A stretch of DNA of 64,000 nt from Tubulanus polymorphus (Eukaryota; Nemertea; Palaeonemertea; Tubulaniformes; Tubulanidae). Within the stretch, counting starts at the first letter, position 1, and every line of letters starts with the position of its first letter. The stretch covers positions 2,113,001 to 2,177,000 of the forward strand of contig NC_134025.1 of the NCBI RefSeq assembly GCF_964204645.1. The letters run 5' to 3'. This document shows positions 1-64,000 of the stretch, in pieces. The notes under the pieces are model-generated. The model worked only from the letters and a program-made list of their open reading frames with translations, was not told the origin of the DNA and did no database searches. A program made the position numbers and the translations under genes.

Positions 1-61
1 GGCAGTACATGTAAATGATATAAATTATATATATGTATATATAAATATGTATATATTAAAG

Positions 62-128
62 GTATGTGATGATGTTTGCGATTGCGGTAACGGCACAAGT
101 TGTGATGACGAGAATAAATGTCACAAAA
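62..128 (+). CDS. Possible partial LDLa-type exon of gene 1
   Basis: This short exon reads [20 protein letters not shown]. It closely resembles the second half of the LDLa-like exon of gene 2 at 43954-44070 ([19 protein letters not shown]). The donor at 129 is clear. The acceptor (AAAG at 58-61) lies in TA-rich sequence with no good pyrimidine tract, so the start is uncertain. An upstream exon may end at position 10. Confidence 0.5.
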
Positions 129-3100
129 GTAATTATGTTATTTTTTATCTAATGTATCGGGGAAGGCAAATAAATATATAACTGTAATCGGGGAAACGTG
201 TAGTATTCCTGCATAGTATATAAATACGCTGTGTGCATAATTTACAGATTGTTCGGACACGAAAGAATGGAATTCGTGTATCAATGCACATCCACGTACC
301 TGCAGTGATCTCAGAAAAGCACAAAAAGAGTTATTGACCGAGACGTAAGTTATTAAACTATTTTGCATAAGTAAAGAGGTATACACTTAATCTTGAGTTG
401 GATGGCTTATTCACTCAATATTTCTTGTATTCATCGTGAATATAGCGATCCAGAAAAATGACTTACTCTGTTATCTTCCATAAACGGTACTACTAATCTA
501 TCAATCTGATTATATACTTAGATGTAAACCTGGATGTGCTTGCCCGGCTGGAAGTTATGAGAATAGCAACGGTACATGTGTCACTGTCTGCCCTTGTATA
601 CATGATGGTATTCAGTATGAAGCTTATGAGGAAATTCCAACTCCAGATAGTTGTGAAAAATGGTACGGAACTATTAAGGGTGGTACATGATAATATATAT
701 GGTCTTATGTCATGTCTGAGAACAAGGTGTAAAACCTGTTATGAAGTAGGTATGCTTATACCTGTATTTGTTTGATATTTCAGTACCTGTGGAGTAAATG
801 GAACCGTTTCGTGTACACATGCTTGCGGTGATTGGTCAAGTTGGTCAAACTGTTCTAACGACTGTAATGGTGGTACACGAACAAAAACCAGAACTTGTCA
901 GAAAGATATGGGTCTTAGCTCCGGAAAGCAGTGCAGTGCCTCTGAAGAATTGAGTGAAACCTGCAACGAGGATCCATGTCCGCGTACGTTATCGAACTTG
1001 TTTTATCACGCAAGGTGTTCAAAAATGTCTATGACGCGTTCCTTAATTTTATAGATACTAATTGAAATTTTGCAGGCAATTGCACCCATGGTAAATGGAG
1101 TCAGTGGGCGCCTTGTACACAAACATGTGGAAATGGTTTAAGTACCCGAACAAGAAATATTACTCAAAAAGCTGAATATAATGGAAAGGATTGCGAGGAT
1201 TCATCATTAATTGAAGAGAAATCCTGTGGTCTACCAGCTTGTAACGAAAGTAAGAATCAAAGCAACACATTTTCATATGTACATCAAAGTATTAACCTTC
1301 GTTACACCTAATGTTGGTTTGTTTTTCCCTTCCAGCATGTCCACCTGGTCAGGTAATGACTAACTGTTCCAATGAGTGTCCATTAACATGCGAACATAAA
1401 TCAGAGGAGATCAGTTGCGTACAAGCCGATGCTTGTAAACCTGGTTGCAAATGCCCACCTGGAAAGCTTTTACACAATAATATCTGTGTGAATGAGACGG
1501 AATGTCCTTGCCCGTTTGATATGAGCATTTTCTCTACACCAAAACAAAGAATAACAACTCTTCTTTCAACACTGAGTCCATCAGGACCAGGAGGAGCTAC
1601 ACCGTCAGGACCAGGAGGAGCTACACCATCAGGACCAGGAGGTGCTACACCATCTGGACCAGGAGGAGCTACACCATCAGGACCAGGAGGTGCTACACCA
1701 TCAGGACCAGGAGGAGCTACACCATCAGGACCGGGAGGAGCTACACCATCAGGACCGGGAGGAGCTACACCATCAGGACCAGGCGGAGCTACACCATCAG
1801 GACCGGGAGGAGCTACACCATCAGGACCAGGAGGTGCTACACCATCTGGACCAGGAGGAGCTACACCATCAGGACCAGGAGGTGCTACACCATCAGGACC
1901 AGGAGGTGCTACCCCATCAGGACCAGGAGGAGCTACACCATCAGGACCGGGAGGAGCTACACCATCAGGACCGGGAGGAGCTACACCATCAGGACCGGGA
2001 GGAGCTACACCATCAGGACCAGGAGGTGCTACACCATCAGGACCGGGAGGAGCTACACCATCAGGACCAGGAGGTGCTACACCATCAGGACCGGGAGGTG
2101 CTACACCATCAGGACCGGGAGGTGCTACACCATCAGGACCGGGAGGTGCTACACCATCAGGACCGGGAGGTGCTACACCATCAGGACCGGGAGGTGCTAC
2201 ACCATCAGGACCGGGAGGAGCTACACCATCTGGACCAGGAGGTGCTACACCATCAGGACCAGGAGGAGCTACACCATCAGGACCGGGAGGAGCTACACCA
2301 TCAGGACCAGGAGGAGCTACACCATCAGGACCAGGAGGAGCTACACCATCGGGAACGCCACCCACGCACCTAGTACCTGGAGAATACATTATATATGACT
2401 GTTATAATTGGTAAGTGATGTAGTTGTGCGGCAGGGATTATCACATAATTCAATCCTGCGTTGTAGAAATAGGATTGTGGTTATAAATTTCATATAGGGC
2501 TTGCTACAGGTCCCCTGGTGTATGTCGTCTGTTTAAATGATAAAATGAAAGTAAATGATTTGACTAATTGATTTTCAGCACATGCGAAGCGGGAAAAACA
2601 CACTGTGAACCATTAAATTGCTCTAAAGATGGAAATTGGTCACCATGGACGTCTTGGACAAATTGCTCTGCGTCTTGTGGACCAGGAACTGTCAAAAGAT
2701 ACAGGTAATTTATCTGAAAGTATGATCTATTATCTCATGATTAATCATCGTTATCAAGTTTCCGGGCTTTTTCATTGCAGATATTGCAATAACCCCAAAC
2801 CTGAAAATGGTGGTGCTGACTGTAAAGGAAATTCGTCCGAAGAACTTCTATGTGAAACTTCAAAATGTCCGTGTGTATTTGACGTGGATACAATTAAGCG
2901 CGAACTAGGTGTTACTGATGACAATATTCCTACCGCGTGGATAGAAAAAGATTCCGTTCCAGGTTTAACATCAGGGGACGAAACTGTTGACTTAAGAACA
3001 GGACACCAGGTAGAAAATGGTGTAACTGTGTTAATGGAGTGCTACGAATGGTAATATCAATATTCCTATATTTTGGGGATGTTTCTTTATATCACACAAC

Positions 3101-6100
3101 TTGAGCAGAAATCACAATGCGTTAAATTTAGATATGTTATTCAGATATGTTTTTATATCGTCAACAGCTTGACCAACTTGTCCAATTATGATTTGATTAA
3201 AAAGAAGTTTTCTACATCTTGATTTTCAAATCGACTTGTTTTTCAGCGTATGTATTGATGGCGTTACATCATGCACCAACAAGAGTTGCGGCGATGATTG
3301 TACCTGGAATCACTGGTCCACTTGGACAAACTGTTCCAAGGAATGCGACACCGGAACCAGGAGCAGAGAAAGAACTTTTAATCCAGCTACCGGTTCAGGC
3401 AATGCATGTATTGGAAAATCGAATGACACCGAATTTTGTAATATAGATGAATGCAAAAGTAAGACACAATTAAAATTAATTACTACGCAATATCGTTTGA
3501 TTCTTACTATATATTTATCATAATAAAATGAACATTTTAGCCGATGGTAATTGGTCACCATGGGGCTCATGGACACCATGTAGCGCTACTTGTAACGGTG
3601 GAACTACATATAGGACTAGAAATTGCACCAACCCACCGCCAGAAGGTGCAGGAAAGTACTGCGAAGGAAACTCGACGTTGGTCATGCAGTGTAATCCCGA
3701 AAAGTGTACAGGTATCTAAACTTCATTTCACGAATACGTTTACGTTCAAAATGTAACCGAAAATGTATCATACCCTTAAATATTTTTCAGATAAATGCAC
3801 TGATGGCAAAATATTCTCGAATTGTTCAAATATATGTCCACTCACATGTATGGACATTTCGAATGACAAAACTGCATGCGTCGAAGATGAAAATTGCGTT
3901 CCTGGCTGCAAGTGTCCAAATGGAGAGGTTCTCCATAATGGAACTTGTGTCAAACGTGACGAATGTCCCTGCTATGACCCTGATACGGGAAAAGAAATTA
4001 CTCCGGGCAGTATAGACAATAGTGACCCGTGTAAAAAGTGGTATGTAGATGATATATCTAATTCGCCTTTTTCACTATGAATTATAAATTTTGTTTGTAT
4101 GTAATGTTCACGATTTCTGAATTTACGTCATCTCATCGTTTGGTAGTAAATAGTTCAATTTACTTGCTTCTGATCTCCAGAAAAGATAAATATCCCAGTT
4201 CGATGAATACGTATGTGTTAATAAATACACTCCTTATCTAGAGAATAGCCATCATTGTTTTCATCAGTCTTACTTCAAATACTATTTTAGCGAGTGCAAA
4301 AATGGAAAACTTAATTGCACAACAGTTAATTGTGACATTGACTGTGTCTGGGCTAAGTGGACGAAATGGACAGATTGTTCAGAAGACTGTGGCAAGGGCA
4401 AGCAAGTGAGAAGCCGTGTGATAGAAACACCCCCTCAGGGCAATGGAATCACATGCAATGGAGATGACTTCGAAACCAAGGATTGTGAAATTCTTGAATG
4501 CAAGCCGTGCGTTGATTCTGCTGGTAGAACTTACTCAGCAGGACAATCAGTTCCGTCGGATAACGATAAATGCGAAGTATGGTACGTAAATATGGAGAGT
4601 CGTGTGCCATTTCTAGTGTATCTCGAGGCGAATTCCATATCTATTTCAAAGGGGTAACTAAATTAGATTAATGAAGTTCTTACATCAATTTCTGTTTTAG
4701 TCAATGTTATCCAAATGGTACAATATGCCGACCAAGAGGTGGAGCCAAAGGTATATACTTAAGCTTCTGAAATGCTAACAGGCCTACATCTATTTACAGT
4801 TCAGTATCTTGAAACATGTATTTATAACTAAAGCATCATGTTTTGCCGGTTTCTTTTAGTTGATGGTGATTGGAAAGAGTGGACACAATGGTCGGTATGT
4901 TCGTCCAACTGTAAGGGTGGCCGTAGACATCGCAGCCGATCATGCTCGAACCCAGTTCCACAGTGTGATGGAAAACCTTGTACCGGCAATTCGACCGAAG
5001 ATGAAAGTTGCAACGACGACAAAGAATGTCCAAGTACGTATGGATCCATTCAGTCCCCAACGAACTACTATAAAATCGGTTATGTATTCATATTCTGTAT
5101 TAAATAGCTGATGGAGAATGGTGTTCATGGTCATCATGGTCAGATTGTAGTGCAACTTGTGATAACGCCACCAACACCAGAAATCGTACGTGTGGATGTC
5201 CTGAACCTGCTAATGGTGGTGCTAACTGCACTGGTGATGAAAAACAAGTTAACCAATGCACACTTAATGCATGTCCACAAAACTGCACAGTAAACGCATG
5301 GTCAGAATGGACGCCTTGTAGCTCTACTTGCGGAACGGGCATCAGAGAAAGAGAAAGGAACAAAACATCTGATGAAATCGAAGGCTACTGCCCGCACCTC
5401 AAAGAACAAGAACCGTGTAATGTGACATGTACCAATCGTAAGTTCATTTCATTCCGAATAAAAAACAATATCACTTCCTTCTGATTCACTGAATCACATA
5501 CACCATAAATCCTTGATAGTGATGTGGTGAGTGATTTTAACCATAACCAATATTGCAGATACATGTCCAGACCAACAAAAGTGGGACAATTGTTCGAACA
5601 TATGTGAAAAGACCTGCGATGATCTTAGAAACACTGAAGTTAGCTGTATCGAAGTCGACACTTGTGCCCCAGGTTGCAAATGTCCCGATGGCTTCGTCGA
5701 AGATGATGGAAAATGTGTGAAGAAGGAAGAGTGTTCATGTAAATGGGATCCTAATCTTTTCAACGATATAGACCAGCCAACCGATGCATCCGGAAAGCCT
5801 TTAGATTATCTTGATCCGGGATATGTCGTACAAGTTAAATGTAATAACTGGTAAGATGTTTGACCTGGTGAACTCTGATTCAGTCTCTTAAAGCTCTCAA
5901 TGCAAATTGTAACACGGAAATGATACATGTATATATTTCCATTGTTTACAGCACGTGCCAAAGCGGAAAGTTCGAATGTACGAACAAAGAATGTGACAGT
6001 ACGTATTATCACTCGTATATGTTTTGACATATAAAGCCCAACGCACACGGCACTGAAAAAACGTTTTTTTTTCAGTGCCGTGTGTGTTGGAGGCAAAACA

Positions 6101-7744
6101 CAAAACACCGAACTGAAAAACGTTTTTCACGAGCAAAAAACATTTTCGTGTTTTCTGTTTCGGCGAAACAAATTTTTTGCCGTGTGCGTTGGGCTTAAAA
6201 CTTTCGTCTGCAATCATTAATTGTTAATGCAATATTTCAGTTGACTGTGAACTAACTGATTGGGTGCCTGGTAAATGTTCGGTAACATGCGGAGAGGGTG
6301 TTCGTGAATACGAAAGAACTGTTGACCGCGAAAAACAGTATGATGGAAAAGAATGCGATAACTTTAGATATAAGAAAGAGAAATGTAATGTTGGGCCTTG
6401 CGGTAAGAAACTTTAATGTCAGTTGTATGAACCAAAACGTCATATACTGTATATGCATCGTTATGTCGATGCAAATTTACTCAAGATTTCATGAGACAGA
6501 TATTGCTCCTGATTCATCGAGGATTCTAGTCCGTTTCTTATACGAAAAACGATATTAGAACAATATGAAAGTGACGCACATCTTTCAAAATTATCAAATC
6601 ATTTTCATATACTTTGCAGTATGCGATGAGAATGAAGAATATGACACCACAAGTCGTTGTGAATCGATGTGCGATGACAGACAGGATCCAAATTTTACAG
6701 TCGCTACAAACTGTACTGAGCAGTGTAAATGTAAACCAGGTTACTACAGAGATGAGAAAACACTCAAATGTATCACCGGGGACAAATGTGACACGTGCGT
6801 CATTGATGGCGTAACTAAACAGGTAAATGTTGCTGAATGACTTATGCAAGGCTCGCGAGTTAAGAACCCTTAATGATTGTCTTTTTGAAATTAGCATATA
6901 TTAAAATTTCTACATGTTCGTTGTTTTACAGCCAGGTGAAACGTGGAATGGCGACGACGATAAATGTGAAGTATGCACGTGTTCGCTGGGGAAAACATCA
7001 TGCGAAGAACAAGGAAATCCTAACATTACCTGTCAGAGGGTGAGCTACATGTGTACAATAATCAAATGATGTTTCAGAAATGAATTATCACACCTGAACC
7101 TGCTTAACATAATATTTCCCCATTTTGATTCGCTAAAGGGAGAAACAAAAGAAAAGGTTTCGGGCACCAAAGACTGCTGGAAATGCAAAATCGAAGGTGA
7201 GAAAATATATTAGCACACACCCGATTGTGAATATCATCGATACCAAAATATCGCATCTCCTTATTTGACCATAAACCGATGTATTACTATATTACAGAAC
7301 CGCCACAGAATCCTTGCGCCAAGACAACGAAGAATATGAAGCTTTCCGAATTATTACCAGATGAATTAGGCTCATGCCCAGCAGCACAAACATTGGATGT
7401 AGAAATTCACGTTTGCGAAGGAGCATGCAAGCCGTCGTTTATGCGTGCAACTGTGTTGTTAGATAATATGGCTGTAAATCCAAAGTCTTCGTGTACTTGT
7501 TGTAAACCGTCTTCATTTGATGGCAGTGTAAAACATACCGTAAACTGCAACGGAAAAGATAATAGCATCGTAATACAAAAAATTAAATCATGCGATTGCA
7601 CATCATGTGGTAAGCATTCCGTTTGAATTTGAATTGTCACATCTATTGAACGATAAAACTGCATTGAATTGTTTCTTTTTTTTTACTTTTTACGCAGAAG
7701 ATTCCGGTTCGAATGTTACAAGCGGTCCTAGCGGAGGCCCATAG
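62..7744 (+). CDS. SSPO-like: Gene 1: 3' part of a SCO-spondin-like secreted protein (23 exons)
   Basis: Spliced model from GT-AG junctions: 62-128 (tentative), 248-344, 522-662, 784-983, 1076-1249, 1336-2410, 2579-2704, 2781-3050, 3247-3458, 3541-3711, 3791-4040, 4291-4581, 4701-4750, 4860-5033, 5108-5437, 5559-5850, 5952-5998, 6241-6402, 6620-6822, 6932-7039, 7139-7196, 7298-7609, 7698-7744. Phases agree at every junction from 248 onward and the model ends in TAG. It gives about 1,618 residues; the 5' end lies outside the window. The product is cysteine-rich: TIL, VWC and TSP1 modules and a final CTCK knot. This matches the C-terminal half of SCO-spondin, a secreted matrix or fibre glycoprotein. 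A TSP1-rich mucin is the main alternative name. Gene 2, 2 kb downstream on the same strand, carries the matching N-terminal half, so the two look like tandem paralogues. Confidence 0.85.
248..1249 (+). CDS. Gene 1: TIL - VWC - TSP1 - TSP1 block
   Basis: Exons 248-344 and 522-662 make one TIL (trypsin-inhibitor-like, five-disulfide) domain, including [10 protein letters not shown]. It runs into a VWC-like segment with CIHDG and CEK. The next intron splits the first Cys of the C-x-C motif (TG|T), which continues as [11 protein letters not shown] in exon 784-983. That exon then carries a TSP1 domain ([20 protein letters not shown]). Exon 1076-1249 is a second TSP1 ([19 protein letters not shown]). 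The W-x-x-W motifs are the usual sites of C-mannosylation in this family. Confidence 0.8.
1336..2410 (+). CDS. Gene 1: TIL domain followed by an SGPGGATP mucin-like array
   Basis: The exon opens with a TIL domain ([18 protein letters not shown], then [19 protein letters not shown]). It passes through [10 protein letters not shown], then 32 octapeptides at 1581-2348, and ends [10 protein letters not shown] with the split Cys codon TG|C. The same frame without an array occurs at 5559-5850 ([10 protein letters not shown] to VVQVKCNN). The array therefore looks like an insertion or expansion inside a VWC-type linker. Thr, Ser and Pro in every unit suggest O-glycosylation. Reading the minus strand or frame 2 of this exon gives long artefact ORFs. 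Confidence 0.85.
1581..2348 (+). repeat. 24-bp coding minisatellite, 32 copies (SGPGGATP)
   Basis: There are exactly 32 in-frame 24-bp units over 768 bp. The unit is Ser-Gly-Pro-Gly-Gly-Ala-Thr-Pro in all copies. DNA differences between copies fall at third positions (TCA/TCT, CCA/CCG, GGA/GGT/GGC), so the peptide is held constant while synonymous sites drift. Confidence 0.95.
2579..3711 (+). CDS. Gene 1: VWC end - TSP1 - VWC-like - TSP1 - TSP1 block
   Basis: Exon 2579-2704 finishes the VWC motif ([10 protein letters not shown]) and starts a TSP1 ([18 protein letters not shown]) that is completed in exon 2781-3050. An acidic linker follows ([10 protein letters not shown] to VLMECYE) with the Cys codon split TG|C. 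Exon 3247-3458 completes C-x-C ([10 protein letters not shown]) and holds a second TSP1 ([16 protein letters not shown]). Exon 3541-3711 is a third TSP1 ([18 protein letters not shown]). One TSP1 is split by a phase-2 intron at 2704; the others are carried whole within single exons. Confidence 0.8.
3791..5437 (+). CDS. Gene 1: TIL - VWC - TSP1 - VWC - TSP1 x3 block
   Basis: Exon 3791-4040 is a TIL domain ([36 protein letters not shown]) leading into VWC. Exon 4291-4581 has the VWC end ([10 protein letters not shown]), a TSP1 ([17 protein letters not shown]) and the start of another VWC ([14 protein letters not shown]). The 50-nt microexon 4701-4750 supplies its C-x-C end ([10 protein letters not shown]). 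TSP1 domains follow in 4860-5033 ([18 protein letters not shown]) and two fused in exon 5108-5437 ([30 protein letters not shown]). The second WxxW position is varied in the last copies. Confidence 0.8.
5559..6402 (+). CDS. Gene 1: TIL - VWC - TSP1 block
   Basis: Exon 5559-5850 encodes a TIL ([36 protein letters not shown]) and a VWC-like linker ending VVQVKCNN with the split TG|C codon. Exon 5952-5998 (47 nt) gives [15 protein letters not shown]. Exon 6241-6402 is the last TSP1, with a degenerate start ([20 protein letters not shown]) that has lost the W-x-x-W spacing. The intron between the last two exons holds an inverted-repeat element. Confidence 0.8.
6034..6196. mobile_element. MITE-like element with 19-bp terminal inverted repeats, in a gene 1 intron
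   Basis: Positions 6034-6052 (AAGCCCAACGCACACGGCA) are the exact reverse complement of 6178-6196. A third related arm (CAGTGCCGTGTGTGTTGG, about 6074-6091) pairs with the left end to form a tighter hairpin around a T-run. The 163-bp element lies inside intron 5999-6240 and is non-coding. I see no clear target-site duplication. Confidence 0.75.
6620..7744 (+). CDS. Gene 1: terminal TIL - VWC - CTCK cystine knot and stop
   Basis: Exon 6620-6822 is a short TIL ([16 protein letters not shown]) leading to CVIDGVTKQ. Exon 6932-7039 gives VWC residues ([13 protein letters not shown]) and 7139-7196 ends it (DCWKCKI). Exon 7298-7609 is a C-terminal cystine knot: a Cys at each end, CEGAC, a CTCC cluster and a final CDCTSC, the family signature used for disulfide dimerisation in VWF, mucins and SCO-spondin. 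A 47-nt exon adds a short tail ending SGPSGGP, which echoes the octapeptide array, then TAG at 7742-7744. Confidence 0.85.
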
Positions 7745-7808
7745 ATGCCAGATGAAAGGAAACGAATTCTATTTATCGGATTTCTTTGTATCTCAAATTG
7801 TCATTTGA

Positions 7809-7814
7809 AATAAA
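7809..7814 (+). terminator. Polyadenylation signal AATAAA of gene 1
   Basis: A canonical AATAAA lies 65 nt after the stop codon of gene 1. Cleavage is expected 10-30 nt downstream, followed by T-rich sequence at about 7848-7870. This implies a short 3' UTR. Confidence 0.75.
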
Positions 7815-8013
7815 GTTAATCTCGTAACCAACAGATGAAGGACTTTCATTTTTTATTTCGTCTTTTATTGTCTCAAATTGCCTCCTTATGTGGTTGTGGT
7901 AAAGAAACTGTCCTCATTATGGAAACATCGTACTTTTATTGGACAAGAATTTATGACAATTCATGGTACAGTCAACCCCCCATATACCGCCCACATCGTT
8001 GCAGAACGATTTT

Positions 8014-8130
8014 GGCGGTATAGAGAGTATGGCGGTATAGAGAGTATGGCGGTATAGAGAGTGGCGGTATAGAGAGTATGGCGGTATAGAGAGTATAGCG
8101 GTATAGAGAGTATGGCGGTATAGAGAGTAT
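8014..8130 (+). repeat. 17-bp minisatellite inside the DNA transposon, 7 copies
   Basis: The unit GGCGGTATAGAGAGTAT is repeated at 8014, 8031, 8048 (15 bp), 8063, 8080, 8097 (first base A) and 8114. The reverse complement of its GGCGGTATA part matches the TATACCGCC stretch of the left terminal repeat, so the array probably grew from the transposon end. Confidence 0.9.
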
Positions 8131-8134
8131 GGCA

Positions 8135-8248
8135 GTCAGTACTGTGACATGCCATGTGTTCAAAGCGTGATTTATTTTTTGGGGAGAAGTTTACCAATCA
8201 CCGGCCTGACATTTGTTGTAAATCGAAATCCATCCCAAATAATTCGTG
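8135..8248 (+). repeat. 114-bp duplicated segment, copy 1 (inside the transposon)
   Basis: Matches 9494-9607 over 114 bp with four substitutions and no gaps. This copy lies within the TA-flanked element, right after its minisatellite. Confidence 0.9.
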
Positions 8249-9493
8249 TGTTGAGGAGACCAGGCGGCAGGCGAGTGCGGCTGTATATCGGGGCTGTTTT
8301 ACTATGTATTCGTATATAGATGTACATGGAGAAACCCTGGCGGTAGGCGGGGATGCCGATGTATTAGGGGGGGTATATCGGGGGTTGACTGTATATGCAG
8401 ACGACAACGACGACGTAACAAGTGAACAACACAGATCGTCAACAAGAAGAAAACAATTTACGAAAGAAAAAGAACAACAAATTTAAAAGTTTTCATCAGA
8501 AGTGAGCAGCTGACGACAAAACGTCGTCGCAGTTTTAATTCAATTTTAGATTTTTTTAGATCTTGAATAAATATTGTTTTTAAACCTACAGTGGTGGGTT
8601 TCAGAATATGTGTTAACCACGTTTGGGTGAGGTAATCACATCGATCTTAATAAGAATGCTTGTTAACAAACTCAATAGTAGAAAATAATCATTTCGCTTT
8701 GCCAATGGAAAAAGCGTGAATTAGGAGCTTCGATTAGATGGGAACGAGACAATCTGAATGTGTATTCAAAGAATATTCGATCGAGTGATAGATTCTTGAA
8801 TAGAATAGCATTACAGTATGAATAAGTCATAACCCGAAACAAGATAATCGTTAGGGGCCCGGAGGTTAGTTATTTGTTCCACAAAGTGCAAAAATACATT
8901 AAAGACAGCGAATATAAGAAAGACATTCGCAGACCCGAACCCGGGACCCAGTATTGCGAACCAGAATATGTTTTAACACAAACACTACCTGTAAATACTC
9001 AATGAAGACATGATTCCCTCTGAAATCTGTTTAGCTGGATAATTGAACTAGAAGATGGCAAGCTATACAACAAAAAGACAAGCTGCAATCAGAATCTAAG
9101 TGGATTTTCTCATCCGATGTAATTAGCGTATTTTGAAATTTACCGAAATTTTCATAGTTGAATATCATATTCACATCTATCATCAAATACATTTTTTTTG
9201 CATATATTCGAAAACAAGCCAGAACTGCGTCAAAGGCATTCGTAACAGATTTTCGGGAATGAATGGAGTGGATCGATGGACACAACAACGTATTTTTTTC
9301 AATTGAAAGAAATCATTCATTCTGGAAACCAAAATCTCAAAGCAACGTCTTGGTTGTTTTGTCTTAGTCCAATATGTTGTCTTGCTGTCTTGCTGTCGTC
9401 AGCGAGTTTCAAACAAAGACGGCAAACCTTCTGTTGTCACTGCATCAACAATAGACGGATGAAAGGGTTTTCAACCAGCGACAACGGCAGCTT

Positions 9494-9607
9494 GTCAGTA
9501 CTGCGACATGCCATGTGTTAAAAGCGTGATTTATTTTTTGGGGAGAAGTTGACCAATCACCGGCCTGACATTTGTTGAAAATCGAAATCCATCCCAAATA
9601 ATTCGTG
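9494..9607 (+). repeat. 114-bp duplicated segment, copy 2 (proximal promoter of gene 2)
   Basis: Second copy of the 8135-8248 segment. It contains a CCAAT box at 9553-9557 and ends 16 bp upstream of the TATA box of gene 2, so it forms the proximal promoter. Confidence 0.9.
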
Positions 9608-9656
9608 AAATCAATACTTGGCTATATATACAGGAACTCATTGAAATTCATCAGTC
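9553..9656 (+). promoter_or_regulatory. Core promoter of gene 2: CCAAT, TATA and Inr
   Basis: CCAAT at 9553-9557, TATATATA at 9623-9630 and a TCAGTC initiator-like motif at 9651-9656. A start at A9653 puts TATA at -30 and CCAAT at about -100, both standard positions. It would give an uninterrupted 5' UTR of about 130 nt before the ATG at 9783. No transcript data are available here. Confidence 0.65.
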
Positions 9657-9782
9657 TATTCAGACCCCAGGGTGACGAGATCATCCTATAGACCGGATAT
9701 ATTTTACCAACATATCTAACATTACAAAACCAGTGAAAAGCTGAATTTTGGTAGAGTCGTTCATCGCTCAACTGCAGCCACT

Positions 9783-9862
9783 ATGGATGGTGTACCTTAC
9801 CATCTGATAGGACTGATAATCTTGACTGTACTGACCTCGAATTCGCAATCTCTGGATGAAAA
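9783..9862 (+). CDS. Gene 2 exon 1: signal peptide
   Basis: ATG at 9783-9785 opens a typical secretory leader: MDGVPYH, then a hydrophobic core [12 protein letters not shown], then SNSQS as the likely cleavage region, ending LDEK across the first intron (donor GTAAGT). The ATG lies 130 nt after the predicted TSS. The phase fits exon 10971-11168. Confidence 0.85.
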
Positions 9863-12800
9863 GTAAGTAAAACTTAGTAGGTTTAAGTGCTCAAATCACC
9901 AATGATACGATAGGTAAAAATATGATGGTCATGATTAATCAACGTGAAATAGATTTGAGAGCTGCCTCAGAATCGCATGAGTGGGACAAGGAATGATGTG
10001 TGTGCATCATTCGCAATCAGTGCTAAGTAATAAGCGGGTTCGAGTCCTGCTGGCAGCTTACAGCGTGCGGACCTTCCCGTCGTCAGATTGAATGATCAAT
10101 CTAATGAGTTAGTCTTGAGAAAACAAGATAGGAACGACGTAACACAAAAACAGACAAACAAACAAACGAACAATATAAAACGATCTTTTAAAATCATCAA
10201 ACGGAAAAAGATAAACAGGATTTGGTGCGTAAAAGATACTCGTCAGAACTGATTTATGAAGTCATTCGCATTGACCTAATGAATGATATCATCCTATTGA
10301 CTCACGACGTTCATTATGCTTTTCAAACTGAAAAAAAATATCATTGGGCAACACGTTAAGATTTAAATTCTGACGATTATCAGCACTGTGTAATAGCTTT
10401 TTTCAGTGATATGTAAACAGGAGCACAGCTGTGAAATCAGTGAACTAACTATACTGGTTTCCTTGTCAAGTGGTCAAGTGGAAACTTATCAGCACCTCAA
10501 TCGCTTTTAGAAGTATTTTTCAGTCAAAATAGAAATTGAAAGCAGTCAAACTACTGAGATAACTGATCTTTTGACTGATTCATCATGTTGTTGCATTGTT
10601 GCTTTTATGGATTTTTGGTTAACTGAACTCTCTACCTAAGCTAGCATTTTTTTTATTAGTATCTAGGTAACTTTTATTAAGGTTTTATTTCATTTTCTAA
10701 TATACAATGAAAAATGTCATTCTTTTGAAAATTGTTTGGAAAAAGCATTCTTTCTTTTTAATTCAAATGATTAAATGAGTTCAAAATCTTCAATAAAATT
10801 CACATTGAAAGAAAGCCGAGGCATCATTTGATAATGATGTCTTGGTATTTTTGATATTTCTGTATTACGAAATCACATATTGAAAATATCAATTAGATTA
10901 GGATGATGCTTTTTTAATCTATTTGTACAATAAATTAATCTGACGAATATTTAATCGCTGTATCTTACAGCAAATGCAAAGTTACGAAGCAACATAATGA
11001 CGAACATAATGCAAAATGCTCGGACTATTTCGCACAAACGATTGCGGGATACAATATCGATTTAGCTGCCTCTCCGGCCTTGCAAGGACTTACTGCGACA
11101 CAAAGAGAAGCCAAGCTCGAACAATTGATGAAAGCGAACGACCAAACGTCGATTTGCAAATTCATCAAGTGAGTTTTTAAAAATTTCATTCCAAAAAATT
11201 ATTGTGATTATGAAAATGACGACAGTTTTTTTTTGGAAGATGCATATACTTTCTTAATGAATTGATCATCAATATACAATGTCATTATCTGCATTGTCTG
11301 TTGTTTTCAGGGTCGTATCAACCGAAATAGAAGAGTGCTGTCCGGGTTGGGGAGGTTCACAATGTGACCGGCGTATGTATATTTATGCAATCCATAAACG
11401 TACACATTACATTGAAAAAATTATATTTTGTGGATTCACCCTCTTATTTCGTTTCAAAATGTAGCTGTATGCAACCCAGCTTGTCAGAATGGTGTTTGTA
11501 CAGGACCGTATGAATGTACATGCAGTTCTGGATATTTTGGCAAGGTCTGCGAATATGATAGTACATGTAAGTATCAATATGCACAAGCCGACAAGAACAG
11601 CACATTTTCTCTTTATTGTGAATTGGAGATGAAATTCAAAATGGAAAATTTATTGATATTTACAATTTTTACAACAGTATCGACGGACAATAACAGATTC
11701 TGCTTCAAGGACAAAGACTGCGACGGGGATCCAATTAACAGTACCGTCACAACGCATGAGCAATGTTGCAAAGAAGGACTGAGTTGGGGAGGAGGAGGTC
11801 AACTTTGTGACGAATGTTCAACCACTTCTGGTAAATTCAATATGCACGAAGGAAAAAATAGTGTACATTGAATCAACGAATCAAGTCATTGCTTGACATC
11901 TTTTTATCACTAATATCAACTATTCCTGATTTCCAGTTGTTGAGAAAAAGCACGATCTGAACTTTGCCACTTGTCTCAGCTATGGCCGAAGTAATTACAG
12001 GACATTTGATGGATGGGAATACCAATACGGGGGCATGTGCGCTTATACAATGGTCAAATATCGTGATATTTGGTACTGTAAGATGAGGCTCAAGGACGCG
12101 TATCATTATTCTACATTAACTAAGGTAAACTATATCCAAGGCGAATAAGAAATGAACTGGAAAAGATGAATTTCCTTTCATATTTCTTTTTTTATGTTTA
12201 CTCGATCTAAATAGGAAATTGAATGCAAGTTTGAAGAAAATCTAATATGGGTTTTACAAGAGGACGTAGTGAAATTTGGACCAGATAGAAATAATCTCGA
12301 AACAAAATCAGAAACGACTTTCAAACACAGAGGTGTAACCGTTGAGAAAAAAGGTGACATGATGTACTTGCAAAGCACTCGAATTAGGGTTAAATGGTCG
12401 AGAGATACTGCCTACTTCACTGTCGATGATACGGTCACTGGGCTGGAGGGCCTGTGCGGTAACAACGATGGAGATCCAATCAATGATATCGGAAATTTCC
12501 GTACTGTAGCTGACTTTGGAAACAACTACAAATCCCGTGGTGAGGTATGTAGTTACTGTTACTTTTATTTATTACTTTCAATAATTTTCTCTTTGCGGAT
12601 GAAATTTGCAACGGGTCCGTGTTTTATCACCTATACAGCATATATGAATCCATCTTCTATAGAATATGCCATGCTTTTTGGAATTTTTACGAAAAAAGAA
12701 TGTTTAAGAGTCGACAGGTTTCGATACAAAGACTTTGCTTCACTTGCTGAGGGCCGACAATAGTGGGCCCGTGTCAAAGCGGATGCCCGTTGTGGTGCTC

Positions 12801-15800
12801 CTATTACTGATATCACGGGATAAACTGAAACTGACAAGAAAAAAATGAATATACGAACTATTCAAAGTGATATGCAGATCTACAAATGTTTCGTTTACAG
12901 TGTCCAAACGCCGGAAACGTTGGCAATTCGTGTACATCAACGGAAGAAGATGATGCTGCTACTGAGCATTGTCGCCCAATAACCCGACGATTTGCAAGTT
13001 GTAGACCTTACGTAAGTTACGAAAATATTCATTTGTTGTTTCGTAATGACAACGACAATTAACGATATCGTGATCATTATCTCTAATTCCCACTAATGCA
13101 CAAGTTAATTATGAATGATATTTTAACAAATCCTTTATAAAGGTATCATTACAAAACTGGTTCAAACGGTGCAAAATTGATTACTGCAATGCGATGAAAG
13201 ATGCAGACGACGCCGATGGCCCGGAATTAGTCATTTGTACTACACTTGCTGCATTAGCACAAGAATGCGTTGTCGAGTCAGATGGAGCTATCCAGGTTTC
13301 ATGGAGAACCTCATCGCTTTGTCGTGAGTATGCTATTCATTCACAATTATAACACCATCCTCGTGAAACTGTGTTTTCAAGTCTGGTAACGCATAGTCAT
13401 GTCATCCGTTCTGTCCACTGCCATGCATGATGTTGTAACGGTTGAATCGTATTATATTTCAACAGCGAAGAAATGTCCAGAAGGCATGAAATATACCGAA
13501 TTTATGTCTACATGTCGACGCACGTGTGCTAATTTCTATGACCCCCACTTGCTCTCTCGACCTGAGTGCAAGGAAGTGGTTTCTGGCTGTAAATGCAAAA
13601 GCGGAACATTCTTAGACTTTAAAGATGACAAAGCAACCTGTATCCAAGGAGAATTGTGCCCGTGCTTTAGCAATAAGAAAAGATATGAATCTGGCGAATA
13701 TAAGTTCGTCGATTGCAACAAATGGTGCGAAACCTTTTTCACAACAAACTGCTGTTCTTAAATGCATCCGAGCGTCATGATTTTTAACCTTTTTTGTACA
13801 TTGTCTTTCAGCGAATGTTTTGGTGGTCGTTGGTCTTGTACAAAGAAAAGTTGTGATAGAACTTGTTTCCTCGTCAATGATCACGTATTTCCGTTTTCAC
13901 GATTCCCATACGCAATGAAAGGAGGCGATTGTGAATTCATTGCAGTCGAGGTATGAACTTAGTTGATCCAAATTAACACAGATCGAATCGCAATGTGTCA
14001 CGCAAGTTATCGATTATTACGAATATACTTTTAATATCAATGATTTATATCAACTTTACAGCCTATTTCATCCGAAGATCCTCGTGATAATCTAAACATA
14101 CGCGTTAAGGGAGAGTGTGCTGATGGGCAAGATTACATGTGTAATAAGAAACTTGTCATTGATTATATGGAAAAAAATATCGTAATGGAGAAAGAGTGTA
14201 AACTAACAGTAAACGGCGTGGAACATCCTCTTCCATATCACGACAATAGTCTATACGTAAAAAGGGAAACCAGCATTTACGTCCTTGTACATTTTCCGGA
14301 GGCTGAAATATTGTTTGATTGCTCAAAACGAATACTTATTACCCTGAGTCCATTCTTTATCAATAAGGTATCAATTCTTTTAAGTCTATTATAAGTTAAT
14401 CGTGGAACATACGATCGGTTTTGGCATTTAAATTTCTATTATTTCCTTATTTAGATGCGAGGTGTATGTGTCATCGCTAATGCAGAGAATGAACGATTCG
14501 TTCCACGAGGCCAATCTGTACCAGACGGAGAGAGTACATTCCTGACAAGTTACCGAACGCCAACGACTTGCACGGCATCACAGTTCCCAACTGAACTCAT
14601 AGAAGATGCTTGTGGAGGAGATGCTACCGTATGTGTTTTATTACAAATTAACGATACAAAATATAAACACATAATTATATTACCAAACTTTAATTTACCA
14701 CACGTTTCAATAAAATGATTTTCTCGTTATCTATTATCAGAAAAAGGCAGAAGCTCAAAGTCAGTGCCAGATTCTCGTAAGTGAAGATGGCCCGTTTTCA
14801 GATTGCAAGGACTCGCTTATCGAAGGTCTTTCGTCCTACTACGACCTTTGTGTCAGTGAAATCTGCTTGTCAACAGGAGATGGAACAGAAAAACTGGAAA
14901 GCAGGTGTACTGCTATAGCGACAGCGGCCCAGGCCTGCGCTAACGCTGGTGTCGTTATCAACTGGCTGAGAGGAATGTCATCATTCGAATGCCGTAAGTG
15001 TGATCTGAATGTATCTCCGAGGGACCTTAGTTCATACAAAGTTCGTGTAAACTCTCAGTAATGAATGATATTGGTTAAACCATTCAACTAAGTGCAATTC
15101 ATCTTCATCAATTATAGCAAGCATACCGATGTACTCGTGTGATAGCGGGACTTCATATGTGGAGTGTAGTGATTCTTGCAAATCCAACTGTCGTGACATG
15201 CAGGTCACGTCGAGATGCCGAAAAAAGAAACTTCAATGCATTCCTGGATGTCGATGCGAAAATAATCAACTGAAAGATGATTATAATCTTTGCGTCGATG
15301 TTAAAGACTGTACCTGCTATAACAAATACGATCAAACTGATCCGATAAAAGACGCAGGATCCACAATAAAACGAGGTTGCACTGAATGGTATGAACATAT
15401 AAATCCCTTTCCTAATCTTTTTATCGTGCCTCTGTTATATTTACTTCGACCTGCAAATGCATTTTTTCTGATCGTTCTTACAGCGAGTGTAATAATGGTA
15501 CATGGCATTGCGGTATAGAAAAATGTGCTGAAAAGGTCAAATGCCCAAAGAATCAGATACACTACAAACAAGACAAGCCATGCACAGTAAAATGTGCAGA
15601 CGTTGAATTCAGTAACTCAGATAGTTGTGTTAGCCAAGGGGAAGGCTGCGGGTGCCCGAGCGGCACAGTTTTGGCACCAAACGTATGAGTTTGATACAAA
15701 ACCTTTTTTGACGTAGATCAATTATTCATTCTTAATCCACTAATTTTTTCCTTTATTTCTGGATTTATTCCACAGGGAAGATGTCTTGCCCCAAAAAATT

Positions 15801-18800
15801 GCCCGTGTTCCATTGGAGGACAATGGCAAAAAAGAAATTCGGTAATCACCGTTGGTTGCAAAGAATAGTAAGTAGCAATCTGCGTGTGGCAGCAAACAGA
15901 TTCTCTCCAAATAGGAAGCAAACAGAAGTGATGCATATATCATATGCTGTTCTAAATCTATTTTTCAGTATATGCCTAGAACGCCAATGGAAGGTTCTCG
16001 GTGATCCAACGCAAAAGTGTCCTGGAGTTTGTTCTGCAACTGGTGATCCTCATTTCATAACCTTTGATAAGAAAGCTTTTTCATTCGAGGGCATGTGCAT
16101 GTATACCTTTGCCCGGACAAAAGAGGGTATTCAACCTTCTTTCGATATTACCACTGAAAATGTGCAGTGTGGTACATCTGGCGTTACTTGCACTAAATCT
16201 ACCATATTAACATTTGGTAGTAATCGTATTCATTTGTTACGAGGGACAAGCGTACAAGTTAACGACCAAATTCTAGATGGGTCTGATGTCAATTATTCAA
16301 CCGAGGATATGGAGATTTATAAAGCGGGCTTATTTACGACTGTATACGTAAAATCATTGAAATTAACCATTAGATGGGATGGCAGCACTAGGGTTTACGC
16401 GTTTCTGGATCCGATGTGGCAAGACAAAGTTGAAGGTCTATGTGGAAACTATAACAACAATCCTAACGACGACTTCGAATCTAAATCTGGAGGATTGGAG
16501 ACAGCGCCCCATACGTTCGCTGATTCATGGTCAATGGATTGCCCTGTAGGAAGTGATACGCCGTCAATCATTGGAGATAGTGAACCGTGCGCTGGGGTAC
16601 GTCATAAAATATATGAATATACATGTATATATATACAGGTATACGTTTCCTAATAAACTTGAAAGCTCAATTTAGTGATCTGGAAATGACTAGTGAGCGC
16701 GTATTTCCACAAACGAGTAATAAACATATTCTTAAGAAAGCGTTACCTTTCATGGTCATTAAAGTTAAAAACGATGAAATTCTTTATTTCAGGTAGAACA
16801 CAGGGAGTCATGGGCGAGGGAATCTTGTGCCGTACTCATGGATGAAAATGGACCATTTGCTGAATGTTTGAGGCGTGTTCCAAATACTGATTTATTTCAC
16901 AAACATTGTATTTTTGATTCTTGTCGATGCGATCAAGGAGGTGATTGCGAATGTCTGTGCACAGCCATAGCCGCCTTGTCTGAGTATTGTCGCCAGGCCG
17001 GAATACATTCAATCAAGTGGAGAAGCCAAAGACTTTGTCGTAAGTCATCGTCTAATATTGACTTTATATTGCAATCGCACAAAATACTTATCCTATTGAT
17101 GTAATATGATTTTATCAAATACAAGTAATGCGTGTATCGAAAAATCGTTTGAAATCCAAATGTTTTTAATTCAGCGATAATGTGTGAATATGGTAAATCG
17201 TATATGCCATGCGGGCCACCATGCGCTCAAACTTGTGAAAATATTGGGGATGAGCCAGAAGAACATTGTACGATGTCAACATGCGTGGAAGGTTGTTTCT
17301 GTCCCCCAGGAACAGTGGAACACGGTAATACTTTAACTAGAATCTTATTTCACAAAATCAACAGTTGCGAGTTAATTTATATCTATTGTGTTAAAGTTAG
17401 TTCATTTCCAATAATTTGGCCGTACAGTCAAATTCTTATTGTAGAACTAAGACTGGGTTCTTGGTCCATAAGGAAGTTATATCAGATTTTTTAGAACGCG
17501 TTCCTCTTTCTTTCTAAGATGAAACGTGTGTACCGGCCAAAAAGTGTCCTTGTTATCACAATGGCGTACCATACCCAGCTGGAACAGTTATAACAGCGGA
17601 TTGCCAAAATTGGTAAGATCTACAGTGCATTTTCAAGTTCAGCTTAGTCAAACCCGCTGAGTAGCTAAATACGAAATAACGGCAATATGTTATATTGAAA
17701 TTTAGTCGGGCAATTCGTTCAAATTATAATTGATATACATTAGATCATCATCGTTGTTTTGATTTTATGAATTTGGCGCGTATTTTCGAATGTTCACTAT
17801 CGCCATAAGAAGCTAAAACTGTTTTGAAAGTGAAAAGCGTTCCTGCTCATCTTTGACTGTTTTCTTCAATGATCACCGCTATACACCGTACAATGTACAT
17901 TTCAGTACCTGCACAAATGGCAAATTTGATTGTGTCGGCAAACCATGTGCCGAGAAGACATGCCCTCCCGATAAATTTGTTTGTGAAAGTGGCCAGTGCA
18001 TCGATCCGGAATGGAGATGCGATCAGGCTGAAGACTGTGGAGATGGATCAGACGAGAAAGATTGCATAAGTATGTACATGTTACGAACGTTTTCACTCTA
18101 TCGCACGCATATATGAATACTAACTGAATAGACACGGGTCAACGACGCAGCGGCCTCAATGGCTCCTTCGGTATAGGCATGATACTGTTGCATTCACTAT
18201 CAGTGCTGAGTGACAAGCGGTTTCGTGTCCTGCTGACTGCTTACGGTATGCGTGTAACACTTCGAAGGCCTTCCCGTTGTGAGGCTAAATGATCAATCTA
18301 ATAGGGCTAGTCTATATACAAACAAGATCGGAACGACGTAATGCAAAAAAAATAAATGATAATTAAACTTGTATAAAAGAAACAAAAATCTATTTGCTCC
18401 TATCATATTGCAGCCACTTGCAAACCAGATGAATTCCAGTGTATGGCAGGCATGTGCATAGATAACTCGCATGTTTGTGACGGAGTTCCAGACTGCATGG
18501 ATTCTTCGGACGAACAACAAAACTGCAGTAAGTTATTCATCTCTGAGAACACCTTGTAAGGAGGTGCAGTGGAACTTTAATAAGACGATGAAATATGTTT
18601 AATTTAACGGACACATTTAGTCAAACTGCGAGTTCAATTTCATGGAAACTTGGTATCGATTCATTTAAGACATACTTCGAGCACCGGTATAATTTGTATT
18701 TGAATAAAAATCCATATTTTCAGCTTACTGTCCAGAGGGATTGTTCACCTGTGCAAACCGCAAATGTATTCCTCTCAAATTCAAATGCGATGGTACTGAT

Positions 18801-21800
18801 GACTGTGGGGACAACAGCGAAGAGAAAAACTGTACAGGTTATTAACATTCGTCATTATGAACCATTTATCGTCAGAATTATCATCTTTAACTACTACTCT
18901 TATTATCATCATCAATATTGCAGAGGATGAATGCGTGTCAGAAGAAGCGTTCAGGTGTGCTGACGGTGATTGTTTACCGTCTTCACGAAGGTGTGACGGT
19001 CATGATGACTGCGGAGATGGAACCGACGAGATTGGATGCAGTATGTGGATTTTAATAAAGATATTTTGGATTTTCTACATTCGAATTGGGGATATAAAAT
19101 TTTACGTTTTAACGTTCTTGTTTGTTGTTGTTCCTTCATCGAGATTGTACGTTGTATTATTATTTTCAAAGCAACATCAACTACCAGTGGGACATGCGCA
19201 GTTGGAATGTACACGTGTGACAATGGTCAATGCGTAGACCCAACAGGTATTATCTGTAATGGAGTGAATGATTGTGGCGATGGAACTGATGAATCACAAT
19301 GCGGTAAGCCGTTTTTTTTTACCGGACGCTTCAAATAATCAAGTGAATCTGTGCGGCCGACTACACGATGATTCTCATTTGAATCTCAACAGGTTCTCTG
19401 CCAACATCAACAGTTCTCGGTTGTATAGTCGGAACGTATCAATGTCCTGAAAATAAAGAATGCATCAACAAGACGAAACTTTGTGATGGCAGAGACGATT
19501 GCTCAAGGGGTGAAGATGAAGTGGGTTGTACTACACTAGGTATGTACAATATTAAAACCGAAGAATGAGTTGCACGATTACCTGAATAGGAAAAAATCAA
19601 TACTCTTTTATGCAAAAACAATTTTGTGTGAAATTGTGAAAAAATAATTTGAGGCTGATTCCGAGTCTATAACTCGGAATAAACTACGTATTCGAGAAAA
19701 TGTCACTTTAAACTAATTAGTAACGTGGGAATAAATCGTTTATTGTAATTAAGCATTATTTAACGCTAAAAAAACTACACTTGCAACAACAAAAACGAGC
19801 GAGATAATTAATTAACATATCAAACATTCCGACATAATATTATCACACGATAACATTTATCCCTGTAGCTCCATGTGTTCAGCGTGAGGGAATGGTTGAT
19901 AGTACAGTCATTACGGACGATGATATAACGATTTCACCCGACGAATACTTCGATAAAAGTGGTCTACGCCCCGGAACAAGTCAACCGTACACCACTTTCC
20001 AAGAAACTGTCAGTGTTGTTATGAACCTGTCAGAGGATCCTATCGTCATAGGTACAATCGCCGTGGAATCAAACAATGTTCAATCATATTTCGTTTCGAT
20101 CGATAATGAACCAATCGATAAGGTCAGTCATTTGGGATAAATCAAAACTATTAATGAATCACCTTAATTTATGTATGAATATATCTATATCTGTTTCTTC
20201 AATTACAGGATCTAGTCACATCGGACACAACTCTTGGACCTGACAATTCACTCACACCTGGTGATCCGTTGGATTTCAAAGACGACACCCTTGCCAAAAG
20301 CGTAACGATAACGTTCAAAAAAGGTCCTGGAGATTCTATGAGCTTTGTAATTGCTACGTTTGCGTGTTTCGTAGGTGAGTTTAAACTTTAAAGGTTACAT
20401 TAGAAATTACAGAAAACTTTATAATGTGAAACGTTGCGTCGCACTTATCACTATAATCTAATCTCCCCGATGATTATGAATGACAGAATAAAGCCACAGA
20501 AAGTTCTGAATTTATTTCGTCTGTCATAGAAAAATTATTTTTATCCTTGTATCATACTGGAAAATTCTATTTACGAAAGAAGATTTTAATGGATTTTCTA
20601 TATTGAAATTATTCCGAATTTTTTTTTCAAATATGACTTCACCGATTTGACGAATTTGAAACTATCCAGTTTTTTTTACATCAAACAAAATAAACATTCA
20701 TTTCAAATTCCGTTAAGAAGCACGCGTTATCGTATACTTAACATATACAAAAGAGCAAGTGGGCCAAATGACCCCATTGAAATACAAATGAGCATCAAAG
20801 CATGTTTCAAACCAGGTAATTTTTCAGAAAAAAAACCAAAAGTAAAACTAATTCACATAATGAAACATACTGCATTCGACTGATTAATTCACATTTATTG
20901 ATATATGTGTATATTCGGGTGATACAGGGTGTTTTTTAAAAGTTCGTTAAAAACCATTTTGCATTCTTTAGTATAATTAGCGAACAAAATGATTCCTACG
21001 AATTCATTGTTTCGGCTCACGGAGAAAACAAAATGACACATTTAGCATATGATTTTGTTAAGATAATAGTGTACGAAATTATTCTTTCGTGATACGATAC
21101 ACACACATTTTGTTTCATGCCAAAATATAGCTTTTGATGATAAGTGTGTTATTTTCTTTTGGGATTTGACCTTCAAACTCCGTTAATAAGCATGCGTTAT
21201 CGTATACTTTGCATATACAAAGGTCTAAAAACGGCGAATTTGTGTTAGTTGAAATTTCTCTGTATAAAGTATAAAGAAAATGAGTTATGCATTGTTTATA
21301 AAACAGGTTTTGTTTGTCTCACTTTACTTACGATGTTTTTCAAGTTTTCTTTGTCTGTCATCTATTTTTTCTTATTGTTCTTTTTAGGACAAACGCCCGG
21401 AACTACCGTTCCATCGACAACACCGGCTCCATGTGTTAAAAAAGACGGAATGAAAGACCCTCTGGTCATCTCAGCTGAAAGTATCTCAGCGACACCTCCA
21501 CTCGAGAATTCTGATGATGCCAATAAATTAAGACCAGGTGGTGCACTTTATTTACAAGTAGCAGCAAATCAAGTTGAATTGATCGTCGATCTAGACGATG
21601 ATGGAGTTGAGCTCGGAGAAGTTTCCATTGATTCACCAAACATCAACAATATCGACTATTTCGTAGTTTCCGTCAAGTCAACCGTAAACTCACCCTCATA
21701 CGATAAAATAACCAAGGTATATCATAACATCGATCGTTGTACATCTTAATGTTTATTCATAAAACTGGATTGTTATGCTCATAATATCGATCATAACATC

Positions 21801-24800
21801 TAATTGATATGAAATGAAATATTTTATAGACGGATGTGACAAATCCATCATCTGTTCCGAACAATGGAAAAGTTGAACCAGAGGATACTGTGCATTTGAA
21901 AGAAAATAAATTTGCCGCTAAAATCAAAGTGAAAGTTAAAAGAGCAAGTGGGTCAAATGACCCCATTGAAATACAATTGAGCATCAAAGCATGTTTCAAA
22001 CCAGGTAATTTTTCAGAAAAAAAACCAAAAGTAAAACTAATTCACATAATGAAACATACTGCATTCGACTGATTAATTCACATTTATTGATATATGTGTA
22101 TATTCGGGTGATACAGGGTGTTTTTTAAAAGTTCATAAAAACCATTTTGCATTCTTTAGTATAATTAGCGAACAAAAGGATTCCTACGAATTCATTGTTT
22201 CAGCTCACGGAGAAAACAAAATGACACATTTAGCATATGATTTTGTTAAGATAATAGTGTACGAAATTATTCTTTCGTGATACGATACACACACATTTTT
22301 TTTCATGCCAAAATATAGCTTTTGATGATAAGTGTGTTATTTTCTTTTGGGATTTGACCTTCAAACTCCGTTAATAAGCATGCGTTATCTTATACTTTGC
22401 ATATACAAAGGTCTAAAAACGGCGAATTTGTGTTAGTTGAAATTTCTCTGTATAAAGTATAAAGAAAATGAGTTATGCATTGTTTATAAAACAGGTTTTG
22501 TTTGTCTCACTTTACTTACGATGTTTTTCAAGTTTTCTTTGTCTGTCATCTATTTTTTCTTATTGTTCTTTTTAGGACAAACGCCCGGAACTACCGTTCC
22601 ATCGACAACACCGGCTCCATGTGTTAAAAGAGACGGAATGAAAGACCCTCTGGTCATCTCAGCTGAAAGTATCTCAGCGACACCTCCACTCGAGAATTCT
22701 GATGATGCCAATAAATTAAGACCAGGTGGTGCACTTTATTTACAAGTAGCAGCAAATCAAGTTGAATTGATCGTCGATCTAGACGATGATGGAGTTGAGC
22801 TCGGAGAAGTTTCCATTGATTCACCAAACATCAACAATATCGACTATTTCGTAGTTTCCGTCAAGTCAACCGTAAACTCACCCTCATACGATAAAATAAC
22901 CAAGGTATATCATAACATCGATCGTTGTACATCTTAATGTTTATTCATAAAACTGGATTGTTATGCTCATAATATCGATCATAACATCTAATTGATATGA
23001 AATGAAATATTTTATAGACGGATGTGACAAATCCATCATCTGTTCCGAACAATGGAAAAGTTGAACCAGAGGATACTGTGCATTTGAAAGAAAATAAATT
23101 TGCCGCTAAAATCAAAGTGAAAGTTAAAAGAGCAAGTGGGTCAAATGACCCCATTGAAATACAATTGAGCATCAAAGCATGTTTCAAACCAGGTAATTTT
23201 TCAGAAAAAAAACCAAAAGTAAAACTAATTCACATAATGAAACATACTGCATTCGACTGATTAATTCACATTTATTGATATATGTGTATATTCGGGTGAT
23301 ACAGGGTGTTTTTTAAAAGTTCATAAAAACCATTTTGCATTCTTTAGTATAATTAGCGAACAAAAGGATTCCTACGAATTCATTGTTTCAGCTCACGGAG
23401 AAAACAAAATGACACATTTAGCGTATGATTTTGTTAAGATAATAGTGTACGAAATTATTCTTTCGTGATACGATACACACACATTTTTTTTCATGCCAAA
23501 ATATAGCTTTTGATGATAAGTGTGTTATTTTCTTTTGGGATTTGACCTTCAAACTCCGTTAATAAGCATGCGTTATCTTATACTTTGCATATACAAAGGT
23601 CTAAAAACGGCGAATTTGTGTTAGTTGAAATTTCTCTGTATAAAGTATAAAGAAAATGAGTTATGCATTGTTTATAAAACAGGTTTTGTTTGTCTCACTT
23701 TACTTACGATGTTTTTCAAGTTTTCTTTGTCTGTCATCTATTTTTTCTTATTGTTCTTTTTAGGACAAACGCCCGGAACTACCGTTCCATCGACAACACC
23801 GGCTCCATGTGTTAAAAGAGACGGAATGAAAGACCCTCTGGTCATCTCAGCTGAAAGTATCTCAGCGACACCTCCACTCGAGAATTCTGATGATGCCAAT
23901 AAATTAAGACCAGGTGGTGCACTTTATTTACAAGTAGCAGCAAATCAAGTTGAATTGATCGTCGATCTAGACGATGATGGAGTTGAGCTCGGAGAAGTTT
24001 CCATTGATTCACCAAACATCAACAATATCGACTATTTCGTAGTTTCCGTCAAGTCAACCGTAAACTCACCCTCATACGATAAAATAACCAAGGTATATCA
24101 TAACATCGATCGTTGTACATCTTAATGTTTATTCATAAAACTGGATTGTTATGCTCATAATATCGATCATAACATCTAATTGATATGAAATGAAATATTT
24201 TATAGACGGATGTGACAAATCCATCATCTGTTCCGAACAATGGAAAAGTTGAACCAGAGGATACTGTGCATTTGAAAGAAAATAAATTTGCCGCTAAAAT
24301 CAAAGTGAAAGTTAAAAGAGCAAGTGGGTCAAATGACCCCATTGAAATACAATTGAGCATCAAAGCATGTTTCAAACCAGGTAATTTTTCAGAAAAAAAA
24401 CCAAAAGTAAAACTAATTCACATAATGAAACATACTGCATTCGACTGATTAATTCACATTTATTGATATATGTGTATATTCGGGTGATACAGGGTGTTTT
24501 TTAAAAGTTCATAAAAACCAATTAGCATTCTTTAGTATAATTAGCGAACAAAATGATTCCTACGAATTCATTGTTTCAGCTCACGGAGAAAACAAAATGA
24601 CACATTTAGCATATGATTTTGTTAAGATAATAGTGTACGAAATTATTCTTTCGTGATACGATACACACACATTTTTTTTCATGCCAAAATATAGCTTTTG
24701 ATGATAAGTGTGTTATTTTCTTTTGGGATTTGACCTTCAAACTCCGTTAATAAGCATGCGTTATCTTATACTTTGCATATACAAAGGTCTAAAAACGGCG

Positions 24801-27800
24801 AATTTGTGTTAGTTGAAATTTCTCTGTATAAAGTATAAAGAAAATGAGTTATGCATTGTTTATAAAACAGGTTTTGTTTATCTCACTTTACTTACGATGT
24901 TTTTCAAGTTTTCTTTGTCTGTCATCTATTTTTTCTTATTGTTCTTTTTAGGACAAACGCCCGGAACTACCGTTCCATCGACAACACCGGCTCCATGTGT
25001 TAAAAGAGACGGAATGAAAGACCCTCTGGTCATCTCAGCTGAAAGTATCTCAGCGAAACCTCCACTCGAGAATTCTGATGATGCCAATAAATTAAGACCA
25101 GGTGGTGCACTTTATTTACAAGTAGCAGCAAATCAAGTTGAATTGATCGTCGATCTAGACGATGATGGAGTTGAGCTCGGAGAAGTTTCCATCAATTCAC
25201 CAAACATCAACAATATCGACTATTTCGTTGTTTCCGTCAAGTCAACCGTAAACTCACCCTCATACGATAAAATAACCAAGGTATATCATAACATCGATCG
25301 TTGTACATCTAAATGTTTATTCATAAAACTGGTTTGTTATGCTCATAATATCGATCATAACATCTAATTGATATGAAATGAAATATTTTATAGACGGATG
25401 TGACAAATCCATCATCTGTTCCGAACAATGGAAAAGTTGAACCAGAGGATACTGTGCATTTGAAAGAAAATAAATTAGCCGCTAAAATCAAAGTGAAAGT
25501 TAAAAGAGCAAGTGGGTCAAATGACCCCATTGAAATACAATTGAGCATCAAAGCATGTTTCAAACCAGGTAATTTTTCAGAAAAAAAACCAAGAGTAAAA
25601 CTAATTCACATAATGAAACATACTGCATTCGACTGATTAATTCACATTTATTGATATATGTGTATATTCGGGTGATACAGAATGTTTTTTAAAAGTTCAT
25701 AAAAACCATTTTGCATTCTTTAGTATAATTAGCGAACAAAAGGATTCCTACGAATTCATTGTTTCAGCTCACGGAAAAAACAAAATGACACATTTAGCAT
25801 ATGATTTTGTTAAGATAATAGTGTACGAAATTATTCTTTCGTGATACGATACACACACATTTTTTTTCATGCCAAAATATAGCTTTTGATGATAAGTGTG
25901 TTATTTTCTTTTGGGATTTGACCTTCAAACTCCGTTAATAAGCATGCGTTATCGTATACTTTGCATATACAAAGGTCTAAAAACGGCGAATTTGTGTTAG
26001 TTGAAATTTCTCTGTATAAAGTATAAAGAAAATGAGTTATGCATTGTTTATAAAACAGGTTTTGTTTATCTCACTTTACTTACGATGTTTTTCAAGTTTT
26101 CTTTGTCTGTCATCTATTTTTTCTTATTGTTCTTTTTAGGACAAACGCCCGGAACTACCGTTCCATCGACAACACCGGCTCCATGTGTTAAAAGAGACGG
26201 AATGAAAGACCCTCTGGTCATCTCAGCTGAAAGTATCTCAGCGACACCTCCACTCGAGAATTCTGATGATGCCAATAAATTAAGACCAGGTGGTGCACTT
26301 TATTTACAAGTAGCAGCAAATCAAGTTGAATTGATCGTCGATCTAGACGATGATGGAGTTGAGCTCGGAGAAGTTTCCATCGATTCACCAAACATCAACA
26401 ATATCGACTATTTCGTAGTTTCCGTCAAGTCAACCGTAAACTCACCCTCATACGATAAAATAACCAAGGTATATCATAACATCGATCGTTGTACATCTTA
26501 ATGTTTATTCATAAAACTGGATTGTTATGCTCATAATATCGATCATAACATCTAATTGATATGAAATGAAATATTTTATAGACGGATGTGACAAATCCAT
26601 CATCTGTTCCGAACAATGGAAAAGTTGAACCAGAGGATACTGTGCATTTGAAAGAAAATAAATTTGCCGCTAAAATCAAAGTGAAAGTTAAAAGAGCAAG
26701 TGGGTCAAATGACCCCATTGAAATACAATTGAGCATCAAAGCATGTTTCAAACCAGGTAATTTTTCAGAAAAAAAAACCAAAAGTAAAACTAATTCACAT
26801 AATGAAACATACTGCATTCGACTGATTAATTCACATTTATTGATATATGTGTATATTCGGGTGATACAGGGTGTTTTTTAAAAGTTCGTTAAAAACCATT
26901 TTGCATTCTTTAGTATAATTAGCGAACAAAATGATTCCTACGAATTCATTGTTTCAGCTCACGGAGAAAACAAAATGACACATTTAGCATATGATTTTGT
27001 TAAGATAATAGTGTACGAAATTATTCTTTCGTGATACGATACACACACATTTTTTTTCATGCCAAAATATAGCTTTTGATGATAAGTGTGTTATTTTCTT
27101 TTGGGATTTGACCTTCAAACTCCGTAAATAAGCATGCGTTATCTTATACTTTGCATATACAAAGGTCTAAAAACGGCGAATTTGTGTTAGTTGAAATTTC
27201 TCTGTATAAAGTATAAAGAAAATGAGTTATGCATTGTTTATAAAACAGGTTTTGTTTATCTCACTTTACTTACGATGTTTTTCAAGTTTTCTTTGTCTGT
27301 CATCTATTTTTTCTTATTGTTCTTTTTAGGACAAACGCCCGGAACTTCCGTTCCATCGACAACACCGGCTCCATGTGTTAAAAGAGACGGAATGAAAGAC
27401 CCTCTGGTCATCTCAGCTGAAAGTATCTCAGCGACACCTCCACTCGAGAATTCTGATGATGCCAATAAATTAAGACCAGGTGGTGCACTTTATTTACAAG
27501 TAGCAGCAAATCAAGTTGAATTGATCGTCGATCTAGACGATGATGGAGTTGAGCTCGGAGAAGTTTCCATTGATTCACCAAACATCAACAATATCGACTA
27601 TTTCGTTGTTTCCGTCAAGTCAACCGTAAACTCACCCTCATACGATAAAATAACCAAGGTATATCATAACATCGATCGTTGTACATCTTAATGTTTATTC
27701 ATAAAACTGGATTGTTATGCTCATAATATCGATCATAATATCTAATTGATATGAAATGAAATATTTTATAGACGGATGTGACAAATCCATCATCGGTTCC

Positions 27801-30800
27801 GAACAATGGAAAAGTTGAACCAGAGGATACTGTGCATTTGAAAGAAAATAAATTTGCCGCTAAAATCAAAGTGAAAGTTAAAAGAGCAAGTGGGTCAAAT
27901 GACCCCATTGAAATACAATTGAGCATCAAAGCATGTTTCAAACCAGGTAATTTTTCAGAAAAAAAACCAAAAGTAAAACTAATTCACATAATGAAACATA
28001 CTGCATTCGACTGATTAATTCACATTTATTGATATATGTGTATATTCGGGTGATACAGGGTGTTTTTTAAAAGTTCATAAAAACCATTTTGCATTCTTTA
28101 GTATAATTAGCGAACAAAAGGATTCCTACGAATTCATTGTTTCAGCTCACGGAGAAAACAAAATGACACATTTAGCGTATGATTTTGTTAAGATAATAGT
28201 GTACGAAATTATTCTTTCGTGATACGATACACACACATTTTTTTTCATGCCAAAATATAGCTTTTGATGATAAGTGTGTTATTTTCTTTTGGGATTTGAC
28301 CTTCAAACTCCGTTAATAAGCATGCGTTATCGTATACTTTGCATATACAAAGGTCTAAAAACGGCGAATTTGTGTTAGTTGAAATTTCTCTGTATAAAGT
28401 ATAAAGAAAATGAGTTATGCATTGTTTATAAAACAGGTTTTGTTTATCTCACTTTACTTACGATGTTTTTCAAGTTTTCTTTGTCTGTCATCTATTTTTT
28501 CTTATTGTTCTTTTTAGGACAAACGCCCGGAACTACCGTTCCATCGACAACACCGGCTCCATGTGTTAAAAGAGACGGAATGAAAGACCCTCTGGTCATC
28601 TCAGCTGAAAGTATCTCAGCGACACCTCCACTCGAGAATTCTGATGATGCCAATAAATTAAGACCAGGTGGTGCACTTTATTTACAAGTAGCAGCAAATC
28701 AAGTTGAATTGATCGTCGATCTAGACGATGATGGAGTTGAGCTCGGAGAAGTTTCCATTGATTCACCAAACATCAACAATATCGACTATTTCGTTGTTTC
28801 CGTCAAGTCAACCGTAAACTCACCCTCATACGATAAAATAACCAAGGTATATCATAACATCGATCGTTGTACATCTTAATGTTTATTCATAAAACTGGAT
28901 TGTTATGCTCATAATATCGATCATAACATCTAATTGATATGAAATGAAATATTTTATAGACGGATGTGACAAATCCATCATCTGTTCCGAAAAATGGAAA
29001 AGTTGAACCAGAGGATACTGTGCATTTGAAAGAAAATAAATTTGCCGCTAAAATCAAAGTGAAAGTTAAAAGAGCAAGTGGGTCAAATGACCCCATTGAA
29101 ATACAATTGAGCATCAAAGCATGTTTCAAACCAGGTAATTTTTCAGAAAAAAAACCAAAAGTAAAACTAATTCACATAATGAAACATACTGCATTCGACT
29201 GATTAATTCACATTTATTGATATATGTGTATATTCGGGTGATACAGGGTGTTTTTTAAAAGTTCATAAAAACCAATTAGCATTCTTTAGTATAATTAGCG
29301 AACAAAATGATTCCTACGAATTCATTGTTTCAGCTCACGGAGAAAACAAAATGACACATTTAGCATATGATTTTGTTAAGATAATAGTGTACGAAATTTT
29401 TCTTTCGTGATACGATACACACACATTTTTTTTCATGCCAAAATATAGCTTTTGATGATAAGTGTGTTATTTTCTTTTGGGATTTGACCTTCAAACTCCG
29501 TTAATAAGCATGCGTTATCTTATACTTTGCATATACAAAGGTCTAAAAACGGCGAATTTGTGTTAGTTGAAATTTCTCTGTATAAAGTATAAAGAAAATG
29601 AGTTATGCATTGTTTATAAAACAGGTTTTGTTTGTCTCACTTTACTTACGATGTTTTTCAAGTTTTCTTTGTCTGTCATCTATTTTTTCTTATTGTTCTT
29701 TTTAGGACAAACGCCCGGAACTACCGTTCCATCGACAACACCGGCTCCATGTGTTAAAAGAGACGGAATGAAAGACCCTCTGGTCATCTCAGCTGAAAGT
29801 ATCTCAGCGACACCTCCACTCGAGAATTCTGATGATGCCAATAAATTAAGACCAGGTGGTGCACTTTATTTACAAGTAGCAGCAAATCAAGTTGAATTGA
29901 TTGTCGATCTAGACGATGATGGAGTTGAGCTCGGAGCAGTTTCCATCAATTCACCAAACATCAACAATATCGACTATTTCGTAGTTTCCGTCAAGTCAAC
30001 CGTAAACTCACCCTCATACGATAAAATAACCAAGGTATATCATAACATCGATCGTTGTACATCTTAATGTTTATTCATAAAACTGGATTGTTATGCTCAT
30101 AATATCGATCATAACATCTAATTGATATGAAATGAAATATTTTATAGACGGATGTGACAAATCCATCATCTGTTCCGAAAAATGGAAAAGTTGAACCAGA
30201 GGATACTGTGCATTTGAAAGAAAATAAATTTGCCGCTAAAATCAAAGTGAAAGTTAAAAGAGCAAGTGGGTCAAATGACCCCATTGAAATACAATTGAGC
30301 ATCAAAGCATGTTTCAAACCAGGTAATTTTTCAGAAAAAAAACCAAAAGTAAAACTAATTCACATAATGAAACATACTGCATTCGACTGATTAATTCACA
30401 TTTATTGATATATGTGTATATTCGGGTGATACAGGGTGTTTTTTAAAAGTTCATAAAAACCATTTTGCATTCTTTAGTATAATTAGCGAACAAAAGGATT
30501 CCTACGAATTCATTGTTTCGGCTCACGGAGAAAACAAAATGACACATTTAGCATATGATTTTGTTAAGATAATAGTGTACGAAATTATTCTTTCGTGATA
30601 CGATACACACACATTTTTTTTCATGCCAAAATATAGCTTTTGATGATAAGTGTGTTATTTTCTATTGGGATTTGACCTTCAAACTCCGTTAATAAGCATG
30701 CGTTATCGTATACTTTGCATATACAAAGGTCTAAAAACGGCGAATTTGTGTTAGTTGAAATTTCTCTGTATAAAGTATAAAGAAAATGAGTTATGCATTG

Positions 30801-33800
30801 TTTATAAAACAGGTTTTGTTTGTCTCACTTTACTTACGATGTTTTTCAAGTTTTCTTTGTCTGTCATCTATTTTTTCTTATTGTTCTTTTTAGGACAAAC
30901 GCCCGGAACTACCGTTCCATCGACAACACCGGCTCCATGTGTTAAAAGAGACGGAATGAAAGACCCTCTGGTCATCTCAGCTGAAAGTATCTCAGCGAAA
31001 CCTCCACTCGAGAATTCTGATGATGCCAATAAATTAAGACCAGGTGGTGCACTTTATTTACAAGTAGCAGCAAATCAAGTTGAATTGATTGTCGATCTAG
31101 ACGATGATGGAGTTGAGCTCGGAGCAGTTTCCATCGATTCACCAAACATCAACAATATCGACTATTTCGTAGTTTCCGTCAAGTCAACCGTAAACTCACC
31201 CTCATACGATAAAATAACCAAGGTATATCATAACATCGATCGTTGTACATCTTAATGTTTATTCATAAAACTGGATTGTTATGCTCATAATATCGATCAT
31301 AACATCTAATTGATATGAAATGAAATATTTTATAGACGGATGTGACAAATCCATCATCTGTTCCGAAAAATGGAAAAGTTGAACCAGAGGATACTGTGCA
31401 TTTGAAAGAAAATAAATTTGCCGCTAAAATCAAAGTGAAAGTTAAAAGAGCAAGTGGGTCAAATGACCCCATTGAAATACAATTGAGCATCAAAGCATGT
31501 TTCAAACCAGGTAATTTTTCAGAAAAAAAACCAAAAGTAAAACTAATTCACATAATGAAACATACTGCATTCGACTGATTAATTCACATTTATTGATATA
31601 TGTGTATATTCGGGTGATACAGGGTGTTTTTTAAAAGTTCATAAAAACCATTTTGCATTCTTTAGTATAATTAGCGAACAAAATGATTCCTACGAATTCA
31701 TTGTTTCAGCTCACGGAGAAAACAAAATGACACATTTAGCATATGATTTTGTTAAGATAATAGTGTACGAAATTATTCTTTCGTGATACGATACACACAC
31801 ATTTTTTTTTCATGCCAAAATATAGCTTTTGATGATAAGTGTGTTATTTTCTATTGGGATTTGACCTTCAAACTCCGTTAATAAGCATGCGTTATCGTAT
31901 ACTTTGCATATACAAAGGTCTAAAAACGGCGAATTTGTGTTAGTTGAAATTTCTCTGTATAAAGTATAAAGAAAATGAGTTATGCATTGTTTATAAAACA
32001 GGTTTTGTTTGTCTCACTTTACTTACGATGTTTTTCAAGTTTTCTTTGTCTGTCATCTATTTTTTCTTATTGTTCTTTTTAGGACAAACGCCCGGAACTA
32101 CCGTTCCATCGACAACACCGGCTCCATGTGTTAAAAGAGACGGAATGAAAGACCCTCTGGTCATCTCAGCTGAAAGTATCTCAGCGAAACCTCCACTCGA
32201 GAATTCTGATGATGCCAATAAATTAAGACCAGGTGGTGCACTTTATTTACAAGTAGCAGCAAATCAAGTTGAATTGATTGTCGATCTAGACGATGATGGA
32301 GTTGAGCTCGGAGCAGTTTCCATCAATTCACCAAACATCAACAATATCGACTATTTCGTAGTTTCCGTCAAGTCAACCGTAAACTCACCCTCATACGATA
32401 AAATAACCAAGGTATATCATAACATCGATCGTTGTACATCTTAATGTTTATTCATAAAACTGGATTGTTATGCTCATAATATCGATCATAACATCTAATT
32501 GATATGAAATGAAATATTTTATAGACGGATGTGACAAATCCATCATCTGTTCCGAAAAATGGAAAAGTTGAACCAGAGGATACTGTGCATTTGAAAGAAA
32601 ATAAATTTGCCGCTAAAATCAAAGTGAAAGTTAAAAGAGCAAGTGGGTCAAATGACCCCATTGAAATACAATTGAGCATCAAAGCATGTTTCAAACCAGG
32701 TAATTTTTCAGAAAAAAAAACAAAAGTAAAACTAATTCACATAATGAAACATACTGCATTCGACTGATTAATTCACATTTATTGACATATGTGTATATTC
32801 GGGTGATACAGGGTGCTTTTTAAAAGTTCATAAAAACCATTTTGCATTCTTTAGTATAATTAGCGAACAAAAGGATTCCTACGAATTCATTGTTTCGGCT
32901 CACGGAGAAAACAAAATGACACATTTAGCATATGATTTTGTTAAGATAATAGTGTACGAAATTATTCTTTCGTGATACGATACACACACATTTTTTTTCA
33001 TGCCAAAATATAGCTTTTGATGATAAGTGTGTTATTTTCTATTGGGATTTGACCTTCAAACTCCGTTAATAAGCATGCGTTATCGTATACTTTGCATATA
33101 CAAAGGTCTAAAAACGGCGAATTTGTGTTAGTTGAAATTTCTCTATATAAAGTATAAAGAAAATGAGTTATGCATTGTTTATAAAACAGGTTTTGTTTGT
33201 CTCACTTTACTTACGATGTTTTTCAAGTTTTCTTTGTCTGTCATCTATTTTTTCTTATTGTTCTTTTTAGGACAAACGCCCGGAACTACCGTTCCATCGA
33301 CAACACCGGCTCCATGTGTTAAAAGAGACGGAATGAAAGACCCTCTGGTCATCTCAGCTGAAAGTATCTCAGCGAAACCTCCACTCGAGAATTCTGATGA
33401 TGCCAATAAATTAAGACCAGGTGGTGCACTTTATTTACAAGTAGCAGCAAATCAAGTTGAATTGATTGTCGATCTAGACGATGATGGAGTTGAGCTCGGA
33501 GCAGTTTCCATCAATTCACCAAACATCAACAATATCGACTATTTCGTAGTTTCCGTCAAGTCAACCGTAAACTCACCCTCATACGATAAAATAACCAAGG
33601 TATATCATAACATCGATCGTTGTACATCTTAATGTTTATTCATAAAACTGGATTGTTATGCTCATAATATCGATCATAACATCTAATTGATATGAAATGA
33701 AATATTTTATAGACGGATGTGACAAATCCATCATCTGTTCCGAAAAATGGAAAAGTTGAACCAGAGGATACTGTGCATTTGAAAGAAAATAAATTTGCCG

Positions 33801-36800
33801 CTAAAATCAAAGTGAAAGTTAAAAGAGCAAGTGGGTCAAATGACCCCATTGAAATACAATTGAGCATCAAAGCATGTTTCAAACCAGGTAATTTTTCAGA
33901 AAAAAAACCAAAAGTAAAACTAATTCACATAATGAAACATACTGCATTCGACTGATTAATTCACATTTATTGATATATGTGTATATTCGGGTGATACAGG
34001 GTGTTTTTTAAAAGTTCATAAAAACCATGTGTTAAAAGAGACGGAATGAAAGACCCTCTGGTCATCTCATTGTTAAGATAATAGTGTACGAAATTATTCT
34101 TTCGTGATACGATACACACACATTTTTTTTCATGCCAAAATATAGCTTTTGATGATAAGTGTGTTATTTTCTATTGGGATTTGACCTTCAAACTCCGTTA
34201 ATAAGCATGCGTTATCGTATACTTTGCATATACAAAGGTCTAAAAACGGCGAATTTGTGTTAGTTGAAATTTCTCTGTATAAAGTATAAAGAAAATGAGT
34301 TATGCATTGTTTATAAAACAGGTTTTGTTTGTCTCACTTTACTTACGATGTTTTTCAAGTTTTCTTTGTCTGTCATCTATTTTTTCTTATTGTTCTTTTT
34401 AGGACAAACGCCCGGAACTACCGTTCCATCGACAACACCGGCTCCATGTGTTAAAAGAGACGGAATGAAAGACCCTCTGGTCATCTCAGCTGAAAGTATC
34501 TCAGCGAAACCTCCACTCGAGAATTCTGATGATGCCAATAAATTAAGACCAGGTGGTGCACTTTATTTACAAGTAGCAGCAAATCAAGTTGAATTGATTG
34601 TCGATCTAGACGATGATGGAGTTGAGCTCGGAGCAGTTTCCATCAATTCACCAAACATCAACAATATCGACTATTTCGTAGTTTCCGTCAAGTCAACCGT
34701 AAACTCACCCTCATACGATAAAATAACCAAGGTATATCATAACATCGATCGTTGTACATCTTAATGTTTATTCATAAAACTGGATTGTTATGCTCATAAT
34801 ATCGATCATAACATCTAATTGATATGAAATGAAATATTTTATAGACGGATGTGACAAATCCATCATCTGTTCCGAAAAATGGAAAAGTTGAACCAGAGGA
34901 TACTGTGCATTTGAAAGAAAATAAATTTGCCGCTAAAATCAAAGTGAAAGTTAAAAGAGCAAGTGGGTCAAATGACCCCATTGAAATACAATTGAGCATC
35001 AAAGCATGTTTCAAACCAGGTAATTTTTCAGAAAAAAAACCAAAAGTAAAACTAATTCACATAATGAAACATACTGCATTCGACTGATTAATTCACATTT
35101 ATTGACATATGTGTATATTCGGGTGATACAGGGTGCTTTTTAAAAGTTCATAAAAACCATTTTGCATTCTTTAGTATAATTAGCGAACAAAAGGATTCCT
35201 ACGAATTCATTGTTTCAGCTCACGGAGAAAACAAAATGACACATTTAGCATATGATTTTGTTAAGATAATAGTGTACGAAATTATTCTTTCGTGATACGA
35301 TACACACACATTTTTTTTCATGCCAAAATATAGCTTTTGATGATAAGTGTGTTATTTTCTATTGGGATTTGACCTTCAAACTCCGTTAATAAGCATGCGT
35401 TATCGTATACTTTGCATATACAAAGGTCTAAAAACGGCGAATTTGTGTTAGTTGAAATTTCTCTGTATAAAGTATAAAGAAAATGAGTTATGCATTGTTT
35501 ATAAAACAGGTTTTGTTTGTCTCACTTTACTTACGATGTTTTTCAAGTTTTCTTTGTCTGTCATCTATTTTTTCTTATTGTTCTTTTTAGGACAAACGCC
35601 CGGAACTACCGTTCCATCGACAACACCGGCTCCATGTGTTAAAAGAGACGGAATGAAAGACCCTCTGGTCATCTCAGCTGAAAGTATCTCAGCGAAACCT
35701 CCACTCGAGAATTCTGATGATGCCAATAAATTAAGACCAGGTGGTGCACTTTATTTACAAGTAGCAGCAAATCAAGTTGAATTGATTGTCGATCTAGACG
35801 ATGATGGAGTTGAGCTCGGAGCAGTTTCCATCAATTCACCAAACATCAACAATATCGACTATTTCGTAGTTTCCGTCAAGTCAACCGTAAACTCACCCTC
35901 ATACGATAAAATAACCAAGGTATATCATAACATCGATCGTTGTACATCTTAATGTTTATTCATAAAACTGGATTGTTATGCTCATAATATCGATCATAAC
36001 ATCTAATTGATATGAAATGAAATATTTTATAGACGGATGTGACAAATCCATCATCTGTTCCGAAAAATGGAAAAGTTGAACCAGAGGATACTGTGCATTT
36101 GAAAGAAAATAAATTTGCCGCTAAAATCAAAGTGAAAGTTAAAAGAGCAAGTGGGTCAAATGACCCCATTGAAATACAATTGAGCATCAAAGCATGTTTC
36201 AAACCAGGTAATTTTTCAGAAAAAAAACCAAAAGTAAAACTAATTCACATAATGAAACATACTGCATTCGACTGATTAATTCACATTTATTGACATATGT
36301 GTATATTCGGGTGATACAGGGTGCTTTTTAAAAGTTCATAAAAACCATTTTGCATTCTTTAGTATAATTACCGAACAAAAGGATTCCTACGAATTCATTG
36401 TTTCAGCTCACGGAGAAAACAAAATGACACATTTAGCATATGATTTTGTTAAGATAATAGTGTACGAAATTATTCTTTCGTGATACGATACACACACATT
36501 TTTTTTCATGCCAAAATATAGCTTTTGATGATAAGTGTGTTATTTTCTATTGGGATTTGACCTTCAAACTCCGTTAATAAGCATGCGTTATCTTATACTT
36601 TGCATATACAAAGGTCTAAAAACGGCGAATTTGTGTTAGTTGAAATTTCTCTGTATAAAGTATAAAGAAAATGAGTTATGCATTGTTTATAAAACAGGTT
36701 TTGTTTGTCTCACTTTACTTACGATGTTTTTCAAGTTTTCTTTGTCTGTCATCTATTTTTTCTTATTGTTCTTTTTAGGACAAACGCCCGGAACTACCGT

Positions 36801-39800
36801 TCCATCGACAACACCGGCTCCATGTGTTAAAAGAGACGGAATGAAAGACCCTCTGGTCATCTCAGCTGAAAGTATCTCAGCGACACCTCCACTCGAGAAT
36901 TCTGATGATGCCAATAAATTAAGACCAGGTGGTGCACTTTATTTACAAGTAGCAGCAAATCAAGTTGAATTGATTGTCGATCTAGACGATGATGGAGTTG
37001 AGCTCGGAGCAGTTTCCATCAATTCACCAAACATCAACAATATCGACTATTTCGTAGTTTCCGTCAAGTCAACCGTAAACTCACCCTCATACGATAAAAT
37101 AACCAAGGTATATCATAACATCGATCGTTGTACATCTTAATGTTTATTCATAAAACTGGATTGTTATGCTCATAATATCGATCATAACATCTAATTGATA
37201 TGAAATGAAATATTTTATAGACGGATGTGACAAATCCATCATCTGTTCCGAAAAATGGAAAAGTTGAACCAGAGGATACTGTGCATTTGAAAGAAAATAA
37301 ATTTGCCGCTAAAATCAAAGTGAAAGTTAAAAGAGCAAGTGGGTCAAATGACCCCATTGAAATACAATTGAGCATCAAAGCATGTTTCAAACCAGGTAAT
37401 TTTTCAGAAAAAAAAACCAAAAGTAAAACTAATTCACATAATGAAACATACTGCATTCGACTGATTAATTCACATTTATTGATATATGTGTATATTCGGG
37501 TGATACAGAATGTTTTTTAAAAGTTCATAAAAACCATTTAGCATTCTTTAGTATAATTAGCGAACAAAAGGATTCCTACGAATTCATTGTTTCAGCTCAC
37601 GGAGAAAACAAAATGACACATTTAGCATATGATTTTGTTAAGATAATAGTGTACGAAATTATTCTTTCGTGATACGATACACACACATTTTTTTTCATGC
37701 CAAAATATAGATTTTGATGATAAGCGTGTTATTTTCTTTTGGGATTTGACCTTCAAACTCTTCAGTTGAGCGGTACCTTTAGGCTGTCAATGTAATACGA
37801 TACTGGGATGACAATATGCCGTTCAGAAAATTATGCCGTTCAGAAAATAACCTTGGACTGTAGATCTGCACAAAACATCACCTACTTCTACTTAGAAGGA
37901 ATGAAAAACTAACCGCTTATTGCGGGAATAAACATATATATGACATGAATGAATAGTGATCAAACACCTGTGAAGCAATGATCAATGAAAACCAAATACA
38001 TAAACATGAAAATATATGATTTCACCTTACAAGTTCTCCTCCACTCGACTAATTTCAGTGTCTTTCGTGATTTAAGTTTGATAAAGATCATTCTCCCAGT
38101 GCTATATTGCTTCCATCATGAGAGCAGTACTAAGAGTTCTTCATTGAAATTGTGTCTAAATTTACATTGAAATAGAAGTAAAAGACGAGAAAAAATTTTA
38201 TATCGAACTAAGATCTTCAGCAACCAGAGAGTTTTTAAACCTATACCACGATATATTTTACAGTTATTTCAACAACCACTGTAGTTGTATCTACTGCATC
38301 AGGGACACTTCCAACCACATGTGCAGCTAATCAGTTTGTCTGTGATAAGTGTTTAAAACCTGACCAAAGATGCGATGGCACGGTGGACTGTATCGATGGC
38401 AGTGATGAAAGAGGATGTGGTTAGTACAGTGATTCGTTTGAATGGATGGGCCCAATTTAATCAATGATTCGTCTAACATTCCTCAAAGCTGGAGTAGACA
38501 TTTTATTTCGTTGAATTATGAAAAATTAGTAACAAATTATATATACATTTTAATCAAGGTACGACAACCACGAGTGTTACACCAGGAGTCACACCAGGAG
38601 TCACACCAGGAGCTACACCAGGAGTCACACCAGGAGCTACACCAGGAGTCACACCAGGAGTCACACCAGGAGCTACACCAGGAGTCACACCAGGAGCTAC
38701 ACCAGGAGTCACACCAGGGGCTACACCAGGAGTCACACCAGGAGCTACACCAGGAGTCACACCAGGGGCTACACCAGGAGTCACACCAGGGGCTACACCA
38801 GGAGTCACACCAGGCGCTACACCAGGAGTCACTCCAGGCGCTACACCAGGAGTCACACCAGGGGCTACACCAGGAGTCACACCAGAAGCTACACCAGGAG
38901 TCACACCAGGGGCTACACCAGGAGTCACACCAGGAGCTACACCAGGAGTCACACCAGGCGCTACACCAGGAGTCACACCAGGAGCTACACCAGGAGTCAC
39001 ACCAGGAGCTACACCAGGAGTCACACCAGGAGCTACACCAGGAGTCACACCAGGAGCTACACCAGGAGTCACACCAGGCGCTACACCAGGAGTCACACCA
39101 GGCGCTACACCAGGAGTCACACCAGGAGCTACACCAGGAGTCACACCAGGTGCTACACCAGGAGTCACACCTGGAGCTACACCAGGAGTCACACCGGGAG
39201 CTACACCAGGAGTCACACCCGGAGCTACACCAGGAGTCACACCAGGGGCTACACCAGGAGTCACACCAGGCGCTACACCAGGAGTCACACCAGGGGCTAC
39301 ACCAGGAGTCACACCAGGAGCTACACCAGGAGTCACACCAGGAGCTACACCAGGAGTCACACCAGGGGCTACACCAGGAGTCACACCAGGGGCTACACCA
39401 GGAGTCACACCAGGCGCTACACCAGGAGTCACACCAGGGGCTACACCAGGAGTCACACCAGGAGCTACACCAGGAGTCACACCCGGAGCTACACCAGGAG
39501 TCACACCAGGCGCTACACCAGGAGCTACACCAGGGGCTACACCAGGAGTCACACCGGGCGCTACACCAGGAGCCACACCAGGAGCTACACCAGGAGTCAC
39601 ACCAGGAGCTACACCAGGAGTCACACCAGGTGCTACACCAGGAGTCACACCTGGAGCTACACCAGGAGTCACACCGGGAGCTACACCAGGAGTCACACCC
39701 GGAGCTACACCAGGAGTCACACCGGGGGCTACACCAGGAGTCACACCGGGAGCTACACCAGGAGTCACACCAGGGGCTACACCAGGAGTCACACCTGGTG

Positions 39801-42800
39801 CTACACCAGGAGTCACACCGGGAGCTACACCAGGAGTCACACCGGGCGCTACACCAGGAGCCACACCAGGAGCTACACCAGGAGTCACACCAGGTGCTAC
39901 ACCAGGAGTCACACCAGGAGCTACACCAGGAGTCACACCAGGAGCTACACCAGGAGTCACACCAGGCGCTACACCAGGAGTCACACCAGGCGCTACACCA
40001 GGAGTCACACCAGGAGCTACACCAGGAGTCACACCAGGAGTCACACCAGGAGTCACACCAGGCGCTACACCGGGAGTCACACCAGGAGCTACACCAGGAG
40101 TCACACCAGGTGCTACACCAGGAGCCACACCAGGAGTTACACCAGGAGTCACACCGGGTGCTACACCAGGAGTCACACCAGGAGCTACACCAGGAGTCAC
40201 ACCAGGAGCTACACCAGGAGTCACACCAGGGGCTACACCAGGAGTCACACCAGGAGCTACACCAGGAGTCACACCAGGCGCTACACCAGGAGTCACACCA
40301 GGAGCTACACCAGGAGTCACACCAGGCGCTACACCAGGAGTCACACCAGGCGCTACACCAGGAGTCACACCAGGCGCTACACCAGGAGTCACACCAGGAG
40401 CTACACCAGGAGTCACACCAGGTGCTACACCAGGAGTCACACCAGGAGCTACACCAGGAGTCACACCCGGAGCTACACCAGGAGTCACACCAGGCGCTAC
40501 ACCAGGAGCTACACCAGGGGCTACACCAGGAGTCACACCAGGAGCTACACCAGGGGTCACACCAGGCGCTACACCAGGAGTCACACCAGGAGCTACACCA
40601 GGAGTCACACCAGGTGCTACACCAGGAGTCACACCAGGCGCTACACCAGGAGTCACACCAGGCGCTACACCAGGAGTCACACCAGGAGCTACACCAGGAG
40701 CCACACCAGGAGCTACACCAGGAGTCACACCGGGTGCTACACCAGGAGTCACACCGGGGGCTACACCAGGAGTCACACCAGGGGCTACACCAGGAGTCAC
40801 ACCAGGAGCTACACCAGGAGTCACACCCGGAGCTACACCAGGAGTCACACCAGGCGCTACACCAGGAGCTACACCAGGGGCTACACCAGGAGTCACACCA
40901 GGAGCTACACCAGGAGTCACACCAGGCGCTACACCAGGAGTCACACCAGGAGCTACGCCAGGAGTCACACCAGGCGCTACACCAGGAGCTACACCAGGAG
41001 TCACACCAGGAGCTACACCAGGAGTCACACCAGGCGCTACACCAGGAGTCACACCAGGAGCTACACCAGGAGTCACACCAGGCGCTACACCAGGAGTCAC
41101 ACCAGGCGCTACACCAGGAGTCACACCAGGCGCTACACCAGGAGTCACACCAGGAGCTACACCAGGAGTCACACCTGGAGCTACACCAGGAGTCACACCA
41201 GGCGCTACACCAGGAGTCACACCAGGAGCTACACCAGGAGTCACACCAGGGGCTACACCAGGAGCTACACCAGGAGTCACACCAGGAGCTACACCAGGAG
41301 TCACACCAGGCGCTACACCAGGAGTCACACCAGGCGCTACGCCAGGAGTCACACCGGGAGCTACACCAGGAGTCACACCAGGCGCTACACCAGGAGTCAC
41401 ACCAGGCGCTACACCAGGAGCTACACCAGGAGTCACACCAGGTGTTACACCAGGAGTCACACCAGGAGTCACACCAGGCGCTACACCGGGAGTCACACCA
41501 GGAGCTACACCGGGAGTCACACCAGGAGTCACACCGGGAGCTACACCAGGAGCCACACCAGGTGCTACACCAGGTGCAACACCAGGAGCTACACCGGGGG
41601 CCACACCAGGAGCCACGCCGGGAGCCACACCAGGTGCCACACCAGGAGCTACACCAGGAGTCACACCAGGTGCTACACCAGGAGTCACACCAGGCGCCAC
41701 ACCAGGAGCTACACCAGGAGTCACACCAGGCGCTACACCGGGAGTCACACCAGGAGCTACACCAGGAGTCACACCTGGAGCTACACCAGGAGTCACACCA
41801 GGCGCTACACCAGGAGTCACACCAGGGGCTACACCAGGAGCTACACCAGGAGTCACACCAGGAGCTACACCAGGAGTCACACCAGGCGCTACACCTGGAG
41901 TCACACCAGGCGCTACACCAGGAGTCACACCAGGTGCTACACCAGGAGTCACACCTGGAGCTACACCAGGAGTCACACCGGGAGCTACACCAGGAGTCAC
42001 ACCAGGTGCTACACCAGGAGTCACACCAGGAGCTACACCAGGAGTCACACCGGGCGCTACACCAGGAGTCACACCAGGAGCTACACCAGGAGTCACACCA
42101 GGAGCTACACCAGGAGTCACACCGGGCGCTACACCAGGAGCCACACCAGGAGCTACACCAGGAGTCACACCAGGAGCTACACCAGGAGTCACACCGGGCG
42201 CTACACCAGGAGCCACACCAGGAGCTACACCAGGAGTCACACCAGGTGCTACACCAGGAGCTACACCAGGAGTCACACCGGGCGCTACACCAGGAGTCAC
42301 ACCAGGAGCTACACCAGGAGTCACACCAGGCGCTACACCAGGAGTCACACCAGGCGCTACACCAGGAGTCACACCAGGCGCTACACCAGGAGTCACACCA
42401 GGAGCTACACCAGGAGTCACACCAGGCGCTACACCAGGAGTCACACCAGGTGCAACACCAGGAGCCACACCAGGAGCTACACCAGGTGCAACACCAGGAG
42501 TTACTCCGGGAGCCACACCAGGAGCTACTCCAGGAGCTACACCAGGTGCTACACCAGGAGCCACACCAGGTGCCACACCAGGAGCTACACCAGGTGCAAC
42601 ACCTGGAGCCACACCAGGAGCCACACCAGGAGCTACACCAGGAGCCACACCAGGCGCAACACCAGGAGCCACACCAGGAGTTACTCCGGGAGCCACACCA
42701 GGTGCTACACCAGGAGCTACGCCAGGAGCTACACCGGGTGCCACACCAGGAGCCACACCAGGAGCTACACCGGGAGCCACACCAGGTGCTACACCAGGGG

Positions 42801-45800
42801 CCACACCAGGAGCCACTCCAAGAGCGACACCGGGTGCAACACCAGGAGCTACTCCGGGAGCTACCCCAGGAGCTACATTAGTTTCCACAACACCACCCGG
42901 TAAATGTTATTTCTCTTTCATTGCTTTTAGAAACAATTGGTCGAAATTGATTTTACCCCTCGATCATTATTATGGAAATATTGCCAGTCAATATTCTTTA
43001 ACGTTGATCTCATTTTATTCACTGATTTTTAAGTCTCATTTATCTCATTTTTTTCAGAAACCTGTCCGTATGTACAATATCTAACGGCGCGTAACAGATT
43101 AATGTGGGACATCACGTGGTCCAGTAATAATCTCTCTCCTAATAAACAATTCAATTTCCTGTTCGGCACGATAGCATTGCAAATGTTCTCGTTTACGAAT
43201 GATGATTGGAGTAATAATTATAACCAGTATCGTTCGTACATCCAGTTTGAAGCAGTTAAAGCCAAAGATCCAAATAAGGTTTCAATTATAGCCGTGATGG
43301 TTACGGTAATAAACACCCGTGGTCTCTTGATTCAGACATCTCAAAATGGCGAGGTTTGGGAAAATGATTTTGGCGCTGTAAGTTTTTCAAACATGTTTTC
43401 AATCTTTTGAATCGTCGAAAAAATTTACATTCTTTTTTACCTAAATATAACTATATTTCTCTAGGCTATTTCGGCACCATTTACTGCACAATGGGCAATA
43501 ATTGGAGTGTCTTACGGAGCAGCCGGTGTTCCGGGTTCGTTTGCGAGGATCGTAGTGCATAGTAAAATCAAATATCCCGTTCCGTTTTTGACAAACGTCT
43601 TGGTAATAGCTTGTCTCGAGCCAACTCCATTCACAACGCTTCCACCGGAGACTACGACTGAGGTATTTTCCATCATACTTTAAGTGTTCATGATAAAATG
43701 CGCCAATCAAAAAATATGCACTATGCTTAATGAAATGATATTAATTGAAGGATACTTGCAAAGACGGTCAGATTAAGTGTACGGAAGGAAACTGCGCCAC
43801 GCTATGTAACGATCACTATGAATGTCAAGATAGAAGTGATGAGAACGATTGTCTAACGAGTAAGGATATTGTGATATTGTTCACGAGACCTACAAATAAT
43901 TAATCGCAAGGATTTTTATTCTAGAACAATCATATATATGCTTTCGTTTTTAGCAATTCCACCGTGCACAGAATTCACGTGTAATAGCACCGGCGAATGC
44001 ATTCCTAACAGTAAAGTCTGTGAAGGTACTTGCGACTGCGGTTCCACTTGTGAAGATGAAGTCGAATGTGGTATGTATCGGCAATTTTTCTTTTTCCTGG
44101 AATATCTAGGCGCAAATATCAGTTTCATTTAGCATATATCTGTGTATGGTATCTTACCCTGTTTTCCTCTAGAAACAACTTGTCCTACGCCAACTGATGG
44201 AAAGATTGACTGCACAATGGGTCATATAATGGTCAAATGTGTTCCACAAAACATGCTTTGTGACGGTACACCATACTGCAAAAACGGTGAAGATGAGAAA
44301 GATTGTGAGTACAGCCATTACAAAACAAGAAAAATTAGGAATTAGGAATTAATCATTTGGCGCCCCGATAAAATGTCGAATGTTTTTGAATAAGCGCATG
44401 TATCGTCTAGATGGTGAAAATACATTTGTTCGGGTGAATATGCAAAAATTCTAATGAGTTTCAACTAGGGTTTTTGATTATATATGTCATCAGCCGGGAC
44501 GCACTGTAGACATCCTCCCTCGTTCGGGATTCGAAGCTTGAGGCCAAATTCAGTTTTTGTAGCTAGTCGACCAGTCGTCGAAACTAATAATCGAATATTT
44601 ATAGAATCCCATACTACTAAAAGGAGAAAGATTAAGTCCGAAAAGTTTCCTTCAAGCTAATAATTAATTAATTCGACGTTTCTAACATTCATCTTTAAAA
44701 TAGTCATCTTTAAAAGAATTTATGCGATAAAATGTTGACAATTTATTGAAAGGAAACCACAACGGCTTTTAGCTGTTCACTAACAGTCATCATCGGGACC
44801 GAATATATGCACTCGCAGTATATCAGCAGAAGCTATCTGCCATACTTGCTGAAATATGCAAATGACAAAAATTTAATTAGTTTAGAAAGATTATAAAAGG
44901 AAGGAAGTACAGAGCGACAACCAGTAAATAAACCGGTATCTGGTAAAAAGTTGATGTTGGTGTCGAGATGATAAATGATTGTATGGAGAAAACCCAGAGT
45001 ATTCAAATTATAGTATATAAGTTAGATTTCGAAAGTTTACAAATATATAAGGATTCCAACATGTGTCTCCTGTGAATATCTTTTCAAGGATAAATGAGTT
45101 TCGAGTTTTAAAAATCAGATTTGTGATTGGTTATAGAAATTTGGTTAGTAGCCGAACTTTCAAGCATTTGGTCCCTCGTGCGTTAATCGAGATCACGGCC
45201 GTTTTTGCACTAATTGTTCCCTGGTTCTATCGTTTTGATGAGGTGAAATTCATCATCAATTATCTGACATGTAGTGCACAGACGTCTTGTCAACTCGTTC
45301 ACATGATTTTGTGAGGTTCTACACATCGACGTCGTCATCGCCTAGCACAAACACTCAACTCGTCACGTAGTCCTATATCACAACTAATAAAATATTGTTA
45401 CAGGTCCATCAACAACCAAAGCAACAACACCGAGAGCAACACCGGGAGCAACAACAGGAGTGACGCCAGGAGCAACACCAGGAGCTACACCAGGTGCTAC
45501 ACCAGGTGCTACACCAGGAGCTACACCAGGAGCTACACCAGGAGCAACACCAGGAGCTACACCAGGAGCAACACCAGGCGCTACACCAGGTGCTACACCA
45601 GGAGCTACACCAGGAGCCACACCAGGCGCTACACCAGGAGCTACACCTGGAGCAACACCAGGAGCTACACCAGGAGCTACACCAGGTGCTACACCAGGTG
45701 CTACACCAGGAGCTACACCAGGAGCAACACCAGGCGCTACACCAGGAGCTACACCAGGAGCAACACCAGGAGCCACACCAGGAGCTACACCAGGAGCTAC

Positions 45801-48800
45801 ACCAGGAGCAACACCAGGAGCTACACCAGGAGCTACACCAGGTGCTACACCAGGTGCTACACCAGGAGCTACACCAGGAGCCACACCAGGAGCTACACCA
45901 GGAGCAACACCAGGAGCTACACCAGGTGCTACACCAGGAGCTACACCAGGGGCCACACCAGGAGCTACACCAGGAGCAACACCAGGAGCTACACCAGGAG
46001 CAACACCAGGCGCTACACCAGGCGCTACACCAGGCGCTACACCAGGCGCTACACCAGGAGCTACACCAGGAGCCACACCAGGAGCAACACCAGGAGCTAC
46101 ACCAGGAGCAACACCAGGCGCTACACCAGGCGCTACACCAGGCGCTACACCAGGCGCTACACCAGGCGCTACACCAGGAGCTACACCAGGAGCCACACCA
46201 GGAGCAACACCAGGAGCTACACCAGGAGCAACACCAGGCGCTACACCAGGCGCTACACCAGGAGCTACACCAGGAGCCACACCAGGAGCAACACCAGGCG
46301 TTACACCAGGAGCAACACCAGGAGCAACACCAGGCGCTACACCAGGAGCTACACCAGGAGCAACACCAGGCGCTACACCAGGAGCTACACCAGGAGCTAC
46401 ACCAGGAGCAACACCAGGCGCTACACCAGGTGCTACACCAGGAGCTACACCAGGAGCTACACCAGGTGCTACACCAGGTGCTACACCAGGAGCTACACCA
46501 GGCGCTACACCAGGAGCTACACCAGGAGCAACACCAGGCGCTACACCAGGAGCTACACCAGGAGCTACACCAGGAGCAACACCAGGAGCAACACCAGGCG
46601 CTACACCAGGCGTTACACCAGGAGCAACACCAGGAGCAACACCAGGCGCTACACCAGGAGCTACACCAGGAGCCACACCAGGAGCTACACCAGGAGCAAC
46701 ACCAGGAGCAACACCAGGCGCTACACCAGGCGCTACACCAGGAGCTACACCAGGAGCTACACCAGGAGCTACACCAGGAGCAACACCAGGAGCAACACCA
46801 GGCGTTACACCAGGAGCAACACCAGGAGCAACACCAGGCGCTACACCAGGCGCTACACCAGGAGCAACACCAGGAGCAACACCAGGAGCTACACCAGGTG
46901 CTACACCAGGAGCTACACCAGGCGCTACACCAGGAGCTACACCAGGAGCTACACCAGGAGCAACACCAGGCGCTACACCAGGAGCTACACCAGGAGCTAC
47001 ACCAGGAGCTACACCAGGAGCAACACCAGGCGCTACACCAGGTGCTACACCAGGAGCTACACCAGGAGCCACACCAGGCGCTACACCAGGAGCTACACCA
47101 GGAGCAACACCAGGAGCTACACCAGGAGCTACACCAGGTGCTACACCAGGTGCTACACCAGGAGCTACACCAGGAGCAACACCAGGAGCCACACCAGGCG
47201 CTACACCAGGAGCTACACCAGGAGCAACACCAGGAGCTACACCAGGTGCTACACCAGGTGCTACACCAGGAGCTACACCAGGAGCAACACCAGGCGCTAC
47301 ACCAGGAGCTACACCAGGAGCTACACCGGGTGCCACACCAGGAGCCACGCCGGGAGCTACACCAGGAGCCACACCAGGTGCTACACCAGGTGCAACACCA
47401 GGAGCTACACCGGGGGCCACACCAGGAGCCACGCCGGGAGCCACACCAGGAGCTACACCAGGAGCTACACCAGGTGCTACGCCAGGAGTTACTCCGGGAG
47501 CCACACCAGGTGCTACACCAGGAGCCACACCAGGAGCTACACCAGGAGCCACACCAGGAGCTACACCAGGAGCTACACCAGGAGCCACACCAGGTGCAAC
47601 ACCAGGAGCCACACCGGGAGCTACACCAGGAGCCACACCAGGAGCTACACCAGGAGCTACACCAGGAGCCACACCAGGAGCTACACCAGGAGCAACACCA
47701 GGAGCTACACCAGGAGCAACACCAGGCGCTACACCAGGCGCTACACCGGGAGCCACACCGGGAGCCACACCAGGAGCCACACCGGGAGCTACACCAGGAG
47801 CCACACCAGGTGCAACACCAGGTGCAACACCAGGAGCTACACCGGGAGCCACACCGGGAGCAACACCAGGTGCTACACCAGGAGCCACACCAGGAGCTAC
47901 ACCAGGTGCAACACCGGGAGCTACACCAGGTGCTACACCAGGTGCAACACCAGGAGCTACACCGGTTGCCACACCAGGAGCCACACCGGGAGCTACACCA
48001 GGAGCAACACCAGGCGCAACACCAGGAGCTACACCAGGAGCAACACCAGGAGCTACACCAGGAGCTACACCAGGAGCAACACCGGGAGCCACACCGGGAG
48101 TTACACCGGGAGCTACACCAGGCGCAACACCAGGAGCTACACCAGGAGCTACACCAGGAGCAACACCAGGAGCTACACCAGGAGCTACACCAGGCGCAAC
48201 ACCAGGAGCTACACCAGGAGCAACACCAGGAGCCACACCAGGAGCAACACCAGGAGCTACACCAGGAGCAACACCAGGAGCCACACCGGGAGCCACACCG
48301 GGAGCTACACCAGGAGCAACACCAGGCGCAACACCAGGAGCCACACCGGGAGCTACACCAGGAGCAACACCAGGCGCAACACCAGGAGCTACACCAGGAG
48401 CAACACCAGGAGCTACACCAGGAGCTACACCAGGCGCAACACCAGGAGCTACACCAGGAGCAACACCAGGAGCCACACCAGGAGCAACACCAGGAGCTAC
48501 ACCAGGAGCTACACCAGGAGCAACACCAGGAGCCACACCAGGCGCTACACCAGGAGCTACACCAGGCGCAACACCAGGAGCTACACCAGGAGCTACACCG
48601 GGTGCCACACCAGGAGCCACGCCGGGAGCTACACCAGGAGCCACACCAGGTGCTACACCAGGTGCAACACCAGGAGCTACACCGGGGGCCACACCAGGAG
48701 CCACGCCGGGAGCCACACCAGGAGCTACACCAGGTGCTACGCCAGGAGTTACTCCGGGAGCCACACCAGGTGCTACACCAGGAGCTACACCAGGAGCTAC

Positions 48801-51800
48801 ACCAGGAGCCACACCAGGTGCAACACCAGGAGCCACACCAGGAGCTACACCAGGAGCCACACCAGGTGCAACACCAGGAGCCACACCAGGAGCTACACCA
48901 GGAGCCACACCAGGAGTTACTCCGGGAGCCACACCAGGTGCTACACCAGGTGCTACACCAGGAGCCACACCAGGTGCAACACCAGGAGCCACACCAGGAG
49001 CTACACCAGGTGCAACACCAGGAGCTACACCGGGAGCTACACCAGGAGCTACACCGGGAGCAACGCCAGGCGCTACACCGGGAGCTACACCGGGCGCTAC
49101 ACCAGGAGCTACTCCAGGCGCTACACCGGGAGCCACCCCAGGAGCCACGCCGGGCGCTACACCAGGAGCTACACCAGGAGCCACTCCAGGCGCTACACCG
49201 GGTGTGTAACTTAATCATATACGATCCACGTTACAAAATATTTGCCGACAATGATCCCTCAATCAAATGCCGATTATATTCCTACCCTGTAATTGGATTA
49301 ACGTATAGTCTCATTGTATTCTATATGAATTTGGTAATATCTTATTTATCTGTATTGATTATTATAGGACCTTGCACTTCCACGAATGGAATGGATGATG
49401 CTAGTATTATTGACGACGATGACATAGCTGTCACCCAAAGCGAAACCCCAGCCTCTGAAGCTAGGCCATCTGGTTCGGGAATTGTTACTAACAAAAAAAC
49501 TAGTAAGCTTACCGTGTCTCTTGGTGACGTGCCCGTTGAAATAGGCAAAATATCTGTTAACACAACCGGAACTGAAGAGTATACAGTGAAGATTGATAAC
49601 ATATTGCTCGGTCCGGTAAGTACTATTTTTCTGATATATGTGTTAAGATAACGACCCTTTTTGATTGAAAGATACTGCATTACAGTAGTATACCTTAACG
49701 CACGGTTAAAAATATCATATGTGGCCATATGTTCAAATAGCGCTTCATTTGCTGCCAGTTACGTTTCGTATTTAATATATACTTTTACTTACATTTCTAA
49801 GTGCTTAAACAACCTTGCACCAGAATTCCTGATGTCACTTTTAAAAGTAAATGTTCCTACACGTTATCATATCTCTAGTCTACTGTCTGTCACACCTACT
49901 CTCCGTGCGACGTTTTGGTCCGTAATTTCGTTAATAATCGGTTTATCTACCTTTATTTTGCATCAATTTGTTCAGTGAGGAATTTGCATTCAGAAATAAA
50001 CAACAATTTTCACTTAAGTTGTTTTTGTTTTCATTTATGAGCGATAGTTTACTCAGCATACGCTCGCGTAATGCTGAAAAATCCGCTCCGCGGACGCTCG
50101 GAAACGTTACAGTGACGTCATCACCTGCTCATTAGCATATCAAAATAGAGTAGGTGGCGCTACGTGACGGGCCATAAAAGCCGTTTTTAGCATTACGCGA
50201 GCGTATGCTTGGTAAACTATCGCTGATAGATGAAAACACAAACAAATTTCTGCCAGTTCATGATTTATTTCTGAATGCAAATTCCTTACTGAACAAATTG
50301 ATGCATAATATTTACAGATCAACCGATTATTAACGAAATTACGGACCAAAACGTCGCACGAAGAGCATGTGTGACAGACAGTAGTCAAATCTGTCTCAAA
50401 ACGTCATTTGAAAGCCATAACCGCGTTTCCCCATCCCGTATGGAAATTCTCGTCCGTCTTCGATTTCAAATGAAATCTTAAAACATACCCTTTCGGAAAG
50501 CTTCGTCGGATGCCGTCGTAAAATCTTTTTTTTTAACAATTTCATCTTATGTTCTTGTATTCCAAGGACATTGTAACAATCAGTATGATTATTATGATTA
50601 TTATTATTATGATTATGATTATTATTATGATTATGATTATTTTTATGATTATGATTATGTGATGATGTGCGGTTTCAAAACTGAACATTTTACTCATTGG
50701 TGTTAAGCGTTGACGCATTTACGTAAGGTTCGAATCGCGAAAATAAAATGTTTTTATTTTCTAAAATTCCCTTCATTTTAGAGAGCATAGCTGATCAGAA
50801 AACCGGTTATCGCCGCTTTGTAGCTATATTTATCATTGTAACTTTTTAAAGTATTGCGCTATACATTATTTTAGTAATATTATTATCATAATCATCATCA
50901 TTACTATTACTGTTATCATTTTTATCATTATATGAATCCATCAATAAATGGATTGTTTCAATCGCTATGAAATGGCGGATTTCTAGACGTACTACACGCG
51001 TCTGTTGAATCCACACGGGCGCTCTGATTCCTTTACATCATTCGATCTTTTTTCTACTTCATGGGAATCTATGTCAGAAAATTATTGATGCATAAAAAAT
51101 GACTGTTTGAATTTTTGAATGACGATTCTTTTGATTTTCCAATCCTGGGAACTGTTTGCAAGTATCTTTGAAGAATCTTTGGTGTTTTATAACTTTTTAG
51201 TAGCTGTAGATTTCGTTTCGTACTCATACTCATACGTTTGAAATGATTCGACATAATTATACGATATTTTCATTTTTTTCATCGGGTTTGCTGCATGTTA
51301 AATGACTGGCGGCAAGATCTAAAAGATGTCCTGGAAATATCGTATGGGTTTTGGTGATTTACGCAAAAAAGGATGAACACAACTGACTTCTTATTTTCAT
51401 TTTAGGACACAGTTCTCGATGTAAGTGGCAAAAAGTTTAGTCCCAGTCAAGAGCTGATTCTGAAAAATAACGTATTTGGAAAAAAAGTGACCATAACCTT
51501 TAGAACAAAGGCAGCGCAACAGATTTATCGAGCCTCAATTTTCGGCTGCTTCGAAAAAACGACAGGTAAATACGGCTTAAATCAGGTTACCTAGAAAGGA
51601 CGATATACCTAGTTCCTATAGCAAACATAAGATGAAAAAGCCAAGTTAAATCGAAATATTAGACGTTGAAAAATAGTATTCGATGATTCCATTTGATATA
51701 TAATCACGCTTAATGGTTATTCTGAAAAATGTAAAGGTTTCTTCGGGTAATCGCTGTAGGGGAACCCTTTCAGGCCTTCAAAGAACCTTTGTAAGTGGGT

Positions 51801-54800
51801 TCTCTGGTGAACCATCGCTCAGTGAGCAACCTGTAAAACTTCTTGACATATCCAAGATAATATTCAATTCAGATGTATTCTGTCTCATTAGGGCGGACGG
51901 AGCGGCGGATAGATATTGCACCATTTGGCTTCACCTGGCCTCTATAATCGTTGATATTGATGATGAAGAACCATTTGTTCTAAAGAAACAACTTTCACAA
52001 GAGTATACTTTTTTCAGTTTCAACATCAGGCACACCAGGTGTTACACCTGGAGCTACACCAGCGGTAACACCGGGAGCAACTCCGGGAGCCACACCAGGA
52101 GCTACACCGGGAGCCACTCCAGGCGCCACACCAGGAGCTACACCGGGAGCCACACCAGGAGCTACACCAGGAGCCACACCGGGAGCTACACCAGGAGCCA
52201 CACCAGGTGCTACACCAGGTGCAACACCAGGAGCCACACCGGGAGCCACACCAGGAGCCACACCGGGAGCTACACCAGGTGCTACACCAGGAGTCACACC
52301 GGGAGCCACTCCAGGCGCCACACCAGGAGCTACACCGGGAGCCACTCCAGGCGCCACACCAGGAGCTACACCGGGAGCCACACCGGGAGCCACACCAGGA
52401 GCTACACCAGGAGCCACACCGGGAGCTACACCAGGAGCCACACCAGGTGCTACACCAGGTGCAACACCAGGAGCCACACCGGGAGCCACACCAGGAGCCA
52501 CACCGGAAGCTACACCAGGAGCAACACCAGGTGCTACACCAGGAGCCACACCAGGAGCCACACCAGGAGCTACACCAGGTGTTACACCAGGAGCCACACC
52601 GGGAGCAACACCAGGTGCTACACCGGGAGTCACACCAGGAGCCACACCAGGAGCTACACCAGGAGCCACACCAGGAGCTACACCAGGCGCTACTCCAGGA
52701 GCCACACCAGGAGCTACACCGGGAGCTACACCAGGAGCAACACCAGGTGCGACACCAGGCGCAACACCGGGAGCTACACCAGGAGCTACACCGGGAGCTA
52801 CACCAGGAGCAACACCAGGCGCTACACCAGGTGCTACACCAGGAGCTACACCAGGAGCTACACCAGGCGCAACACCGGGAGCTACACCAGGAGCTACACC
52901 GGGTGCCACACCAGGAGCTACACCGGGAGCCACACCAGGAGCAACACCAGGAGCTACACCGGGAGCCACACCAGGAGCTACACCGGGTGCAACACCAGGA
53001 GCCACACCAGGAGCTACACCGGGAGCTACACCAGGAGCTACACCGGGTGCCACACCAGGAGCTACACCAGGAGCCACACCAGGTGCTACACCAGGTGCAA
53101 CACCAGGAGCGACACCGGGAGCCACACCAGGAGCCACACCGGGAGCTACTCCAGGAGCCACACCAGGAGCTACACCGGGAGCTACACCAGGAGTTACACC
53201 AGGAGCCACTCCGGGTGCTACACCAGGTGCAACACCAGGAGCTACACCAGGAGCTACACCGGGAGCTACACCGGGAGCCACACCAGGAGCTACACCGGGT
53301 GCAACACCAGGAGCTACACCAGGAGTTACTCCGGGAGCCACACCAGGTGCTACACCAGGTGCTACACCAGGAGCCACACCAGGTGCCACACCTGGAGCCA
53401 CACCAGGTGCAACACCTGGAGCTACACCAGGAGCTACACCGGGTGCCACACCAGGAGCTACACCGGGAGCCACACCAGGAGCTACACCGGGAGCTACACC
53501 AGGAGCCACACCGGGAGCCACACCAGGAGCCACACCAGGTGCTACACCAGGTGCAACACCAGGAGCTACACCGGGAGCCACACCAGGAGCCACACCGGGA
53601 GCTACACCAGGAGCTACACCGGGTGCCACACCAGGTGTCACACCAGGAGCTACACCGGGAGCCACACCAGGAGCAACACCAGGAGCTACACCGGGAGCCA
53701 CACCAGGAGCTACACCGGGTGCAACACCAGGAGCTACACCAGGTGCTACACCAGGAGTTACTCCGGGAGCCACACCAGGTGCTACACCAGGAGCTACTCC
53801 AGGAGCTACACCAGGTGCTACACCAGGAGTCACACCAGGTGCCACACCAGGAGCCACACCAGGTGCAACACCTGGAGCCACACCAGGAGCCACACCAGGA
53901 GCTACACCAGGAGCCACACCAGGCGCAACACCAGGAGCCACACCAGGAGCCACACCGGGAGCTACTCCAGGAGCCACACCAGGAGCTACACCGGGAGCTA
54001 CACCAGGAGTTACACCAGGAGCCACTCCGGGTGCTACACCAGGTGCAACACCAGGAGCTACACCAGGAGCTACACCGGGAGCTACACCGGGAGCCACACC
54101 AGGAGCTACACCGGGTGCAACACCAGGAGCTACACCAGGAGTTACTCCGGGAGCCACACCAGGTGCTACACCAGGTGCTACACCAGGAGCCACACCAGGT
54201 GCCACACCTGGAGCCACACCAGGTGCAACACCTGGAGCCACACCAGGAGCCACGCCAGGCGCAACACCAGGAGCCACACCAGGAGCTACACCGGGAGCCA
54301 CACCAGGAGCTACACCAGGAGCCACACCAGGAGTTACTCCGGGAGCCACACCAGGTGCTACACCAGGAGCTACACCAGGAGCCACACCAGGTGCCACACC
54401 AGGCGCTACACCAGGAGCTACTCCAGGTGCAACACCAGGAGCTACACCGGGAGCTACACCAGGAGCCACACCGGGAGCTACACCAGGAGCCACACCAGGT
54501 GCTACACCAGGTGCAACACCAGGAGCCACACCGGGAGCCACACCAGGTGCTACACCAGGTGCAACACCAGGAGCTACACCGGGAGCCACACCAGGAGCCA
54601 CACCGGGAGCTACTCCAGGAGCCACACCAGGAGCTACACCGGGAGCTACTCCAGGAGCCACACCAGGAGCTACACCAGGAGCCACACCAGGTGCTACACC
54701 AGGTGCAACACCAGGAGCCACACCGGGAGCCACACCAGGAGCCACACCAGGTGCTACTCCAGGTGCAACACCAGGAGCTACACCGGGAGCCACACCAGGA

Positions 54801-57800
54801 GCCACACCGGGAGCTACTCCAGGAGCCACACCAGGAGCTACACCGGGAGCTACACCAGGAGCTACACCGGGTGCCACACCAGGAGCCACACCAGGAGCTA
54901 CACCAGGAGCTACACCGGGAGCCACACCAGGAGCTACACCGGGAGCCACACCAGGTGCTACACCAGGTGCAACACCAGGAGCCACACCGGGAGCCACACC
55001 AGGAGCCACACCAGGTGCTACTCCAGGTGCAACACCAGGAGCTACACCGGGAGCCACACCAGGAGCCACACCGGGAGCTACTCCAGGAGCCACACCAGGA
55101 GCTACACCGGGAGCTACACCAGGAGCTACGCCGGGTGCCACACCGGGTGCCACACCAGGAGCCACACCAGGAGCTACACCAGGAGCTACACCGGGAGCCA
55201 CACCAGGAGCTACACCGGGAGCCACACCAGGTGCTACACCAGGAGCTACACCAGGTGCTACACCAGGAGTTACTCCGGGAGCCACACCAGGTGCTACACC
55301 GGGAGCAACACCAGGTGCTACACCAGGAGCCACACCAGGAGCTACACCGGGAGCCACACCAGGAGCAACACCAGGAGCTACACCGGGAGCCACACCAGGA
55401 GCTACACCGGGTGCAACACCAGGAGCTACACCAGGTGCTACACCAGGAGCTACTCCAGGAGCTACACCAGGTGCTACACCAGGAGCTACACCAGGAGCCA
55501 CACCAGGTGCCACACCAGGCGCTACACCAGGAGCCACACCAGGTGCAACACCAGGAGCCACACCAGGAGCTACACCAGGAGCCACACCAGGCGCAACACC
55601 AGGAGCCACACCAGGAGCTACACCGGGAGCCACACCAGGAGCTACACCAGGAGCTACACCAGGAGCTACACCAGGAGCCACACCAGGAGCCACACCAGGA
55701 GTTACTCCGGGAGCCACACCAGGTGCTACACCAGGAGCTACACCAGGAGCCACACCAGGTGCCACACCAGGCGCTACACCAGGAGCCACACCAGGTGCAA
55801 CACCAGGAGCCACACCAGGAGCTACACCAGGAGCCACACCAGGTGCAACACCAGGAGCTACACCGGGTGCTACACCGGGAGCAACACCGGGAGCTACACC
55901 AGGAGCTACACCGGGTGCCACACCAGGAGCCACACCAGGAGCTACACCTGGGGCTACACCGGGAGCCACACCAGGAGCTACACCGGGAGCCACACCAGGT
56001 GCTACACCAGGAGCTACACCAGGAGCTACACCAGGTGCTACACCAGGAGCCACACCAGGAGCCACTCCAAGAGCGACACCGGGTGCAACACCAGGAGCTA
56101 CTCCGGGAGCTACCCCAGGAGCTACATTAGTTTCCACAACACCACCCGGTAAATGTTATTTCTCTTTCATTGCTTTTAGAAACAATTGGTCGAAATTGAA
56201 GATAGCGTTATTACTATTGATTTTACCCCTCGATCATTATTATGGAAATATTGCCAGTCAATATTCTTTAACGTTGATCTCATTTTATTCACTGATTTTT
56301 AAGTCTCATTTATCTCTTTTTTTTCAGAAACCTGTCCGTATGTACAATATCTAACGGCGCGTTACAGATTAATGTGGGACATCACGTGGTCCAGTAATAA
56401 TCTCTCTCCTAATAAACAATTCAATTTCCTGTTCGGCACGATAGCATTGCAATTGTTCTCGTTTACGAATGATGATTGGATTAATAATTATAACCAGTAT
56501 CGTTCGTACATCCAGTTTGAAGCAGTTAAAGCGAAAGATCCAAATAAGGTTTCAATTATAGCCGTGATGGTTACGGTAATAAACACCCGTGGTCTCTTGA
56601 TTCAGACATCTCAAAATGGCGCGGATTGGGAAAATGATTTTGGCGTTGTAAGTTTTTCAAACATGTTTTCAATCTTTTGAATCGTCGAAAAAATTTACAT
56701 TCTTTTTTACCTAAATATAACTATATTTTTCTAGGCTATTTCGGCACCATTTACTGCACAATGGGCAATAATTGGAGTGTCTTACGGAGCAGCCGGTGTT
56801 CCGGGTTCGTTTGCGAGGATCGTAGTGCATAGTAAAATCAAATATCCCGTTCCGTTTTTGACAAACGTCTTGGTAATAGCTTGTCTCGAGCCAACTCCAT
56901 TCACAACGCTTCCACCGGAGACTACGACTGAGGTATTTTCCATCATACTTTAAGTGTTCATGATAAAATGCGCCAATCAAAAAATAAGCACTATGCTTAA
57001 TGAAATGATATTGATTGAAGGATACTTGCAAAGACGGTCAGATTAAGTGTACGGAAGGAAACTGCGCCACGCTATGTAACGATCACTATGAATGTCAAGA
57101 TAGAAGTGATGAGAACGATTGTCCATCGAGTAAGGATATTATGATATTGTTCACGAGACCTACAAATAATTAATCGCAAGGATTTTTATTCTAGAACAAT
57201 CATATATATGCTTTCGTTTTTAGCAATTCCACCGTGCACAGAATTCACGTGTAATAGCACCGGCGAATGCATTCCTAACAGTAAAGTCTGTGAAGGTACT
57301 TGCGACTGCGGTTCCACTTGTGAAGATGAAGTCGAATGTGGTATGTATCAGCAATTTGCTTTCTCCATGGATGAAAATAGAAATTTTGAGCCAATATCTT
57401 TGTTTCAATAACCGTATTCGATTAATGCAAGTTTAAAATAAATGACCATTGGTCCGGTAGCTCGCTTGTACTAATAAAAAGGGTCTTAAAATAGGATTTC
57501 GTTCATTTCGTTTGTTATATGTTACCAAGGTTACAGCGTTACTAAAATTAATAAAAAATGGGGAAAAAACCGACTAAATCTTAAATATAAAGGCATCCAA
57601 GTGTGTTAGAGGATTTATTTTTGGTCATCAAACAAAAGCACGAAAGGTGAGCTGTTGCTAGCCGTTGGAATTGAAACATTATCTCAATCCGGTTTTGAGT
57701 TATGAAGGAAATAAATTTCCAGAAATAGTGATGAAATCATCGTCGTTTTAGTAACGCTGTAACCTTGGTAAGAGCATTGTGCAAAATTGCACCAGTTGTC

Positions 57801-60800
57801 AAGGGTGACAACATACTCAGTGATGGCTGTTGATGTTACCTTTTCATCGATGTAAAATTTGTCCATATAACAAACGAAGTAAACGAATAAAAAATTTTGA
57901 CCCTGACTAAATGGGGCACAAGAAACAATCTTTTAAACCGGAGTCGTTGGTCAGTGTCAACCTTTGATGAACCTGTCTTTATTTAGAACGACTGGACAGG
58001 AATTATATCTTCGAAAGATTGATAAATTGGAATTTGAGACTCAACAAATGTTCATAATCTTAATAGATACCGAGACAGTATGACATAAATCAACTATATA
58101 AAACTAGCGGAAACACGTGGTTCGTGAACCAAAAAGAAAGTCGAAATGCTTCAAATTTTAGGGCATTTCAAATTAAACCAGGCTGGCGAAATCAAGTATA
58201 TTGACTGACTGCGGTTTTCTATTATTATCACACGATTGGAATAAACATTATTTTGTAATAGTATTTAGGCAAAACCAACGATTAAGTGACTATACGTCCT
58301 CGCTTGACCTTTTTGACAAATCAAGTGTGGGTCTCCGATTACGTTGATCATACGCAGTAATAAAGCACTATGTGCCCCATGTTATCGCTATCTATTAGCT
58401 TACTGAATACGTACACACCCTACAGTATAAGAGTATAAGGCAATCCTCGCTTTAACCATCTACCCGTCTACCAACTGGGAATCTATGTTTGGTGGTACGA
58501 AATTTACTTAAGTTATTAATGATACGACCTGACAATTCAGTGGCATAGAAAAGATCGATTATCGGGTTCTAAAATAGGAGAATACGAAAAACCATAAAAA
58601 TGAATCCAATTAACGACGATAGCGGATCATATTCACTGTCAGGAATAGTTAGAAAGACGAACTATGCAGCGCATCGACGTGGAACTTTCAACGTCGTATA
58701 AGATGCTTATCATCTTTGATTTAGTTCATAGGTTTTTAAGTGGGGAAAACTGGAGTCGTGTACGATGAACCGGTTTTGCTGAGTGAACTGAAGGATCCTA
58801 GTTGCATACGCGGCTGAATAAGTGCAGGTTTTTATGACGCTCCCTGCCAAAAACACATTACTAGGCCTAATCAAAAAAGAAAGGGACCAAAATTTTGTAA
58901 CTGTATTTTCAGGTTTTTAACTCAATTAAATTCGTGGTCTAAATTACCAACAGCTAGCAAAATGGACTCTAGCGAGTCCATGAAATGCTATGTGTCCATC
59001 ACTTGCTTCTCACATGATTCATGAAAGTTAACGAGTTTTCCAATGGAAATGCCGGGTCATTGGAAAACGCATCGTTCATTCGCCGGGCGTCATGCTCTTG
59101 GTCACTTACGGCATTCGTGAATACTTATTCGTAGCTCATTTCTGCACTCCACATACTAGGTTAGATCTCGCATATTAAAACGAAGATGAATCAGAGTACC
59201 GATTTCAAAGCCCCAGTTTCCAAACTACGCAACCGATTTTTGCGAAATTAACGACGCTGAAGAGAATAGATTATCACACTAATCCGCTAATCGGAAACGC
59301 ACAAAGTTACGTTTTGACACTAGTGCTATAGCATACAGTTGATGACGTCATCACGTCAACAATTGCATAATCTCCTCGCTAGAAACTAACTTAAGATGAC
59401 GCGAAAATGATTTATTTTTGTTTTCATATATCGAACATAACATAGAATTTCATAAGATACACACATAATCTATATTACCTACATGTCAGTATGTACGGAA
59501 AATATCTTATCCTATAATCACATTCTCTGTAGAAACATCTTGTCCTTCGCCAACTGATGGAAAGATTGACTGTTCAATGGGTCATATAATGGTCAAATGT
59601 GTTCCACAAAACATGCTTTGTGACGGTACACCATACTGCAAAAACGGTGAAGATGAGAAAGATTGTGAGTATAGCCATTGGGAAATGCAATAAAAATAGA
59701 ATACATCGTGTAAGCACCTCATTACTCGTCATTAAGAAACAACTTCTACAAAATGTTACAGGTCCATCAACGACAGGAGCTACACCAGGAGCCACACCAG
59801 GAGTAGGTCCATCAACGACACCAGGAGCTACACCAGGAGCTACACCAGGAGCCACAACGGGAGCCACACCAGGAGCTACACCAGGTGCCACACCAGGAGC
59901 TACACCAGGAGCCACACCAGGAGTAGGTCCATCAACGACACCAGGAGCTACACCAGGAGCTACACCAGGAGTTACAACGGGAGCCACACCAGGAGCTACA
60001 CCAGGTGCCACACCAGGTGCCACACCAGGAGCCACACCAGGAGCTACTCCAGGAGCCACACCAGGAGCTACACCGGGAGCCACACCAGGAGTCACACCAG
60101 GAGCCACACCAGGAGCCACACCAGGAGCCACACCAGGTGCCACACCAGGAGCCACACCGGGAGCTACACCGGGAGCCACACCAGGTGCAACACCAGGTGC
60201 CACACCGGGAGCTACACCGGGGGCCACACCAGGAGCTACACCAGGAGCTACTCCGGGTGCCACACCAGGAGCTACTCCGGGTGCCACACCAGGAGCAACA
60301 CCGGGAGCAACACCGGGAGCCACACCAGGTGCCACACCAGGAGCTACACCGGGTGCCACACCAGGAGCTACACCGGGAGCTACACCGGGAGCTACACCAG
60401 GAGCCACACCGGGAGCTACACCAGGAGCCACACCGGGAGCTACACCAGGAGCAACACCGGGAGCTACACCAGGAGCTACACCGGGAGCAACACCAGGAGC
60501 CACACCGGGAGCTACACCGGGAGCCACACCGGGAGCTACACCAGGAGCCACACCGGGAGCTACACCAGGAGCCACACCAGGTGCCACACCAGGTGCCACA
60601 CCGGGTGCCACACCAGGAGCTACACCAGGAGCTACACCAGGCGCTACACCAGGAGCCACACCGGGAGCTACACCAGGAGCCACACCGGGAGTTACACCGG
60701 GAGGCACACCAGCAGCTACTCCAGGAGCTACACCGGGAGCGACACCGGGAGCAACACCAGGTGCCACACCAGGTGCCACACCGGGTGCCACACCAGGAGC

Positions 60801-63800
60801 TACGCCAGGAGCTACACCAGGCGCTACACCAGGAGCCACACCGGGAGCTACACCAGGAGCCACACCAGGAGTTACTCCGGGAGCCACACCAGGTGCTACA
60901 CCAGGAGCTACACCAGGAGCTACACCGGGTGCCACACCAGGAGCCACACCAGGAGCTACACCAGGGGCCACACCAGGAGCTACACCAGGAGCTACTCCGG
61001 GTGCCACACCAGGAGCTACTCCGGGTGCCACACCAGGAGCAACACCGGGAGCAACACCGGGAGCCACACCAGGTGCCACACCAGGAGCTACACCAGGAGC
61101 CACACCAGGTGCCACACCAGGTGCCACACCAGGAGCCACACCAGGAGCAACACCGGGAGCTACACCAGGAGCTACACCAGGAGCCACACCAGGAGCTACA
61201 CCGGGAGCTACTCCGGGAGCCACACCAGGTGCCACACCAGGAGCTACACCAGGCGCTACACCAGGAGCCACACCGGGAGCTACACCAGGTGCCACACCTG
61301 GTGCCACACCAGGAGCTACACCGGGAGCCACACCAGGAGCTACACCAGGAGCCACACCAGGTGCAACACCGGGAGCCACACCGGGTGCCACACCGGGAGC
61401 CACACCAGGTGCCACACCAGGAGCTACACCAGGAGCCACACCAGGAGCTACTCCGGGAGCCACACCAGGTGCCACACCAGGTGCCACACCAGGAGCTACA
61501 CCAGGCGCTACACCAGGAGCCACACCAGGAGCTACACCGGGAGCTACACCAGGAGCCACACCAGGTGCTACACCGGGAGCCACACCAGGAGCTACACCGG
61601 GAGCTACACCAGGAGCCACACCAGGAGCCACACCGGGAGCTACACCAGGTGCCACACCAGGAGCTACACCGGGAGCCACACCAGGAGCTACACCGGGAGC
61701 AACACCTGGTGCCACACCGGGTGCCACACCAGGTGCTACACCAGGCGCTACACCAGGAGCCACACCAGGAGCTACACCAGGAGCCACACCAGGTGCAACA
61801 CCAGGTGCCACACCGGGAGCTACACCAGGAGCCACACCAGGAGCTACACCAGGTGCCACACCAGGAGCTACACCAGGAGCTACTCCGGGAGCCACACCAG
61901 GAGCTACACCGGGAGCCACACCAGGTGCAACACCAGGTGCCACACCGGGAGCTACACCGGGAGCTACACCAGGCGCTACACCGGGAGCCACACCAGGAGC
62001 TACACCGGGAGCCACACCAGGTGCAACACCAGGTGCCACACCGGGAGCTACACCGGGAGCTACACCAGGCGCTACACCGGGAGCCACACCAGGAGCTACA
62101 CCGGGAGCCACACCAGGAGCTACACCGGGAGCCACACCGGGTGCCACACCGGGAGCCACACCAGGAGCTACTCCGGGAGCCACACCAGGTGCCACACCAG
62201 GTGCCACACCAGGAGCTACACCAGGAGCCACACCAGGAGCTACACCGGGAGCTACACCAGGAGCCACACCAGGTGCTACACCGGGAGCCACACCAGGAGC
62301 TACACCGGGAGCTACTCCGGGAGCCACACCAGGTGCCACACCAGGTGCCACACCAGGAGCTACACCAGGCGCTACACCAGGAGCCACACCGGGAGCTACA
62401 CCAGGTGCCACACCAGGTGCCACACCAGGAGCTACACCGGGAGCTACACCAGGAGCTACACCGGGAGCAACACCTGGTGCCACACCGGGTGCCACACCAG
62501 GTGCTACACCAGGCGCTACACCAGGAGCCACACCAGGAGCTACACCAGGAGCCACACCGGGAGCTACACCAGGAGCTACACCGGGAGCCACACCAGGAGC
62601 TACACCAGGAGCCACACCAGGAGCTACACCAGGTGCAACACCAGGAGCTACACCAGGAGCCACACCAGGAGCTACACCAGGTGCCACACCGGGTGCCACA
62701 CCAGGTGCCACACCAGGTGCCACACCAGGAGCTACACCGGGAGCCACACCAGGAGCCACACCAGGTGCAACACCGGGTGCCACACCAGGAGCCACACCAG
62801 GAGCCACACCAGGTGCCACACCAGGAGCTACACCAGGAGCTACTCCGGGTGCCACACCAGGAGCTACTCCGGGTGCCACACCAGGAGCAACACCGGGAGC
62901 AACACCAGGTGCCACACCAGGAGCTACTCCGGGAGCCACACCAGGTGCCACACCAGGTGCCACACCAGGAGCTACACCAGGCGCTACACCAGGAGCCACA
63001 CCAGGTGCTACACCGGGAGCTACACCAGGTGCCACACCAGGAGCTACACCGGGAGCTACACCAGGAGCCACACCAGGTGCCACACCAGGAGCTACTCCGG
63101 GAGCCACGCCAGGAGCTACACCGGGAGCCACACCAGGTGCAACACCAGGTGCCACACCGGGAGCAACACCAGGAGCCACACCGGGAGCTACACCAGGAGC
63201 CACACCAGGTGCTACACCAGGTGCCACACCAGGAGCTACACCAGGCGCTACACCAGGAGCCACACCAGGTGCTACACCGGGAGCTACACCAGGCGCTACA
63301 CCAGGTGCAACACCAGGAGCCACACCAGGTGCTACACCGGGAGCTACACCAGGCGCTACACCAGGTGCAACACCAGGAGCCACACCAGGTGCTACACCGG
63401 GAGCTACACCAGGCGCTACACCAGGTGCAACACCAGGTGCCACACCAGGTGCTACACCGGGAGCTACACCAGGTGCTACACCGGGAGCCACACCGGGTGC
63501 CACACCGGGAGCCACACCAGGTGCCACACCAGGAGCTACTCCGGGAGCCACACCAGGTGCCACACCAGGTGCCACACCAAAAGCTACACCAGGCGCTACA
63601 CCGGGAGCCACACCAGGAGCCACACCAGGAGCAACACCAGGAGCCACACCAGGAGCTACACCAGGAGCCACACCAGGAGCCACACCGGGAGCTACACCAG
63701 GCGCCACACCGGGAGCCACACCAGGAGCTACACCGGGAGCCACACCAGGAGCTACACCGGGAGCCACACCGGGTGCCACACCGGGAGCCACACCAGGTGC

Positions 63801-64000
63801 CACACCAGGAGCTACACCAGGAGCCACACCAGGAGCTACACCGGGAGCTACACCTGGAGCGACTCCGGGGGCCACACCAGGAGCTACACCCGGAGCTACA
63901 CCAGGAGCTACTCCGGGAGCTACACCAGGAGCTACTCCGGGAGCCACACCGGGAGCTACACCAGGAGCTACTCCGGGAGCCACACCAGGAGTAGGTCCAT
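9783..64000 (+). CDS. SSPO-like: Gene 2: giant SCO-spondin/mucin-like secreted protein (74 exons, 3' end beyond window)
   Basis: First block of exons: 9783-9862, 10971-11168, 11311-11372, 11465-11566, 11678-11830, 11937-12124, 12215-12544, 12901-13011, 13143-13323, 13466-13724, 13812-13950, 14062-14367, 14455-14628, 14741-14993, 15118-15388, 15484-15682, 15776-15867, 15969-16596, 16793-17039, 17175-17324, 17519-17612, 17906-18069, 18414-18527, 18724-18837, 18924-19040, 19172-19303, 19393-19539, 19869-20122, 20209-20374. Then come 28 exons of the 14-unit array, then 38264-38419, 38559-42899, 43058-43377, 43465-43662, 43751-43859, 43954-44070, 44173-44304, 45404-49201, 49368-49615, 51406-51565, 52018-56148, 56328-56647, 56735-56932, 57021-57129, 57224-57340, 59533-59664, 59762 to the edge. 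All junctions are GT-AG and phase-consistent, giving about 10,435 residues so far. The domain order EMI-VWD x3-LDLa-F5/8C is that of SCO-spondin. TSP1 and CTCK parts are expected beyond the window. Confidence 0.85.
9863..10970 (+). other. Intron 1 of gene 2
   Basis: A 1.1-kb AT-rich intron. It carries SINE copy 1 at its 5' side; the rest has no feature I recognise. First introns of secreted-protein genes often hold enhancers, but no specific site can be supported here. Confidence 0.7.
9961..10174 (+). mobile_element. tRNA-derived SINE, copy 1
   Basis: A B-box-like GGTTCGAGTCC lies at 10037-10047 after a tRNA-like head. It is followed by a tail (CCTTCCCGTCGTCAG; AATGATCAATCTAATGAG; GGAACGACGTAA) ending in an A-rich CAAA-repeat stretch. 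The same head, B box and tail recur at about 18147-18352. The homology and A-rich 3' end support a retroposed SINE family. Confidence 0.7.
10971..11830 (+). CDS. Gene 2: EMI-like, EGF-like and CC-rich segments
   Basis: Exons 10971-11168 and 11311-11372 encode about 85 residues ending [12 protein letters not shown], the hallmark end of an EMI domain, a disulfide multimerisation module found at the N-terminus of SCO-spondin. Exon 11465-11566 is an EGF-like repeat ([20 protein letters not shown]) ending GYFGKVC. Exon 11678-11830 has eight cysteines with a CC pair and [12 protein letters not shown]. It resembles a TB or EGF-hybrid type fold, but I cannot assign it firmly. Confidence 0.75.
11937..13724 (+). 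CDS. Gene 2: VWD1 - C8 - TIL assembly
   Basis: Exons 11937-12124 and 12215-12544 form a von Willebrand type D domain: [28 protein letters not shown], then [17 protein letters not shown] (the CGN Ca-binding region). Exons 12901-13011 and 13143-13323 are C8 ([30 protein letters not shown]). Exon 13466-13724 is a TIL ([27 protein letters not shown]) that runs into a VWC-like end (FVDCNK) with the split TG|C codon. The usual GDPH of VWD is replaced by a Y-G-R-S-N-Y sequence. Confidence 0.85.
13812..15388 (+). CDS. Gene 2: degenerate VWD2 - C8 - TIL assembly
   Basis: Exon 13812-13950 completes a VWC end ([10 protein letters not shown]) and starts VWD2 ([18 protein letters not shown]). Exons 14062-14367 and 14455-14628 continue it. 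Where active VWD domains have GLCGN, this one has [16 protein letters not shown], and it also lacks GDPH, so calcium binding and the conserved disulfide pair there are probably lost. Exon 14741-14993 is C8 ([41 protein letters not shown]). Exon 15118-15388 is a TIL ([28 protein letters not shown]) with the split-Cys end. Confidence 0.8.
15484..15867 (+). CDS. Gene 2: extra TIL and VWC-like segment before VWD3
   Basis: Exon 15484-15682 finishes a VWC motif ([10 protein letters not shown]) and starts an additional TIL ([18 protein letters not shown]). Exon 15776-15867 completes it ([11 protein letters not shown]) and adds a VWC-like stretch ending ITVGCKE. At the position where all sister modules have a split Cys codon (TG|Y), this junction reads TA|T, giving Tyr. 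It resembles the D' (TIL'-E') insert of VWF-type proteins. Confidence 0.75.
15969..17612 (+). CDS. Gene 2: complete VWD3 - C8 - TIL - VWC assembly
   Basis: The large exon 15969-16596 holds a canonical [16 protein letters not shown] at its start (GDPH codons 16042-16053), [10 protein letters not shown], and [16 protein letters not shown]. Exon 16793-17039 is C8 ([37 protein letters not shown]). Exon 17175-17324 is TIL ([32 protein letters not shown]). Exon 17519-17612 is TIL end plus VWC ([14 protein letters not shown]) with the split TG|T codon. GDPH is the acid-labile autocleavage motif described in some mucin and FCGBP VWD domains. Confidence 0.85.
17906..19539 (+). CDS. Gene 2: VWC end and six LDLa repeats
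   Basis: Six LDL-receptor class A modules, one per exon, all in phase 1-1 except the first: 17906-18069 ([16 protein letters not shown]), 18414-18527 ([17 protein letters not shown]), 18724-18837 ([16 protein letters not shown]), 18924-19040 ([16 protein letters not shown]), 19172-19303 ([16 protein letters not shown]) and 19393-19539 ([16 protein letters not shown]). The acidic D-x-S/T-D-E calcium cage is intact in most; the last is weaker. LDLa modules bind basic ligand patches, and a cluster after VWD3 is characteristic of SCO-spondin. Confidence 0.9.
18147..18352 (+). mobile_element. tRNA-derived SINE, copy 2
   Basis: Lies in the intron between LDLa1 and LDLa2. It shares with copy 1 the head (CAGTGCTGAGTGACAAGCGG), a decayed B box (GGTTTCGTGTCC, 18219-18230), the central CTTCCCGT and AATGATCAATCTAAT blocks, and GGAACGACGTAA before an A-rich tail. 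It is about three-quarters identical by eye, so the copies are old. Confidence 0.7.
19540..19868 (+). other. Intron between LDLa6 and the first F5/8C-like domain
   Basis: A 329-nt AT-rich intron. I see nothing in it beyond a clean donor (GTATGT) and a weak-tract acceptor (CCCTGTAG). Confidence 0.7.
19869..20374 (+). CDS. Gene 2: divergent F5/8C (discoidin)-like domain, two exons
   Basis: Exons 19869-20122 and 20209-20374 encode a galactose-binding-like fold. Signs of the family are an opening Cys followed by GM and alternating Asp/Ile ([18 protein letters not shown]), a conserved Arg-Pro (LRPG), a mid-domain YFVSI strand, and a closing F-x-x-x-F-A-C (VIATFACF), where discoidin domains end in x-x-GC. 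The aromatic spikes of classical discoidin domains are not obvious, so ligand binding is uncertain. It is the only domain of this type before the tandem array and is much diverged from the array copies. Confidence 0.65.
20375..21387 (+). other. Intron containing a decayed F5/8C unit
   Basis: A 1-kb intron. Its first 300 nt are unique and AT-rich. From about 20697 it is the remnant of an array unit, then a full inter-module intron leading to unit 1. Confidence 0.75.
20697..20816 (+). pseudogene. Truncated array unit (exon 2 remnant only)
   Basis: Positions 20697-20752 match the end of the inter-module intron (compare 21174-21226). They join directly to the last about 65 nt of exon 2 ([20 protein letters not shown]). 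An internal deletion has removed exon 1, the internal intron and the first half of exon 2. The only AG at the junction would put the remnant in a frame that meets TGA at once, so it cannot be a working exon. Confidence 0.8.
21388..22004 (+). CDS. F5/8C-like unit 1
   Basis: Exons 21388-21716 and 21830-22004. Domain in order: Thr/Pro linker ([13 protein letters not shown]), opening [46 protein letters not shown], internal phase-0 intron, [14 protein letters not shown], closing [11 protein letters not shown]. Unique for Lys-Lys before DGM; all other units have Lys-Arg. Confidence 0.75.
22576..23192 (+). CDS. F5/8C-like unit 2
   Basis: Exons 22576-22904 and 23018-23192. Variant signature: KRDG, ATPP, GEVSID, NNGK. 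Protein identical to unit 3. Confidence 0.75.
23764..24380 (+). CDS. F5/8C-like unit 3
   Basis: Exons 23764-24092 and 24206-24380. Same signature as unit 2 (ATPP, GEVSID, NNGK). The inter-module intron in front has the GCGTATGATT variant also seen before unit 7. Confidence 0.75.
24952..25568 (+). CDS. F5/8C-like unit 4
   Basis: Exons 24952-25280 and 25394-25568. Signature AKPP, GEVSIN, NNGK, with a private Phe-to-Leu change in exon 2 (ENKLAAK). Confidence 0.75.
26140..26756 (+). CDS. F5/8C-like unit 5
   Basis: Exons 26140-26468 and 26582-26756. Signature ATPP, GEVSID, NNGK. The following intron is 2 nt longer than in other units. Confidence 0.75.
27330..27946 (+). CDS. F5/8C-like unit 6
   Basis: Exons 27330-27658 and 27772-27946. 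Signature ATPP, GEVSID, NNGK; a private Thr-to-Ser change in the linker (GTSVPS). Confidence 0.75.
28518..29134 (+). CDS. F5/8C-like unit 7
   Basis: Exons 28518-28846 and 28960-29134. Transitional: exon 1 is of the early type (GEVSID), while exon 2 is the first with the late type KNGK. Confidence 0.75.
29706..30322 (+). CDS. F5/8C-like unit 8
   Basis: Exons 29706-30034 and 30148-30322. First unit with GAVSIN in exon 1, with ATPP and KNGK. Confidence 0.75.
30894..31510 (+). CDS. F5/8C-like unit 9
   Basis: Exons 30894-31222 and 31336-31510. Signature AKPP, GAVSID, KNGK. Confidence 0.75.
32083..32699 (+). CDS. F5/8C-like unit 10
   Basis: Exons 32083-32411 and 32525-32699. Signature AKPP, GAVSIN, KNGK; the intron before it has one extra T, giving a 1,189-bp spacing. 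Confidence 0.75.
33271..33887 (+). CDS. F5/8C-like unit 11
   Basis: Exons 33271-33599 and 33713-33887. Same protein signature as unit 10. Confidence 0.75.
34403..35019 (+). CDS. F5/8C-like unit 12
   Basis: Exons 34403-34731 and 34845-35019. Same protein as units 10, 11 and 13. The intron in front of it is 56 bp short and carries a piece of exon 1 (34025-34069). Confidence 0.75.
35591..36207 (+). CDS. F5/8C-like unit 13
   Basis: Exons 35591-35919 and 36033-36207. Signature AKPP, GAVSIN, KNGK. Confidence 0.75.
36779..37395 (+). CDS. F5/8C-like unit 14 (last)
   Basis: Exons 36779-37107 and 37221-37395. Signature ATPP, GAVSIN, KNGK. The following intron keeps array homology for about 365 nt and then changes to unique sequence. 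Confidence 0.75.
37396..38263 (+). other. Intron after the array
   Basis: The first part, to about 37760, is the standard inter-module intron; the rest is unique AT-rich sequence with one short doubled word (ATGCCGTTCAGAAAAT) near 37817-37850. I see no gene or mobile element. Confidence 0.7.
38264..38419 (+). CDS. Gene 2: LDLa repeat 7
   Basis: One exon with a Ser/Thr/Val-rich lead and an LDLa module: [19 protein letters not shown] followed by IDGSDERGC, with an intact acidic cage. It bridges the F5/8C array and mucin exon A. Donor is GTTAGT. Confidence 0.85.
38559..42899 (+). CDS. Gene 2: mucin exon A (TPGV/TPGA tetrapeptides, 1,447 aa)
   Basis: The acceptor at 38557-38558 (ATCAAG) is followed by [10 protein letters not shown]. 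About 360 tetrapeptides T-P-G-V/A follow, and the exon ends TLVSTTPP with a phase-1 donor at 42900. Up to about 41500 the array alternates VTPG and ATPG, a 24-bp higher-order unit; the last kilobase is mainly ATPG. There is no Cys or charged residue in the array. A Thr next to Pro every four residues is a dense O-glycosylation signal. No ATG occurs in this frame; the long HQES-type frame and the minus-strand VAPG frame are shadows. Confidence 0.85.
43058..43662 (+). CDS. Gene 2: F5/8C-like domain after mucin A
   Basis: Exons 43058-43377 and 43465-43662, with the same phase-0 internal intron as the array units. An opening [10 protein letters not shown] is followed by [17 protein letters not shown], the discoidin-like [15 protein letters not shown] (compare S-x-DG-x-x-W in F5/8C), [16 protein letters not shown] and a closing VLVIACLEP. 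It is closer to classical discoidin domains than the array units are. A Thr/Pro tail leads to the LDLa exons. Confidence 0.7.
43751..44304 (+). CDS. Gene 2: three LDLa-type exons (first set)
   Basis: Exon 43751-43859 ([16 protein letters not shown]), exon 43954-44070 ([17 protein letters not shown], degenerate) and exon 44173-44304 ([16 protein letters not shown], with the last Cys codon split by the next intron). Each has six cysteines or nearly so and an acidic end, but only the first keeps the SDE motif. They are repeated as 57021-59664. Confidence 0.8.
44305..45403 (+). other. Intron before mucin exon B
   Basis: A 1.1-kb AT-rich intron. I see no coding exon and no repeat element beyond a short doubled AATTAGGAATTAGG word at the start. 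Confidence 0.7.
45404..49201 (+). CDS. Gene 2: mucin exon B (TPGA tetrapeptides, 1,266 aa)
   Basis: The exon starts by completing Cys (T|GT) and [14 protein letters not shown]. It then runs as about 310 T-P-G-A units with rare V, and ends at a GTGTGT donor at 49202 in phase 1. Reading on instead of splicing meets TAA at 49207-49209, so splicing is required for continuation. Ala is almost fixed here, unlike the V/A alternation of exon A. Third-position changes are common and frameshifts absent. Confidence 0.85.
49368..51565 (+). CDS. Gene 2: F5/8C-like domain between mucin exons B and C
   Basis: Exons 49368-49615 and 51406-51565, split by a phase-0 intron as in the other copies. Signs: [20 protein letters not shown], the ARPSG position, [30 protein letters not shown] and the closing [10 protein letters not shown]. 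It is most like the founder domain at 19869. The internal intron has grown to 1.8 kb by insertion of a fold-back element. Confidence 0.7.
49881..50383. mobile_element. Fold-back element with arms of about 200 bp
   Basis: The left arm, from 49881 (TACTGTCTGTCACAC) to about 50081, pairs in inverted orientation with about 50185-50383 (ending GTGTGACAGACAGTA). The innermost part is nearly perfect (AGCATACGCTCGCGTAATGC against its complement at 50188-50209). A loop of about 100 bp separates the arms. There is no coding sequence; it is typical of a long-TIR MITE or Foldback element. Confidence 0.8.
50585..50658 (+). repeat. ATT/ATG microsatellite
   Basis: An imperfect repeat of ATTATT and ATGATT words over about 75 bp in the intron, with no purity longer than a few units. 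Confidence 0.85.
51566..52017 (+). other. Intron before mucin exon C
   Basis: A 452-nt intron with nothing recognised. It stays open in the frame that enters mucin C, and so produces a spurious N-terminal extension starting at 51713. The acceptor TTTTTTCAG at 52009-52017 marks the real exon start. Confidence 0.7.
52018..56148 (+). CDS. Gene 2: mucin exon C (TPGA tetrapeptides, 1,377 aa)
   Basis: The exon starts [20 protein letters not shown] and continues as about 340 T-P-G-A units with occasional V. It ends TLVSTTPP, the same end as mucin exon A, with a phase-1 donor at 56149. The last about 90 nt and the following intron are almost identical to exon A, so the 3' end was duplicated with the next domain. 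The 5' end differs from exon A. Confidence 0.85.
56328..56932 (+). CDS. Gene 2: F5/8C-like domain after mucin C (duplicate)
   Basis: Exons 56328-56647 and 56735-56932, a near copy of 43058-43662 at a constant offset of 13,270 bp. Six amino-acid changes lie in the first exon (Asn-Tyr, Met-Leu, Ser-Ile, Glu-Ala, Val-Asp, Ala-Val) against one silent change; the second exon is identical by eye. Confidence 0.7.
57021..59664 (+). CDS. Gene 2: three LDLa-type exons (second set)
   Basis: Exons 57021-57129, 57224-57340 and 59533-59664 are copies of 43751-44304. Changes are Leu-Pro and Thr-Ser in the first, none in the second, and three Thr-to-Ser plus one silent change in the third. The intron before the third exon is 2.2 kb here but only 102 nt in the first set. 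Confidence 0.8.
57341..59532 (+). other. Enlarged intron in the second LDLa set
   Basis: Starts like the 102-nt intron of the first copy for about 15 nt and then diverges. It holds an inverted-repeat element at 57481-57903; the 1.6 kb after that is AT-rich. I find no exon or known repeat in it. Confidence 0.7.
57481..57903. mobile_element. MITE-like inverted-repeat element
   Basis: Inner arms at 57526-57548 and 57746-57768 are perfect 23-bp inverted repeats (core CCAAGGTTACAGCGTTACTA). Outer arms (TTCGTTTGTTATATG near 57506-57520, and its complement near 57866-57880) and GGGTC/GACCC tips are also inverted. The right half is about 90 bp longer, so a second insertion or a decayed arm is likely. 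No ORF or clear target duplication. Confidence 0.7.
59762..64000 (+). CDS. Gene 2: mucin exon D (TPGA tetrapeptides, over 1,410 aa, open at window end)
   Basis: Begins by completing Cys and [21 protein letters not shown]. The GVGPSTTPG interruption occurs at about 59803 and 59923, and its start (GVGP) recurs at the last bases of the window. Between these are T-P-G-A units with rare V or A-for-P changes. No donor is visible before the edge, so the exon continues. The start is homologous to exon B. Confidence 0.85.

Follow-up and report, generated by a model that had tools for sequence, protein, structure and literature searches.

A fourteen-fold tandem array of a two-exon, possibly discoidin-like module in a giant SCO-spondin-type gene

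The 64,000-nucleotide stretch of Tubulanus polymorphus DNA analysed here (the window) contains a confirmed tandem array of fourteen complete copies of a two-exon protein module. The array probably belongs to a single giant secreted protein of about 14,700 modelled amino acids, with ends of the SCO-spondin type and repeat stretches of the mucin type, whose architecture is most readily understood as that of a gel-forming mucus or adhesive. It is a clean genomic array, in which a domain-sized unit with two cysteines and discoidin-like relatives occurs 14 times beside a paralogue with a different amplification of a homologous module. This offers a defined protein for expression and testing, and a natural case in which to ask whether selection in gels and glues acts on how many copies of a folded module are present, and not on the number of short mucin repeats.

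Anatomy of the array

The earlier note had described fourteen complete 168-residue units with a periodicity of 1,188 bp, and both observations stand (Table 1). All 14 units have exons of 329 and 175 nt, AG/GT borders and open frames, and 10 of the 13 start-to-start spacings are exactly 1188 bp, the others being 1190, 1189 and 1132. Each unit (module type M2) encodes 168 amino acids including two cysteines, with exon phases 1-0-1. The periodic region, 20702–37760, is flush-ended, with the same TTCAAACTC-type site at its start and end. In the truncated unit at the 5′ end, exon A, intron 1 and 108 nt of exon B are gone, and 458 of its 469 aligned bases are the same as in the next unit. Searching the whole genome at the DNA level with unit 1 gave at least 16 matches; those listed all lie within the window and comprise the 14 units and pieces of 73 and 45 bases.

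Table 1. Features of the host gene within the window
Feature	Position	Strand	Description
Host gene 5′ part	9783..19539	+	signal-peptide-like start (by eye), weak EGF-like, C8 x3, TIL x3, VWD, LDLa x6; splice-aware model and Pfam
Module M1	19869..20374 (exons 19869-20122, 20209-20374)	+	140 aa, immediately 3′ of LDLa cluster
Truncated unit 0	20702..21171	+	719-bp deletion relic, part of exon B left
Array of 14 M2 units	21388..37395	+	exon A 329 nt, intron 113 nt, exon B 175 nt
Last partial intron copy	37396..37760	+	end of periodic region
LDLa-like exon after array	38303..38419	+	by eye
Giant TPGA/TPGV repeat exon	38559..42899	+	1447 aa
Module D copy 1	43058..43662 (43058-43377, 43465-43662)	+	F5/8C-like solely via paralogues
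LDLa-like exons x3	43751..44304	+	by eye
Giant TPGA repeat exon	45404..49201	+	1266 aa
Module M3	49368..51565 (exons 49368-49615, 51406-51565)	+	136 aa
Giant TPGA repeat exon	52030..56148	+	1373 aa
Module D copy 2	56328..56932 (56328-56647, 56735-56932)	+	host-gene model
LDLa-like exons x3	57021..59664	+	by eye
Giant TPGA repeat exon	59762..64000, continues to 66886 outside window	+	2375 aa

An array of this kind could be an assembly artefact, with identical reads stacked and far fewer copies in the real genome, and some of its coding sequences are indeed identical, namely those of units 10–13, of the pair 2 and 3, and of the pair 8 and 14. However, the 13 complete unit-plus-intron stretches all differ from one another (mean pairwise difference 1.2%, maximum 3.5%) and so are not exact assembler copies. 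Unit 11 carries a 56-bp deletion and is involved in all five of the largest pairwise differences, variants are graded along the array, the array ends are flush and the window contains no N bases. We regard a strongly inflated copy number as very improbable.

The 14 coding sequences are 98–100% alike, with neighbours often the most alike, and fall into 9 DNA types encoding 8 proteins. Since every unit is frame-neutral, skipping any number of units would keep the frame, and the units could in principle be alternative exons of which each transcript takes a subset, varying the length of the rod. Against this, the 8 protein types are only a few residues apart, so choosing among units would add little diversity, and such use of the array appears improbable.

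Extent and domain make-up of the host gene

The host gene occupies 9783..82685 on the forward strand, extending past the end of the window, and was modelled as 102 exons encoding 14,687 amino acids. The model was built with our own simple splice-aware Viterbi method, trained on hand-picked exons from the same window, which missed several VWD exons and most of the array exons; the array exons were set from their conserved borders. The model has a single, terminal stop, internal stops being avoided by the construction of the method, and in an earlier 96-exon model all 95 introns were GT-AG, which the method also favours. The final version adds six exons of D modules and shifts the starts of three LDLa exons. 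Searches intended to place the species gave no match for COX1, GFP, GH6, innexin or Chitin_bind_4; all of these except COX1 also drew a blank in the control genomes, so for them no absence is shown. A single connexin match, next to a poly-Q stretch and in a frame with stops, was discarded by eye.

The SCO-spondin-type architecture suggested in the earlier note is borne out when the Pfam domains are compared with the published SCO-spondin domain list. The N-terminal part contains VWD (1.3e-37, two stretches), three C8, three TIL and six LDLa domains (2.6e-37); the two VWD stretches that pass Pfam, against three each of C8 and TIL, are counted in a model from which some VWD exons are absent. EGF models in the 5′ part score below cut-off. 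Pfam listed no EMI domain in the host gene up to E 10, with filters that drop most matches above 0.1, and by eye a ten-residue stretch resembles the EMI motif. The two C-terminal pieces scanned gave 2 and 8 TSP_1 stretches and 1 and 3 TIL stretches, and the C-terminus matched PF00007 (Cys_knot) at E 0.0087 and 16.8 bits, below the cut-off of 24 (E 0.0014 in the paralogue). Both an LDLa cluster and a repeated TSR/TIL C-terminal part, as in SCO-spondin, are thus found by Pfam.

Five exons are longer than 3 kb. They are of a giant repeat type, mostly TPGA, and the four TPGA exons contain about 25% Thr and about 25% Pro. The gene also combines such long Pro/Thr-rich repeats with an N-terminal VWD, as expected of a gel-forming mucin. 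Because the five giant exons make up approximately 56% of the model, the host resembles a gel-forming mucin or an adhesive protein, and on its architecture a role in mucus or glue is probable. In such a protein the monomers would be linked at the N-terminus by the VWD-C8-TIL part and at the C-terminus by the putative cystine knot, while the threonines of the TPGA stretches would be O-glycosylated and keep the chain open. The LDLa, TSP1 and discoidin-like modules could then act as binding knots. The 14-fold string would be a series of small two-cysteine domains, probably β-rich, on 15-residue Pro/Thr/Ser linkers, and may increase avidity for one ligand, which could be the gel itself or a sugar, lipid or mineral surface.

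Discoidin relationship and origin of the array

The earlier note called the repeated unit discoidin-like. A profile comparison gives this some support while Pfam does not, and discoidin (F5/8C) identity is plausible but unproven. In Pfam the best match of the array unit reached only E 0.17, which is not significant, and F5/8C gave none; nothing significant was found against PDB sequences or by profile searches. F5/8C (PF00754) has at least 60 exon matches listed elsewhere in the same genome. Among the six module types compared, three from this gene (M1, the array unit M2, and M3) and three from the paralogue (N1, N2 and N3), only N2 matched F5/8C (E 1.6e-4, 22.2 bits, cut-off 28.2); the match was absent from the array unit, M1, M3, N1 and N3. 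The D modules of the paralogue gave matches with E values of 2.7e-6 and 5.8e-5 (28.0 and 23.7 bits, both below the same cut-off), while copy 1 of module D in the window had none. The window D module had only a sub-threshold Pfam match to AFP_2 (E 0.013) and no match in the PDB. As no PF00754 score exceeds the curated cut-off, we describe the array unit as discoidin-like and do not file it as a member of the family. A close relationship between the M and D modules was considered but found no support, the direct profile comparison giving a score of only 18.2 over 27 columns.

Aligned with HHalign, a profile of all six M and N rows matched F5/8C reference rows, verified by Pfam in 4 of 6 cases, with a score of 34.7 over 138 columns (probability 67, E 5.2e-5). 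The alignment places cysteine on cysteine and covers the whole domain from the first cysteine to the last. None of 600 shuffles reached this score, and six control profiles gave 6.8–11.3. The whole-domain match needs all six rows: without N2 the score falls to 25.3, barely exceeding the highest value from the six-row block shuffles (24.7), the three window rows together give 22.5, and single rows give 13.0–22.4. Folding of exon A alone gave half-domain models with pLDDT 52.4 and 49.2, strands being the only notable elements in the second, and Foldseek with these low-confidence models returned no match at E <= 0.001.

In vertebrate SCO-spondin the FA5/8C domain is placed directly after the LDLa cluster. 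The expectation that a module would occupy the same position here was correct, since M1 lies there and is followed by 14 more in-frame units. M1, just 5′ of the array, and M3, 12 kb 3′ of it, are diverged copies of the array module within the same gene. The further proposal, that this single post-LDLa site was turned into the array, is probably wrong, because the array units pair in the tree with the separate module N2 of the paralogue (83/85, below the tool's 95/80 mark) and share only 33% identity with M1 in exon A (28% over the whole module). M3 and N3 also pair (96/94), and M1 joins the M2/N2 pair weakly (65/66); for N2 and N3 the exon B borders were judged by eye, following the open frames.

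The neighbouring paralogue has a matching set of modules and four cassette copies approximately 3 kb apart, so that a homologous module, in its N2 version, has been amplified fourfold inside a larger cassette. Both end cysteines are kept in all six module types, with identities to N2 of 26–36%. The array would have grown from one symmetrical (phase 1-1) exon pair through unequal crossing-over, probably later than the duplication of an ancestral gene that carried several module types, with the neighbouring paralogue amplifying its own version.

Whether the expansion added any function is a separate matter. Variable columns amount to 2.4% of exon A, 1.7% of exon B, 2.7% of intron 1 and 8.0% of intron 2, the last swollen by the deletion in unit 11. 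Eleven codons vary within the array, 7 non-synonymously and 4 synonymously, where the possible changes stand at 1090:352; strong selection on the units is therefore not apparent. Such near-neutral substitution, an exon variability about equal to that of intron 1, the phase symmetry of the unit and the decayed unit at the 5′ end all agree with a neutral or mildly costly tandem expansion by unequal crossing-over, in which a self-propagating array is tolerated because any unit number keeps the frame. However, the amplification of the homologous module in the paralogue and the end cysteines kept in six types indicate that the module type itself is constrained. Neutral expansion is compatible with a mucus or adhesive host protein, and we consider it unlikely but deserving of real weight.

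Comparison with known systems

The statement in the earlier note that no SCO-spondin with such an array is known agrees with our literature search, which turned up no report of a SCO-spondin-type protein with a discoidin array; terms with a slash such as “F5/8” are unsearchable, so papers may be missed. It needs a limit, since the flatworm protein Mlig-ap2 carries two tandem series, of 21 and 25 repeats, flanked by ends like those of the present gene. The closest parallels of the array gene are the ap2 adhesion proteins of flatworms and the nectin of sea urchins.

Chick SCO-spondin is described with three vWF-D, TIL, LDLrA, 27 TSR, a CTCK and one FA5/8C, whereas the present gene has 16 M modules (M1, 14 copies of M2, and M3) and three D modules. 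Giant mucin exons, present here, are absent from the SCO-spondin domain list as given, and the role of that protein is neural. The gene could nevertheless be a genuine orthologue of SCO-spondin whose role is neural and Reissner-fibre-like instead of one in mucus or adhesion, as its domain order would allow. The share of the model in giant repeat exons, the local duplication of genes with differing repeat types, and a TSP_1 count of 2 and 8 in the two scanned C-terminal pieces, where the chick protein has 27 TSR, make this quite improbable.

A role in mucus or adhesion is in keeping with the other proteins compared. Gel-forming mucins are described with a VWD N-terminus, large Pro/Thr repeats and a cystine-knot C-terminus; the present gene, whose cystine-knot match is below cut-off, additionally carries LDLa, TSP1 and discoidin-like modules. 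In the limpet, P-vulgata_3 and P-vulgata_6 of the adhesive pedal mucus resemble SCO-spondin halves (vWFD/C8/TIL/LDLrA, and TSP1 with a cystine knot). They are derived from transcripts and the accounts available report no domain array in them, in contrast to the genomic 14-unit array here. Sea-urchin nectin, a confirmed temporary adhesive and cohesive protein of 984 amino acids, has six tandem FA58C (discoidin) domains and thus shares a tandem arrangement with the discoidin-like units; its repeats are 47–55% alike, while the coding sequences of the array units are nearly identical.

Mlig-ap2 is a giant secreted protein of 14,794 amino acids, with a vWD/TIL/C8/LDL N-terminus, a TSP-1/TIL C-terminus and a core of 21 repeats of 255 amino acids and 25 of 221. 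For Tmed-ap2 (7,228 amino acids) the description gives 8 full repeats of 330 amino acids, 12 of 230 and a TSP/TIL C-terminus, and it names no vWD end. The core tandem repeats of these adhesives are reported as being of unknown function, which gives the present array its relevance to them. One might speculate, although we think it rather unlikely, that an old animal SCO-spondin chassis, with VWD-C8-TIL/LDLa forming one end and TSP1/TIL the other, has in its discoidin-like post-LDLa region a hot spot of tandem amplification that produced both the 14-fold string and the ap2 repeats. The repeat would then be the surface-binding element of gels and glues, and the number of copies would tune stickiness and differ from one individual to the next. 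The host gene shares with ap2 the vWD/TIL/C8/LDL end, a domain-sized tandem core and the TSP1/TIL end. It differs in that the flatworm repeat units are 221–330 amino acids long, against 168 here, and in its TPGA exons and discoidin-like modules, which the available flatworm descriptions do not mention. The adhesive role of Mlig-ap2 was established by knock-down, while the present gene is known from its sequence.

The repeat array and its limits

The array consists of 14 pairs of exons, exon A of 329 nt and exon B of 175 nt, separated by an intron of 113 nt. The window is free of any N, and all 14 pairs are open with AG/GT borders common to all, which bears out the claim of the earlier note that this unit, M2, is present as 14 in-frame copies with intact splice sites. 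As the exon phases are 1-0-1, each pair adds exactly 168 aa at any copy number, and the coding output of the array is 2,352 aa. Of the 13 complete introns between units, ten are 571 nt long and the others 573, 572 and 515 nt. The periodic region starts at 20702 and ends at 37752–37760, and since the short motif TTCAAA(C/T)TC lies at both limits it is counted as 15 units with a flush edge on either side. In the first of these, a relic, a deletion of 719 bp removed exon A, intron 1 and 108 nt from the start of exon B; what is left matches the next unit at 458 of 469 aligned bases.

Among the 14 coding sequences there are nine DNA types, encoding eight proteins: units 10–13 share one coding sequence, as do units 2 and 3, and units 8 and 14. 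No two of the 13 complete unit-plus-intron stretches are the same, and they differ by 1.2% on average. The variants are graded, several sites having different states in the 5' and 3' halves of the array, and the second intron of unit 11 is shortened by a deletion of 56 bp. These features appear compatible with unequal crossing-over and local homogenisation and, as read from the assembly, would speak against a pure assembly artefact. The array is real and well formed. The expansion of the array may have been neutral, because change within it is near neutral, with 7 non-synonymous and 4 synonymous changes for a ratio of possible changes of 1090:352.

The host gene and its upstream paralogue

A simple splice-aware model, trained on hand-picked exons of the region and with array exons placed by their conserved borders, reads the host gene as a single frame that starts at 9783 and leaves the window to end at 82685, with 102 exons, 14,687 aa and one terminal stop; because the way the model is built excludes internal stops, and because some parts of the VWD domains are absent from it, this length and the completeness of the gene are approximate. 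The order is a signal-peptide-like start, a weak EGF-like part, a VWD/C8/TIL region, six LDLa, M1 (a diverged M-type module), the 14 M2 units and an LDLa assigned by eye. There follow a TPGA exon, filled with the repeat of that name, D (a second two-exon module type) with three LDLa, a TPGA exon, M3 (a further diverged M-type module), a TPGA exon, D with three LDLa, a TPGA exon (2375 aa), D with three LDLa and a short TPGA stretch. The end is formed by LDLa, TIL, TSP1, a 5.4-kb exon with a TIL-like start (also assigned by eye) and then SGPGGATP repeats, TSP1/TIL, a cystine-knot-like end and a tail.

Five exons of more than 3 kb supply 56% of the model. In the giant TPGA exons either strand can be read without stops in several frames, so an open frame there has little weight alone and the flanking exons fix the frame. 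Pfam matches in the N-terminal part were VWD (1.3e-37, two stretches), LDLa (2.6e-37, six), C8 (2.3e-24, three) and TIL (three), and at the C-terminus TSP_1 (7e-64, eight stretches, and two in another piece); the cystine knot (0.0087) and EGF models were under cut-off, and the Pfam scan of the host gene gave no EMI match. The internal intron of M3 (49616–51405) is 1.8 kb long, compared with 86 nt in M1 and the short intron of the array units, and contains an ATGATT microsatellite (50585–50659).

Directly upstream lies a paralogue, read as one gene, that ends at about 7600 and whose other end lies at 2.038 Mb of the contig or further upstream. It has an M1-like module (N1), an M3-like module (N3), giant STGPTSSF exons and four M2-like copies (N2), each in one of four cassettes made up of D, three LDLa and N2, whose starts are 2922, 2976 and 3374 nt apart. 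A PVTPGVTQP mucin stretch follows each cassette, short after the first three and 15.9 kb after the fourth. The 300-nt blocks of the cassettes are 99–100% alike and the short mucin stretches between them less so. This amplification is an event separate from that of the window array. The C-terminal part of the paralogue includes a 24-bp SGPGGATP coding minisatellite (1578–2354), and a 17-bp minisatellite of 7 copies (8013–8133) lies between the two genes.

Features of the host gene and its paralogue (window numbering unless a contig is named)
Feature	Position	Strand	Remarks
Four paralogue cassettes	NC_134025.1:2063424-2075131		2.9-3.4 kb apart
Paralogue C-terminal part	484-7626		TIL and TSP1 by eye, cystine-knot-like end
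M2 array, 14 exon pairs	21388-37395	+	
Giant TPGA exons, 3.8-7.1 kb	38559-42899, 45404-49201, 52030-56148, 59762-66886		last extends beyond window
Module D, two exons, three near-identical copies	43058-43662, 56328-56932, 67065-67669		third beyond window; three LDLa-like exons after each

Relation of the modules to discoidin and to each other

A Pfam scan gave no F5/8C (discoidin, PF00754) match for the array unit, M1, M3, N1 or N3, and none for module D of the window; at least 60 PF00754 exon matches are listed elsewhere in the same genome, none of them in the host gene. The matches of N2 (1.6e-4) and of the paralogue D modules (5.8e-5, 2.7e-6) to PF00754 stayed under the cut-off of 28.2 bits. 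A PDB sequence search with one, three or six module sequences gave nothing significant. Between a six-row M profile and an F5/8C profile, of whose six reference rows four were checked by Pfam, the alignment covers 138 columns, first to last Cys, and scores 34.7 (E 5.2e-5, for one comparison). This score was reached by 0/300 column shuffles (maximum 19.9) and 0/300 block shuffles (maximum 24.7); the reversed profile scored 13.4 and control profiles (TSP1, LDLa, VWD, TIL, FN3, Ig) 6.8–11.3. Single M rows scored 13.0–22.4, the three window rows together 22.5 and all rows without N2 25.3. The score of D against the F5/8C profile was reached by 4/300 block shuffles. AlphaFold models limited to exon A, the longest uninterrupted piece, had pLDDT of 52.4 and 49.2, and Foldseek with these low-pLDDT half-domain models gave no match at E ≤ 0.001. 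The label “discoidin-like” in the earlier note is favoured by the six-row similarity and the sub-cut-off N2 match, and finds no support in the Pfam scan of the array unit; we regard the M module as rather probably discoidin-like and do not assign it to F5/8C.

In searches of the genome (267.8 Mb, 77 contigs) at E up to 10, in which counts are lower bounds, all 23 M1 matches and all 36 array-unit matches among those listed lay within 2.045–2.163 Mb of the same contig. A connexin match at C12:3797368-3797622 is weak, has two internal stops, lies beside a poly-Q stretch and is probably spurious. A tree of the six rows groups M3 and N3 (96/94) as well as M2 and N2 (83/85, short of the tool's threshold of 95/80), attaches M1 to the latter pair with weak support (65/66) and places N1 on a long branch. 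These pairs suggest that M3 was already a type of its own when the gene duplicated, as, probably, was M2. M2 was then probably amplified after duplication and separately in each gene, as 14 single units here and as four larger cassettes in the paralogue. The alternative that the copy following the LDLa cluster was itself multiplied, as first proposed, is on this tree unlikely, not impossible.

Possible function and known systems

By analogy with VWF, mucins and SCO-spondin, the VWD-C8-TIL units and the cystine knot may link monomers, with TPGA stretches as probably O-glycosylated spacers between folded knots, namely modules M, D, LDLa and TSP1. With two Cys near its ends, a pI of 4.9 and a Pro/Thr/Ser linker in each unit, the array should act as a flexible chain of 14 equivalent domains and, because the units hardly differ, would give high avidity for one putative ligand rather than many specificities.

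In the parts of the literature available, where domain names written with a slash are not searchable, we found no description of a SCO-spondin-type protein with an array of discoidin-like modules. Chick SCO-spondin has one FA5/8C, 3 vWF-D, 13 LDLrA, 12 TIL and 27 TSR (PMC8487547), sea-urchin nectin, a confirmed adhesive, has six discoidin domains (PMC10057474), and SCO-spondin-like parts are present in limpet mucus (PMC7333891). Nearest in plan to the host gene among the systems compared are the flatworm ap2 proteins. Mlig-ap2 has 14,794 aa, with N-terminal vWD/TIL/C8/LDL, 21 repeats of 255 aa and 25 of 221 aa, and then TSP1/TIL, and its knock-down yields non-adhesive animals (PMC8621496, PMC6410801); in Tmed-ap2 there are two blocks of repeats, and the end is of TSP/TIL type (PMC9229212). 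It is plausible that the array belongs to a giant mucus or adhesive gene, whose specific combination looks new, as a variation on a known plan and not as something new in kind.
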